NCBI GenBank assembly: GCA_963971425.1
Contig: OZ020522.1
Location: 2,888,168 to 2,952,167 of the forward strand
Direction: 5' to 3'
DNA: 64,000 bases
Source of the DNA: Bryoerythrophyllum caledonicum
Taxonomy: Eukaryota; Streptophyta; Bryopsida; Pottiales; Pottiaceae
The notes under the pieces: generated by a model
Database searches by the model: none
The model's input: only the letters and a program-made list of their open reading frames with translations
What the model was told of the DNA's origin: nothing
Position numbers and translations under genes: made by a program
Shown: one piece after another, positions 1 through 64,000 of the stretch
How the letters are laid out: every line of letters starts with the position of its first letter
How positions within the stretch are numbered: the first letter of the stretch is position 1

Positions 1-670
1 CGAGCGCAACCTCAAGGGGTCGGGCGCATACCTCCACGGGTCGGGCGCATACCTCAAGGGGTCGGGCGCGTACGTACAAGGGCTGGGCGCATACGCCCAA
101 AAAAAATTGTTTTTTTTTTGTTTTTTTTTTGGTGTATGCACCCAACCCTTGTTCGTACGTGCCCAACCCTTTTATGTACGCACCCGATCCAAAAGGTCGG
201 GCGCATGCTTGCAAGGGTTGAGCGCGTCTCTAGAACAAAAAAATCACACACGCCCAACCCTTGTACGTATGCGCCTCATCCAAAAGGTTAGGCCGATGTT
301 TACAAGGGTTTGGCCCGTACTTAAAGGGGTTGGGCGCATATCTAAAGAGGTTCCGCAGGTACTTTAGGAGGTAGGGCGCATACTCAAAAAGGTTGGGTGC
401 GAACTTAAAAGGGTTGGACGCGTGCCTAAAGGGGTTGGGCGCGTACTTAAGGGGTCGGGCGTGTCCCTAAAGGAGTCGGGAGCGCTCCTAAAGGGGTCGG
501 GCGCGTACCTCAAATGGTCGGGCGCGTACGTACAAGGGCTGGGCGCATACGCCTTGAAAAAAAAAATATATATATATCTTTTAGGCATATGCGCCCTGCC
601 CTTTCTCATACGCGCCAAGCCCTCGTACGTACGAGTCCGATCCATAAGGTTGGGCGCATGCTTACAAGGG
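1..670. repeat. GC-rich minisatellite, ~21-bp unit
   Basis: Units of about 21-22 bp share the core GGTCGGGCGCGTAC or GGGCTGGGCGCATAC, separated by short CTCAAGG or TTAAAGG-like spacers. They are head-to-tail at about 1-100 and 290-545. Inverted copies (CGCACCCAACCCTT-like) appear at about 130-190, 250-275 and 590-625, so blocks of opposite orientation alternate. The same family recurs at 10,100-10,380. Open frames here come from the repeat and are not genes. Confidence 0.8.
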
Positions 671-675
671 CTGGG

Positions 676-726
676 CCCATACAAAAAATAAAAAATAAAA
701 AATAAAAAATAAAAAATAAAATAAAA

Positions 727-775
<49 letters not shown>

Positions 776-835
776 AATAAAAAATATATGTATATATTTA
801 TATTTATTTTTTATTTTTTATTATTTTATTTTTGG
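676..835. repeat. AT-rich simple repeat (AAAAT/AAAT)n
   Basis: Nearly pure runs of AAAAT, then AAAT, then TATATT/TTTATTTT steps make a low-complexity tract directly after the GC-rich minisatellite. Nothing coding is visible. Confidence 0.9.
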
Positions 836-2440
836 GCGTACGCACGCTGCCCTTGGTTGTACGCGCATGACCTTGTAGTCGATGTGTCAGCCACATAGTT
901 GCCTTCGTGGCAGTGGGTAAATTGATTTATCTCTACTCATGATCAAACCAGCGTTGACCCTTATCAAACGGACAACAACCTCTATTGGACGGACAGCTAG
1001 ACGGACTGACGCCAGAACAACCCTGCCCTTCCCAAACGCTCGCAGCTCTCCTCCCAAACGCTTGCACCTCTCCTCCCAAACGCTCGCATGCCCCCTCTCC
1101 TTCCCTAATGCTCACGCCCCCCTTTCAAACACTACCGCCTCTCATCCGTTTGAGTCCCTCCATGTCAGCTCAATTCCTTGGAATAAACAGTGACGTGTCA
1201 GACGCATGGCATTTAGGTGGACAAGGTAACTCTATTTTTTTCCTTTGGACAATCAACCCTAAGTTGATCTATAACAGACCTGCCCTAACCCTAACAGATG
1301 GACATGCGGACCAGACGGTCCTTTAGACGGAGAGGTCCTATGAACAACCCTGGTCTTGGCATGCTTACTCATGGACATGATGATGGTGCCTACGGTCATT
1401 ACTCGACGTCCTTATGGTCCAGGGACTCCAATTTTACCATCTTCTTACTCTGTTGTGTTCTAAAAGCATTAGAGAGGCGCTTCGTGCAAGAGTCCAAGGA
1501 GATTTTTGCCTGTTCATTCTAGAATCCTTTTTTTTATGCTCTACTTCATGGGAAGTCTAGATGTAGTTCCTCGTTTCCCAAATCTAAAGGGGATCCGTTC
1601 CCACGTGCTCCTCTCGGTAGACCGCAAGTCTTGCTTCCCCGGCAGTTATTTCTCCAGCTTGAAAACTCTGCCAAGGATAACAAAAATCAGTTCCTCATGG
1701 CATTTTGCTTGCTTCTTACAGCTAGGAGAATTTTCAAGGAGGTTATGAAAACGAGAACTAGCGAGAGAGAGTTTGTCATCCGTTGTACGTACGTAGTCGG
1801 AGGAATTGGTCCTGGACACAGAGAAAGAAAGAGATAGATAAAAACAGAAATTGTAGCCTTTTACGGAAGATGATCAAGCCATATAGAGTCCTGGAAGAAT
1901 GGAATTGTAACACTAGTCTCCAGTGAACTGTACATGTTGTGGTCGTTGTGTAATTCGGAGAGCCCAAATGATTCTTGGAACATCTCAAAGCATTTTGTTT
2001 CGGCCATCTCGGAAATCAATACAGTGAACTCTACAGTATCTGCGGGATGTGAATGGACTGCTATGTAATCGTATAAGAGTGCCGATCAGTTTCTCATGGA
2101 GTCATAGCCCTGCCAGCCTTTGCGACTGAGTAGTTGTTCCACATGGGTACAAGTGTGGTTTTGTAGTGAAATTATGCCGAGGTTTCCGCTGAGATTTGCA
2201 TCAAGATTCCAGAAGCGGATTTGTGCATGCAATCATAATTCACAAGTGGGATTTTACACGGCTGTCGAATGTACACTAAAGGCTCTGATTTGGACTGAAA
2301 TGCTTGTCTTGTGCAGTTTCGAGCATCATGAAAGCTCTACTGCACTCAATATTGTTGCTACCCAAATCATCATATTTACTTGTTTTTGCCTTGACAGATC
2401 AACGTAATTCAGGCAATGAAAAGTGAAATCTCAAAGTCAT
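836..2440. other. Unassigned DNA, no recognised gene
   Basis: The short open frames here have no recognisable domain. Two GGAC-rich stretches (about 954-1010 and 1285-1330) resemble the GGACGGACAGAC sequence at 9,950-9,990. The minisatellite and these flanks may therefore belong to one non-autonomous repeat with copies at both places. An ATG-rich stretch at 2,100-2,400 could hold exons, but I see no supporting splice pattern. Confidence 0.4.
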
Positions 2441-4731
2441 CCAACTCTATCTTTGCTGATCTCTGTAGTGGCTTTTTGATTTATTATTTTTTTGTTCTCT
2501 GCAACTGTAAGTCATCTTTTTTTTAGTCACTATAACTTGTTACTGTTGTTACTAGTGTATGCTAAGCCTGGCGCATGAAGAAGAAACAAGATCGTATGGT
2601 GATCACTCTATGCGTGAGTTTATCTGTTGTTTGTATAGCAAGTTTGAAACTTAAATATCTTCGCATATGCAGATCAATCAACAATTCAATACGCTTGCCG
2701 CACCTCCACCTCAAAGCCCAAGTCTACCACACCAAACCCTAAGTTTGTCACACCAAACCTCAAGCTTGCTTCACCAAATTCTAACTATGTAACACCTTGG
2801 CTGAGTCTTGTTCAAAGTCATGCGGCTCCCATCTGGCTCTGGGTTTCCCAGGTTGGGGCCTGGCTGTCTAGATGGGGCGAGCCCTCCAAACCGAGGAGGA
2901 ACCCTGGACAGGGCCCTTATTCAAGAGAATTTTTTTACTTTTTTCATTTTTTTTACTTTTTCATTTTTTTTCACTTTTTTCAACAAGGGGGGAATTTTGT
3001 AAACAACCCCAATGCATGTGCGCGCACAAATTTAAGATCCAGGCCCTATTCAATGGGTCCCGCCGCAGGTTGCCACAACCTGACGGGCATCCGTCCTCAA
3101 CCATGTGCGCATGCTTACATACGGGCCCATTTTTGGGAATTTGTGACCAAAACTACTTGGCCATCCTCTCAAGCGCTCGTACCATATGGTGAGTGAAGAA
3201 TGTGTTGCAGAACTTATCCAGGTGTTATATTTTACTTTTCTAGCAAAGTAGGTGGAAAAGTCTGATACTAAGAAGGCAAAAAAATTGGACTATGAAATAT
3301 GAAGCCAAAATAGAACAGTGAAGGTGAATTTGAAATGTAAACTTGGATCATAATCATAAAATAAATTTGATCATAATATATATTTTTTTATAAATAACGT
3401 AAATCAATGAACAAATCAAGTGTAGATAAGATTTATCTTTAGTAGATAATTTAATTTTATACAAAGAAAACTTTGTATAGTAATTTTATTTCATACAAAT
3501 CAGATCAGATAAATCTGTATAAAGGAAAGTATAAATTGAATAAGGGAAACGAAAATGATTTCAAATATTCACAAATTTCATAAATGGTTTCACAAATTGC
3601 AAGGTTATATGGACAGGTTGTGACCATGGACAACATAGGTTGCATGGTTATGGGGGGCCAATAACTTTGGCTTCTTGGAATCTCCATATCCTATCTAAAG
3701 ACGATCTTGCTTATCCAATCTTATGATTGCAAATATTTCAAGCGCTTTCTACCTCTCCAATAAATTTCATTCATATCGAGCTTTACTCTCTAAAATTCAT
3801 TATAGAAAAACTATAATAACCATTTCTAATAGAGGATGGTTAATAGTGGGGGAGGGAATTTAATGAAGATGATACTAAGTTTTTTTTAATGTAAAAGTAG
3901 TGTGATGAGAGATTTGAGGTCAAAGGCTTTTGGGTGACATGTGTCTACTTATAGGATATGTTTAGTTAGAACATTTGCTAGAAGAAAGTAGCTTCTAGTA
4001 GTTAAATTTAGCCCCAATACTAATTTTGAGATTTTGCAAAAGAAAAAAATGATGTGAGAATTAGGAATAATTAATGTACTCATTCATTTAAATTATCATC
4101 ACCATATTATATATGGTATTTCTAAATGTATATAGAATTATATTGATGCTAGGAGATAGAAATAGTCTAAGTTATTCCACAAAGTATATGAATAATTTAG
4201 GTTTTATTGTATACAAAGTGAAATCTTTGAGTTACTTGTGATATCCAAAAGGGATATGACCTTGACTTGGGTTCAAATTCCATTGTTTTGTTAGTTGAGG
4301 TAAAGAAGATAATGAATTTAGTAATTTGCTACATTTGTAAAATTCTTTGCCAATAAACTAATGCCAATATGCCAAAGAATATTTTGAATATATCTTTTTA
4401 TAAGAGAAGGGTGCATCCAATTTGGCGGTGTTATACCACAACTTGTGAGTTCTAAATTAGAGTAGTGTAGTGGAAAAGGGCTGCAACTACACCAAGAATC
4501 ACTTACTATACCAAACATGACTGTGAGTGTCAAAAACATAAAGAAACCGAAAATGACCCTCAAACATGTGGGCCGATCCCACAACCAGTAGCCCCCAATC
4601 CATCCATTCATTGTTCCAGCCACGTCGTTGCCAATCAGAATTTGACACACATGTGTTTTATGTAATGTTTCATTGAATAAACCCACGTCGTCGCCCATCA
4701 GAACATGACCTTGACCTTGACTTGATCAATC
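2441..4731. other. AT-rich unassigned DNA
   Basis: No open frame with a recognisable product. The DNA is AT-rich with T and A runs (for example 2,920-2,990). A GGTTCAAATTCC string near 4,268 resembles a tRNA-type B box but has no convincing A box, so it is not called. Confidence 0.5.
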
Positions 4732-4782
4732 AATGGTGATGTGATCCGAATGGTGATGTGATCCGAATGGTGATGTGATCCG
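4732..4782. repeat. 17-bp tandem repeat, 3 copies
   Basis: Three perfect head-to-tail copies of AATGGTGATGTGATCCG followed by a partial copy (AATTGTC). No role can be assigned. Confidence 0.95.
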
Positions 4783-6602
4783 AATTGTCAAGTAGTGTCG
4801 AGCAGGTAATGTCGGACTCCGGGTTGATTTTGGCATGCTCATGGCGGGCTGCAGGCTGTGCACGGCTACACCACCCTTACAACTGCCCTTCTGTACTCTA
4901 TTCTAGCTACCTCTGTAGCTAATCACTTCTCAAGCCAATTTTCCTTCAATTTCTTACTTTTCTTATTCATGCTCATAGCTCTCTCGACCTATTTCTGAGC
5001 TTGATTTGTGATGATGAATTTCTAAAATCCGTGTCAACTGTTACTTTAAAAAAAATCCTTTTTTCATCACCTTGTCACGGGATGTGGCATCGAGGGCCTC
5101 TCCGTATCGCAGTGTTCTAGCGTAGGTTAGTTGTTACTAATCTACGGGTGTTTAGGGACGTATGGCAGTGCACTCCATTCATCCATGGATGACTTTCATC
5201 CACTTAGGGTTGCGCGTGTGCGCGTATAGCGCTGCACATGTTCTTGACTTGACGTCTTTGTCAAGTCAAGCTTTGTGAGTGAGAGTGGAGAGTAGTGTTG
5301 AGAGTTGCTTGTAAGTGGCGGTTTAAGCCATTAGTAAAGTCTCATGCTTTCCATTTGTACTTCACACTTGTTGATTCACCCATTGTAGTGTGCGTGACGC
5401 TTGACCACGTGAGTGATTTCATATTTGATCACTTGACAAAGACCCTCTTCTTTCTCTAATTTTCTCACCAATTTCACGTGTAGAAAGTTTGTAGAAGAGT
5501 GAGAGTAGAGTAGAGAAAGATTGTCTATTTTTATTGTGTTAATTTGTGCAAAATTGTGTGCAAAATAGTGTTTCAAAAGTTAAGTTTGAAGTTTCAAAAA
5601 TTTGGAGAGTTTCTGGAGTTTTAGGCAAGATCGGGACTGTCAGATGACCGCTGGTCGCGGCGGGCGGGCGGCGACCACTGGACGGTGGCAACAACCGTTG
5701 GACGGTGACGGGCGACGGGCGACTTTGGATGGGGACAGGCGACTGCTGGTCGTCGGCGGAGCGACCTAAAATCGTCAGGTACTTAATTCCGCCAGGGTCT
5801 GAATTGCGCGCCTCGGATCCCTAAACCGTTGGTTTTAGCAAAATTTCAGAACATCCATAGAGTTGAACCTTAAACTTTTCAACTTTTGCAATTTTGCTTA
5901 TTTTTGAATTCCAACTTCGGATTTGAACTCGTGAAGGAAAAATAAGACTAGTGACATAGTCTGTACATAGTTTTTAAACTTTTTAAAAATTGGCTTTTTT
6001 GGAAATTTTTAGAAATGTTTGCCAAAACCATGATGATAGAGATGTATGTGGTTGGATGAATGTTGTTTCATCCACCATTTTTCATCCATTTAGGGAGTTT
6101 AGTGGGAAAAAAAAAATGTTGACACTTTGAAGGATTTAGTAGTGGACAAGTTTCCACTCTTTTCCCTTAGTGTTCCACTTTTGTAAAACACTTCTAGTGT
6201 TCCTCTTTGTATTGCAAGGTGCGACTTCGGGCATCTACTGCCGGCGTGTGCGAGTGGCTCTGACCGTCTTGTCAATTCTGCTTTTCTGTTGTTGGGGGAG
6301 AGGATCCGGTTTTGATTTCTAATTCTTGTGCGGTACCTCCCCCGTGTTGCGGACTTGTTGCCGGTGTTTTTCCGGTGGCCTATTTCTCGTTGTATGAGAT
6401 TGTGATAGGGTACTATAGGGATGAAGTCGGGTTTATGGTTGGCAAGACCTTTCTATGTGGGGGGATGTGGTTGGACATGTGTTAACCGAAGGTGATGACC
6501 GGTAAAGCACATAGCTTGGTGATTTTGCAGGTGCAGGTTGTCCGTCCGTACCCTTATCCTTTAGATAGCACCCGTAGATAGTTACCCGGGGGATTTTTGT
6601 TT
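4783..6602 (+). other. Noncoding leader, possibly LTR and 5' leader of the gag-pro-MTase element
   Basis: No conserved open frame. The stretch lies just upstream of the first gag codon at 6,603, where an LTR plus untranslated leader would be expected. A GGCGACGGGCGAC-rich block lies at about 5,650-5,765. No matching 3' LTR is in the window because the element is truncated at about 9,934, so the LTR boundary cannot be drawn. The assignment is positional inference. Confidence 0.35.
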
Positions 6603-8101
6603 ATGGTGAGTACGAGAAGTCGGTATTACTATTCTCCCTCACCAAATTCTCCGGAGAGTGCACTGGCTTCAGACTTTGAGCCAGGGTCGGATACCGATGA
6701 GGCTTTTGAGCCTATTTTGGCGTTGAATACCGATCGTAGGCTTTGAGTTTGGAGTGTGGGCACGCTTGATGACATGGAAGACGATCACCGCCAAGTTGTG
6801 CGTGATCGTTTCTCAAGTCGGGCAGGGGGCATTTCCCTACCCGATTGGCGGCTCCGTTTCTAGACATGGATGGAGGAGAAGCGCCAGCGTTCACCGTCGT
6901 TCAACGACTCGTACGCTTTTGAGCTTTTGTCCCAGCATTTGGAGTTGGAGGTGCTCCAGACCTATGGAAGGTGGTCGGTACTGCATGCAGAAGACTTGCG
7001 TTCGGTTGAGGATTACTGGGGCGACCAAGTGGAGTTGGTGACTGCGCTCAAGGAGAGTGTCGTTGCTCGTGTCCCGGCCATTATCGATCAATCCAAGGAC
7101 AGAGGAAGGGAGCTTCCTTCAGTGATGATTCCAGTCGAAAAGGCATTGCCCTTGTAGATGAAGCGTCAAAGATGGGGGCCATATCGCGTTTGGCCCAGCC
7201 TACGCGGGCGGCATTGGTGGCCGTCGGCCCGCCACCAATCTTTGACCGTCTGACGCGGTTCATGGCGCACTTGGAGGTGGAGTATGGGGAATTCCGGCGT
7301 GATCAGATGTAGCGCATCCAGGATTTCCGCCGTGAAAAAGAGGACACGCCGCGCACCATGTATATCCGATTGGCGTGGTTGGCGGCGGTGGCAGGTGATG
7401 TCTTCACGGAGTGCCAACTTGTGTAGATTTTTATCTCCAAGTTGGACAAGAGGATGGTAGACTTGATCATCCCCCGTCTTCTTTTTGATTATCACGGCAA
7501 TGCCAGTTTGGCTCAGGCGTTTGCTGAGGTCGAAGCGCTTGATAAAGCGCTGGGCGTGTCCAAGGCCTTAGACTTGGTCACGTCATTGATGGACGCTCCT
7601 AAGTCCAAGAAGCTTGCTACTGCGATGGATAGCTTGGCGGAGGCACAACTTGAAAGGGTTGTGCATTGTTGGGCTTGTGAAGAATCCGGTCACACCGAAA
7701 GGGACCCAAACTATTCCAAGAAGAAGGGGGTAGAGAAAGGGAAGGTGAAGCCCAAGACCGAGGCGGCGAAGTCTGGTGACAAGGTTGCAGGCAAGGAAAA
7801 GAAGGCGATTATTTGTTCTCACTATGGCAAGTGTGGCCATAGTGATGAGAACTGCTTTGTTCTCCACCCGGAGAAGCGGCCGGGTTCATCACGGGAGAAG
7901 GACTTGGAGGCCAAAGTGGCGGAGTTGGAGAAGAAGTTGAGTGCGAATGCTTCTTTGGGACAAGTAATGGACGCACGGGCTCCGGTGAAAAGTTTTGGTT
8001 CGTCCTCACCCATGGATGCCAATTTGTATGGTGCTTCCGGGGAGGTTGTCGCTGTGATTGCTACTCGTGCTCAAACCACTGCACAGGCGGTGTCACCTTG
8101 A
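6603..8101 (+). pseudogene. Gag-like polyprotein segment with two degenerate zinc knuckles
   Basis: The start ATG at 6,603 opens a Ser/Tyr-rich N-terminus (MVSTRSRYYYSPSP). Stops occur at 6,744 (TGA), 6,861 (TAG), 7,155 (TAG, next to a frameshift), 7,310 (TAG), 7,424 (TAG) and 8,099 (TGA). The middle (about 7,290-7,560) has the helical, Arg/Gln-rich look of a retrotransposon capsid domain. Two CCHC-type knuckles follow: CWACEESGHTERDP, which has lost its last Cys, and CSHYGKCGHSDENC, where Tyr replaces the second Cys. A Lys/Glu-rich coiled coil (AKVAELEKKL) comes next. In the family such proteins form the virus-like particle and bind RNA; this copy cannot be functional. Identification rests on knuckles and order, not on a search. 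Confidence 0.7.
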
Positions 8102-8137
8102 TCCAGTGTACCGGGTACCAATGGTCGTCCACGCCAC

Positions 8138-9187
8138 ATGGAGTTACCAGACCACATTGGTCAGTCACGGCTACCACTGTCGTTTGGCACTGTGGATGCA
8201 GTTGCTACAGGTGCCGCTCTCTTTTTGCCTAGGGTATCACCAGCTTCTACTCATGTGGATGCCGCTCAGTCGTTGGCGTACAAGATGTTGCGGTTGCCGG
8301 TGTTTGCCGGTGTGGACTTTTTGACACCGGATTTTCAACCATCCGATGTATTTTACTTGGCGGGTAGCATGTTGGAGGGCAAGGTGCCCATGCCATCGTT
8401 GGAAGTGTTGCAGGCAATGACTGCTCCACCCATTGATGAGGATTTGATGGCAATGTGGGCCAAATTGGCGGCGGAAGCCATTTCTGCGTTCAAGGTCAAT
8501 GCCATGTCCACACCTATGGAGCAGTCCTCTGGGGATCAGTCCTTGATCTTTGGAGTGGCTTATTTGTCTGACGTTGCGGCCCGGTCGGCATGGGAGCGAC
8601 GCAGTGTGCGTCCAGGGGTGGTACGCTTGATAAACGATGATAGAGTCATGGTGGTTGGTCGTACGGACTGCAATCCCATCCGAGCTACTCTCCTACATGT
8701 TATATTGGACTCCGGAGCTCAGCCAGTGATGATTGGCAAGCAACTAGCCCAGGATTTGGGTCTAGGTGCTTCAGACCTCGAGCCTTGTCCATTTACGATT
8801 GTTACATCGGTTGGGGGCACGGAGAAGGTCATGGGCTACACTCGACATCCGTTGCAATTGATGTTCGGCGTGGGATCTAGTCCTTTGTTCTCCCATGTAT
8901 CTCTCCAATGCGCGGTAACTGGCGCCACCAACTACAACATTTTGGTGGGTCAGCAGGCGCTTTATCCCCTTGGTTTTGGAGTGGATAACTGGACGGAGGA
9001 GGCTTGAATTAGGCTTGAGTGGTCTACCGGTGATGGCAGAAATGAGCTCATTCCAGTTGTCTTCGCAGCTAGCGCGGTGACTTCTATGGCGGATGCTATG
9101 TTTGGGTGTAGTGCCTTGGCATCCAATTTGCCATGTGGTTCTACGCTTTTGGAGGAGACATATGCTTTTATGTTAGACGGAGCGTAA
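8138..9187 (+). pseudogene. Retropepsin-type aspartic protease segment
   Basis: Same frame as the upstream gag segment, separated only by the TGA at 8,099. The hallmark is HVILDSGAQPVMIGKQLA near 8,697-8,750: the catalytic Asp-Ser-Gly-Ala, then hydrophobic residues, as in retrotransposon proteases. A further conserved-looking block, NYNILVGQQALYPLG (about 8,932-8,976), corresponds to the C-terminal substrate-flap side of the fold ('ILG...L' in relatives). A TGA at 9,005 and a TAA at 9,185 interrupt the link to the methyltransferase, but the frame does not change. The protease would mature the polyprotein. The catalytic Asp is intact; the copy is dead through its stops. Confidence 0.75.
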
Positions 9188-9934
9188 TCACGTGAGCATA
9201 GATCAGTGGAGATCCCTGCGCGTCATTGCAAGGATCCCCTTCCTCCATGGGGGACTCAGTTGGAGCTCACATGTCGCAGTCGCGAGATTGTGGAGGCTAT
9301 TGATGCTCTCCACCTTTCAGTGGACTCTTCCACTCCATTGTTGGCTTGCACTATTCGGTGGCGACCACCGGATGAGGGTATTATCCTTGTGGAGTTATTT
9401 GTCGGAATTGGTATGGGGCTCGCGGTTGTGTTAGAGGGCGGGCTCAAGGTACGACGGTATATCCACGTAGATAGTGGCTTTGCAGCCAACCGTGCCGCTC
9501 ACCATCACATTCAGCCACTTCTGGCATTGTATCCGCAGTAGTTATCACCTTCTGCGATTCGAGGGTGTTTTGGCAGTTGCTACGTGATGTGACGTTGATT
9601 AGTGAGGATGATCTTCGCCGGTTAGGTCACGTGGACTTGGTGATTGCCGGATGGCCTTGCAAAGGCCATTCACGGGCGGGCTTTGGACGTGGCTTGGATG
9701 ATCCACGGTCGGGTCTCTTTGCGGATTTGTTCAGGCTCATCCGGTGGTGGATTACCCACCAATCGACACCACCGGGGTACATATTTGAGAATGTACCCCC
9801 ATTAGGAGATACACAGACAAAGGTGTGTAAGGATGGGGCGTACATCCATCACCTTCTTGGTCCTCTCACGTTTGTTGATGCCGCGGCGTTGGGATCTTAC
9901 GCCCATCGGCCATGTTGGATTCAAGGTTGTCTAC
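9188..9934 (+). pseudogene. C5-cytosine DNA methyltransferase, truncated and frameshifted
   Basis: The frame continues from the protease. Motif I (S-adenosylmethionine site) reads VELFVGIGMGLAV at about 9,390. An acidic motif II-like site is YIHVD. After a TAG at 9,539 and a frameshift before 9,565 come motif IV, AGWPCKGHSRAG (about 9,645-9,680), with the catalytic Pro-Cys pair, motif VI, FENVP (about 9,784), and motif VIII-like SYAHRPCWIQ (about 9,895). Homology ends there, so the target-recognition region and motifs IX-X are missing. The family transfers a methyl group to carbon 5 of cytosine in DNA. The catalytic Cys, Glu and glycine motif are all still readable, so the ancestor was probably active. 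The subfamily cannot be decided by eye. Confidence 0.85.
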
Positions 9935-10433
9935 ATAGATGGACAGAGGCCCAAAGACAGCGGACGGACAGACAGTAGGACGGACAATACTTTTTGGAGG
10001 ACAGTTGCGTGTAAAAAAAATTACAAACCCTAATCAAATTTTCAACTTACCCCCTAGTAAAACATATGTGCACGACACGTCAGACGGCTTTCCACGTCAC
10101 TTCAAGGGGCGGGCCCGTGCCTTCGGACCGCGCACACAGCATTTTGGGTCGAGCGCGTATCAATCTGGACCGGGCGCGTTCATGTAGGGCCGGGCGCGTA
10201 AGATTTAGGGCTGGCCACGTGCATATCAGGGCCGGGCGCGTACCGTCAAGGTCGGGCGCGTACCGTTAGGGGCCGGTCGTGCAGCATCACGGGCCTGGCG
10301 CATACCATTGTGGGTCGCGCGCGCAGCTGCCTATCGAGCGCGAGCGGTTAAGGGCCGGGCGCGCGCGATCGAACACTGCGTTTGCCTCTCAAAAGGGCTA
10401 AGGTTTAGAGAATTTGAAAGAATACAATTGTAC
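9935..10433. repeat. GGAC-rich flank plus 21-bp GC-rich minisatellite (second locus)
   Basis: GGACGGACAGACAG sequence at 9,950-9,990 is followed by GGGCCGGGCGCGTACC-type units of about 21 bp at 10,100-10,380, the same family as at 1-670. It abuts and truncates the methyltransferase on the left. On the right it ends at the putative hAT terminus at 10,434. No coding content. Confidence 0.7.
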
Positions 10434-12437
10434 CAGGGTGCTCTAACATTAAAATTATTTATTTCAATGTGGTGCTTTCATGAATAGTCACTCTCAACAC
10501 CAAATACATATTTTAGAACCGCGGTACTATTGTACCATGCTATCACCACACCACTAAAGACACTTTTAACTTGTAGTACCCTCATGTCCGTCATCTTTTA
10601 ATCATCTGAGCTTGAGGATTCTTCATTGTGTTTCCGCTTCCGTTTTGATCGGCGAACATTTTGGGGAAGAGAAAGCCCGCAAAGCACCACCGTATTGTCG
10701 CCAGGTACCTCATCGCAATCCTCATTGTCTGCATCATCGCCCGATGATGAGAAGTTCTCCGCTGCATTTTCCAAGACTGGTGCCACGTACTCCTTAATCT
10801 CCGAGGCCAAGTTTCATAATTGTAGCTCGGCTCCAGTAGTTGATCCGGCGTTCACAAGTCGTTTTACTCGGATATTCTTCCTTTTGTCAGTTACTCCATC
10901 CATGTTTATGGAGCGGTTCCCTTTGGCCCCAATGACTCTCTCCGAGGTTCCGCTCCGCCAAGGTCCCGTGAAAAAAGGGAGAGTACCATTGTTCTCGCCC
11001 CTCCGTGTCCCTAAATGGCTGCTCATAGTAGAGGACCCAACCCTCGCGGAGGGAAGTTGTGGGGTTAGTATCGCGCACTCCACACCACCATTTGGGCCGA
11101 GCGCGCCACGGTGAACGGGTGGCCGAACTATTGTTGAAGAAGTCTTTTTCTTTACATGTAAAAGAGTTCTTCCGATTAATGCGGTGCTTTGAGCACGTGG
11201 CCGCCGAAACAAATCTTGGAGTGGCATGTCTTCCTCTGAGTCCGGTTCTATTGCTTGAGGTAAAACCGGACAGCTTCTCACAACTTCAATGGACCCCGTG
11301 GTGGCCATTGGCTCATGGGATTCATTATCGTTTCCACCACTGCTCACTTCGTTTCCATCTTGAAGAAATGTATTCTGCGCTGCAATGCCAATGCCATGAC
11401 CGTCAAGATCAGGGCCATCGCCACTAGAAGGGCCTGAGGCACTAGAGCCGTTTGAGTTGGGAGACTGATTCTCCGAGATGTTGTCATCTCCATTAAGATT
11501 GCCCCTCAACGCCGACCCATCTTCGTCTGCCCTAGCTTCTTGGGCACGGTCTTTACTCGATAATTCTACTATAGTATAGATTGCCGCTGCGTCGACATCA
11601 TCAAACACAAAAGGATCCACTGGATCACCGTGGATGTTGTGAAAATGGTCATATAGTGCATCTCCACCGTGCTCGTTGTTTGCAGAGTTGTCCCTAGGTG
11701 GGCTATGATCAGACACGGGGTTGTTGTCACCGGCAAGGTCTTCCCGATCGCCGCCCATCCAGTTGTAACCCTCATCATCCGACTCCAAGCCCTCGTCCTC
11801 TATGTTTGAAGGAAGTCCCCCATCTAGATCAGACTCCTCTGAATGCACATTCTCCTCATACCATCGAATCAGGTCTGAACGAGCACGTTCTCGGAGCAAT
11901 CAACTATTCGTGTAGATGTAAACTAAATCTTCCGCTTTCTACACTCCCAAGCGATTTCGGCTTTTACTATGCACAAACGAATATATGCTCCCATTATGCT
12001 CACATGACGAGGCCGAATAAATTTGTGCTAGTATACGCTTCGCAATGATAGGCAATGATTGCCCGCTCACGCGGTTCCACCATTGGTGAGGCAACAGGTT
12101 GCTGTTTTCAATCTCCCCAGCTTCCAATGGTGAATATGGGCCTCGCAATTCTTCATACTCCGTAATTTCGAGCATTGCTGCCGAAAAAGACACTCCGAGT
12201 GCACCACAGAGAATCAGAACAACCTTGTTTAGGGCCCTTTTGGCCTCACCATTGTTTTAGAATTTGTAAGTTATTGGCTAGATAAAGATTCAATAAAGCC
12301 CCTACATAATGGAGATCTATTGTCATCATCTCCTAACGGGCAAGGAAGGCTCCTTCGAGGCGAGTTGCAATTCTGTCAGGCATGTTGAACAACGCATTGC
12401 GCAACTTGAACACATGCTCCTTTAGCTTGTTCATGGT
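10434..12437 (-). mobile_element. 3' half of a hAT-family transposon
   Basis: The left edge begins CAGGGTGCTCTAA at 10,434, which fits hAT ends (CAGGG). A candidate 8-bp target copy AATTGTAC lies just outside; its partner is not found because the other end is missing. The interior encodes, on the minus strand, the C-terminal part of a hAT transposase. At 12,438 the element is cut by the 5' LTR of the Ty3/gypsy element, so this hAT copy is older than that insertion. Confidence 0.65.
10598..12437 (-). pseudogene. hAT transposase, C-terminal half, with hAT dimerisation domain and acidic tail
   Basis: Reading from 12,437 downwards, the frame contains NKLKEHVFKLRNALFNMPDR and then the hAT dimerisation signature: PHQWWNRVSG, LPIIAKRILAQIYSASSCEH and SKSRNRLGV (about 12,090-11,940). 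KAEDLVYIYTNS follows, a block typical of plant hAT proteins. A long Asp/Glu/Ser/Asn-rich tail of about 430 codons ends in a basic RRSKRKRK stretch (about 10,635), perhaps a nuclear signal. Several stops interrupt the frame, including TAG and TGA at about 11,940-11,883 and TGA at 10,814; the TGA codons fit former CGA. The family cuts and pastes DNA and dimerises through this domain. The catalytic part is missing here. Confidence 0.7.
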
Positions 12438-13480
12438 TGTGAGCCGCCAAAACGGCTCACGGTGATGAATGGACCTCACGTCGGGTCCATTAAGGCTAAT
12501 GAGTGGTGAAAATGGATTATCCCATGGACTAGCTCGTGGTTTTTTGATTAAAATGGCCAAGTGGCCTTTCCCCTCACTAAAAGAGGAGCCATTTATGGGC
12601 AATCGCGGAATTTATGTAGTAAGCCAAAAATGAAGAAAAAAAAAGGGGAATAAACCAGAAAAGAAAAGCAAAGAGAGAAGGGAAAAAAGACAAAAGAAAA
12701 TTAGAAAAGAATTAAAATGAGTAGTGGTGGAGAAGAATTTACCTCCTATCGAGTTGTAGACCATATTCGGTCACGATGAAGAAATCACGAAACCAAAAAA
12801 ATGGGAGAAGAAGAAGGAGGATGGTGAGGAGAAAAGAAAAAAGAATGGGGCGTTAAAAGCCCTTAAAAAAATAGTCAAAAGGGTCCAAAAGAAGTGGAAA
12901 AGAATCCTCATCAATCACTAAGTAAATTAGGAATTACCCCAAGCAAGGGGAATTCAATTTAGGTAGGTTAAATTAGATTTTTGCACCTTTGAAAATTTGC
13001 TAATAGCTCACTTATTGAGATCATGCACACACATGTGGCATGGAGTCAAAGTTTAGATTTAGATATTCCTTGGTTAGTGGGACACCCACTTGTGTTAAAT
13101 GCAAGGGTGGCTAGTGAATTATTGCTTTTTAGTTACTAGTTGTTTAGTGTGACCATTAATGTGCCCACCCAAAATTGGCGGCTGTGAACGACGAAGGGAA
13201 CGACCTTGGGAACAAAGAAGGGAGCAAGGGTCTTGGGGTTACCCCCTTGGAGGGCGCTCATTCGAAGGGTGGGAGGTAGGAGTGAGAGAGGTGTATGGTA
13301 GGAGCTAGGAAACCGAGAGACGTGTGTGGTAGGAGTGAGAGAGGTGTGTGGTAGGAGTGAGAGAGGTGTGTGGTAGGAGCTAGGAAACGGAGAGACGTGT
13401 GTGGAAGGAGAGAGAGAGGTAGGGTTCAGATTTCCCCCTCCTGTGGGCTGGAATGTGATTCAATCGTTGCGAAAATAGAA

Positions 13481-14124
13481 GAGTAGATAGATTAGAAAGT
13501 TGGCTTTCCAACAAGCTCAAGAACATGCGAATCGGAGTTGTGACGACGAAGATACAGGCGGCGGAGTGAGGACGACCAGCTGGAGGATCGGTGGCGGATC
13601 TCATACGGCCTCAGGTTTTCCCTCGTCAGTAGCGGAGTTCTTGTCCAATCGGGCTAAGATTTTAGGAGTAGATAGATTAGAACGTTGGCTTCCCAACAAG
13701 CTGAAATACGTGCGGATCGAAGCTGTGACAACGAAGATACGGGCGGCGGAGTGAGGACGACCAGCTGGAGGATCGGTGGCGGATCTCATACGGCCTCAGG
13801 TTTTCCCTTGTCAGTAGCGAGGTTCTTGTCCAATCGGGCTAAGATTTTAGGAGTAGATAGATTAGAACGTTGGCTTTCCAACAAGCTCAAGAACGCGCGG
13901 ATCGGAGCTGTGACGACGAAGATACGGGCGGCGGAGTGAGGACGACCAGCTGGAGGATCGGTGGCGGATCTCATACGGCCTCAGGTTTTCCCTTGTCAGT
14001 AGCGGAGTTCTTGTCCAATCAAGCTAAGATTTTAGGAGTAGATAGATTAGAACGTTGGCTTTCCAACAAGCTCAAATATGCGTGGATCGAAGCTGTGACG
14101 ACGAAGATACTGGCTGCGGAGTGA
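13481..14124 (+). repeat. 185-bp tandem repeat in LTR 1 (3 full units plus partial)
   Basis: Units begin GAGTAGATAGATTAGAA at 13,481, 13,666, 13,851 and 14,036 (partial, ending about 14,124). Each contains GTTGGCTTTCCAACAAGCTC, a CGACGAAGATAC block and GATCGGTGGCGGATCTC. Copies differ by a few bases. Position inside the LTR upstream of a TATA-like site suggests a possible enhancer array, but that is inference. Confidence 0.95.
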
Positions 14125-14354
14125 AGAGCACCAACAAGAGGAGCAAGATCACGAGCTGAACAAGAGGAGCAAGATCACGAGCTGACCAAGCAAGTCGAAG
14201 GCTAAGGATGGAGGGTGAACCGAATTAACTCAGGGAGCCCCTTTTCTTTTCTCCCTCGAACCTCTTCAATTCCATGTGTATGACTTGAACCCTAATTTTC
14301 TAAATACAAAAACCACGCGGAAGCGTTGCCAATTTTTCGGTAGAATTAGGGTTT

Positions 14355-14363
14355 GCTATATAT
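14355..14363 (+). promoter_or_regulatory. Candidate LTR TATA element
   Basis: GCTATATATTC lies about 670 bp before the LTR 1 end, downstream of the 185-bp array, and is conserved in LTR 2. It is the best TATA-like string I noticed in this part of the LTR; the transcription start is not shown by the sequence. Confidence 0.35.
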
Positions 14364-15030
14364 TCAACTAAATAACTGATTAGAGTGCCATTTGTAACTG
14401 AACACAGCTGGAGGCTCACTCTTAGTAAGGCTGGGGTGGATTCTTGTGTGAATGAATGTGATACATGCATAGGAATGTGGTGCATGATTTTGAATAAAAT
14501 CATATGTTGAAGGTGCACTGCTGGTCGCTGGCTGGGAGGTCCAGGGTCGAGTCAAATGATCAATTGAAGGCTGCCATCGTGTTAAGCAAGAAAAACTAAT
14601 AAGAATACAAAAAACAAACGTAAAAAACGGAGTCATAATCACGAAGATAATGAAGAATTAAACTTTTAACATAAAAAGAGGAGCCTGTCTGCTGGTTGCT
14701 GCAATTAGGGTCGCACTTGGGCCTGGAATTGGTGGTTAAGGTGCTAATCAAGTTCACAAGGCAAAATTGGACCTAATGGAGCTTTAAAACATTGGAAACA
14801 AAGCTTTGAGGCGGAATTTACGCTTGTCTAAAGGTTGGATTCAACCTAAGGCTCAATTCAGCCATCACATCACTAATTATTAACGAACCCTCTTAAGTGA
14901 CCACGCCTTGGGTCATCATGCTTGTATGAATGGTTAAAGTATGTTTGCACAAGGGGCTGCATCCCTTATGTAGGATCTTGTGTTCAAGATAAGCCACCCC
15001 ATTAGGGGGCGGTTTATTTGGCTCACATTT

Positions 15031-15049
15031 TGGTGCGTCTGTCGGGAGG
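15031..15049 (+). other. Primer-binding-site-like sequence
   Basis: TGGTGCGTCTGTCGGGAGG begins 3 bp after LTR 1, where the tRNA primer of reverse transcription should anneal. It resembles the TGGCGCC...GGGGA sites of plant Ty3 elements but departs from them. A closer match, TGGCGCCAGTTGGGGGAC, lies at 16,173. Confidence 0.5.
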
Positions 15050-16520
15050 AGGCGTGCTCATTGTTTGATTGTGTTAATTATTCTACCGTTGGATGTAGGG
15101 GTACAAACGCTAAGAGACTCATGGTGTAAGGAGCGGCATCGGGTGGCTTAAAGGTAAGTGCCCAACCTTGCTCATGAATGGTTGATTGAGTGCCAATTGT
15201 GTGCATGTTTGAAAGTCTTGTGAATGAATGAACGTGCCAAGTTGTGTTTTAAGGTGGGGGCCTAGAAGGGAGTGTGGTTTCCCGACCTTCCAACCACAAA
15301 ACACCTTGTGTTGGAAGGATCCCCTTCTAGTCTTGTGGCTTTGAGTCGAGCAAGGGGCCTAGGAGTGAAAGGTTGAGGCCCTCCCACGGTGTTCGTAAGA
15401 ATTCCAGTGAGCTCCTAGGCCGAAGGGGAAGGGTGCATGAGCCCGGGTATGGGACAAGGGCGCCCCTTCCTTCCCCCCGCGCTTGACTAACCACCAAGGT
15501 AAGAACAACTTGGTGTAACTGGAATGGTTGAATCAAAAGTTGCAAGTTAACGCTATGTATGTGTGAATGAGCCACTTGGAGGGGAGTTGGAGTCGTGGAC
15601 GCATCCAAGACGTAGGGGTGCTGTTTGGAAGGAGCGCTGCGTACGGTATGTGCACTACACCCTCTTTGTAGGACCACGAGTAGTAAATAGGACCAACTTG
15701 GATGTGGTGACGACACTAGGGTTAGAAAACCCTGATTTCCCACTTGAGCCGTGTGGAACACTTGCCTTAGAACCGCTAGGTTTGGCCAACCACGAAATTG
15801 CATGCAACAAATCTTGTGCTAACAAGTCGATTGGATGGAGTTGCTTCAAGGTAAGTTATCCCCCTCTATAACATTGTATGTGACTTATTGGTTGGCCTTA
15901 GCATCGATAGAGTGCAATTAGGTCCACGGTCGACTTCAACTAATGGTGACAGGGTGGCTGGAGATGCATCGAGGTATGTCTTCTTCACAGTGATAACATT
16001 GTATACACACCTTGTTGCATGCCGTCCCGTGATTGAGTCGTTTTCCTCCTAGTGGGTAATGCCTAGTTCAAGGTGGTAAAAAGTGGAAGGGGGGATACCA
16101 AAGATACCGAGGAACCCCACCTTTTATCAAATTGAGGTCTGGGTCAGCCCCACAGTAAGGATCTGTACCGTGTGGCGCCAGTTGGGGGACAGCTTTCCAA
16201 CGGGGTGATGCTCGTGGAGACATCCCTCAATTCGGTTAGCTTTTTGTCGTTTGCCCTTGGAGGGTAGTCCTTAATAGGATTCTTCGGCGGCTTCATCGAC
16301 CTAAAACTCCACCACTAAAAATTGGGTCTTGGTCTTGGGTCAGTCCATCCTCGTGATAGAATCGGGAGTAGCAGTGTTGGAAATATCCACTCACCGATCG
16401 AATTAGGCCGTGCTTCGTATAGTTTCACCCACGACCCTTAAACCTTGGATGGAAAATCTTTCGGGGGAACATGACCATCATCAACACACAACAAGATCTT
16501 ACTCTTAGACTTTAGAGTAG
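15050..16520 (+). other. Untranslated leader of the Ty3/gypsy element
   Basis: About 1.47 kb between the primer site and the gag ATG, with no conserved frame. The first ~400 bp differ strongly from the second copy (25,667-26,070), while the remainder is nearly identical. The TGGCGCCAGTTGGGGGAC string at 16,173 is a second primer-site-like sequence. Confidence 0.6.
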
Positions 16521-17776
16521 ATGTCCCGTGCCACAAGGTCCCAAAAACCTTCCCTCACACCACCGTGGGAACCGGCGAGTGAAAGAAGTAGGTCTAGGGA
16601 ACTCACTGAGGACACGGCGGAAGGATTCTTGGAGGTTCAGCTAGAGGTTATCCCAGCTCCTCCCCTTCTTTTTCCCCCATCTTTCCTTATCCCTGCATTT
16701 GATCCAGTGAACACCACCAACACCACTAGCCCACGAGGCAACACCTCAGCCCCTACCATGGCCTCTGGAGGACCACCCCCGGTTCGGCCTCCCATCAACC
16801 CCTTGGTTCAGCCAAGGGGTTTACCAATTGTAGTACCCGAGGGCTTACAGGCGGCGCCTATGCCACCCAATTTGCCCACGTTTAGAGGAACTAGGGATGA
16901 AGACCCCTCCGCACATGTGGAACGGTTTCTAGAGCTCCTCACTACTTGTCTCATCACCAATACCGGGTATTTCCTAGTGTGGTTCTCGTGTACCTTAAAG
17001 GATGCCGCTTACGAGTGGTGTAGGAACCACCCCCCCAACACCTTCCAGGACTGGGATAGCCTCATGAGGGCCTTTTTGGAGCACTTTAGACCCGAAGTAG
17101 GTCAAAGTAATGCCCTCACAGCCCTAGCCGTGCTACGCCAAGGTCCAGGGGAGGATATCACGACATACATTAGGAGATTCGACCTGGTGGTTACAAGGTT
17201 CGTGGGAAACCTCCTCACCAATGACACCTTAACCCAGTTCTTTATCCAAGGGTTCAACAATGAGGGAACCATTAGGGAGATTTTGAAGGTCCGCCCCGCA
17301 TCGTTAGATGAGGCCAAGGCACAAGCTAGGCTAATAGAGCAGGTGGATCGAGACCAAGAGCGCATGTGGAGGAAGGAGGATCACCATATTCCTAGTTTCA
17401 TACCCATCCATGCCAAGGGTAAGGGACCAGTCTTAGAACGTAACCAAGGATCCACAGGCGCACAAGTTCCTACGTGGAACTACTACGCCCCACCCTTGAA
17501 CGTTAGGCCACCAGTAGCCCTTCCTAAGCTCACCTATCATGAGGAGCGGGGCACATGGAAGGAGGAAATGAAGAACGAAATCCTTCAAGGCCAACAGGGC
17601 TTCCAAGATCAATTAGCTCAACAAATCAAGGCCATGCAAGACCAAATGGCCTTATTGATTAAGAACCAAGTCCCTAACCCCACGCCTCCACCCATAGAAT
17701 CCGGTAGACATGCTTCGGCTTATGGTGCACTCAATGTGGTCAACCAGGCCACACCAGCCCTTTTTGTACCACTCCG
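16521..17776 (+). CDS. Gag polyprotein, capsid part (Ty3/gypsy)
   Basis: The ATG at 16,521 begins MSRATRSQKPSLTPPWEP, and the same start is kept in the second copy at 27,145. A Pro-rich N-terminus (about residues 1-120) leads to a capsid domain of the retrotransposon gag family: PNLPTFRGTRDEDPSAHVER, WFSCTLKDAAYEW, FQDWDSLMRAFLEHFRP and DITTYIRRFD (about residues 115-260). It would assemble the particle that packages element RNA. The zinc knuckle expected at the C-terminus is found in another frame from about 17,777; the frame left here would run out at 17,849. The shift could be a real mutation or a base-call error near the TTTTT at about 17,760. Confidence 0.85.
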
Positions 17777-18787
17777 GTGGCAGCACCCCAACACCAAGCT
17801 TCTCAACCTCCGTATGTGCCTCCTCATAGGAACCAACCACCGACAGTAACTAGCTACGTGCCTCAAGGCTATGCATCTCCAAGCCAAGGTTATGGGGGAC
17901 CTCCGAGACCACGGTATGAAATCCATCAACCGTGTGGCAAGAGACACGCACCAGGGCAATGTTGGGTCGAAAGTGGGGTGGTATGCGGTAACTGCGGGGG
18001 TAATCACCCTACCCAAGTATGTCGTAGACCGGACAAGGTAATTCCCATGCCCTTTCCACCAGGAAACTATCCTCAACAAGCCCAAGATCATTTGAGAGGT
18101 GCGCGTAACCCCACCTCCGATAATACCCTTAGGCCTCCTAGTCTCTACTACGACTACAACAATCATCGCCAAAATCAGACTCCTCCAATGGGGGTGAATA
18201 CCAAGGCCGGGTACATCCCTATTAACCAAGGGCAGAACCACGGGGGCCAACAAAACCTAGGGCATAACCACGGGGGCCAACAAAACCTAGGGCAAAACCA
18301 CGGGGGCCAACAAAACCAAGGGCAGAACCACGGGGGCCAACAAAACCTAGGGCAGAACCACGGGGGCCAACAAAACCTAGGGCAGAACCACGGGGGCCAA
18401 CAAAACCAAGGCCCACAAGATGTGCGCTATGCCACCATGTCAAGTGAGATCGTGTCCACCTACAGCCCCTCCCTCACTGAGCTCAATGTAGTTTTCCACG
18501 AGGTGAGTACAACCAAGGAAGCAAAAACTTGTGAGTTACCGGCATTGGCAGTCCAGACTCGGTCTAGCCGACGGGAGCCTAGGTACTCAAGCCCCCCTCC
18601 ACCTATACCAGAGGAAGGTGAGACCTCAGAAGAGGATTCACCTCACTTCTCTGACCTAAACGATACCACCAAGGAGGCGGTAGAAGGCACTAAACGAGCC
18701 AACTTCGAGTCCCCCCGTGGGATACCTAGGTCTCGAACACCCTTGTCCACCCCCCCAAGAGCCATGGGAAGGTCCACCAATCCCTAG
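17777..18787 (+). CDS. Gag C-terminal part: zinc knuckle and glutamine/glycine repeats
   Basis: This frame continues gag after the shift near 17,770. A Pro/Gln/Tyr-rich linker leads to a Cys/His cluster: CGKRHAPGQC (about 17,935) and CGNCGGNHPTQVC (about 17,986-18,024), the second being a CCHC-type RNA-binding knuckle. From about 18,229 it encodes a decapeptide repeat, NHGGQQNLGQ. The tail is Ser/Thr/Pro/Glu-rich and ends at 18,787, overlapping in another frame the start of the protease region. The apparent shift lies near a run of seven C at about 18,752. The ancestral protein was probably one gag-pol reading frame. Confidence 0.75.
   Translation: MAAPQHQASQPPYVPPHRNQPPTVTSYVPQGYASPSQGYGGPPRPRYEIHQPCGKRHAPGQCWVESGVVCGNCGGNHPTQVCRRPDKVIPMPFPPGNYPQQAQDHLRGARNPTSDNTLRPPSLYYDYNNHRQNQTPPMGVNTKAGYIPINQGQNHGGQQNLGHNHGGQQNLGQNHGGQQNQGQNHGGQQNLGQNHGGQQNLGQNHGGQQNQGPQDVRYATMSSEIVSTYSPSLTELNVVFHEVSTTKEAKTCELPALAVQTRSSRREPRYSSPPPPIPEEGETSEEDSPHFSDLNDTTKEAVEGTKRANFESPRGIPRSRTPLSTPPRAMGRSTNP
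18229..18415 (+). repeat. 30-bp tandem repeat within gag (decapeptide repeat)
   Basis: About six copies of a 30-bp unit, CAGAACCACGGGGGCCAACA plus AAACCTAGGG or AAACCAAGGG, encode NHGGQQNLGQ or NHGGQQNQGQ. Because 30 is a multiple of three, the reverse strand is also open and gives a spurious frame. Confidence 0.95.
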
Positions 18788-19345
18788 TCCCGAGGTAAAC
18801 ACGTTCCCGCGTGTCGAGAAGCAAGGGGGAGAGGGGCCTTACGATTTATGGGCGGACTTGAGTCGCCTCAAAGCGGACATCACCATAGCCCAACTATTAG
18901 AGGTGTCACCACCCATGAGGAAGTCCCTTAGGTCGGATACCCCGGTGAAGCGAAGGCCTAGGGCAAGGGTCAGGCTGGCGGCTCGGGTTAAATCCGCACA
19001 CCCCAATATCGAGGTCAAGGCGGTACAAATCGAGGTTTCGATTGTGGACAAGATCGTACCTAATGTACTAGTAGACGGTGGTAGTGGGTTGAACATCATG
19101 CCCCTCTCAACCATGGAGAAACTAGGCCTTGACATCACAGAACCTTCACCGTACATCATCAACATGGCTAATCAAAGCTCGGAGGCCCCGTTAGGCCAAA
19201 TTAGTGGTTGGAAAGTGACCACGGGAGGGTAGAGTATTCCCTCACCTTCCAAGTCATCCGAATGCACTCCAACAAGGAGGCATACCCCTTGCTACTAGGT
19301 AGGCCTTGGTTGCGGATTGCCAATGCCACGGTAGAATGGGGGGGG
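18717..19345 (+). CDS. Aspartic protease region (Ty3/gypsy), frameshifted
   Basis: The retropepsin site reads VLVDGGSGLNIMPLSTMEKL (about 19,060-19,120), with the catalytic Asp in a D-G-G-S context common in plant Ty3 elements. The second half, AYPLLLGRPWLRIANATVEW (about 19,279-19,338), is the LLGRPWL block that closes the protease fold. The two halves lie in different frames, with a shift near 19,205. A further shift falls at a run of ten G at about 19,338-19,347, before the reverse transcriptase frame. It would cleave the gag-pol product. Confidence 0.8.
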
Positions 19346-22300
19346 GGCCAAAACCAAACATCACCTATGGTCCACCGGAGAACCCTACTACAGTCCATAT
19401 CCAACCAAGTAGGCTAGGAATATGCCGTGGTTGCATGGGCTCGTCGGAGGATGAATCACAAGAGGTACTATCAAAGGAGCCTCCTAAACGGGTGAGGTTT
19501 GCGCCCCACAAGGCGGTGGATCGAGCCCAACCCTCGAAGGCCCACGTAATGCCATTTAAAAGCATGGGACCGGGCCTTTATGAGTGGGTTCCCACCGGGG
19601 AATTTGTAGACTGGTTGAGGGAGCACCCTACCTCGAGCGCGGATGAAGCCATGTCCGTGCATTTCATGGAGAGTGAGCTCATTGGAAGGGAAACCGGGTT
19701 GGAACTTAGCCTAGTTCCCCTCCTCGATGACCTAGAACCCTCGGCGGTGTTTGGAATGGATGTGGAGGGCACGCAAGGGGACGAATTGGAGGTTTTGGGA
19801 GACGAAGGCCCTCTCAACCCATCTCTCCACTTCCGCAGGACATCCACCGATATCCTAGCTAGTGGTTCGGGGGCAACATACCCCCAAGTTCCGAATGATT
19901 GGTACAAGGGACCTACCCAACAACCACACGTTCATCATGATGATTGGAAGTTGATGGTGGTTTCTCATGAGCAGGATGAGGTCCGTAGTATTAAGGTGGG
20001 CGTTGGGTTGACCGAGGAGGAGATGGTGAAATACAAAGCACTAGTGGTCGAGTTTGGGGACATTTTTGCGTGGTCGTACAAAGACCTCAAGGGCATTCCC
20101 CCGGCGATAACACAACATCACATCCCCCTTCTCCCAGGCACTACTCCCATTAGACAAAAGGAGCGGCGTATGAATCCTAACCTACAGCTCATTGTCAAGG
20201 CCGAATTGGAGAAGCTCCTCCAAGCGGGGTTCATTAAACCCGTAGAGATATCCGATTGGGTATCCCCCATGGTGTTGGTTAAAAAGAAAAACGGGAAGCT
20301 ACGGGTGTGCATTGACTATAGGAAACTCAACCATCACACCCAAAAAGACCACTTCCCCTTGCCATTTATCAACACCATCTTGGAGGAGGTAGGTGGTCAT
20401 GATCTTTATACGTTTATGGATGGCTACTCGGGCTACAATCAAATCTCCATTGCCCCAGAGGACTATCACAAGACCGCCTTCACTACCCCATGGGGCACGT
20501 TCATCTATTTGGTCATGCCTTTTGGGCTTTGTAATGCCCCTTCCGCATTTCAGAGGGCCATGACTTATGCCTTCTCAGATCTCTTGCATAAATCCATGAC
20601 CGTCTTCATTGATGACTTTAGCACCCAGTCCACGAAGGACAACCACCTCACGTGCGTGAGACAAAGTTTTGAACGGTGTAGGCGCACCGGTATTGCCCTC
20701 AATCCCGAGAAAATCTTCCTTGCCGTAGAACGGGGAGTCTTGCTAGGATTCGTGGTATCCAAGGATGGTCGAGAGCCGGATCCCGATAAAGTGAAGGTTA
20801 TCGTGGAGTTACACCTCCCCACGAATGTCAAGGAGATACAAAAAACCCTAGGACACATAGGGTGGTACCGGGAGGTTATCCATGACTATGCCACGAAGGC
20901 CATGCCCATCACTAGGCTTATCCAAAAGAACGTAAGGTTCGAGTGGACTCCCCATTGCCAAGAGGCCTTCGACGTCTTGAAGGGGGAATTAACCACCTAC
21001 CCGGTTTTGAGGCCCCCGAATTGGGAATTGCCCTTCCACGTCTATTGTGATGCCTCGGCGGTGGCTGTGGGAAGCACATTGTGCCAACCGGTGGGCCTTA
21101 ATGGCAAAGACCACCCCATTGCTTTTGCAAGTAGGCAATTGAACCCCGCCGAAAAGAACTATACCACCACCGAACGTGAGTGCTTGGCAATGGTCTTTTC
21201 GGTCAAGAAGTTTCGCCACTACTTGTTACTCAACCCCGTAGTGTTCTACGTGGATCACATGGCCATCAAATACCTTGTCAACAAGGCGGACTTGAGTGGT
21301 CGTTTAGCGAGGTGGGTCTTACCTTTAGAGGAGTTTGACTACACGGTGGAATACCGCCCGGGGCGGATGCACCTTCAAGCTGATCACCTCTCACGCCTCT
21401 CAGAGGAACCCGGTATTGTCCCCATTGATGAGGCCTTGATAGATGAGGACTTGTTCAAAGTATCCTCCATTCCTTCATGGTACAATCTGGTGGCCGAATT
21501 CCTCACCACCCACCTTCTACCGGACTCATTGTCCAAAAACGAGCGTCGAAAGGTTCGCCTCCATAGCCGCCACTTTACCATAGTAGGGGGCAAACTGTAC
21601 CGTCGGGGGGTGGACGGCTTGCTACGTCGATGTGTGACGTCCGTGGAAATTCCCACGATCCTCTCAGCCTGCCATGACAGTGCGTGTGGAGGACACTTCT
21701 CTGGGACCTTGACGGCCCAAAAAGTCCTTCGTGCGGGTTATTATCGGCCCACGTTATTTCAAGACGCCCATGAGTACACCAAGCGATGCGACGCTTGTCA
21801 ACGGTATGCCCGAAATGACCTTCGAATGAGCATGCCACTACGAGTATCCTTGCCCTTGGTCCCATTCGAGAAGTGGGGTATTGATTATGTGGGGGAAGTG
21901 CACCCGAGCTCTTCTAGTGGGATGAAGCACATTGTGGTGGCAACCGAGTATCTCACCAAGTGGGCAGAGGCTCGAGCCGTGAAAACGAATGATGCTAATC
22001 ATGCGGCCAAATTCTTGTTCGAGCAAATCATTACCCGGTTCGGATGTCCCAAAATCCTCATTAGTGATAGGGGGAAGCATTTTTTGAACGAGGTGATCGA
22101 AGCCATGACCAACCGGTTCAAGATCAATCATCGTAAGACCACCCCTTATCACCCTCAAACCAATGGGCACACCGAACGGGTCAACCAAACCCTCGTGAAC
22201 ATCTTGAGGAAAACGGTCACCGATTCCAAGAGGGATTGGGACACGAAACTCCCCTCCGCGTTATGGGCTTACCGAACCACGTTCAAAGTGACCACCCATG

Positions 22301-22725
22301 CTACTCCCTTCTCATTGGTGTATGGCATTGAAGCCATTTTACCCATCGAGTTCGAGATCCCCTCTCTGCGAGTGGCCGTGACCGAACGATGGTCCATGGC
22401 CACGTCCTTAGCCGATCGGTTAGAACGATTGGAGGAGCTCGACGAGATGCGCCGGTGGAGCGCCCAAAACATGGAAGCCATCCAACGAAGGAGGAAGATT
22501 GCCTTCGACAAACGGAACAAGGTCCGGTCATTGAGACCGGGAATGCTAGTCCTCCTTCAAGACGCGAGGAGATTGGATTTTCCAGGGAAGTTCGATGCTT
22601 TGTGGTTGGGACCCTATCTCGTGAAGGAGGTCTTCCCCAACAACTCCGTTCAACTTCAAACCCTGAACGGCGAGGATTTCCCCACGCGAACATCGGGCAA
22701 CCGATGCAAAGAGTACAAGGTGTGA
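19346..22725 (+). CDS. Pol: reverse transcriptase, RNase H and integrase (Ty3/gypsy)
   Basis: One long open frame. Reverse transcriptase spans about 20,170-20,790: VSPMVLVKKKNGKLRVCIDY, MPFGLCNAPSAFQ and the catalytic VFIDDF (FIDD in place of YxDD) near 20,605. RNase H begins at YCDASAVAVG (about 21,040) and ends near GRMHLQADHLSRL. Integrase has the HHCC zinc site (CHDSACGGH...CDACQRY, about 21,670-21,800) and the catalytic triad in WGIDYVGEV, ISDRGKHF and NGHTERVNQTL (about 21,880, 22,066, 22,177). A GPY-type block, LWLGPYLVKEVF, lies at about 22,600; no chromodomain is seen. These enzymes copy the RNA and insert the DNA. All catalytic residues are present. The stop is TGA at 22,723. Confidence 0.95.
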
Positions 22726-23912
22726 TTTGTTCACGACCTTCACAAGTGGACCTCCACATTTTGGTACTGCCATGGGTCATTCGAACACAAAAAAGGTAGA
22801 TATTGACCGTGTGCCCATGAACAAGAGTGGGTTCTCTGCCTCTTCGAGTTGTCCCAAATGGCCGCCATGTGTGAGCCGCAAAAACGGCTCACGGTGATGA
22901 ATGGACCTCACGTCGGGTCCATTAAGGCTAATGAGTGGTGAAAATGGATTATCCCATGGACTAGCTCGTGGTTTTTTGATTAAAATGGCCAAGTGGCCTT
23001 TCCCCTCACTAAAAGAGGAGCCATTTATGGGCAATCGCGGAATTTATGTAGTAAGCCAAAAATGAAGAAAAAAAAAGGGGAATAAACCAGAAAAGAAAAG
23101 CAAAGAGAGAAGGGAAAAAAGACAAAAGAAAATTAGAAAAGAATTAAAATGAGTAGTGGTGGAGAAGAATTTACCTCCTATCGAGTTGTAGACCATATTC
23201 GGTCACGATGAAGAAATCACGAAACCAAAAAAATGGGAGAAGAAGAAGGAGGATGGTGAGGAGAAAAGAAAAAAGAATGGGGCGTTAAAAGCCCTTAAAA
23301 AAATAGTCAAAAGGGTCCAAAAGAAGTGGAAAAGAATCCTCATCAATCACTAAGTAAATTAGGAATTACCCCAAGCAAGGGGAATTCAATTTAGGTAGGT
23401 TAAATTAGATTTTTGCACCTTTGAAAATTAGCTAATAGCTCACTTATTGAGATCATGCACACACATGTGGCATGGAGTCAAAGTTTAGATTTAGATATTC
23501 CTTGGTTAGTGGGACACCCACTTGTGTTAAATGCAAGGGTGGCTAGTGAATTATTGCTTTTTAGTTACTAGTTGTTTAGTGTGACCATTAATGTGCCCAC
23601 CCAAAATTGGCGGCTGTGAACGACGAAGGGAACGACCTTGGGAACAAAGAAGGGAGCAAGGGTCTTGGGGTTACCCCCTTGGAGGGCGCTCATTCGAAGG
23701 GTGGGAGGTAGGAGTGAGAGAGGTGTATGGTAGGAGCTAGGAAACCGAGAGACGTGTGTGGTAGGAGTGAGAGAGGTGTGTGGTAGGAGTGAGAGAGGTG
23801 TGTGGTAGGAGCTAGGAAACGGAGAGACGTGTGTGGAAGGAGAGAGAGAGGTAGGGTTCAGATTTCCCCCTCCTGTGGGCTGGAATGTGATTCAATCGTT
23901 GCGAAAATAGAA

Positions 23913-24741
23913 GAGTAGATAGATTAGAAAGTTGGCTTTCCAACAAGCTCAAGAACATGCGAATCGGAGTTGTGACGACGAAGATACAGGCGGCGGAGTG
24001 AGGACGACCAGCTGGAGGATCGGTGGCGGATCTCATACGGCCTCAGGTTTTCCCTCGTCAGTAGCGGAGTTCTTGTCCAATCGGGCTAAGATTTTAGGAG
24101 TAGATAGATTAGAACGTTGGCTTCCCAACAAGCTGAAACACGTGCGGATCGAAGCTGTGACAACGAAGATACGGGCGGCGGAGTGAGGACGACCAGCTGG
24201 AGGATCGGTGGCGGATCTCATACGGCCTCAGGTTTTCCCTTGTCAGTAGCGAGGTTCTTGTCCAATCGGGCTAAGATTTTAGGAGTAGATAGATTAGAAC
24301 GTTGGCTTTCCAACAAGCTCAAGAACGCGCGGATCGGAGCTGTGACGACGAAGATACGGGCGGCGGAGTGAGGACGACCAGTTGGAGGATCGGTGGCGGA
24401 TCTCATACGGCCTCAGGTTTTCCCTCGTCAGTAGCGAGGTTCTTGTCCAATCGGGCTAAGATTTTAGGAGTAGATAGATTAGAACGTTGGCTTTCAAACC
24501 AGCTCAAGAACGCGCAGATCGGAGCTGTGACGACGAAGATACGGGCGGCGGAGTGAGGACGACCAGCTGGAGGATCGGTGGCGGATCTCATACGGCCTCA
24601 GGTTTTCCCTTGTCAGTAGCGGAGTTCTTGTCCAATCAAGCTAAGATTTTAGGAGTAGATAGATTAGAACGTTGGCTTTCCAACAAGCTCAAATATGCGT
24701 GGATCGAAGCTGTGACGACGAAGATACTGGCTGCGGAGTGA
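23913..24741 (+). repeat. 185-bp tandem repeat in LTR 2 (4 full units plus partial)
   Basis: Units begin at 23,913, 24,098, 24,283, 24,468 and 24,653 (partial). They are the same family as in LTR 1 with one more copy, which accounts exactly for the 185-bp length difference between the LTRs. Confidence 0.95.
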
Positions 24742-24972
24742 AGAGCACCAACAAGAGGAGCAAGATCACGAGCTGAACAAGAGGAGCAAGATCACGAGCT
24801 GACCAAGCAAGTCGAAGGCTAAGGATGGAGGGAGAACCGAATTAACTCAGGGAGCCCCTTTTCTTTTCTCCCTCGAACCTCTTCAATTCCATGTGTATGA
24901 CTTGAACCCTAATTTTCTAAATACAAAAACCACGCGGAAGCGTTGCCAATTTTTCGGTAGAATTAGGGTTTG

Positions 24973-24981
24973 CTATATATT
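24973..24981 (+). promoter_or_regulatory. Candidate LTR TATA element (LTR 2)
   Basis: The same GCTATATATTC string as in LTR 1, at the equivalent place downstream of the 185-bp array. A candidate only. Confidence 0.35.
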
Positions 24982-25644
24982 CAACTAAATAACTGATTAG
25001 AGCGCCATTTGTAAGTGAACACAGCTGGAGGCTCACTCTTAGTAAGGCTGGGGTGGATTCTTGTGTGAATGAATGTGATACATGCATAGGAATGTGGTGC
25101 ATGATTTTGAATAAAGTCATATGTTGAAGGTGCACTGCTGGTCGCTGGCTGGGAGGTCCAGGGTCGAGTCAAATGATCAATTGAAGGCTGCCATCGTGTT
25201 AAGCAAGAAAAACTAATAAGAATACAAAAAACAAACGTAAAAAACGGAGTCATAATCACGAAGATAATGAAGAATTAAACTTTTAACATAAAAAGAGGAG
25301 CCTGTCTGCTGGTTGCTGCAATTAGGGTCGCACTTGGGCCTGGAATTGGTGGTTAAGGTGCTAATCAAGTTCACAAGGCAAAATTGGACCTAATGGAGCT
25401 TTAAAACATTGGAAACAAAGCTTTGAGGCGGAATTTACGCTTGTCTAAAGGTTGGATTCAACCTAAGGCTCAATTCAGCCATCACATCACTAATTATTAA
25501 CGAACCCTCTTAAGTGACCACGCCTTGGGTCATCATGCTTGTATGAATGGTTAAAGTATGTTTGCACAAGGGGCTGCATCCCATATGTAGGATCTTGTGT
25601 TCAAGATAAGCCACCCCATTAGGAGGCGGTTTATTTGGCTCACA

Positions 25645-28092
25645 TTTTGGTGCGTCCACCGGGAGGAGGCGTGTTCATGGTTTGATTGTGCTAATTGTTC
25701 TATCGTTGGATGTTAGGTACAAAAGCAATTAGCCTTATGGCATATGGAGCAGCATAGGGCAACTTGAGGTAAGTGCCCAATTTACTCATGAATGGTTAAG
25801 TTATTGTTGGATGGTGAATGACTTGTGAATGTTTGAAAGTATGGTGAGTGCATGGATGCCAAGTTGTGTTTAAAGGTGGGGGTCTAGAAGGGAGTGTGGA
25901 GATCCCGACCCTCCAACCACAAAACACCTTGTGTTGGGGGGATCCCCTTCTAGGCTTGTGGCTTGAGTTGAGTAAGGGGCCTAGGGGTGAAAGGTTGAGG
26001 CCCTCCCACGGAAATCCACGAGGATTTCCAGTGAGCCCCTAGGTCGAAGGGGAAGGGTGCAAGTGCCCGGGTATGGGACAAGGGCGCCCCTTCCTTCCCC
26101 CCGCGCTTGACTAACCACCAAGGTAAGAACAATTTGGTGTAACTGGAATGGTTGAATCAAAAGTTGCAAGTTAACGCTATGTATGTGTGAATGAGCCACT
26201 TGGAGGGGAGTTGGAGTCGTGGACGCATCCAAGACGTAGGGGTGCTGTTTGGAAGGAGCGCTGCGTACGGTATGTGCACTACACCCTCTTTGTAGGACCA
26301 CGAGTAGTAAATAGGACCAACTTGGATGTGGTGACCACACTAGGGTTAGAAAACCCTGATTTCCCACTTGAGCCGTGTGGAACACTTGCCTTAGAACCGC
26401 TAGGTTTGGCCAACCACGAAATTGCATGCAACAAATCTGTTGCTAACAAGTGGATTGGCTGGAGTTGCTTCAAGGTAAGTTATCCCCCTCTATAACATTG
26501 TATGTGACTTATTGGTTGGCCTTAGCATCGATAGAGTGCGATTAGGTCCACGGTCGACTTCAACTAATGGTGACAGGGTGGCTGGAGATGCATCGAGGTA
26601 TGTCTTCTTCACAGTGATAACATTGTATACACACCTTGTTGCATGCCGTCCCGTGATTGAGTCGTTTTCCTCCTAGTGGGTAATGCCTAGTTCAAGGTGG
26701 TAAAAGGTGGAAGGGGGGATACCAAAGATACCGAGGAACCCCACCTTTTATCAAATTGAGGTCTAGGTCAGCCCCACAGTAAGGATCTGTACCGTGTGGC
26801 GCCAGTTGGGGGACAGCTTTCCAACGGGGTGATGCTCGTGGAGACATCCCTCAATTCGGTTAGCTTTTTGTCGTTTGCCCTTGGAGGGTAGTCCTTAATA
26901 GGATTCTTCGGCGGCTTCATCGAGCTAAAACTCCACCACTAAAAATTGGGTCTTGGTCTTGGGTGAGTCCATCCTCGTGATAGAATCGGGAGTAGGAGTG
27001 TTGGAAACATCCACTCACCGATCGAATTAGGCCGTGCTTCGTGTAGTTTCACCCACGACCCTTAAACCTTGGATGGAAAATCTTTCGGGGGAATATGACC
27101 ATCATCAACACACAACAAGATCTTACTCTTAGACTTTAGAGTAGATGTCCCGTGCCACAAGGTCCCAAAAACCTTCCCTCACACCACCGTGGGAACCGGC
27201 GAGTGAAAGAAGTAGGTCTAGGGAACTCACTGAGGACACGGCGGAAGGATTCTTGGAGGTTCAGCTAGAGGTTATCCCAGCTCCTCCCCTTCTTTTTCCC
27301 CCATCTTTCCTTATCCCTACATTTGATCCAGTGAACACCACCAACACCACTAGCCCACGAGGCAACACCTCAGCCCCTACCATGGCCTCTGGAGGGCCAC
27401 CCCCGGTTCGGCCTCCCATCAAGCCCTTGGTTCAGCCAAGGGGTTTACCAATTGTAGTACCGGAGGGCTTACAAACGGCGCCTATGCCACCCAATTTACC
27501 CACGTTTAGAGGAACTAGGGATGAAGACCCCTCCGCACATGTGGAACGGTTTATAGAGCTCCTCACTACTAGTCTCATCACCAACACCGGGTATTTCCTA
27601 GTGTGGTTTTCGTGTACCTTAAAGGATGCCGCTTACGAGTGGTATAGGAACCACCCCCCCAACACCTTCCAAGACTGGGATAGCCTCATGAGGGCCTTTT
27701 TGGAGCACTTTAGACCCGAAGTAGGTCAAAGTAATGCCCTCACAGCCCTAGCCGCGCTACGCCAAGGTCCAGGGGAGGATATCACGACATACATTAGGAG
27801 ATTCGACCTGGTGGTTACAAGGTTCGTGGGAAACCTCCTCACCAATGACACCTTAACCCAGTTCTTTATCCAAGGGTTCAACAATGAGGGAACCATTAGG
27901 GAGATTTTGAAGGTCCGCCCCGCATCGTTAGATGAGGCCAAGGCACAAGCTAGGCTAATAGAACAGGTGGATCGAGACCAAGAGCGCATGTGGAGGAAGG
28001 AGGATCACCATATTCCTAGTTTCATACCCATCCATGCCAAGGGTAAGGGACCAGTCTTAGAACGTAACCAAGGATCCACAGGCGCACAAGTT
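25645..28092 (+). mobile_element. Second Ty3/gypsy internal region, cut by the assembly gap
   Basis: Immediately after LTR 2 come a primer-site-like TGGTGCGTCCACCGGGAGG (25,648-25,666), a leader and the start of gag. The arrangement LTR-internal-LTR-internal is what unequal recombination between LTRs of two copies, or tandem insertion, would leave. The first ~400 bp differ clearly from the first copy, while from about 26,075 the two are almost identical. The sequence ends in N at 28,093, so the rest of this copy is unknown. Confidence 0.85.
27145..28092 (+). CDS. Gag, partial second copy
   Basis: Near-identical to the gag at 16,521, with the same N-terminus (MSRATRSQKP) and capsid blocks and no interruption up to the gap: about 316 codons. 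Small differences include ELLTTS for ELLTTC and YEWYRN for YEWCRN. The 3' end is lost in the N run, so the frame drawn across the gap is meaningless. Confidence 0.85.
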
Positions 28093-28292
28093 NNNNNNNN
28101 NNNNNNNNNNNNNNNNNNNNNNNNNNNNNNNNNNNNNNNNNNNNNNNNNNNNNNNNNNNNNNNNNNNNNNNNNNNNNNNNNNNNNNNNNNNNNNNNNNNN
28201 NNNNNNNNNNNNNNNNNNNNNNNNNNNNNNNNNNNNNNNNNNNNNNNNNNNNNNNNNNNNNNNNNNNNNNNNNNNNNNNNNNNNNNNNNNNN
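28093..28292. other. Assembly gap (200 N)
   Basis: Exactly 200 N. It joins gag of the second Ty3/gypsy copy to unrelated hAT-like sequence. A round 200 suggests a placeholder of unknown true length. Confidence 0.98.
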
Positions 28293-28382
28293 CGGAAGTC
28301 TTGAATATCAGAGTTTCTTTTGGAACTCCTGATATTTCTTCCACATACTACCTATCACGTTCGTTCATTTCTCGATACTCTC

Positions 28383-29275
28383 CTTGGTATATCGAAATCA
28401 CTATGGTGCAAGGCAGGAAGACCGACTCCCTCCAATGCAATCTTTGTCACCGCATTTTTGCAAGAAGGCTAGAACGACAGCTAAGTCATCTTGGGTACGA
28501 AGAACTCTCTAGCAAGCTCAATAGCAATGTTCGCCTCTGCACCAAATTGACAATCCGCGTACAGACTATATTTTAAAATTGTCGTGGCCACTACCCGAAA
28601 CACAATGGAGAATTTTTCTCCGAACATTGCCCCACCCCACCATTGAAATCTGTGCATGCCTCAGAATATAGCACGCCCAAGTCCACTGGTGGAGATTCTT
28701 GTGTAGGGTCGACTCAAGCCCCCCCCCGTGATTTTACCATCAACCATGGTTGAACCGACCCCACCTTCCACGACTTCACCAAACAAGGGAGTGTAGCTGC
28801 CACCTTCCCCAGATTAGTGAGGCAATCCGTGCTCAAAGAGAGCTTTCAAGAAGTGGAGCGGCGAGAGCTAGACAAAGTGTGGGCGAAGTTATTCTACGAA
28901 GCAAACGTGTCGTTTGCTGTAGCATGGAATGCTGCATTCAAGGAAGCCTTGATGAAGACTGTTTCTTTCAAAAAACCATATGTCCCACCTTCTTACCATG
29001 ACATTCAGACAAGGTTGTTGGGACAAGCAAAGGCTAATTTGGTAGCACAACTCAATAAAAGACTATTCCAGAGTGTTCGGACGTTTGGAGGAACTCTAGC
29101 CATAGATGGGTGGACATCTGTGACTAGTCGCCCTCTGTGCAATGCAATGCTTGTCTCCCGCAAGAGAGCTCTTCTTGGGAGCTGTAGATACTACGGACGA
29201 AGAAAAGAACACTGTCACGTAGAGAGTCTTTGCTTCAGGAAAACCCAGGGTTCTTTGCTGCATTTAGTTTAGAGA
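28383..29275 (+). pseudogene. hAT transposase, N-terminal half (BED-like finger and DUF659-like region)
   Basis: A BED-like finger, LQCNLCHRIFARRLERQLSHL (about 28,430-28,490), is followed after several breaks by a frame from about 28,817. That frame carries ARRELDKVWAKLFYEANVSF in slightly variant form, YVPPSYHDIQTRLLGQAKAN and the signature GTLAIDGWTSVTSRPL (about 29,090-29,135), as in DUF659 of plant hAT proteins. A frameshift near 29,180 then hides VDTTDEEKNTV in another frame, after which the homology stops. The BED finger would bind the transposon ends; DUF659 starts the catalytic region. This is the opposite strand from the hAT at 10.4-12.4 kb, so it is probably a different copy. Confidence 0.65.
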
Positions 29276-30617
29276 GGGAAAAGGAGAATATAGAACATAT
29301 GATTTGTGTCCAAGTCCATATAAACTTATAAGTCCTCATTCACCATATCAGAAAGGCCTCCGATCTTCAACTTGTATAATAAAACTCGATGTACATATAA
29401 TAAGACATGATGCAGATGTCTTGTAGAACTTGTCTCTCAAAAACTTAACTAAAAACATTAATTATCCTTAACCTAAATCAAGCCTTAATCAAACTCTGAT
29501 TAAATTAACTAATTCCACTTAATAATAATTAATTAATAGTTAAGATCATTATATTTAACTAAAATGATTAACCTTGATTAATCCACTTAATTTTAGTTAA
29601 GCTAATTGATTACAATTAGACTAGTTAATCTTACTTAACACAATTAACCTTGATTAAGATAATTAATTTCCTAATTAACCACAATCCCACATACCCTTAC
29701 CCTTACATACCCTAACCACTTCATACCCTTCTCCTATAAACCCTTTCTCCCTTTGAAATCATTTATCTAACCTCTCATTAAGTATTAAACCGAACTCAAA
29801 CTCTCTTTTAAACTCTTGATTAACCTTCTAATTCAAAATACCACTACGGTTTCATACAAACTTGGAATGAGATGTGCTATAGCTACTTGAAAAGCCACTA
29901 AAATATACCACATACACACTAAATTTCACTTCCAGAAACTCATCTGGCCAGCCGCTATGTGCAATCAAAGTTACTTCTTACAAAAACTCAAGTCAGCTGA
30001 CCCCTCTTCTTTCAAACTAGTGCTATGACTTCACAAAAGCTCGAAATAGAGCATAAGATAGCTCTTTGAAAAGCTATTTACAGTGTACAAACACTCACCA
30101 AAGATGTCATTTAGATATATTTTGTAGAACTCGCTACAAGGCTTCAAACCTACTGCTCATGAAAACATGGGGCAGCAGACCCCCTTGTGTTCGACAAGGC
30201 GCCGTTCACTCATACTTTTAGCTCTAAGACCGAGTGATAGCTTCATAGAGAGCTAACAATAAGGGCTACAACATACTCAAAATCCAAAACAAATTATAAC
30301 AAAAACAACCAGAGAGAGCCCCTGCAGTCCAGCCCTTCTTTGGTAAGGAAGAATCCAACCCCCAAAACGGGGAAAGGAGCCAATCACAACTAACCTCAGC
30401 CCATTCAAAGGCCACATGGGCATCTTAAACCCCATTGGTTGCTCAAATTCTCCCCCTTATCAACTCTTATCATCCCTCTATCCCTTCTATTCTTTGTATT
30501 TTTAAACACTAACTACCTGGTTATCAATCTAAAGACCGGGTTTCTTCAACAACAACTAACCACAAATAAATAAAGAGAAATAACAATAAATTATCTCAAC
30601 TTCAGCCCCTAGATGGA
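29276..30617. other. AT-rich DNA without recognised gene
   Basis: Dense TTAATTAA, CTTGATTAA and TTAACTAAAATGATTAACC-like words at about 29,430-29,690 make a degenerate AT-rich repeat. An ACCCTTACCCTTAC tract lies at about 29,690-29,710. No coding signal is seen. Confidence 0.5.
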
Positions 30618-31049
30618 TTACACATATAAAAAGTCAAGAATCTCACGAAGAATAGCAGCAATGTAACTTGCTCGCCTTTCACTACCCAAGTGTCTGAGCG
30701 GGCCTTGAAGCCAAAGACGGTGACCAAGGTCATTGGACAAGCGGGTTATCATTTGACCTTCGTTAGTGCTTTGAAAACACCCTTCAAACACCACTTGATG
30801 GCCTTCGATAAACACATCTCCAACCTCCAAGACGATTACTAAAGTTCTTGCCTCCGGTTGTAAACTTCTTAAATTTGTCAAAGGAACTTGTTGACGATAA
30901 AAAGCGGTACGTGGTTGAACACGACGCTCAGAAGGCCCTGCTTCCTCTCGCTCACGCTGCCTTGATGTCAATGGTTGAGAAAGTTGAATTAGATCATCCG
31001 GTGAGTGAGCTAAAGGAAACTCCCAATCATCAGGGTCTTGAGAAGCCAT
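30618..31049 (-). CDS. Hypothetical protein, 143 codons
   Basis: A complete ATG-to-stop frame on the minus strand: MASQDPDDWEFPLAHSPDD at the N-terminus, an Arg/Glu-rich middle (SRQREREEAGPSERRVQPR), then a more hydrophobic half with LVIVLEVGDVFIEGHQVVFE. I recognise no domain, signal peptide or membrane segment. Length and composition look less random than neighbouring frames, but no homologue is known to me. It may be an exon or a TE-derived fragment; the flanks are AT-rich and unassigned. Confidence 0.3.
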   Translation of the reverse strand: MASQDPDDWEFPLAHSPDDLIQLSQPLTSRQREREEAGPSERRVQPRTAFYRQQVPLTNLRSLQPEARTLVIVLEVGDVFIEGHQVVFEGCFQSTNEGQMITRLSNDLGHRLWLQGPLRHLGSERRASYIAAILREILDFLYV

Positions 31050-31339
31050 ACTATCAACCTATAGAAACTAAGAAGAAACAATCCAAACTAATAATGACCT
31101 GAAGTAATGCATAAGGCACGGCAACCATCTACCATTTATATGTTTTTCGATAACTTCATCAAGAAGCTTGCCTTCCCTAACATTAACTCAATGACATTTC
31201 TTTAATAGTAAACGATTAAGCAAATTTAAGTAGCCATAGATGCCTTTCCATCTAAAAGAAGGTCCACAGTAAAGCCAGATTAAGAAACAAACGACTTATT
31301 TGTAGCAGTATAAAACTATTGTGGGCTCGATGATAATCG

Positions 31340-31425
31340 CCAAGTTGCAGACTTGGTTGGCTGTTAGAGCCCGTTTGTTATCCGCCGACTGATTCCGAGT
31401 TCGAGTCTCATTGAGCTCGTTGAAC
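31340..31425 (+). repeat. Candidate tRNA-derived SINE
   Basis: TGGCTGTTAGAGC (31,358-31,370) resembles an internal A box of RNA polymerase III. GAGTTCGAGTCTC (31,397-31,409) resembles a B box at suitable spacing. The stretch CCGCCGACTGATTCCGAGTT is similar to the SINE-like sequence at 33.5 kb. No cloverleaf forms, so it is not a tRNA gene. Confidence 0.4.
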
Positions 31426-31654
31426 TGTTCGGGCGGCTGCGGCTTGGCACTTGCTAGTGAGAGCAAGAAAATAAGCAGCCAATTGGCCACCTACCTACCC
31501 CTAAGCTAGAGTGACAGATGTAGTACATCCAAGCTAGGCTAATAAGCTCCAATTGTTCCCACATTGAATTAAACTGTAGGTCACTCTACGACCACACTTT
31601 TTGCATCTACATTATTTTTTTACATACTGTAGTTATTTGCATCACGACACCGGA

Positions 31655-33270
31655 AAGCGAGCCGAGAAACATGGAAGAGTGAAGAGCACCACCACCAAAG
31701 CGCCACCGATCGTGAAGGTGGTACCGGAGAACCCAGCGGAGGACAAGCATCTTCACGTCTTGTTCTACTTTTTCGACAAGATGGGGTGTTCTGGTCTGAT
31801 GGAGGCAGCGTGGGGAATCAAGGAGGAGCGGATGGTGACAGAGTTGATCGGCACTCCTGACAACCAATATGACGGAAGCCTTCGAGCATACCCGGAGAAG
31901 TAGACCCGATTGGAGTGGAAGTGGACCTACGGCTTCCGGGACGGAGGCATCAAGTTAGCGGAGCGGAAAGACGACCTCATGGACGGGGAGTTCCACGGGC
32001 CTGCTGACCCGAAGGATGGCTACACGACAGATGACCTAATCGACCGATAGGCCTGGATCGTGATAGGTTTTCTAAACCCTATCTTCTATCCGAAGAAGCC
32101 CAAGCGTCCGGTGCTCAAATGGGCAACTACTTTCTTAGGAGCGATGCGGGGGAGATCACCGTGGATTGGGCATCGCTCATGTAGGACTTGGTGGAGAGAT
32201 TGATCAAGAGCCTCCACCGGAATAGGAAGGTTGGATCACCACTTCCGGCCTACCTGACGCATCTCTACTTCCGGCACAAACTGCTGAAACCGGAGGAGCA
32301 CGACGAGTACGAAGAACTTCTGACTATTCAGAAGTACGGCAGAATGGAGACCGACTTCGAGGAGGAGAAAGAAGATGCGGAGCCACCTTCGGCGGAAACG
32401 CCTCAGACGCGGAAGCAGAGTCGCTCGGTGCAACCGGAACCGGCGCCAGCGGAGTCTCCACCAACACGTATAGACACAGCCACTGAAGACCCGGACGTTG
32501 TAGGACCTTCAAAGCGACTGGAACGATGCCCAACTCCAGACCTTCCGGTACTCACTGGAAGACACGAAGACGACATCATGGAGCTGCTTGAGCACGTAGC
32601 ATGGAGAGCCACTTGGATCAATCAACACCTCAACGACAACACCTCGATGTTATACGAAATCATGGGGGAGCTCTGGGTCGAGGATGCTACGGAGATCATG
32701 CCATGCTTGAAGAACCCCCGGAAGACCTACTTCCGACTACAGGCGGTGGAGGAGCAGCAGCGATCAATACTCCAAGCCAGGGCAAAAGTCCAACAAGATC
32801 TGGCGGTAATAAATGCAGCATTGGCGGAAGCACAAGCAACCAGAAAGGCAGCAGAAGACAAGGCGGCCGCATCAGCTCACTTACTCGTTGAGGTCCGGGA
32901 GGCATTGAGTTTTCCGGTTGACATAGTCAAGCAGAGCCTCCTCTTCAACGAGCGCTTAGAGAAGGAAGGAAAGGTGCACCAAAGGCAGATCATCCGATTC
33001 CTTATGGACCACGCCCGAAAGATAGAGAAGACATGGGAGCAGATGCAACTACTGGTCAGCAACGCCACAAAAGTTGCGATCCAGGAAGAACCGACTGCAC
33101 CAATCCCCACCATTGATCTCGACTTCTCTCCAGATGTAGCCGGACCTCCAAGGGATGCACGGGAATCTTTCGGAAAAGGTAAGCGGCCTGTGGGTGAGGC
33201 CTTGGGCACACCTGATGCAGCTTCTCCCAGGCCATGTGGCAGGGCTCCTCCCAACAGCCCGGTTTCGTGA
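31655..33270 (+). pseudogene. Unrecognised repeated protein family, copy 1
   Basis: Homologous to the copies at 50,046-51,483 and 52,926-54,950. Shared blocks include KSTTTKAPPIVKV, LFYFFDKMGC, MVTELIGTPDNQYD, GEFHGPADPKDGY, VIGFLNPIFYPKKPKRPVLK, the AYLTHLYFRHKLLKPEEHDE block (about 32,250-32,310), a Pro/Ser/Arg-rich linker and a C-terminal coiled coil (QQRSILQARAKVQQDLAVIN). It lacks the start codon region and promoter seen in the other copies. It has TAG stops at about 31,901, 32,048 and 32,182 and a one-base shift near 32,145. The downstream 360 codons (32,188-33,270) are open. I do not recognise the family; the general layout recalls gag-like plant transposon proteins, with low certainty. 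Confidence 0.6.
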
Positions 33271-33514
33271 AGTGCTTGCGTACATGATGTGAAAATATAT
33301 ATTAGTATAGAAAAATAGGGGGTATTAAATGGTCGAGGCCAACAGTGAAGATATGACTAGTGGATTCATCCTCAACCACACAGTCATACTTTACCGGGGC
33401 GAGCCTTATCTTGGAAATTATATTCCTGCATCTTGTCACTAGCTTAGGCTTCAGGAGCATCAACCGGCTGTCACATTGCTAAAGTTTTAGCAGTCCCCAG
33501 GACCACGCGTCACA

Positions 33515-33590
33515 CTAACCGTTCAGGCAATCTACGGGAATCGAACTCTGAACCAGTTTAGTGTGGCGGAACGCTCAGCCAGCCCGCTGA
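33515..33590 (-). repeat. tRNA-derived SINE head
   Basis: On the minus strand, TGGCTGAGCG (33,572-33,581) matches an A box and GAGTTCGATTCCC (about 33,536-33,548) a B box. The acceptor and D-arm pairing of a real tRNA are not preserved. The sequence between the boxes resembles the candidate at 31.35 kb, so both may be one SINE family. Confidence 0.5.
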
Positions 33591-35056
33591 GTTGTGATCG
33601 ATGTGCGAAGATATCATCGAGTAGTGTAAGGTTTGGAACTTGGGTCGACTTACAAAACACCCAGGCTACACCCACCGTTAGGTTTGTTCTAGGGGATGAT
33701 CTGGCGTCTAGTCTTAGGTAGTTAACTCTAATTCCACTAATAAATGTGTCAATTGTTGCTTGCTTTAAGGTTTTGAAGGTAAAAGTGTATCTCTAACCTA
33801 CACTCTTAAGGATTTTTACTTATTATTCTCATACCCACAAGCATGTGCAATTATGACGTGAGCCTTGCTCATTGTCATTATTCTGTGAAGTGCCCATCGA
33901 CTTCTAACCTATACCCTCATGGGTAAATGGATTCTATCCATTTGGTACTCATTGCCAATTCCTTAATTAGTACAAGTTAATAAATCACAATCTAACCTCC
34001 AGCAATGAGCTCCAAGCTTCCTTATGTCTTCACTTTATACTTCTCGTCATCATACCTTTAAACCACAAGTTAAAGCACAAACAACACACAAGTAATAATT
34101 AACACTATTCTTAAAGGTTCAAAGTATTAAGTCTAGTTCTTGTCTCAATTGACTAGATGCACTATTATCTCTTTTAACTAGACTACCTATACTTTGAATA
34201 TTTCTTTATATCAAACTTTTATTCTTTTGTTAATTCTAACTTACTTACTACACTATTATCCTTCGTATACTATTACAATTTCTAAGGACATTCTTGTAAT
34301 ATAAGTTTTGATCAATTCTACTACTTAGCTAGTCTTAAAGATTAACTTTAAACACAATTAGACTCTTGATCTAAAATTTACAATTTAATTACTAGACTCA
34401 CAAGTCAATGTAATTTCCACAACATGTGATCAACTCAATCATGTGTTGATCAAACATTAATAATCAAAATTATTAAGTTTCAAATTAATATTGCATTCAT
34501 AATTGAAACTTCAGTTCTCATGAATTCCAATTCCAATGATTCTGAATCAAAAACTTCAAACAAACATTAGTACATCACATACATAATGCATTTTATCGAA
34601 ATTAATTATAAGCAATTTAAAATTAATTTTATTCTCAATTGCAATTAATTTTACTTCACTTCTATGCATCAATGATTCAATTGTCTTGCATATTTTTTGT
34701 TTATATATTTATTTTATTTAATTTTTAATTTTTTACAATTTGTTCACAAATTGGTACTGTAGATATTCAATTTCTACTCTAACCAATTTCACTTCCAAAA
34801 TTCACAAATTTAATTTATTTATTATAAATTATTTTTTAGTGAATTTTGTAATCTCATTACAATTCTTCTTCACATTTAACTTCCACAATTCATAATTTTG
34901 AATTTAATTCTTTTCTTAATGTGTCTTATTACACATGAACAATTTCACACAACAATTACAATTATGTAGCTAGCAACTCGTAGACTTACACATAATTCAA
35001 TAATTAAATATATTTCAAACAAATTTCTTACAAATCACATGTAAGAATTCTTACTA
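33591..35056. other. AT-rich unassigned DNA
   Basis: No open frame worth calling. AAATTAATTTTA-type words are frequent between 34,400 and 35,000. The left target duplication of the Mutator-like element begins at 35,057. Confidence 0.5.
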
Positions 35057-35066
35057 GCTTCAATCC
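35057..35066 (+). repeat. Target-site duplication, left (10 bp)
   Basis: GCTTCAATCC, identical to 46,701-46,710 and directly abutting the left terminal inverted repeat. Confidence 0.8.
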
Positions 35067-35116
35067 CAGCGACGCTATCTTGTGAGCGATGAGCGGTGAG
35101 CGGCGAGCGGCGAGCG
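35067..35116 (+). repeat. Left terminal inverted repeat
   Basis: About 50 bp. The block GCTATCTTGTGAGC (35,074-35,087) is perfectly matched at the right end; the outermost 7 bp are less conserved (CAGCGAC against CATGATT). The inner part is built from GAGCGGTGAGCGGCGAGCGG words. Confidence 0.85.
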
Positions 35117-35449
35117 TACAAAACTCTGAAAACTGGAAAAAAATCACAGTTTTTTTTTTAAGTGTGAAATTTTCGGCAATTTGGGCAAAACTATGAATTT
35201 TGGAGCACTTTTCTTTTCTAATTGCTAAATTAAGTAAATACCCTATAACCGTGGTCACTTGTGGAACAATTTTTTTGGACTATTGGGCCTTCTTATCTTC
35301 TTGTGCTTTTGTTACAATCTACGTCTACTATTTTTAAATTTAGAATGATCACATTTAAATCTTGTACATCAGGTTTAAAATGTTGGTTTAGGCATGACAA
35401 AATTTATTATGTATAAATATCCACTAATTTGGACACAAGGTATACTGCA

Positions 35450-35559
35450 GGGTATTACATAGGTATCAAAAGGGTATTGCCTAGGTTTATAATGGGTATC
35501 ACATAGGCATTACTTGGATATCATCCACGTATTACAAGATCATCACATGGGCAGTAAAT
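35450..35559 (+). repeat. Left subterminal array, five 22-bp units
   Basis: Units such as GGGTATCACATAGGCATTACTT begin at 35,450, 35,472, 35,494, 35,516 and 35,538. The core TATCACNTAGGTATTA is partly palindromic. The array lies 383 bp inside the element end, mirrored on the right. A likely role is a transposase-binding site, by analogy with subterminal repeats of other DNA transposons. Confidence 0.8.
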
Positions 35560-35801
35560 GGGATCACTTACATAAATCCAAAGGGATTTTTAGAAAAGGT
35601 TCATAGTCTCCACTTTGAATTCAACTAGTACAAAACTCTCCATTGCGTATGGTAGTATATGTGAAGTACGCCAATTAACAAATCATAACAAACTCAATAA
35701 GTACATGAACTAAATTCACGTGCACGTCTACGAATCTGCAACTACGTCTGAGCAATCTAAGATTGTAGATTTTTTCGAGAAATACGACATCATTTCATTT
35801 C

Positions 35802-38800
35802 TCACTCTTGTTCGGCAATGTTTGCAAGCTCTAGAATCCGCATGACTTCGTTGAAGCTGTAGCTTGGAGCATGTATGAATAAGTCCTCTTTGTAATCCAT
35901 TTTACAGAGGTAACGTAAGATGTAATAGACATGCTTGCAATACTTCCATTGTCCCTTCTTTCCCAATGCCTCCGATTGCATCTTCAAAAAATCAGGGCAT
36001 GAACACCCCGGAAGGTCTGTGAAGGTGATGCAATAGGACTTGTCCTTTCCTGAATGAAGAGTGATAACGCATCCCCATCCGGGATACGGTATGGCATAGA
36101 GGTTGGAGACGTAACAATTATTCATAAGAGCGGCGCTTGACCACTTGTTGCGTTGCTCAGTTGTTGGAACATCTGTTGTTCTACGAATCGCATAGCCGTT
36201 TCGAAAGGTGTGGTAAGAATTCGGGTTCACTGGAATAGGAAAGTGCGATCGCGGAAGGGGCATGTCCATAGACACTTGGAATTGTCTTCGTGGTGAAAGA
36301 ACTCCACGCTGCTGCAACTGGAAACCTGCTTCTTCCAACGCTTGTACCTCCTGCACTGTTAAATTAGTGCCAAGCTTCACAGGCCAAGTCATTGGAATTG
36401 CTGGCCAATCAACCACAAATGGTTTTTTCGACCCCTTCACACAACGATTAATGTCATCGGGACAAAACCAGAATTCAGCTGAGACATTCCGTGGTGATCT
36501 GTAATCTTTCTTCATACCAGCATATGTGGGGGCTGGAGTCCCATGACTGCCACGCCCAACCTTAGTGTTGCACTGCTCACTAGTGTGAGCTTGCAAGGCT
36601 TGGCATTTTCGAGCAGACTTTTTTGAGAGGCGGGCAATGTGCCACTTCGATGGATCACAATCCGATTCCAAAACGGATGTTGTATGTTGGACTCCAAAGT
36701 CTTGTCTGGTGAAGGCTTCTTCAATACGCGCTCGAGTCACCCTTTGGCCATCACGGGGGATAGAGTAATTTACCGTATCAGATCTGTGGGAATCATGGGC
36801 AGACCCAGGTGGCATGTCAAGCTTGCGCTTGGTGGACCCAAAAATTTCTGCTCCTTCTAAGCCGTCCGTCCTGGTTAGTAGATCCTCAGCCCCAGGAAAG
36901 TTCCTAACAGCCTCAGCAATGAGTTTAGGATCACCTGAACGTTGCGCAGACCGCAAACGAAGCGTACCTTTGTCCGGGCCTTTACCAGACGTGCCACCCT
37001 TCAACCATGTCCGATACATAGTGATCTGCATGAAAGCACGAATGAGGTCGTCCACGCTTGCCGCGTACAAACATGTCATTGTATTTCCAGATTGTTGCAG
37101 CCACCGGTTGTGGACTGTTTCCGCAAGGTTGCAGGAAGGCATGTCGGCTCTCTCGTCAAGCGTGAGATCCTGAGAAAGTACAATAAATGTCACAAAAATG
37201 ATCAAAAGTCTCACTTATATTGAACATGGGAGTTTTTAAAAGTAATGGGTAAAGAGGGCTTACAAGTTGCATAGCACCGCCCCATTGTCGATATCGAAAG
37301 TGCCAGAACGCCATCCAATCCTCTAGGGCACGACGACCAGTTTCGGTTGTGGCACCAGAAGACACCCACCATGCACGAAGTACGTTGTACTGCGCTTCAG
37401 CCTCCTCTTGAGTCTTTGCGTTCTTCCAGACTTTGCAAAGGGCGATGTGTTGCTCTCTGAAGCTGGGTAGAATGTTTTTGTTGGTGGCTCGCTGAAGACA
37501 TTTGGTCCAATGAAATAAGCAAGTCCGTTCTTTGTTATCCATAGGCTTCTCCTTGTCGCCGGAGCCATAAACTCGCCGGACGGCGTGCCAATTCGCTCCA
37601 GCACTATCTGCCATAAAGCCTTTGAAATTTGTCTCCTCTAGTACGTGGTTCTTCATTGTGCCATTCAAATTCTCCCAAAACAGTTGCTGGGCTTCAGCGT
37701 CCTCCGATTGCATGTCGCACATGGCGATTGTCATGACTCTACAATACTTACTATCATAGACATGGCATGCCATGGTAGTCCAATCCTTCACTCGCTTTAC
37801 ATGATCAAACATCAACCAACAATCTTGGAGATCCCCCCCGGCTTGCATACGCTTTACAAGGTCAACACCACTACCTGGACGATCAACAGACATCTTAAAA
37901 ACAAAAACTTTACCTTTAGATTGACCCGGAAACTTGTTTTCATGAATAAACTCGAACTTGGACGATTCCTTCAGGTCCATGATGTTGTCCATCACACCTT
38001 TTCCTCCGCTATAGAACCTCTTGCATGTTGACACAAGGTTTCTGATGTTTGGAGAAGAAAGAGTCTCAAATTGATCGAGGACAACATCCATAGATGCTCC
38101 AGCTAGGCCCGACGATCCGGAGCCCGGACGGATCAAGTAGTCGGAGAGGAACGTCTTACTCGCAGCCATGATGATAGCGGAATTAGTACCCTTTGGTGTA
38201 CGCTGGACTTCCTTTGCAACGCAATCGTGTATGACGTCCATTGCCGTTTGATCAACGCCTTTTGAAATGGGATGATGATGATGCCCAAGATGGATGGCGA
38301 CACGCGTGCGTTCTGGATCGCTAGACGTAACGTAATAAATTCGAGCATCACAAAAGGCGAGACAAATTGGAGGGGTTTGACACAGCTTACATGCCAACGT
38401 TGATTTGTCGGATGGTGCTCCGTTCAATGGAAATGGGGTGAAGGCAAACCCGCTCCACTTGGTTTGATTCGTGCGACCATCATTCCTGCACTTGTAACCA
38501 CAATGAAAATTGGGGCATTGAAGATGTCCGGTACATGTTGACTTCCGATACGTGAGGCCGAAATCGTTCTTGATATTTGTCGTCATAGTCCTACACCATG
38601 TGTGACCGTCGTACTGTTTACTCATTCCATCGAGGCCTCCTCCGAATTGCAGAGGAATACCCTCTGGAAGAGGTGGCAATTCAAATATCACGTCTCCATT
38701 ATATTTTGGAGGCAGATACTTCACTCGCTGTAAATCCAAGCTATCTAAATCAAGACGTGATAATTCAGACCTGGACCCCTTTCTAAGACTAGTTGTACGG

Positions 38801-39363
38801 ACATGCAGAAGGATACTTCGTACGTTTCTAGACGTAGGATGGACAGGAGGCTTACCTAAGGATACAGATGGAGACATTTCGGATATGGAAGGAAGTAGAG
38901 TAGACACATCGAGAGGAGTTGATCTTTGGGAATGGAACGGGTTGCTTGACTGACCTAAGTTCAAGCCAGAGACATCGTCATCCTCAGTATCGCTCAGAAT
39001 GTGGACGCTTGGGTTGGACATTGTGCCCGAACCAGGCCCAACTAAAGTATCACCGGATTCGACCGGAGGAGTCATAATGGCTGTGGATGCGTGACCGGAC
39101 ATTTGAGCATCTGAGACTCCGTATACTCTGAATGAACCGCGACATAAATTCCACACGAATCCTTCGGCATCATGGTCCTTCACTTGGTAAATGGACTGGA
39201 CGAGATTGAGATTACTATCAAACACCTCTTCTTCAATTTCAACTGTTCCAATCCTATATCCAAATCGAAGACATAGCAATGACTCGCGGACAATGACACT
39301 GCCATCTTGAGAAACGGACATAATAAACGGAACGCCCCCTTGATGAGAAGTTAGTGAAGCCAT
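35802..39363 (-). CDS. Mutator-like transposase with WRKY-GCM1-type finger and SWIM zinc finger
   Basis: Two exons (39,363-37,264 and 37,169-35,802), joined by a 94-bp GT-AG intron (donor GTAAGC, acceptor TTTCTCAG), give about 1,155 codons. The ATG at 39,363 (MASLTSHQGG) is the first in frame. A Cys/His-rich DNA-binding region (about residues 245-370: CTGHLQCPNFHCGYKC...HLGHHHHP) resembles WRKY-GCM1 fingers of Mutator-like elements. The DDE region includes WLMFDHVKRVKDW (about 518), FMADSAGANWHAVRR (about 584) and CLFHWTKCL (about 614). The SWIM finger is CSCPDFLK...WKYCKHVYYIL (about 1,080-1,120). It would excise and insert the element in the nucleus. No stops or frameshifts are seen. It reads divergently from the methyltransferase gene. 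Confidence 0.85.
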
Positions 39364-39940
39364 AGACCCCAACTCTCAATGATTGATTCCTCAGCTATGG
39401 ACGATGACTCAGGAATGCGCAAACACTAAGAGGCTTTCTTAGCGTCCTCTTTGAAGTGAAGAAGTTCATAAAGTGTGATTACGGTGGAAACATGTATTCA
39501 TGGAAATGGCTATTGTCATGCAGTCTTTCAAAAGCGTCATGAATGAATATGACAAAAGGCTAAGGACAAGAAACTTAGATTAGCAAAGCAATGAAATTAA
39601 ATATAGAACAACTTTGCGTATGCCTCTTAAAGGTGTAGGGAGTATTGCGGCGCTATTCTAAAATTGTTTTGGTAAAAGTGAAGTATAATTTTATACGACG
39701 GCTGATCCATAAAATAGAAAGGGCACGCCATGTGGGATGTAGTTTGAGTTCAAAATAAAGGCTGACAACATCGTTTAATATAGCCAAAGCACTTGCGCTC
39801 GCACATGTGAAGGCTGCGATAAGGATTCATAAAACCAGACAATCTGTCGAAGGAGAAGCGTCAATAAATTTAGGGTTGTGTTAACATGGTGGGGATGTTT
39901 TTGTAGAGTGGACTCGATAGTTTGAGATTTAGTGCTGAGG
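39364..39940. promoter_or_regulatory. Bidirectional promoter region between transposase and methyltransferase genes
   Basis: The two start codons point away from each other across 577 bp, so both promoters must lie here or overlap. The symmetrical string GTATAATTTTATAC at 39,683-39,696 could act as a TATA element in either direction, about 245 and 320 bp from the two ATGs. This is a candidate from position and symmetry only. Confidence 0.45.
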
Positions 39941-42900
39941 ATGACTAGGAACGTTAGAGGGCAGAGACGAACAACACATTATTCAAATTCCAAGCAAACC
40001 GCTGCATTGAAAAAACGTAGAGTACAGAAGGCCTTATTGGAATCTCAAAATGGAGAAGTAGACAAACCTGATTGGGCTGAGCGATTCAGAGAGTTGAATA
40101 GTATCCACGAAGGAGACCCTGGAGTATCATCAAGGGTTCAGGTATGTCTCTATTTGATTGACTAGTTGTGATCTACTTATATAGTGTGGAAAGCGTAGGG
40201 TTTGTGTCAATCATCTTTTGATATTTGGTTTTGCTGCTTTAAATGTTTTGTAGGTGACACCTAGTTTTGTGCACTCTCTTGAGAATCAAGAAGAAATAGA
40301 CTCTTTGCAAACAAATCTGATGAGCGGAACAGAGAGATCAATGGCATCGGAGAGCTCGCATCGAGGATATAGGGATGATAATGATGAAGTTGAAGACTTT
40401 GAAGTTCAAAGCGGGGGCACGGTTGAAGCTCCCGTCAACGTTGAGAATCGGTTACGGTCTTCAAGGATTAGAAATGGTTCCTCCTCAAGGACAATGCTGT
40501 CTACAGGTCAGTGTCGTCATGGAAGCGCGGACAACATCACGATGGTATTGCAGGAGTCGGGGCAAGTTCGTTCGATTCAGGTACTTTTTTATACAATTAT
40601 TTTCAAAATAAATGAATATGTTTACAAGTTGCACTGCTAAGAGCATGGTGTAGGTATTTTAATTATTATATTTAGATTTATGATTTGAAAGTAGTACGAC
40701 TATAAGTTAGAACTAAGAAATATGGGGAGCAACAATCTTATGCTAAACCTTCCATTAACATTCATTTTGCTCTTTCATATGAAGATTTTCTTAGCTTTGA
40801 AGATGTTAAACAAATTCTTTTCTATAATGTAGAATTCATTTCAACATAAATCAATAATTTGTACATAATTCGGGCAAGCACAGGTAAATAGGCGGTGGCC
40901 AAATTTACCTGCGATCGGGGTCCGGTCGTCGCTCGGTTGGCGCGTGGTCACTTGGCTACTGCTCTGGTTGACGCCCACTAGGTGCGCTCGCCCCCAACGA
41001 CCGCCTGGCCGCCGCCCTAAACGCCGGGCCATCGGCCCGGCCGCCACCCGGGTCGTCCGAAGGTGGTTTCTAAGGTTGCTGAAATTTTTGAAAACATGGA
41101 ACTCCGTGGAGCTCGAATGTGGGCTGCCGTGGACTGCCATGTTTTCAAAAAAAATTGTGCTCCTTGAAAACCACCTTCGGATCCGAAGGTGGTTTCTAAG
41201 GTCGCTGAAATTTTTGAAAACATGGAACTCCGTGGAGCTCGAATGTGGGCTGCCGTGGATTGCCATGTTTTCCAAAATTTTTGTGCTCCTTGAAAACCAC
41301 CTTCGGATCCGAAGGTGGTTTCTAAGGTCGCTGAAATTTTTGAAAACATGGAACTCCGTGGAGCTCGAATGTGGGCTGCCGTGGATTGCCATGTTTTCAA
41401 AAATTTCAGTGCTCCTTGAAAACCACCTTCGGATCCGAAGGTGGTTTCTAAGGTCGCTGAAATTTTTGAAAACATGGAACTCCGTGGAGCTCGAATGTGG
41501 GCTGCCGTGGATTGCCATGTTTTCAAAAATTTCAGTGCTCCTTGAAAACCACCTTCGGATCCGAAGGTGGTTTCTAAAGGTCACTGAAATTTTTTAAAAC
41601 AATGAAATACCCATTCCTTGTATAAATTTGGTTGCAAGTGCAATTTTCTTTCTTGTAACTTAGCTCTTCTAAGAAGCACCTAGTTCATAACTTCATCCTC
41701 ACTAATTCTTGGGCTTTTCATGCATATTTCATATTCTTTGAATGCGTGGTGTTATGCATGTTTTGAATTCTTGTGTTTTGATAGCTCCATTGATTATGAC
41801 CCGGATGTTTATATTTTTGAGAGGAAGAGTTTCTGATAGTTTGTTTACTCAATGCAGACTAGAGACGTGCATATGGGCTCCTCATCACGGGGTGATGGAA
41901 ACAATATGGCTCTTCAAGTTTTAGAATTTGGGGAAGATCCAGGGTTGAAGACGACCGAGTTGGCATTACGGAGGTCCCTGCGTGGGACTTCTTACGACGT
42001 ATTGCAGAAGTCCACTTGCGCATACGCTCAAGAACTCCACATCCCACTCTGCCGCATGCTCCCAATGCCCGATGTGAGAGTCCCGCTACGGAGCGATGTC
42101 AAGAAGCTTAAGGGGGAGTTTGTAAAGGGGTATCGGCCTGGCTCCGCTTGCTTTTACGTCGCAGTGAAGAGCTTCTCGTTGGTGGAGAAGGATGTGTCAC
42201 CAGATGTTCGAGCTTTGTGGTTCGAATTGTGGCAAGAGGAGGAACGGAAGTTTGAGGCTCTTCTCGCGAGTCAACCGGAGTATGCGCCATTTCGCAACAA
42301 GTTCTTTTTTGTCTGGGATGGGAATCACCGCCACACTGCATGGATGGAGGTGATATCCAGTCTTCATGCCACTCATTCCGAGTTCCATGTGCCGGTGAGG
42401 GCGGTTGTCATTGAGCCGACTGTGGAGAACAGACACATTCTCCTTAATGCGATGACCGATTGGAACAAGTAAGCACTTTTCCTTAATTCCATCTCTAATT
42501 TATTTTCATTATTAAATACATGCTTCTATTTCACCTGAATTCTATATCATGTCCTTCAGGCAAAAGGAGATAGATCATATCGGTCAGCAGCTTACCCATG
42601 AGTTGAAGAGGATCCAGCATTTTGGATTATTGGACTTTGAGCAGCTCAAAGGTCTGATAAGCGAGTCTGACTACGAGGCCAGCCTTGCAGAATGGGGGAA
42701 GGCAACGAAGAAAAAATGGTATCACATGACGCACGATGCATTTCTGCGGCTCATGTTCGAGGTTCAACAACTAACTCATACTCTTGATTCATGCCTATTG
42801 CTCCATGTAGTTTCTTGTACTTTCATACTTTAAATCTAATACTTCATGAGTTGGTAATTGCAGCGTGATTTAATTGCCGTTCAGGAGGAATGCATTCGAC

Positions 42901-45833
42901 AGTATAGGGACACTCTCGTTACTCGCAATGGTGAGGACCGCGAAGGGAGTTCTGCTGAGTTGGTGAGTAAGTGCACAGACGCGGTGCAGAAGAAGGTCTC
43001 GTGTCAAACCAGTTTCAATCGACTATTGGCAGTTGCCAATCCGGTTAATGGCGAAGACTTCTTCAAAGAGGTTTGATCTTTTAAGTTTTCTTACTGTCCA
43101 CAGTCCTATTCATTGTTTCTCATATTTTTTATTTCCAAATTAGTTTGAATGTATACCAAATTGACACAAATTTTGTGTGTCTTTTGTTTAGGTGTTGCGT
43201 CATTTTGACATTTACCAGTTCAAGCCGGAGATGACATCGGAGAAGTTACAACTCTTTTGTACCGCGAAGGTGCCATCAAAGTTCAAGGCACGCTGGTGTA
43301 AGTGGTGGAACATGAGCAAGTTGAGCAGGGAGGAGTATCACTTCCCAAAATCTCCAGCTTCAGACACAAGTCTTCGAGGGTGGATCGATAGAGCTGCCTT
43401 CTGGGCTGGGGTAAGTTTTCCATATCATGGCATTTTAGTTAATGTAGATTTTCATTGCTAATATTTTCTATGTCTAACTTGTTGTTTGGTTGGTTTCAGC
43501 TGGAAGACGAATGTGAGAAGAAATTTGCGGAGATTGTCCAGGAGGACAATCTTGTCATCCAGACGAAAGGGCTTCCCAATCCCGTGAAAGGGATTGGAGC
43601 ATGGATCGAATCGTGGTGCATCAGGCTGTGGGACAAAGCGTTTTCTGCCCATGTGGGGAAGAAGATTGGGTTCACGAAGACCGAGGATTTTCTAACGCAG
43701 CCCGAGTGTGAGAGATCGATGAAGAGGGCAGTGCTTCGCTACTTTTGGATAGAGCTTGTTGCCAAGGGAGCCATGCAGCCTGAACAGCTTCCGATTCGTT
43801 TGAATATGTGGACGAATCCCACTGATGTCCAGTGCATCTTCACGGAGGTGCAGTTGCGACGCTTCTCTCGTCACCACTTGGAGCAGTGCCCTTGGTTCTT
43901 GGAGCTGAAGGATTCTGATCCTACCCCGGGCGAGGAGATGCAGCTAAGGTCTCGCTGTGACTCCTTACCCGTCTCAGGTGGTGATGACGGGATGCTTCCT
44001 CCATCGGTCCCCTCAATGGCTGCGCAAGTGGATGTAGAGTTGACTACAAAGAGAGAGAGGCAGCAGCTACAAAGGCAGCAAAGGTGGCAGCTAAGGCGGC
44101 GGAGAAAGAAGCCCTCAGGGTGGAGAAGGAGACTGCCAAGACACTGAAGAAGGAAGTCAAGGAGAGGAACAAAGAGTTGGCCGCGTTGGTGTTGAGGGAG
44201 GGACCCGAGAAGCTCATTGCTCAATTTGGGGTGGGTGCATCGATTGCCATTCCTGCTGCGGTTGCACCGTTGCACGAAATTTCGCCATCAGCCAGCAGCC
44301 GGCCCTCAGCATTCATTACGAAGCCTTCGCAGACTGTGTACACAATCCCAGTGATCGAGCAGATTGATTCTTCTGTTGGAGTGTTGGTGATGTGTGAGAG
44401 TGCCCTCTCCATCATGCCTCTCTTTGACGATATCTCCGAAGATGCTGACTACCCCCCAGTTTGGACCGAGTTGCGCCAATTTGCGAAGGCGCATGCTGGC
44501 TCTAGGCTCCGAACCTTGCGTGGAGATCCTTGTGATCTTGGTTTGGTGGACATGGTGATCATAGACGTGCCGAAGGGGTTGCCGGTCCCAGGGATTCATT
44601 GTGGCACTAAAGTGCCCAGTTGGAACGAGCATCCAACTCAGCTGAACGAGAGAGGCAAGATGGAATCTCCTTTCATTCACCGTTGTTTTGAGATGGCTGG
44701 AGAGCTGCTTCGTGACGGAGCGCCACTCATCGTGTTTTATCCAGACTCGAAGTTCATTTCCAATGAACTTCTTGGTTGGGCAGACTGGGCAGAGTTCGTC
44801 GAGGAGACAAAGTGGTTTGCCATTAATGGCTTGCCACTCTCGCGCGATGGGCAACCCGGGCGCACGCACAAGTGCTTCATGGTGAAGTGTTTTGTGTGGA
44901 AGTTTGAGTCAGCAGCCCCTTTTTCTTTCTATGATAGGGTGGAGCTGATTCGCGAAGGGATTCAGCTGTCCTCGGATGGTCACTTGACCAATCTTATTAC
45001 ACAGGACACGCTGACGATGAGAGGGACCACCATGGAGCCATTGCGGGGAGCGCGGGAGAAGTCTACGAACCTCATGGAGGCTTTGATTGACCTTTGCACC
45101 CAGGAGGACGACGTAGTTTTTGATTTGACAGCATCTACTAGTAAGTATTCTTACTACGTCAAATTATATTATCCTTCTTTGTATTACAACTCTAGTACTA
45201 ATTATTTTGTTTATCTTGTACAGGGGCATCAATCAAGGCTTGCAAGGCTCTAAAGCGCCACATCTTGGCATTGGAGTCTGACCTGGATTTGGTTAAGGGG
45301 GTCCTCCAACCCTTGATTCCGAGATCGGTGGAGGTGGAGTCAGCAATGGCACCAGCGGTGGAGGAGGAGTCTCGTAAGCGCCCCTTGGAGCTCGATGACG
45401 ATGAGCCAGAGGTGAAGACGGCTCGTAAGAGAACTTGTAAGTAAGTTCTCTACTTCTTTGGTGAATTTTGCATCCATGTGATTTAGAGAGTTTGTAATTT
45501 TATTTCTGACTTTAACAACACAATTGCTTTGATTTTTGCAGTTGGTCGAGGTCGTTGATGGCTTCACCATCAACAACGCGGGAGGGGATGTTGTTAAGGT
45601 TGTCAAAGCTGGTTAATAGTCCGCCACGGACATATGATTTGGCTCCTTGGAATGGTGGTGTTGCAAATGCGATGGCAGCACAATCATCCCCTCCAGGTGT
45701 TCCTCGAGCACCCCGTCATAGGTCCATCGCAAGGCAATTCGTAGACGATGAGGCTGATGGTAGTGGGTCGGAAAGCAGTGCCCCTTGTTTGGACGAGGAT
45801 GACTTTGATGACTTTTCAGCGGAGGATTTGTGA
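39941..45833 (+). CDS. ParB-like domain and beta-class N6-adenine/N4-cytosine DNA methyltransferase fusion
   Basis: Inferred GT-AG exons: 39,941-40,141; 40,254-40,580; 41,858-42,468; 42,560-42,761; 42,864-43,070; 43,192-43,410; 43,500-45,140; 45,224-45,440; 45,542-45,833. They total 3,917 nt, two more than a multiple of three; the extra two fit a GA-run slip at 44,051-44,060. About 1,304 codons otherwise. Residues ~245-370 resemble a ParB N-terminal domain, with FFVWDGNHRHTAW then VPVRAVVIEP. A Lys/Glu/Ala coiled coil lies at ~780-830. The methyltransferase (~920-1,165) has motif IV-like MVIIDVPKGLP, then GAPLIVFYPDSKF, and C-terminally the motif X/I order EKSTNLMEALIDLC...VVFDLTAST...ACKALKRHILALESD. 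The acidic tail ends DDFSAEDL. Prokaryotic relatives methylate DNA. The Gly-rich motif and DPPY are altered, so activity is uncertain. Confidence 0.7.
41057..41603. repeat. Tandem array of four 126-bp hairpins inside intron 2 of the methyltransferase gene
   Basis: Each unit starts CCGAAGGTGGTTT, passes CTGAAATTTTTGAAAACATG, a ~37-base loop (AACTCCGTGGAGCTCG...), then the complement CATGTTTTCAAAAATTTCAG and ends AAACCACCTTCGG. The arms are thus about 40 bp and nearly perfect. GGATCC junctions fall at 41,179, 41,305, 41,431 and 41,557, exactly 126 bp apart. A half-unit follows to about 41,603. Since 126 is divisible by three, both strands stay open for over 200 codons; these are artefacts. It resembles a tandemly amplified foldback MITE. 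Confidence 0.9.
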
Positions 45834-46206
45834 TTCCTCTATTTGGATTGTTTTTTAATTTTATATGGGGCCTACTTTTGTTTTATATTATCTTTGAAAT
45901 TGTCGATGTCCCATCTTATATTAATTGAAACACATGGAATGATTTAACACATTATCAAACAACTCTATTCCATTATTCAATCCATCCATAAACCAAGGTA
46001 TTGTTGTGTATTACATGTAGACAAAACTGAGTACTTTATAAAATTCATAAGAAATTGTAGTAATGTAGAGAATTTACCACGTCTTTTATAGTACGCTAAA
46101 CAACATGAACGTGTTTCCGTGCTTCGTACCATACGCAATCGTTGGTATCAACCACTTTTTATTGAAGTATGTCAAATTCTCAATTACAGGTGGTTCCCAC
46201 ACCACA

Positions 46207-46316
46207 GATATCACCTAGATATGATATGGATATCACCTAGGTATTATATGGATATCACCTAGGTATTATATGGATATCGCCTTGGTATTATATGGGTATC
46301 ATCTATGTATTGTAAG
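46207..46316 (+). repeat. Right subterminal array, five 22-bp units
   Basis: Units GATATCACCTAGGTATTATATG (with variants) begin at 46,207, 46,229, 46,251, 46,273 and 46,295. They end 384 bp inside the right terminus, matching the left array in unit length, number and distance. Confidence 0.85.
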
Positions 46317-46651
46317 GGTATGGCCTTCCATTAATCCTTTTAATTTTTCAATTATTGGGAGAGTTTTATTCTCAATGAAATAAATACAAATACGACCAAT
46401 GAGTAATTCAAACCTGTTTTGTTATCCTAACCTAAATACCAAACCCATAAGTGCCCCTTTCATTTTGAAGAAAAATTGTTGCTCTAGGACCATCAAGTTG
46501 TCAACAATTCATACTTCAATATGTCCAAATATTGTAGAGTTTTACATGATTTTTTACATATGTCAAGATAGACTAAATATAACCTACGGCCATAGGCGTT
46601 GCTTTCAAATTTTGTAAAAAAATTGTGGAAAAAAAAACAATAAAATTGAGT

Positions 46652-46700
46652 GCTCACCGCTCGCCGCTCGCCGCTCACGGCTCACAAGATAGCAATCATG
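46652..46700 (-). repeat. Right terminal inverted repeat
   Basis: Contains GCTCACAAGATAGC, the exact complement of the left block GCTATCTTGTGAGC, preceded by CGCTCGCCGCTCACGG words. It ends at CATG, next to the right target copy. Confidence 0.85.
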
Positions 46701-46710
46701 GCTTCAATCC
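46701..46710 (+). repeat. Target-site duplication, right (10 bp)
   Basis: GCTTCAATCC, a perfect copy of 35,057-35,066. Confidence 0.8.
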
Positions 46711-48292
46711 AAGCTAGGACTCACATAATTTTCTTCAAATGTGGTGTGATCATCATCACTTTCTATTCACTTATACTATCTTAATTATGAAAAGGTACCA
46801 CTTTTCCTAATAACTTTTCCTATCACATCTTTTGATTTAATTTCAAAACCTTTTCATATCATTAGGAGTTATGTCCTTTCTTCGTACCCTTCTAATTCTA
46901 TTTTCTATTTACTTTAGTAATTTCTATTTATTTTTTATTTTACTTCTACTTTTACTTTTACTTTATTCTTTTGAAGTTGTTTCTATAGCTTTTAAACTCT
47001 AATTTTTTGAAATTTAACAACTTTATCATTTTGGCTCTACAAGTAGTATATAAAGACTTTATTATATTAGGATTACCCAAAATATGTAAAAAACCAATCA
47101 CGGTTGGTAATATGTTTATAAGTTTGGGGTATGTTATAATAGTTGGTAAATTAGTTTGAAAGTTGATATGAAAGGGTTATTTTGTACGTTTTTGTTAAAT
47201 TAGTTGAAGTCTTTGGATTATTTAGGACTTGAATGTTTGATGTTAAGCTTTTGGATAAAGTTTTGGGTTTAGAGTTTAGAGTTTAGTTCTAAATGTTTAA
47301 ATAGAAAAGATAGAATTGAATATGCAAAAGGTAGTGTAAAAAACATAGAATGATATGGCAAGGGATAGAAGGATAAGAAGGAGGTGGCAAGGGATAGAGA
47401 GGGATGGGTTTTGGATGAAAGACCTCCCATTTGCCAATTCTCATGTCCAATGAGAATAAAGGGGGCTGTCCGCGGCCTTATCAAGCGCTTCAGCATTTTT
47501 TAAGGGGGCATTCGAAGAGGAAACAATAGGGTTGAACAAAAGAGGTTTTGGGCTATAGTTTTGGAGCAAAAAACATATGATTTGGAGTTGAAGTGAAGGA
47601 GATACTAAGGTTTGAGTAAAGAGGTAATTTTGGGACCTACTGCCATACCTTTGAGCATACAAGGAGTTCTAGGAGAGCGTCTGGAGATTGGGAGGTACGG
47701 TTGAAAAGCTTGTTTTAAGACCTACATATTGCGCAAAAGAATTCAGGGATTTGGAGCTATTATGAAGGAAATGTTTGGAGTCAATCAAGGCACATGTATT
47801 TTGTAAGGCTGTAAGTATACCCTTTTGTTATGGGTAACGGGTTTCACCATATTTTCGGCTTGGAGGCGATTTTTTGGCTAAGAATTTCCATAAAGGTTTA
47901 TTTGTATATTGGCAAGCAGCATTTTGAATTTCGTGGCATTTAGAGTTTTGGTTTGGAAGTTATGGATATTTTTGTACACGGATGTTGAAGAACAAGGGTT
48001 TAAAGAGGCTGTTGATGTTTTCGCAATATCCCAAAATTAAAGACATATCCACGGTTGAGATTTTGTGTGCTAGTCAATTATAATAGATCACTCCTACTGA
48101 AGAAATTTGGTGGCATTTGGAAGGTTAGATTGTGAACTACAAGATCTTAGGGCTCGGTTTTGTTCCCCTTTCTAAGACTTGTGAATTTTACATAGTTTTC
48201 TTAGATAGTTGGACTTTCTTGTCCAAAAAGGACTTGTGTATTGAAGTGATTGTCTCTTAAAAAAGACAATCTCTGTATATAAAAATATCTTT
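46711..48292. other. AT-rich unassigned DNA
   Basis: Pyrimidine-rich at 46,840-47,000, then GT-rich sequence with TTTGGAGTT and GGATTTGGAG words. No frame with a recognisable product. Confidence 0.45.
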
Positions 48293-50045
48293 TTGGAGTT
48301 ATACTTTACAAGAACTTGGTTGAGTAAAAGGTGCAGCCAAAAACCCAATGTTTTCTTGAGACACAAGCTCTCTGCTACGACACCGGAGACGACCAAGAAG
48401 ACCCCCCTTGCGACAGCTCTGTTCCAGGGGACTCCTTCAGCCTTCCGGATACCACTTTCTCCTCCTTCCTCCACCCGCCAGAAGACGACTTTCCCACTAT
48501 CTAGGAGTCATTCGGACGTAGCCACCAGCCCCGAGACCACAATGGAGACCCCAATCAGTACGGTAGAGAAGGCCTCTCAAGCGGCACCCTCAACCGACCA
48601 ATCGGAGCCGGAATTCTCAGTTTCCTGAAGTAGACCAGTACCGGATCCGACTCCGGAGAAAGCAGAGAGTGGGAGCATCTCCGATGCGTAGGAGTGGACG
48701 GAACAAAATGACTCTTTAGTTAGGTTTAGAGTCGAAGTTAGGTAATTCTGGTTGCTAGGATTTTTGTAGCGATTAACAATAGGGCTCATGATTGTACCCG
48801 GCTACTAACCCATAGGTTAATTGAAAACTGAACTTGTTGACCGGCGGAAAATCAGGATCTGAGATCCACAATTTTTGGATCTTAGGTTTGAAATTCCGGA
48901 TCTTAAGGGATAAGATTTTTTTTTTAGGATAGGATTTTCCAAATTACACGCAGATTAGGTAATACTAAGAGTAGGAAACTCAGTTAGTATTTAGTAAGAT
49001 GAGTTCTCTCAACTCATTATCTTGTTTTTCCTTACGTTGAATATACTTTGGAATCTGTTACTAGAATTGCTACCTAGTTCATGTAACGAGAAATGTTATC
49101 TTTGTGAGATATATGATCCGTTGTGGTAGTACTTGTTGTAGAGAAGTTCTTTTGAAGTGAGTGGTACTTGACTTTACTTGAGAGTGAGCCGGTTGGGATT
49201 TACAACGGGAGAACGCTTGGAAGAGTTGGAGGTGTATTGTAGAGTTGTTTTTGGTAACCTCTAGGGTCCGGAAGAAGCAGGAGGGGAGGAGATGTATTGC
49301 AGAGGCGTTCCTGGTAATCTCTAAGGCACGGAAGAATCCGTGTGAACCCAAATTCCGGTCAAGGCCAGAGTTTACCCCCACGATAGGAAAAAAACCTGCT
49401 ATGTAAGTCTAGAAGGAGTCCTCTTCAGTAAAGTGTGCCACTTTCTCTGGAGAATTACAACAGTGCTACCGGAACGTCGTTGTAGTCCGGACTTGTCTGT
49501 GCGTGACCGGGTCTGGAAGGCCATCCGGATGTTGTGAGAGCCTAGGTCTAGTAGCAACAATCAATCACCAGTTAGCAAAGTAGGGAGAGTGGACGTCCGG
49601 CCACTATAAGTCCCGAAGCAGTGGATGTCTAGCCACTTAAAGTCACAAGGCAGTGGGGAATCCGGCCACTTACACAAAAGATGATCAGTGGTCTTCCGGT
49701 CACTCATTTAAACCTTCCGGAAGCCTCTCTAAGGAGGAACAGAGATAAATCAAACTACCCTTCAGTTCTCCAGAAACTAGTTCTGGAAACCACTGTATAA
49801 CTCCCGGAAATTAGTTCCGAAAAGTTTTGTATGAATTTCGGAGTCCAGTAGGATCCGGATCCGTAAGTGAATAGAATAGATAGCCTAAGTGATCAATAGT
49901 TGAGTTGATATTGGATACTCTGAAAAGATCAATAGATCTCTCTGGGAACGAAACCGGAGTGGTTTACCTTGGAAACATTTAGTGATGATTGAGTGCATTC
50001 GAGAGGAATACTGACTCTGCGAACTCCAACACGGTTCCTCTCAAA
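48293..50045 (+). pseudogene. 3' fragment of the unrecognised repeated family, with its 3' flank
   Basis: A 111-codon frame (48,293-48,628) has a Thr/Pro/Ser-rich composition (ATTPETTKKTPLATALF) similar to the C-terminal tail of copy 3. The following ~1.3 kb aligns with 54,951-56,180: shared words include ACCCGGCTACTAACCCA-like text, TCAGCTCATCATCTTGTTTT-like text, GGAGAACGC...GGAAGAG and ACGGAAGAATCCGTGTGAACCC-like text. It joins directly at about 50,045 to copy 2 in the opposite orientation. This is therefore the tail of one copy fused to the truncated tail of another, a head-to-head-type rearrangement or nested insertion. Confidence 0.5.
49588..49704 (+). repeat. Four short AGTGG...CCACT hairpins (first flank)
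   Basis: AGTGGACGTCCGGCCACT (49,588), AGTGGATGTCTAGCCACT (49,620), AGTGGGGAATCCGGCCACT (49,652) and AGTGGTCTTCCGGTCACT (49,687). Each has 5-bp arms around 8-9 bases, and they are spaced about 32-35 bp apart. Confidence 0.85.
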
Positions 50046-51483
50046 TCACTACGCTTGCCGCATTGCTGGCCAGCAGTTGCATCTTCTGCCAAGTCTTTTC
50101 CATCTTCCGGGCGTGGTCCATAAGGAACCGGATGATCTGTCCTCGGTTCACTTTTCCTTCCTTCTCTAAGTGCTCGTTGAAGAGGAGGCTCCAGTTGATT
50201 GTGTCAACCGAAAAGCTCGGCGCCTCTTGTACTTCCGCGAGTGCTTGAGCTGATGCGGCAACCTTATGTTTTGTTGCCTTTCATCCTACTTGAGCCTCCG
50301 CCAATGCTGCATCCGCCACCGCCAGGTCCTGTTACAATTTCGCCCGGACTTGGAGTATTGATGGCTATTGCTCCTCCATTGCTTGTAGTCGGAAGTAGGT
50401 CTCCTGGAGATTCTCTAACCGTGGCATGATCTCCGCAGCATCCTCGACCCGGAGCTCCCTCATGATTTCGTATAACATCGAGGTGCTATCGTTGAAGTGT
50501 TGATTGATCCACGTGGCTCTCCATGCTACGTGTTGAAATAGCTCCATGATGACGTCTTTGTGCCTTCCACTGAGTTTTGGAAGGTCCGGAGTCGGGTATC
50601 TTTCCGGTCGCTTCAAAGGCCCTCCAACATCCGGGTCTTTAGTGGCTGTGTCCATCCGTGTTGGTGGAGATTTTGCTGGTGCCGTTTTCGGTTGCACAGA
50701 TCGACTCCGCTTCCGTGTTCGAGGTGTTTTGGCCGGAGGTGGCTCCACATCTTCCGTCTCGTCCTCAGAGTTGGTCTCCAGCCCGCCGTACTTCTAAATG
50801 GCCAGAAGTTCTTCGTACCTGTCGTGCTCCTCCGGCTTCAGCAATTTGTGCTGGAAGTGTAGGTGCGTCAGGTAGGCCGGAAGTGGTGACCCAGCCTTCC
50901 TATTCCGATGAAGACTCTTGACCAACGTCTCCACCTGGTCCTACATGAGTGATGACCAATATACGGTGATTTTCCCTTGCATCGCTCCTAAAAATGTGGT
51001 TGTCCACTTAAGCACTAGCCGCTTGGGCTTCTCCAGGTGGGAAAAAGGGTTTAGAAACCCTATTACAATCCGGGCTTGAGGGTCAGTTAGGTCATTTGTC
51101 ATGTAGCCGTCCTTCGGATTGGCATGGCCGTGGAACTCACCGTCCACAACATCGTCTCTTCACTTTGCCACCTTGACGTCTCCGTCTTAGAAGCCGTAGA
51201 TCCGCTTCCATTTTGACCGGGTCGACTTCTCTGGATGTGCTCGAAAACTCCTATCGTAGTGGTTGTTGGGAGTCCCAATCAACTCCGTCACCATCCGCTC
51301 CTCTTTTGTTCCCCAAGCTGCCTCCATAAGTCCAGCACACCCCATTTTGTTGAGGAAGTGGAACAAAATCTTGAGGTCCATGTCCTCGATTGGGTACTCC
51401 GGCAGCACCTTCACGATTGGTGGTGCTCCGGCGGTGGTGCTCTTTACCTTCCCTGGCTTCCCGGCGCGCTCCCCTCTAGCCAT
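50046..51483 (-). pseudogene. Unrecognised repeated protein family, copy 2
   Basis: The minus-strand ATG at 51,483 (MARGERAGKPGKVKSTTAGA) begins a protein co-linear with copy 1: IVKVLPEYP, LFHFLNKMGCAGLMEAAWG, MVTELIGTPNNHYD, then GEFHGHANPKDGY, FLNPFSHLEKPKRLVLK, AYLTHLHFQHKLLKPEEHD, the Arg/Ser/Pro linker and a coiled coil ending TWQKMQLLASNAA. It is cut at about 50,050, lacking the last ~80 codons of copy 1. Stops are TAG and TAA where relatives have CAG or CAA (for example EEQ-TAG, AKL-TAA, AI-TAG) and TGA where copy 1 has AGA. Function unknown; the protein looks soluble, highly charged and probably self-associating through the coiled coil. Confidence 0.6.
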
Positions 51484-51664
51484 GGCGTTCACCCTTTCGC
51501 TTGTACTGTCGCACTTGCACGCACTGACTTCACCAAAACACTCCAATCTACAACCGGATGTTGAAAAATAACCGGCAAGGCTGGCAGAAAACAAGAGAGA
51601 TGGACAAGGGAAAGAAGAGAATAATGGAAAAGAAAATTGTTGGAGATTCCGGTTCTTCTCCTCG

Positions 51665-51672
51665 TTTTATAT
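51665..51672 (-). promoter_or_regulatory. TATA box of family copy 2
   Basis: GGATATAAAAC on the minus strand, about 185 bp upstream of the ATG at 51,483. Further upstream is ACCGTCATAATGAC, also found as ACCGTCATCATGAC upstream of the TATA of copy 3, supporting a shared promoter. Confidence 0.55.
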
Positions 51673-51749
51673 CCACCACGACATACGAAATCACCTAACA
51701 GATCTGACGTCACTTTTGGAGATGTCATTATGACGGTTCCGTTCTCTAG

Positions 51750-52600
51750 GTATCTTCCTGGCTAGCTCCTAGCTCTAGTTTCCTCCCGAGAGCTCTGGCC
51801 TTTACCGGATCCGGTCTTGTCCGAACTCCCGGGTCACGCATTTCGTTAGAGCTGTTAAGGAATTTACCCGCCTTCTACACATCTTATTTCTTGATTCTTC
51901 TTTTCTATTGTATTAATCTATCTTTCTAACCTTCTAATACTAAATTTTTTTTTGTTTTTCCGAATTTTTAGATTAAACTCCGGAACCTTATGGAAATGGA
52001 TTCCCACAGCGTGATTGCAGGATCTCACTTGCGGTAGTCGGAGAGTGCCAGCATGTTGGCAAAACATGAGCAGCGTAGGCCTTGGGGCAGGACTTGGATG
52101 TCTTGCATTGTGTGTCGGTGTTGCTTGGTCCGTGCTCATGCTTGTGTGTGTCTCGGTGCTGTGTGCATGTGTTGTCTATCTGATGCACGTCGTTGTATCG
52201 ATCTTGGCGTCGTGCGTGAGTGATGCCACTGCTTATATTTTGTCGATGTGTGCTTGTCCTCGTTGGTTGTTGTGCGCCACAATATGGGTCTCGGCTGCAT
52301 GGCGGATGTGCGTTACCATTTGAGCTTTGATGTTGTCTCTTCCATCTTCTTTTGTATTGTGATGAGCTTTCTAACTTGATTGATCCACTTGTGCTGTATA
52401 CGTGCTGCGCAGTCTGTGCAGACAGTATCTGTGGGGATGCGTTGCCACTCGCTTCCGGACACTAGCACTAAGTACGGAAAGAAATGGGAGAAAATTTAAA
52501 AAATTGGGTAGTAAGCTTTGTTTTAATAACATAAATAGGTCATAGGTAGAAATAAGGTTTCACTGCTAAACCGGCATCCTTAAAATGACAATTCTGGTAC
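51750..52600. other. Spacer between divergent family copies 2 and 3
   Basis: Contains a Val/Leu/Cys-rich 102-codon frame at 52,015-52,323 produced by TGTG-rich sequence, which I do not consider a gene. No recognisable element otherwise. Confidence 0.4.
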
Positions 52601-52718
52601 TCTTCCGGAGGTCCGAAAACCGGAGTACGGTGGAGTCCAGAACCGATTGTTCCGGATCGGACGATATCCGGATATAGTACCGTCATCATGACCTCAACGG
52701 TATCCGTACATTGTGCCG

Positions 52719-52727
52719 GATATATAA
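52719..52727 (+). promoter_or_regulatory. TATA box of family copy 3
   Basis: GGATATATAAC lies about 200 bp before the ATG at 52,926. ACCGTCATCATGACCTCAAC stands about 35 bp upstream of it, matching the copy 2 promoter. Two promoters of the same family thus face away from each other. Confidence 0.55.
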
Positions 52728-52925
52728 CGCGTCTACCAACAGGGGGGCTCCATTATTCTTGTTTGTCGTTTCCTGCGCTCTCTGCTCTCTTCGGCTTCTC
52801 TACACCTTTTGTCTTCTGATCCTCTAGTATAGAAGTAGTCTAGAAACGAGGGACTTTGTGAGGTGAGTGCATGTAGGGTTCCGGAAATAATTGCAAGGCC
52901 CAAGCACACCGAGAGGTGGGGCCGG

Positions 52926-54950
52926 ATGGCGGGGAAGAAAGATAAGACTCCAGCCGCCGGAAACCTATTGCTCTTGAAGGTGGCGCTAGAGTGGCCAACT
53001 TCAAATGAGGAGTTTAGGGTTATAGAGAGCTACTTGGAGCTGATGGCTGCAACGGATTGCTTGAAGCGTCGAGGGCGTTCCAGAGTGAGGCGATGGTGGC
53101 GGAGCTTGTGGAGAAGCCGCAGAACCAGTTTGAAGGACACATCCGGGCATATCCGGAAGAATGGATTGCAGCGGTCTTGAGAGACACCTACAGTTTCCGG
53201 TCGAGGGTAGTCAAGGTGGCGGAGCGCAACGACGACCTGCTGAAGGGAGAGTTCTTGCAGAAGGCCAACCCTAAGGACGGGTACGTCCTCAGCGACCTAA
53301 CGGATCCAGACGCCAAGTTAGTCGTCGCCTTCCTGAACCCTATCTTCCATCCGGAGAAACCGAAGAGGATAGTGGCGAAGTTAGCTAGTTTGATCCTGGG
53401 AGCGATGAGAGGGAAGCATACAGTAGACTGGGCGGTCCTGATGGAAGACCAGGTTGACCAGATTGTCAAGAACCTTTCCAAGGCCCCAAAGACAGCCACA
53501 TCTCTCTTAACTTACGTAGCGCACATGCACGCTAAGAAGAAGATGCTGAGTTCGGAGGAGCACGACGAGCTCAACAAACTACTGAAAAACCAGTCCCACA
53601 GTGAGTTGGAGACGGACGACGAGAAGGAGGTCTCGGAAGACTCGGAGTTCCAAACGTCGTCATCCCCACTCGTCACCAAGAGATCCCGGAAGCGGAGCCG
53701 GTCAGTCCAGAAGACTTCGGAAACCGCAGGTCCGAGCCAGCCTCCAGAATAGATGGAGACCCAGAGCCCGACTAAGGTACCACCCTCTGGAGCACCACCG
53801 GCCAAATCCTACAGCTCCTGAGAAGAACCGGGACCGACTTTTGCCCCTACAATGACCAGCCGCATTCCGGAGGACATCGCAGAGCTCTGCCAGCATGTGG
53901 TCTGGCGGGCAAGGATCCAAGAAGGGGAGGTCAGGGAGCGGACAACCATGATCACGGCTATCATGGAAGAGGTGGGGACAAACAACTCCGTAGATCTCCT
54001 TCAACAACTCTAGCAGTTGAAGGCCAAGAAGGTCTTGGTCTAGTAGCTAGAGCAGTAGCAAACCACCCTCATCCAGACCAATGTCCGCCTCAAGAAGCGA
54101 GTGGAGCAGGCGGAAGCTGCTCAAGAGGTGGCCCAACAAACGAGAGCCAAGGTAGAAGCAAAGGTCCGGACCACCACCCAGGCCTTGACGGAGGTTTGCG
54201 TCTCCCTCGACTTTCCGGTAGACATAGTCAACCGAGCTCTCCTCTACACTGAGAGCGTGGAGTAGGATGAGAAACTCAACAGGGGGCAGATCATCCGGTT
54301 TCTCTTGGACCACAACTGGAAGATGGAGTAGACCTAAAACAAGATGTAGGAGCTGGTGAAGAACCTGACCCCCGCAGCTCCAAAGGCAGCTGAGGTTTCA
54401 GTTCCGAAGGCAGCCCTCGCGACACCAAACAGAGGCGGGCCATCCGGAACTCCACCCGGACCTGCAGCCGGAACACTACAAACGCCGGCCGGAGGTTTCA
54501 ATGACCTCATTGGGACTTCGGATTTAGCCTCTCCGATGAGCTGGAGCGGGGTGCCCTTTCCAAGCACGGAGACCCTCCAGAAGTAGCAGATTGTCATGCC
54601 GGAAGGCTTCTCACAGGAAACCCCTATACCTTTCCGGATTCCGTCAGAGTCTCTTTCTCCGGTTTAACCACAGGCAAGCCCTCCACTTTGCAGCCAAGCA
54701 GCGAATGACATAGATGTCAGTCCTAGCAGAAGTTTCCGAGACCTACCCAACCCTCTAGTCTCGCCGCCTTCACCATAGACCGGCGCACCAACAGCAGAGG
54801 ATCCGGAAATCCCTTCCGGACAGAAGGACAAGGAGCCCGAGTCTACGCCGGAGCCGCCAGCACCCATTTCGGAGTAGCCACAGGTCAGTGTGGCCGCAGA
54901 AGAGGTAACCCCTAGGCATAAGAGTCTTAGAAAAAAGAACTAGATTACTC
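52926..54950 (+). pseudogene. Unrecognised repeated protein family, copy 3
   Basis: The ATG at 52,926 (MAGKKDKTPAAGN) starts the most divergent copy. After a one-base shift near 53,064 the frame gives MVAELVEKPQNQFEGHIRAY, GEFLQKANPKDGY, VVAFLNPIFHPEKPKRIVAK, LILGAMRGKHTVDWAVLM, YVAHMHAKKKMLSSEEHDE and SRKRSRSVQK, all co-linear with copies 1 and 2. From 53,750 the same frame continues through about a dozen stops, mostly TAG (for example 54,011), with coiled-coil blocks (QTTLIQTNVRLKKRVEQAEA) and FPVDIVNRALLYTESVE, to a Pro/Ser-rich tail. Copy 1 or 2 often has Gln, Glu or Lys at the stop positions. Dead copy; function unknown. Confidence 0.6.
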
Positions 54951-56180
54951 CGTAGTTAGGATCTTTAGTCAACTAGGTATAGTAGAGATTAGCAATGGGG
55001 CTTAGGGTTGCACCCGGCTACCAAACCACAAGCTAAAAAATACCCTAAATTGGTTTATAAGTTAAAAGCAAAAAAACCGGATCTCAAATCCATAAATTCC
55101 GGATCAGAGATTTGAAATCCGGATTTTTAGGAATAAGGTAGGCTTTTACTTTTAAAGATAAGATTTCCTGGATTTCAAGCGGATAAGGTAGGCTTTTAGA
55201 TTCAGGAGTTTAGTTAGTACTTAATAAATGAGTTTTAGTCAGCTCATCATCTTGTTTTCTCTCATGAAGAGTATTTTCCATCTATCATATTTTCTCTTCT
55301 TGAACTTGTGGTGAGTAAGTGTTCTTTTGTATGAGAGAACGGATCCATTGTGATTGGTGTATTGTGTTTCAAGTTCTGGTGTATGAGTGTTAGAAGGGTT
55401 GCGTTTAGAGCAACCGGTTGGGACTTGCGGTGGGAGACCGCCCGGAAGAGCTGTAGGAGAGGTTAGGTAGAGACCTGACCGTCCGCAGGGACCGGAAGTA
55501 GCCAGGAGGGAGGAAGGAACGTACTGCAGGGGTGGGCCTGGTAGTTCATAGGGCACGGAATACCCGTGTGAACCCGGATTTTGGTTGAGGCCGGAATTTC
55601 TTCTTGTGATAGGAAAAAGCCCGGTGTGTATGTCTGGAAGGAAGTCTATTTGCAAAACAGCTAACACTCATTAAATAGAACCAGTGTAGTACCAACCAGA
55701 ATGTCGTTGTAGTCCGGATCAACCTCTATGTCACCGCAGTCGGACGGCCATCCGGATGATGTGAGAGTGTGGGTCAAGCTGTAACAACTATTCACCGATT
55801 AGCGGAGTAGGAGAGTGGGTGTCTAGCCACTATAAGTTACGAGGCTGTGGGTGTCTAGCCACTTTAAAACTCAAGACAGTGGGGAATCCGGCCACTTACA
55901 CAAAATAGGATCAGTGGCACCCGACCACTAGTTTAAAAACTCCGGAAGAAACTCCGTCGGAAGTTATCCGGGATCCTAAAGGATCCGGATGGTAGATTAA
56001 GGGATGAATAGGAAAGCTAACCAAGAGAGTAGTATTTGGTAGGTAGTTAGTTTTTACCTATCGGCTAGGAAATAAACAATAGGTATCTGTGGAAACAAAT
56101 TTAGAGCGGATACTTCGGGTACATTTAGCTACAACTAAGTGCTCTCCGGAGGAATACCTACTCTACGAACTATGAGAGTA
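54951..56180 (+). repeat. Conserved 3' flank of the repeated family
   Basis: Aligns with about 48,640-50,040 over more than 1 kb at moderate identity, with TCCGGAT-rich text and a series of AGTGG/CCACT hairpins. It does not reappear upstream of the genes, so it is a 3' untranslated or terminal region and not an LTR. Confidence 0.6.
55814..55929 (+). repeat. Four short AGTGG...CCACT hairpins (second flank)
   Basis: AGTGGGTGTCTAGCCACT (55,814), a TGTGGGTGTCTAGCCACT variant (about 55,845), AGTGGGGAATCCGGCCACT (55,878) and AGTGGCACCCGACCACT (55,913). Order and spacing match 49,588-49,704. Confidence 0.8.
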
Positions 56181-58865
56181 TCATCAACAATTTGGACTCA
56201 GCTAATATGAGATCAAGTAATGCAGCAGAAAGCAAAGTTTGAGAGAAAGGGCTAGGAGGTTTTTCACAGATGTTTGGAGCGCTTGATGGCTGTAGCGGTG
56301 GCGCTCTCTCCAGCCGGTCTCCTTGTTGGTAAGCCTCCTTCTCACTAGCTGTAAGAGTGAAGCTTTGTTTCTACAAGGCAGAGAATAGGTATCTACACAG
56401 TAGATCAAAGTGAAAGGGTTTGGGAGTAGGGTAGGAGCGTAATATATACCTTGTATTACATTGATGTTTGGTGGATGTCGTTGTATTTCATGAACGTCTT
56501 CGTTGTTGGATTTGTGGGCGTTTAGGGTTTGCTTCATCAGAGTGCCGTTTGATTACACCTAGGCAGCTGTGATGATTGAGGTGGATGTTTGGATCTTGCC
56601 TTTGCATAGATTGGTCATTTTTGGGGTTGTTGTGGTGGCTAGGATTACATTGTAGTAGAGGTTGGCAATGCTTTCTTGTAGGTTGCATGTTAGTCCTGTC
56701 ATTATACATTAATGGTATACAGTAACAAAAGGAGGAAGATGACGGAGTGATGAGGGAGCTTACTTGAGTATGCACATATCTAAGTTTTGTGTGGTATCTG
56801 GAGGCCTGGACTTCATGCTGATATTGATGTGCTTGGAGCTGCAGATTGTGGTGGCTTTGCGGTAGTTGGTTTATGGAGTCTTTTTAATGTGTGTATCATG
56901 TATGTTGGCGCTTTCTCCTCTGTTGGTGCGTCCTTGTGCATTGTTGGTGTATTCTCTATTAGCTAATGTTTGTTGTGTCGTTGGTCTTCTTTGGTGGCTG
57001 CTACTATCCAGCTATGGAAATTGCAGTTGATTCCGCTGAAAAGAAGTTGAAAGGGTGTGAGGATTGAAAGAAAGGTTAGAATGCTTACCTTGGATGATGT
57101 GGCGTTGTGTCTTGGGCCCTGTGTTGAGTATTTGGTGATGTGCGATTTGGTCTTGGTTTGTTGATGTTGGTGTGGTACGGTTGTCGCAGGTGGCTTGGGA
57201 GTGTGCGTTGCCACTTTGGGTTCGGTTGTTGTTGTTGCTCTATGTTAGTAACTACGATATATCTTCTTGTGGCAGGGGTTAGGCATGAGTCCTACTATTT
57301 CAGCATTCACTAATATGTGTGTACCATTGTTACAAAAACTATAATAAAACATTGCAAAGTGCGGAATACCACAAAATAACTTAGCTAGTTTTGAAGATCG
57401 TTGGTCTTTGTAAGTAGATCTTGTGTCTTGGCGTCTGACTCGAGTTTGGTGTAAGCAGTAGACTATCTTCATGCTGGTGCTTGCATCCTGGTTGGGGAGG
57501 GATTTGGTCTTTGGTGTTCCTATGGTGTTGTGGTAACTGGATCTAGATCTAATTAATAGGAAGATGATATGGAAGAAGCAATGTCTAGATCTAGATCAGA
57601 GCCAACACAAGAGCCCCGATACAGACTTACTCTCTCAAACTAATGCTAGGTTTTTGCATCTCCATTCAAATTTTGTAACAATAGATCAAAGATTTGCAAT
57701 CCCTTCCAACATTCTACACACCATAGGCATACTATTCAGCAGTAAAACAAGGACACATCAAGATCCACAATGAGCCCAACAACCCTCATTGTTGTGTGCC
57801 TTGCATTTGCGCCTAACACCCAAAAAACCCCTCCTCACCAGGTTTTACGGAGCTACTCCTCTCTCATCTCTTGATTTGAGAAATTAGAGATACTAATACA
57901 AGGGTGGGAGATTAGAGAGAATGTTACAAGTATAGCCCATTAACTGTTTGTTTGCATTTGAAGAAGAGAGGGCTAGAAAAATCCCCAAATGATGTAGCTA
58001 ATAGGGTTTTTCCACAGTTTTAGACCATGTTTGGAACACATGAATTCAAAGAGGCGGTCATAGGAAAATTGCATGAATTGAATTGGGGTGTCCTACATGA
58101 TCTTAAAACACAAGAAAACTTCAAAAATGTCGTTTGGATGTCACATATGAAAAATTTAGGAATTTTTGTACAAAGTTAAGAAAACATGATATAAGACCTC
58201 ATGTAATTTTCCCCAAAAAATTCATATGGAATAGCTCATAGCATAGGTTTTTTAGTGGAATTCTTAGGGACTGTTCCTTTCACCTTCAACATATGATATG
58301 TGGACGTTCCAAAACACCACGCTATTATTGTTTGCACAAATCAATGTATGTTACTTTTCACATCCCTTTAACTGCACCTGGAGCCCCTAGACATGTTTCA
58401 TTGCCCAGTCTCCCCCTCCATCAATGTATCATCAGCCCACAAGGCCGCCGTGCCTCCGTGACGTGGCACCCAAATTAAATCGTCATTGCCCAGGGCTCGA
58501 AGCCGCTTGGAGCCGTCGCCTACACCAGCTCCGCCACCGAGGGAGGCGGAGGAGGGGGGTTGGATCCATGTGAAAGTCAACACTTATGAGTGTGTGGAGT
58601 GGTATTGATTGTTTTAAGATGAAGATGAAATTTGAGTTGGAATTTGGCAAGCCCGGTTGAATTTCATGAATTTCAAAAATGAGGCGAAAGTAATTTGAAT
58701 CAAAAGTAATTTTGTTTAATTTGAAAATTCTTCAGTTTATACAAGAGACAATTTGGAAGTTCCCCAAATTTAAAGTTTTGGAGTTCAGTTTGGAACTTTT
58801 CCAATCGAAAGTTATTGAATTTTCAGTTGTTATTTCCAAGTAGTGATGAGTGGCTGTGTGGGAAA
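56181..58865. other. Unassigned DNA
   Basis: GT-rich text at 56,480-57,250 (GGTGTGGTACGG, GTTGTTGTTGC) gives His/Thr/Asn-rich minus-strand frames with no domain. A GATCTAGATCTA-rich patch lies at about 57,540-57,600. No gene is supported. Confidence 0.45.
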
Positions 58866-58912
58866 GGGTTTAGGGTTCAAGGTTTAGGGTTCAAAGTTTA
58901 GGGTTCAGGTTT
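58866..58912 (+). repeat. Degenerate TTTAGGG-like telomere-type repeat
   Basis: TTTAGGGTTCAAGG, TTTAGGGTTCAAAG and TTTAGGGTTCAGG alternate: three perfect plant-type telomere heptamers with TTCAAGG-like spacers. Probably a short interstitial remnant or chance 7-bp repeat. Confidence 0.6.
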
Positions 58913-58974
58913 ATCGCAATCATGGCTATCCATCCACTAACTCAGCTACCAACTATACATATCAGGGGCGGTTT

Positions 58975-59582
58975 ACACTACGGACCAAGAACTTGTCCCA
59001 TGACCCTCTAAAATCTGTGATTGGCTCCATCAACTCGTCCCGGGATGACTTAGGTTTACACTACGAGGAAAAAAGAAAAGTGACCAAAGGAGTTGAGGTC
59101 CTCAAAAGGCCTAGAAATAGGCCTCATGGATAATGTTGAAGGGTCCCCTAGATTTTGCGGTTTAGGAGGCTTAAAGGGTTCTCTCATTGCTGAAACGAGG
59201 AGACCATTGGCCTAAAATGTTGTTTTATTATTTTTAAATTGATTTTTTTTGGTCTTTTGGAGGGGGCCCAACGTTACTGTAGATACAATAGCGGCCACCC
59301 TTTTGTCTTTTAGGCTTGTTTTATTTTCTTTGTTATTTTAGGCAATACCGCCATTTTTAGGCATTCATTAAATAAATCAGCACGCCCACTTTTTAGAACA
59401 TGGTCATTCCTCCCGGTCCAAGTTCGGTTTACACTTAGTGAGAGGCCGAAGGGCCTTAAAAATTACATTTTTATGAAGTGTGACCATTGAAGTGTGACCA
59501 TGAAGTGTGACCATGAAGTGTGACCATGGAATTAATCCATTTTCCTTGATCACGGCTCTTGGTCTGTAGTGTAAATCCCCCC
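58975..59582. mobile_element. MITE, 608 bp, 3-bp target duplication
   Basis: The left end GGGGCGGTTTACACTACGGA and the complement of the right end GGGGGGATTTACACTACAGA continue CCAAGA on both sides, giving terminal inverted repeats of about 27 bp. TCA flanks both ends (58,972-58,974 and 59,583-59,585). No open frame inside. A run of GAAGTGTGACCAT units lies at about 59,475-59,530. G-rich ends and a 3-bp duplication suggest a PIF/Harbinger-like origin, with modest certainty. Confidence 0.7.
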
Positions 59583-59585
59583 TCA

Positions 59586-60228
59586 TACTATTTCACATGA
59601 GCAACCCTCAACGGAGTTTTTCTGAAAGTACTCAGGGTTTAAACCCTGACTGTCACCCCAAAACGCTGATTTGGTTGTACACCTGAAAGTCCACTTGTTT
59701 TTGAGAAATATGGTGGTTTGGTTAACTTTGGGGTTTATTCCATAAATTTTGGTCCTTTGTCAGCCAACCAACATGCTACAGGGTTAATAATCAAGGCACA
59801 GTCACCGTCCAAACAAAGATGCAAGGTGGCATTGGTGACTCCAAATTACTAATTTGGTTACATTAGCTTGTTCTATGCGTGTGGCCTATAAAATATGCAG
59901 GGTGAGAACTTTCACCCTGCCAATATTGCGGTATTTAAATCTCACCTTGCTTTGATGAATAGAGATTGACACAAGGTCCTTAAAGGATGTTGCACCAGGT
60001 CTTTTTGGCTGGCACAAGGTAGCCACCCTTTAAAACTCAGACTTTCATGAAAACTCTAACAAGTTGCTTGTAATTTTGCTTTCAGGAAAATTACAAGTTG
60101 CTTGTAATTTTGGGGACTAACCGACGAAAATATATTCACATATATAATTGCACTTGCAAAAGTTGACAAGGCTGCCGATCAGATGCCATGCAGCGAGTTC
60201 AGCGTAGTGCTATTTATAAAGTACTGTA
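59586..60228. other. Unassigned DNA
   Basis: No gene seen. The repeated phrase ACAAGTTGCTTGTAATTTTG occurs twice near 60,060-60,110. Confidence 0.45.
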
Positions 60229-61486
60229 CAGTCGGCTCTCTATAAATGTTACCTCTATAAGTGTTAGAATTGCATAAGTGTTACTAAAAATCTCGCTCCT
60301 GAAAAAAACCTCAAAATTAACACTAGTAAGTGTTATATGTTAAGTGTTATAACATGTTCGGCTCCCCCCTTTGTTAAAATGATTCTATAAGTGTTACATT
60401 TGGCAAAAACATCATAATAGAACTTGTTTTTAAAATTTTAAATCACTTCACATGAATATATACCATATCTTTTGTGGAACTTGAGAAGATTTGTTCTTTT
60501 AAAAAAAGAATTTGTCAGGATTCTTCTAGCAGTATCTGGAGGGGCATTGTAGGCCATATTTGAGAAGGGTATTGCAGGCCAGATAGTGAGTTTTTATTTT
60601 TATTTATTTATTTACTAGTTTTTAAATTTTTAAATTTTTGGTGTGGTTGTTCGCATGCACGAGGCATGCCGTCGACCCCATCATGGATGCATAGCCTGTC
60701 AGGTTAAGGTTTGATTGTTGACTGTGACTATTTTTTTTTTAAATTTAAATTTTTTTAAAACTTCCAAACGGGTGCATGCCTCATTGGCTTTTACTTTTAT
60801 CTTCAGACTTAAAAGATAGCAATGTTATGGACGCTCATGAGTTCATAAACTATGAGGTAGACTTTGATTGAAATAATCCCTATGAACCTAGTGAGGAGGA
60901 TATCCTAGACATGCTTCCTTCTGAAGACTTGGAGATTGTTGCAGATGAGGTTATAAATGATGCGGTAGACGAGGTGGTTGGATTTGACACTGTTGAAGGT
61001 GCACTTCATATCGTGAAGAAATTCCTTCAGCAAAGATGAAACGCATCAACTTGGTTCAAACTCTTATGCAAGATGTGGCAAATGCCCATATGGAAGATAT
61101 CCATCAATCCACTATAGATTCTTTCTTCGATAAAACTTAGTTTAGTTGAATTTAGCTGAGTTTAGTTGAGTTTAGATGAGTTGAATTTAGTTGCATTATG
61201 GTTTATATTTTTTGTATTTTCAGCTTTCATATTCTCTATATATTATGGATTTTTCTTTGAAGTCTTGCAAGTGTTATTTCATTAAATATTATTAATCATC
61301 ACTATCAAGTTTCATAAGATTATTTCTTTAAATGTTACTAACCATCGGTATTGTATTTCATAAGTGTTATTTTTGTAAGTGTTACTAATTGTCGGTATCC
61401 AGTTCTATAAATGTTATATGTTATAACTTCATAAGTGTTACCAAAAATCCCGCTCCCGAGGAGTAACATTTATAGAGAGCCGACTG
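60229..61486. mobile_element. Pogo/mariner-type element with TA target site, 1,258 bp
   Basis: The left end CAGTCGGCTCTCTATAAATG and the complement of the right end match for about 28 bases, with TA on each side (60,227-60,228 and 61,487-61,488), as in the Tc1/mariner superfamily. CAGT...CTCTATAA ends resemble plant pogo-like elements such as Emigrant. Only the last part of a transposase remains inside. Confidence 0.75.
60810..61140 (+). pseudogene. C-terminal remnant of a pogo-like transposase
   Basis: Fragments PYEPSEEDILDMLPSEDLEI and VEGALHIVKKFLQQ, then in a shifted frame KRINLVQTLMQDVANAHMED followed by HQSTIDSFFDKT and a TAG stop at about 61,138. Acidic stretches and a terminal '...DSFF' motif are usual at the end of pogo/Tigger transposases. 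A stop near 60,868 and a frameshift near 61,035 break it. The DNA-binding and DDE parts are deleted. Confidence 0.55.
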
Positions 61487-61817
61487 TACCACGTTTTGTC
61501 TGACCTGAGTTGTGCGTCACAACATAAACATTTCTAGGTTGGCTGCATGAAGGACAAAACCATCACGACTAGCTTTATTCACCCACGTGAAGACTGCAAC
61601 AAGCCTGCTAGGATTACATTACCTCTCATCCGTTCCCTGACTCAGTTACCAACTGCTGTATTCATATCGTACTATTTTGGGATGAGCAACCCTGAACAAG
61701 TTGCTTGTATTTTTGGGGACTGACCGACGAAAAATATATACATGTACAATTGCACTTGCAGAAGTTGACGCGGCTGGCGGCACAACTTGTCGTTGCAGTG
61801 TCACCATCGACACAATA

Positions 61818-62433
61818 CACTCATCCCTCCCATAAGTTATACCTCTGCTAAGTTATTATGCCACTAACGTACAACCTTTACAAACTATAACCTCAACTAA
61901 GTTCTAACTAGTGTTGCCATGTGATTAGTGCTGACGTGTCTAATAATTATAGCAAATAATCGGTGGATGATGTTGTTATTTTATGTTCTTGAGACCAATC
62001 AATTACTTTATCACTATATCACTCAACTATGCTACTATTCTGTCACATGTCAGTATTCAATCACAACAAGATCACTATTCAATTACAATAGTGCCACGAT
62101 CCTCACATGTGCTACCATCTTCCTTTCAAGATTGTTTTGATTAGTTTTTAAACACTTATTGAGCTTTTCAACCATCCAACTTGCCTACGAATAGGGTTCA
62201 AGAGGGGCAGCTCAAGTCGGCATGGCCATAAGACATTTTCACATGCCTCCTGACGTGCCACTTGATGCTAAGCCAATTTTAGGGAATGACAGTAGGTGGA
62301 TGGAGATGAAATTGTGCTGAAGTTACCAAGTCCTCAACTAAAACCACCACTAACTTTTGACCTCTACTAAGTTCTTACCACCTCTATTAACCAGCACTAG
62401 ATTAAGCTATAACTTGTGGAAGGGATAAGGGTA
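61818..62433. mobile_element. Candidate MITE with ~24-bp inverted ends
   Basis: CTCATCCCTCCCATAAGTTATA at the left and the complement of the right end, CTTATCCCTTCCACAAGTTATA, agree at most positions. The interior has CTAAGTT and ACCTCTA words but no coding region. The target duplication is unclear. Confidence 0.45.
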
Positions 62434-63201
62434 CCTATTTTTCCCCTTCTTCATCACAAATTTGAAGTTCGATACTGAGCATCATCTTACTCTACTAATA
62501 TTGAATTATTTTCCTCGTTCTTCAGGAAATCAAAGCTTGTCATTGAGTATCAATTTTAAATAATGAAACAAGAATGGAAGAGATTGTAAAAGTAAGAAGT
62601 TTTTTCAAAGAAGACATGGAATTTTATAGATTTGGCTTTTCAATTGCTCCATTTTTTATTATTTATGTTAAGTATACATTCTTTGAGTCAGATCTGATTT
62701 TGATATGGTGAGAAAAATGTACTAATAACATACATGAGCCTTGATTGTTTTTGAAGTCATCTATACTAGCTTGAATTTCAAATTTGTACTTGACTTATTT
62801 AAACAAATTGAATATTTTTTCCTTTTTTATTCAAGTTCTCCATTCGTATATTTCAATGGTCTTGGATTGTCCTTATTTCAAATGAAGTTTACGTACCAAC
62901 TGGCAGTCACGTTCAACTTGCTTTCGATGTGAGCACTCATTGCACCCGTTTTGTTAGAGTTCAAAACCTCATTGTTGGATGCTTCCCTGCTACAGACGCA
63001 CGCAGGTTGTTTCGGACACAACACATTTCACGTGAAGGCCTGCTGGTTTCAGATCCCACGTGAAGGCTGGTTTCAGATCCCAGCATCTCATCCAAAGCCG
63101 TGCAGAGCTTATTAATATTAAGAATTCAGAGGTGGACACGATGTCAATATACCTATTTGATGGAAGATCGGTGATTGGATCTCTGATCTCACAATCGAGT
63201 A
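62434..63201. other. AT-rich unassigned DNA
   Basis: The 63-codon frame at 62,741 is Phe/Leu-rich and unremarkable. A near-duplicated phrase, CACGTGAAGGCTGGTTTCAGATCCC, follows a similar one around 63,030-63,080. Nothing else is seen. Confidence 0.45.
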
Positions 63202-63963
63202 CAGTCTAACCTTGATAATATCACACCCTCCGTTTCACCCAAAAATGTGATATTATCAAGGTATGACAATTTTGATAATATCACGTTTGGTAATTTTAGG
63301 GAAAATGTGATGTTATCAAAAAAAGAAGGCCAGAAAAAATTCAATATTTTTTTTTTTAAATCAAAAAATTAAATTAAATTACAAATTGTCATACACTTGA
63401 TTTTCCAAGCTAAATCAATCACCATCAGATGTTATAAATCACCAAAATCAAATAAATGAATAAGTGAAATCTTATATTGAAACTTAAAAAAATAGTAAAT
63501 CCATTGAAACCTAACATGTGATTTATCTCACCTCATGTCGAATGGTCATTGAGAAATAACACGTGACAAGGTGTAACTGGTTCACATTATACATATAGTA
63601 TCATCGATTAATCGCCATTCTAGCATTGAACTTACACCCCAACGACCTGTACTGTACTAAATCAGTAAAGAAACCAACAGCAAGTAAACCCTTGTCCTCT
63701 CCCGAGTCTCAATGCTTTTGGAGCTCAGAACCCTCGCTCTTCCTAGAACCCTTGTCTTCACAAAAATCTATGATTTGTGCACATTTTTCATTCAGGAATC
63801 ACCCCCAATCGTAGATACAGTAAAACATTCCGACGAGATATGCCATCATCCACACTTATTCATCCATCCATTTTTTATATTGTCACACTTACACTACAGA
63901 TTTTGGAAAAAAATGTGATATTATCAAGGGTGATAGTGATATTAACAAGGTAGTTTTACACTA
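63202..63963. mobile_element. Candidate pogo-like non-autonomous element with GTGATATTATCAAGG ends
   Basis: TA followed by CAGTCTAACCTTGATAATAT at 63,200 resembles a pogo-like end. Palindromic GATATTATCAAGG/CCTTGATAATATC words recur at 63,215-63,320. They recur again at 63,912-63,950, where GTGATATTAACAAGGTAGTT runs into TTTTACACTA. The right terminus is imperfect and close to the window edge, so the boundary is tentative. No transposase is visible. Confidence 0.45.
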
Positions 63964-64000
63964 AGAAAATATGTTTCAAGGTTTTGGGTGACAATATCAA

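Follow-up and report, generated by a model that had tools for sequence, protein, structure and literature searches.

Introduction

Accessory proteins of transposons that combine a ParB-like with a methyltransferase domain are already known as a class, as set out in the relevant part of PMC12477816. An example there is that of Sola1-1_Ec32 from Ectocarpus, a ParB-like and N4/N6 methyltransferase accessory protein of 1104 aa, and such proteins are proposed to bind and modify their own transposon. In prokaryotes, ParB blocks occur fused to adenine-type methylases, as in Bce_0392, and a nickase or NTPase activity is reported for the ParB domain of a Bacillus cereus ParB-methylase (PMC5512222, in the portion dealing with these proteins). 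Accessory genes of another kind are found in VANDAL elements, where the VANC proteins, whose domains are DUF1985 and DUF287, target tandem repeats in non-coding parts, an intron of VANC21 included, according to the passages of PMC5735166 on these targets. Lastly, retrotransposons with C5 methyltransferases are described from dinoflagellates and Klebsormidium in the sections of PMC5890265 on such elements.

How does the element characterized here, from a 64-kb stretch of Bryoerythrophyllum caledonicum DNA that was analysed as a whole and is called the window below, compare with these systems? Like Sola1-1_Ec32, as far as the account of the latter goes, it is a eukaryotic DNA transposon whose accessory gene runs in the opposite direction to the transposase and combines two domains of prokaryotic type in a single protein of some 1100 aa (1104 in Sola1-1_Ec32 and 1136 in L129, a relative introduced below), the ParB part being recognized here at the level of a motif. 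Unlike Sola1-1_Ec32, its carrier is Mutator-like with a 10-bp duplication and not Sola1, motif IV of its methyltransferase-like domain is eroded in 26 of 26 sequences and a palindrome array lies within the gene; the two are likened by description. A preliminary description had claimed a prokaryote-type ParB-like and methyltransferase-like protein, with introns, on a eukaryotic transposon, and this fits the accessory-protein class as PMC12477816 presents it.

With fusions of the Bce_0392 type, as portrayed in part of PMC5512222, the protein shares a ParB block joined to an adenine-type methylase; unlike those it is eukaryotic, its gene has introns, its catalytic motifs are lost and its ParB block is apparent at the motif level only. 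As in the VANC/VANDAL system, an extra gene of a DNA transposon is accompanied by tandem repeats where the element does not code for protein, the gene's own introns among them; the anti-silencing function belongs to VANC, whose domains in the relevant part of PMC5735166 are DUF1985 and DUF287, and the comparison is one of analogy. The retrotransposons of PMC5890265, as covered there, likewise are mobile elements with a DNA methyltransferase-type gene under purifying selection, but differ in being retroelements with C5 enzymes whose key residues are conserved. Among the records listed by literature searches there was no report of a Mutator-like carrier of such a protein, though one may be contained in Iyer 2011 or Petroll 2025. 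New here are the Mutator-like carrier, a catalytic motif that has been lost although the domain is under selection, and the long palindrome arrays before exon 3 at both loci.

A Mutator-like carrier

The carrier is a Mutator-like transposon of 11,634 bp (35067-46700) with an open transposase frame, known as a whole element from one locus, that in the window. Its features outside the accessory gene are as follows:

35057..35066, no strand: left target-site duplication GCTTCAATCC
35067..35116, plus strand: left terminal inverted repeat, about 50 bp, with tandem GAGCGGY heptamers
35449..35566, plus strand: left subterminal 11/22-bp repeats (GGTATYACMTA-like)
35802..37169, minus strand: transposase exon B, with NLAE (third acidic residue region) and a SWIM-like CSC..CKH at its end
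37264..39372, minus strand: transposase exon A, an open frame
46207..46327, plus strand: right subterminal 22-bp repeats
46651..46700, minus strand: right terminal inverted repeat
46701..46710, no strand: right target-site duplication GCTTCAATCC

MULEs as a rule have target-site duplications of 9-11 bp. Here, GCTTCAATCC is an exact duplication of 10 bp directly outside both element ends, for which we estimate a chance probability of the order of 1e-4 or less. The terminal inverted repeats, about 50 bp at 80% identity and thus shorter than in many MULEs, contain inner arms (35074-35115 and 46652-46693) that agree at 90% over 42 bp, and a 21-bp pattern of GAGCGGY heptamers matches six times in the window, always at the two element ends (mean of 100 shuffles, 0.00). 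The preliminary description had called the ends and the target duplication clear, and the inverted ends and the exact duplication bear this out. The subterminal repeats follow one consensus in equal orientation on the left and right, the two stretches aligning at 74-79%; they hold 12 of the 15 matches to GGTATYACMTAGGTAT in the window, where the chance mean is 1.15 per window.

Between these ends, the transposase on the minus strand and a nine-exon gene on the plus strand form a divergent pair. Exons A and B of the transposase join in phase over a 94-bp GT-AG intron into an open frame with 1158 codons before the stop, the start codon being uncertain, as no ATG occurs before codon 4. Inspected by eye, the D..D..E spacing resembles that of Mutator transposases and the end is SWIM-like (CSC..CKH). 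The profile search gave a weak match to PF00872 (E 0.11, below cut-off), and no MULE or SWIM profile is among the matches listed.

Outside the element, the window contains a Ty3/gypsy element (16521-22725) with gag, RT, RNase H and integrase. Part of another copy (27145-28332) encloses an assembly gap of 200 N (28093-28292), and shared blocks of the copies are 10.4-10.6 kb apart. Tandem 185-bp repeats at 13481-14150 and 23913-24767, about 10.4 kb apart, belong to the gypsy copies or to the DNA flanking them. A DUF659-like fragment (28817-29272, plus strand; E 1.7e-4, below cut-off) is presumably a broken hAT transposase, and inverted copies at 31656-33093 and 50032-51470, 77-82% alike, lie 17-19 kb apart. 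A C5 cytosine methyltransferase piece at 9188-9978 (plus strand; PF00145, E 1e-10 for 9475-9975), upstream of which a motif-I-like part can be seen by eye in another frame, stands just downstream of gag-like and aspartic-protease frames at 8102-9007 (plus strand; PF13650, E 6.8e-4, below cut-off). The stretch 8102-9978 is probably a retroelement carrying a DNMT, as in the Klebsormidium and dinoflagellate elements treated in part of PMC5890265.

The accessory gene and its relatives

The accessory gene occupies 39941-45833 on the plus strand:

39941..40141, plus strand: exon 1, open frame with splice signals
40254..40580, plus strand: exon 2, open frame with splice signals
41056..41601, plus strand: array in intron 2, a 126-bp unit repeated 4.3 times in tandem
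41858..42468, plus strand: exon 3, ParB-like block, WDGNHR at 42314-42331
42560..42761, plus strand: exon 4, 72% identical to L129
42864..43070, plus strand: exon 5
43192..43410, plus strand: exon 6
43500..45140, plus strand: exon 7, frame-shifted near 44040-44065
45224..45440, plus strand: exon 8, remaining motif I region (ASIKACKALKRHILALE) and a basic stretch that we take to be NLS-like
45542..45833, plus strand: exon 9, acidic tail and stop codon

All eight introns are bounded by GT-AG. The GC content is 43-55% in the exons, 25-33% in seven of the eight introns and 42% in intron 2, which holds the array. Exon 7 encodes a long predicted helix followed by the methyltransferase-like domain, with DVPK at the position of motif IV (44564-44575) and, further on, DLTAST as the first part of motif I. 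Two frames of this exon overlap near 44040-44065, and when the exons are simply joined, codon 805 is the first stop; the shift may be an assembly error. With its gene frame-shifted here, the window copy would therefore depend on intact copies elsewhere.

Single-exon searches yielded 24 relatives for the exon with the methyltransferase domain and 20 for that with the ParB block, at 45-75% identity. Five contigs (5331, 219580, 289902, 312168 and 362076 bp) appear common to both lists, and these equal sizes suggest that the relatives of the two exons are linked; eight of the 20 ParB-exon relatives end with NK at precisely the donor site used in the window. A scan of genome contigs returned one locus, L129 (CADCWO010000058.1, 4691 bp), filed under a cyanobacterial MAG. 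It comprises exons 3 to 9 at near-equal lengths to those in the window, with six introns at positions equal to the window's (after exons 3 to 8) and an open frame of 1136 aa plus stop that is intact where exon 7 of the window is shifted. As the introns are of the spliceosomal type and shared with the window gene, L129 is probably eukaryotic DNA in a cyanobacterial MAG bin, that is, a contamination of the public record. P0004 is close to L129, and the two are not taken as independent.

The gene of nine exons put forward in the preliminary description is therefore supported in its splice sites, with GT-AG at every intron and six introns shared with L129, and in exons 3-9, which are matched there, but not in its joined frame, which is broken in exon 7. 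No relative of exons 1-2 was found in the searches, L129 beginning too near exon 3 to include them; these two exons are putative parts of the gene, backed by their open frames and splice signals.

Between the window and L129, protein identity is 51-78% per exon block and dN/dS is 0.137 (Nei-Gojobori; exons 3-8, minus the stretch round the frame shift), a value obtained from a single distant relative with a pooled dS of about 2 and saturation in three of seven blocks. In block E7b, which holds the methyltransferase domain, pN is 0.21 and pS 0.63. At the sequence level, the accessory gene is thus under purifying selection in comparison with one distant relative.

Relation of the C-terminal domain to N6/N4 methyltransferases

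In the C-terminal region the motifs follow one another in the order IV, X, I. This is the order of the beta class of methyltransferases. The methyltransferase-like region that had been proposed is confirmed, with motif IV ahead of X/I, by profile and hhalign comparisons, by which the domain is related to N6/N4 methyltransferases, in the beta order. PF01555 matched the window domain at E 0.00097 and that of L129 at E 2.3e-5, the latter with 24.9 bits and so under the cut-off of 26.7. Further matches were to PHROG methyltransferases (E 1.9e-5 and 1.3e-5), DpnA/M1.HpyAVI in the PDB (E 0.01) and the NCBIfam model CcrM (E 0.0042, far under its cut-off). When exon 8 was left out, the signal was weak: PF01555 matched eight of 23 family members (best E 0.022) and PHROG methyltransferases three of 11 (one of the 11 does include exon 8), and a PDB search with the family profile found no methyltransferase.

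In hhalign, the family (A5) matched six phage, bacterial and archaeal enzymes (A4) at 96% with a score of 69.6, the best of 100 column shuffles reaching 20.0; the six were picked from tblastn hits of the window's domain, a choice that favours a C-terminal match. Taken alone, the part before motif X/I aligned best over 12 columns that place LVDMVIIDVPK at motif IV of the enzymes, with a score of 23.6 where the highest of 100 shuffles was 23.3. A tblastn search of phages at a loose limit gave 31 records, and of the 20 listed 16 are annotated methylases, some of them duplicates of one phage, and four are unannotated; 19 of these 20 cover the same C-terminal part, and no listed match is significant alone (best listed E 0.3). 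The low-confidence AlphaFold model of the methyltransferase part (pLDDT 46) gave 1234 Foldseek rows at E <= 10 and 3 at E <= 0.001, and most of the 50 rows listed are methyltransferases, M1.HpyAVI included.

All five plasmid matches are methyltransferases. The best of them, an archaeal enzyme from Methanomethylovorans (L006:946-1860), also departs from motifs IV and I (DSNY, DLYGGS). A bacterial or phage donor, as had been suggested, is conjectural; the searches found no close prokaryotic relative, the best prokaryotic match being weak (plasmid, E 6e-3).

The ParB-like block and the palindrome arrays

The ParB-like block, which the preliminary description had also named, holds as a motif but not as a profile match. 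W-[DN]-G-[NS]-H-[RHY] is kept in 20 of 20 ParB-exon relatives, with DGNHR exact in 16, DGSHR in one and other one-letter variants in three, and DGNHR is present in the window and L129 as well, in keeping with the DGxHR of the ParB/sulfiredoxin superfamily; PF02195 (ParBc) matches none of the 21 family members. The PHROG ParB profile matches four of 21 (best E 0.09; L129, E 0.14), and hhalign against 52 phage domains, themselves chosen by IDGHHR, aligned 16 columns at the motif only (score 20.1; 60 shuffles reached 19.6 at most). A helix follows WDGNHR in a low-confidence model (pLDDT 48). On the strength of the DGNHR motif and of the ParB-methylase fusions known from the portion of PMC5512222 cited above, identity as ParB is probable.

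Just before exon 3, the 24-bp palindrome ACCACCTTCGGATCCGAAGGTGGT occurs four times without a mismatch in the window array. L129 has an array of 3.7 copies of a 106-bp unit in the same position, and the hairpins of both arrays are very strong (z -13.1 and -16.0). Common to both palindromes is the 10-bp core TCGGATCCGA, present exactly four times in the window and three times in L129; the flanking arms differ between the two loci and are symmetric within each. Loose searches for the core came near chance, with five matches at <=1 mismatch in the window (reached by 2 of 100 shuffles) and four at <=2 mismatches in L129 (19 of 200), and alignment of the whole units of the two arrays did not go beyond chance (scores as high arose in 17 of 300 and in 7 of 300 shuffles). 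We estimate that a shared 5-base half core arises about once in 1000 for a given dyad, and more readily if any dyad is allowed. What the arrays share, the layout and the 10-bp core, is no more than a lead.

Loss of catalytic motifs and a proposed role of the accessory protein

In none of the 26 sequences (window, L129 and 24 relatives) does motif IV have the form [DNS]PP[YFW]: DVPE occurs in 14, DVPK in four, DMPE in two and single variants in six, and the first proline and the aromatic residue are absent from all 26. Of the ten relatives in which motif I was read, nine have D-x-T-x-S-x-G and one ends in S instead; after splicing the motif is DITASTG in L129 and DLTASTR in the window. The glycine-rich form of the DPFxGSG type is therefore not found, the first glycine of the beta-class GSG being a serine and, in the window copy, the last glycine an arginine. 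While altered motifs do not prove inactivity, the C-terminal domain is, judging by these residues, probably no methyl writer, and from the purifying selection on it we infer that it serves a purpose in addition to, or in place of, ordinary catalysis.

What, then, might the protein do for its element? The best explanation, to which we give an even chance, is that the element encodes a DNA-binding factor comparable to VANC and not a writer of 6mA or 4mC. The accessory protein, probably nuclear, would join a ParB-like N-terminal block to a methyltransferase-fold C-terminal domain that no longer methylates. It would bind the element's own DNA, perhaps at the palindrome array by exon 3 or at the subterminal repeats, and once bound could aid expression or movement of the element, either by protecting it from silencing by the host, as VANC does for VANDAL elements, or by keeping its two ends in contact. 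That a dead ParB-methylase fusion specifically binds a parS-like palindrome array in its own gene, and so blocks silencing or keeps the ends paired, is a tentative and rather improbable version.

That the protein is active as an N6-adenine or N4-cytosine methyltransferase and marks the DNA of its element seems unlikely, although the relation to N6/N4 methyltransferases, the proposal made for algal relatives in part of PMC12477816 and the last motif I glycine, kept in nine of ten relatives read and in L129 after splicing, would agree with it. The 6mA or 4mC marking envisaged in the preliminary description is weakened by the absence of a canonical motif IV (0 of 26, DVPE being commonest with 14), by the serine at the first glycine and, for the window copy, by the arginine at the last glycine together with the frame shift.

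Beta-class enzymes often work as dimers, and in the two-subunit methyltransferase of METTL3 and METTL14 the latter is inactive and binds DNA. A comparable inactive half, with its active partner supplied by the host or another element, would account for a domain retained under selection after loss of its catalytic motif and would suit the frequent dimerization of the beta class; we consider it distinctly unlikely, as tblastn of the exons against the window found only the gene itself and no partner, and the other methylase noticed there is of the C5 type in a retroelement.

Very unlikely, in our view, is an active nickase or NTPase in the ParB-like block that serves transposition or replication, with the methyltransferase fold as a scaffold holding DNA, although the ParB exon conserves DGNHR well and nicking by a ParB-methylase has a precedent in the sections of PMC5512222 concerned. 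Against it, no ParB profile match stands clearly above noise. Mutator-like elements often capture genes and the window copy is frame-shifted, but a Pack-MULE-style passenger without function for the element has the slimmest chance, given a dN/dS of 0.137 against a distant relative, conserved introns and relatives on many contigs.

Returning to the element-encoded DNA-binding factor, the known class of ParB-methyltransferase accessory proteins would extend to Mutator-like elements, which include the VANDAL elements and so already have one known anti-silencing system in VANC, and the pairing of the protein with its array would provide a new protein-palindrome pair. If the family has lost its catalytic motif and yet stays under selection, modification is not the whole story and binding may be the selected function. 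Should the binding of the dead fusion to the array in its own gene prove true, an anti-silencing or partition-like system would have been made from a DNA-modification enzyme.
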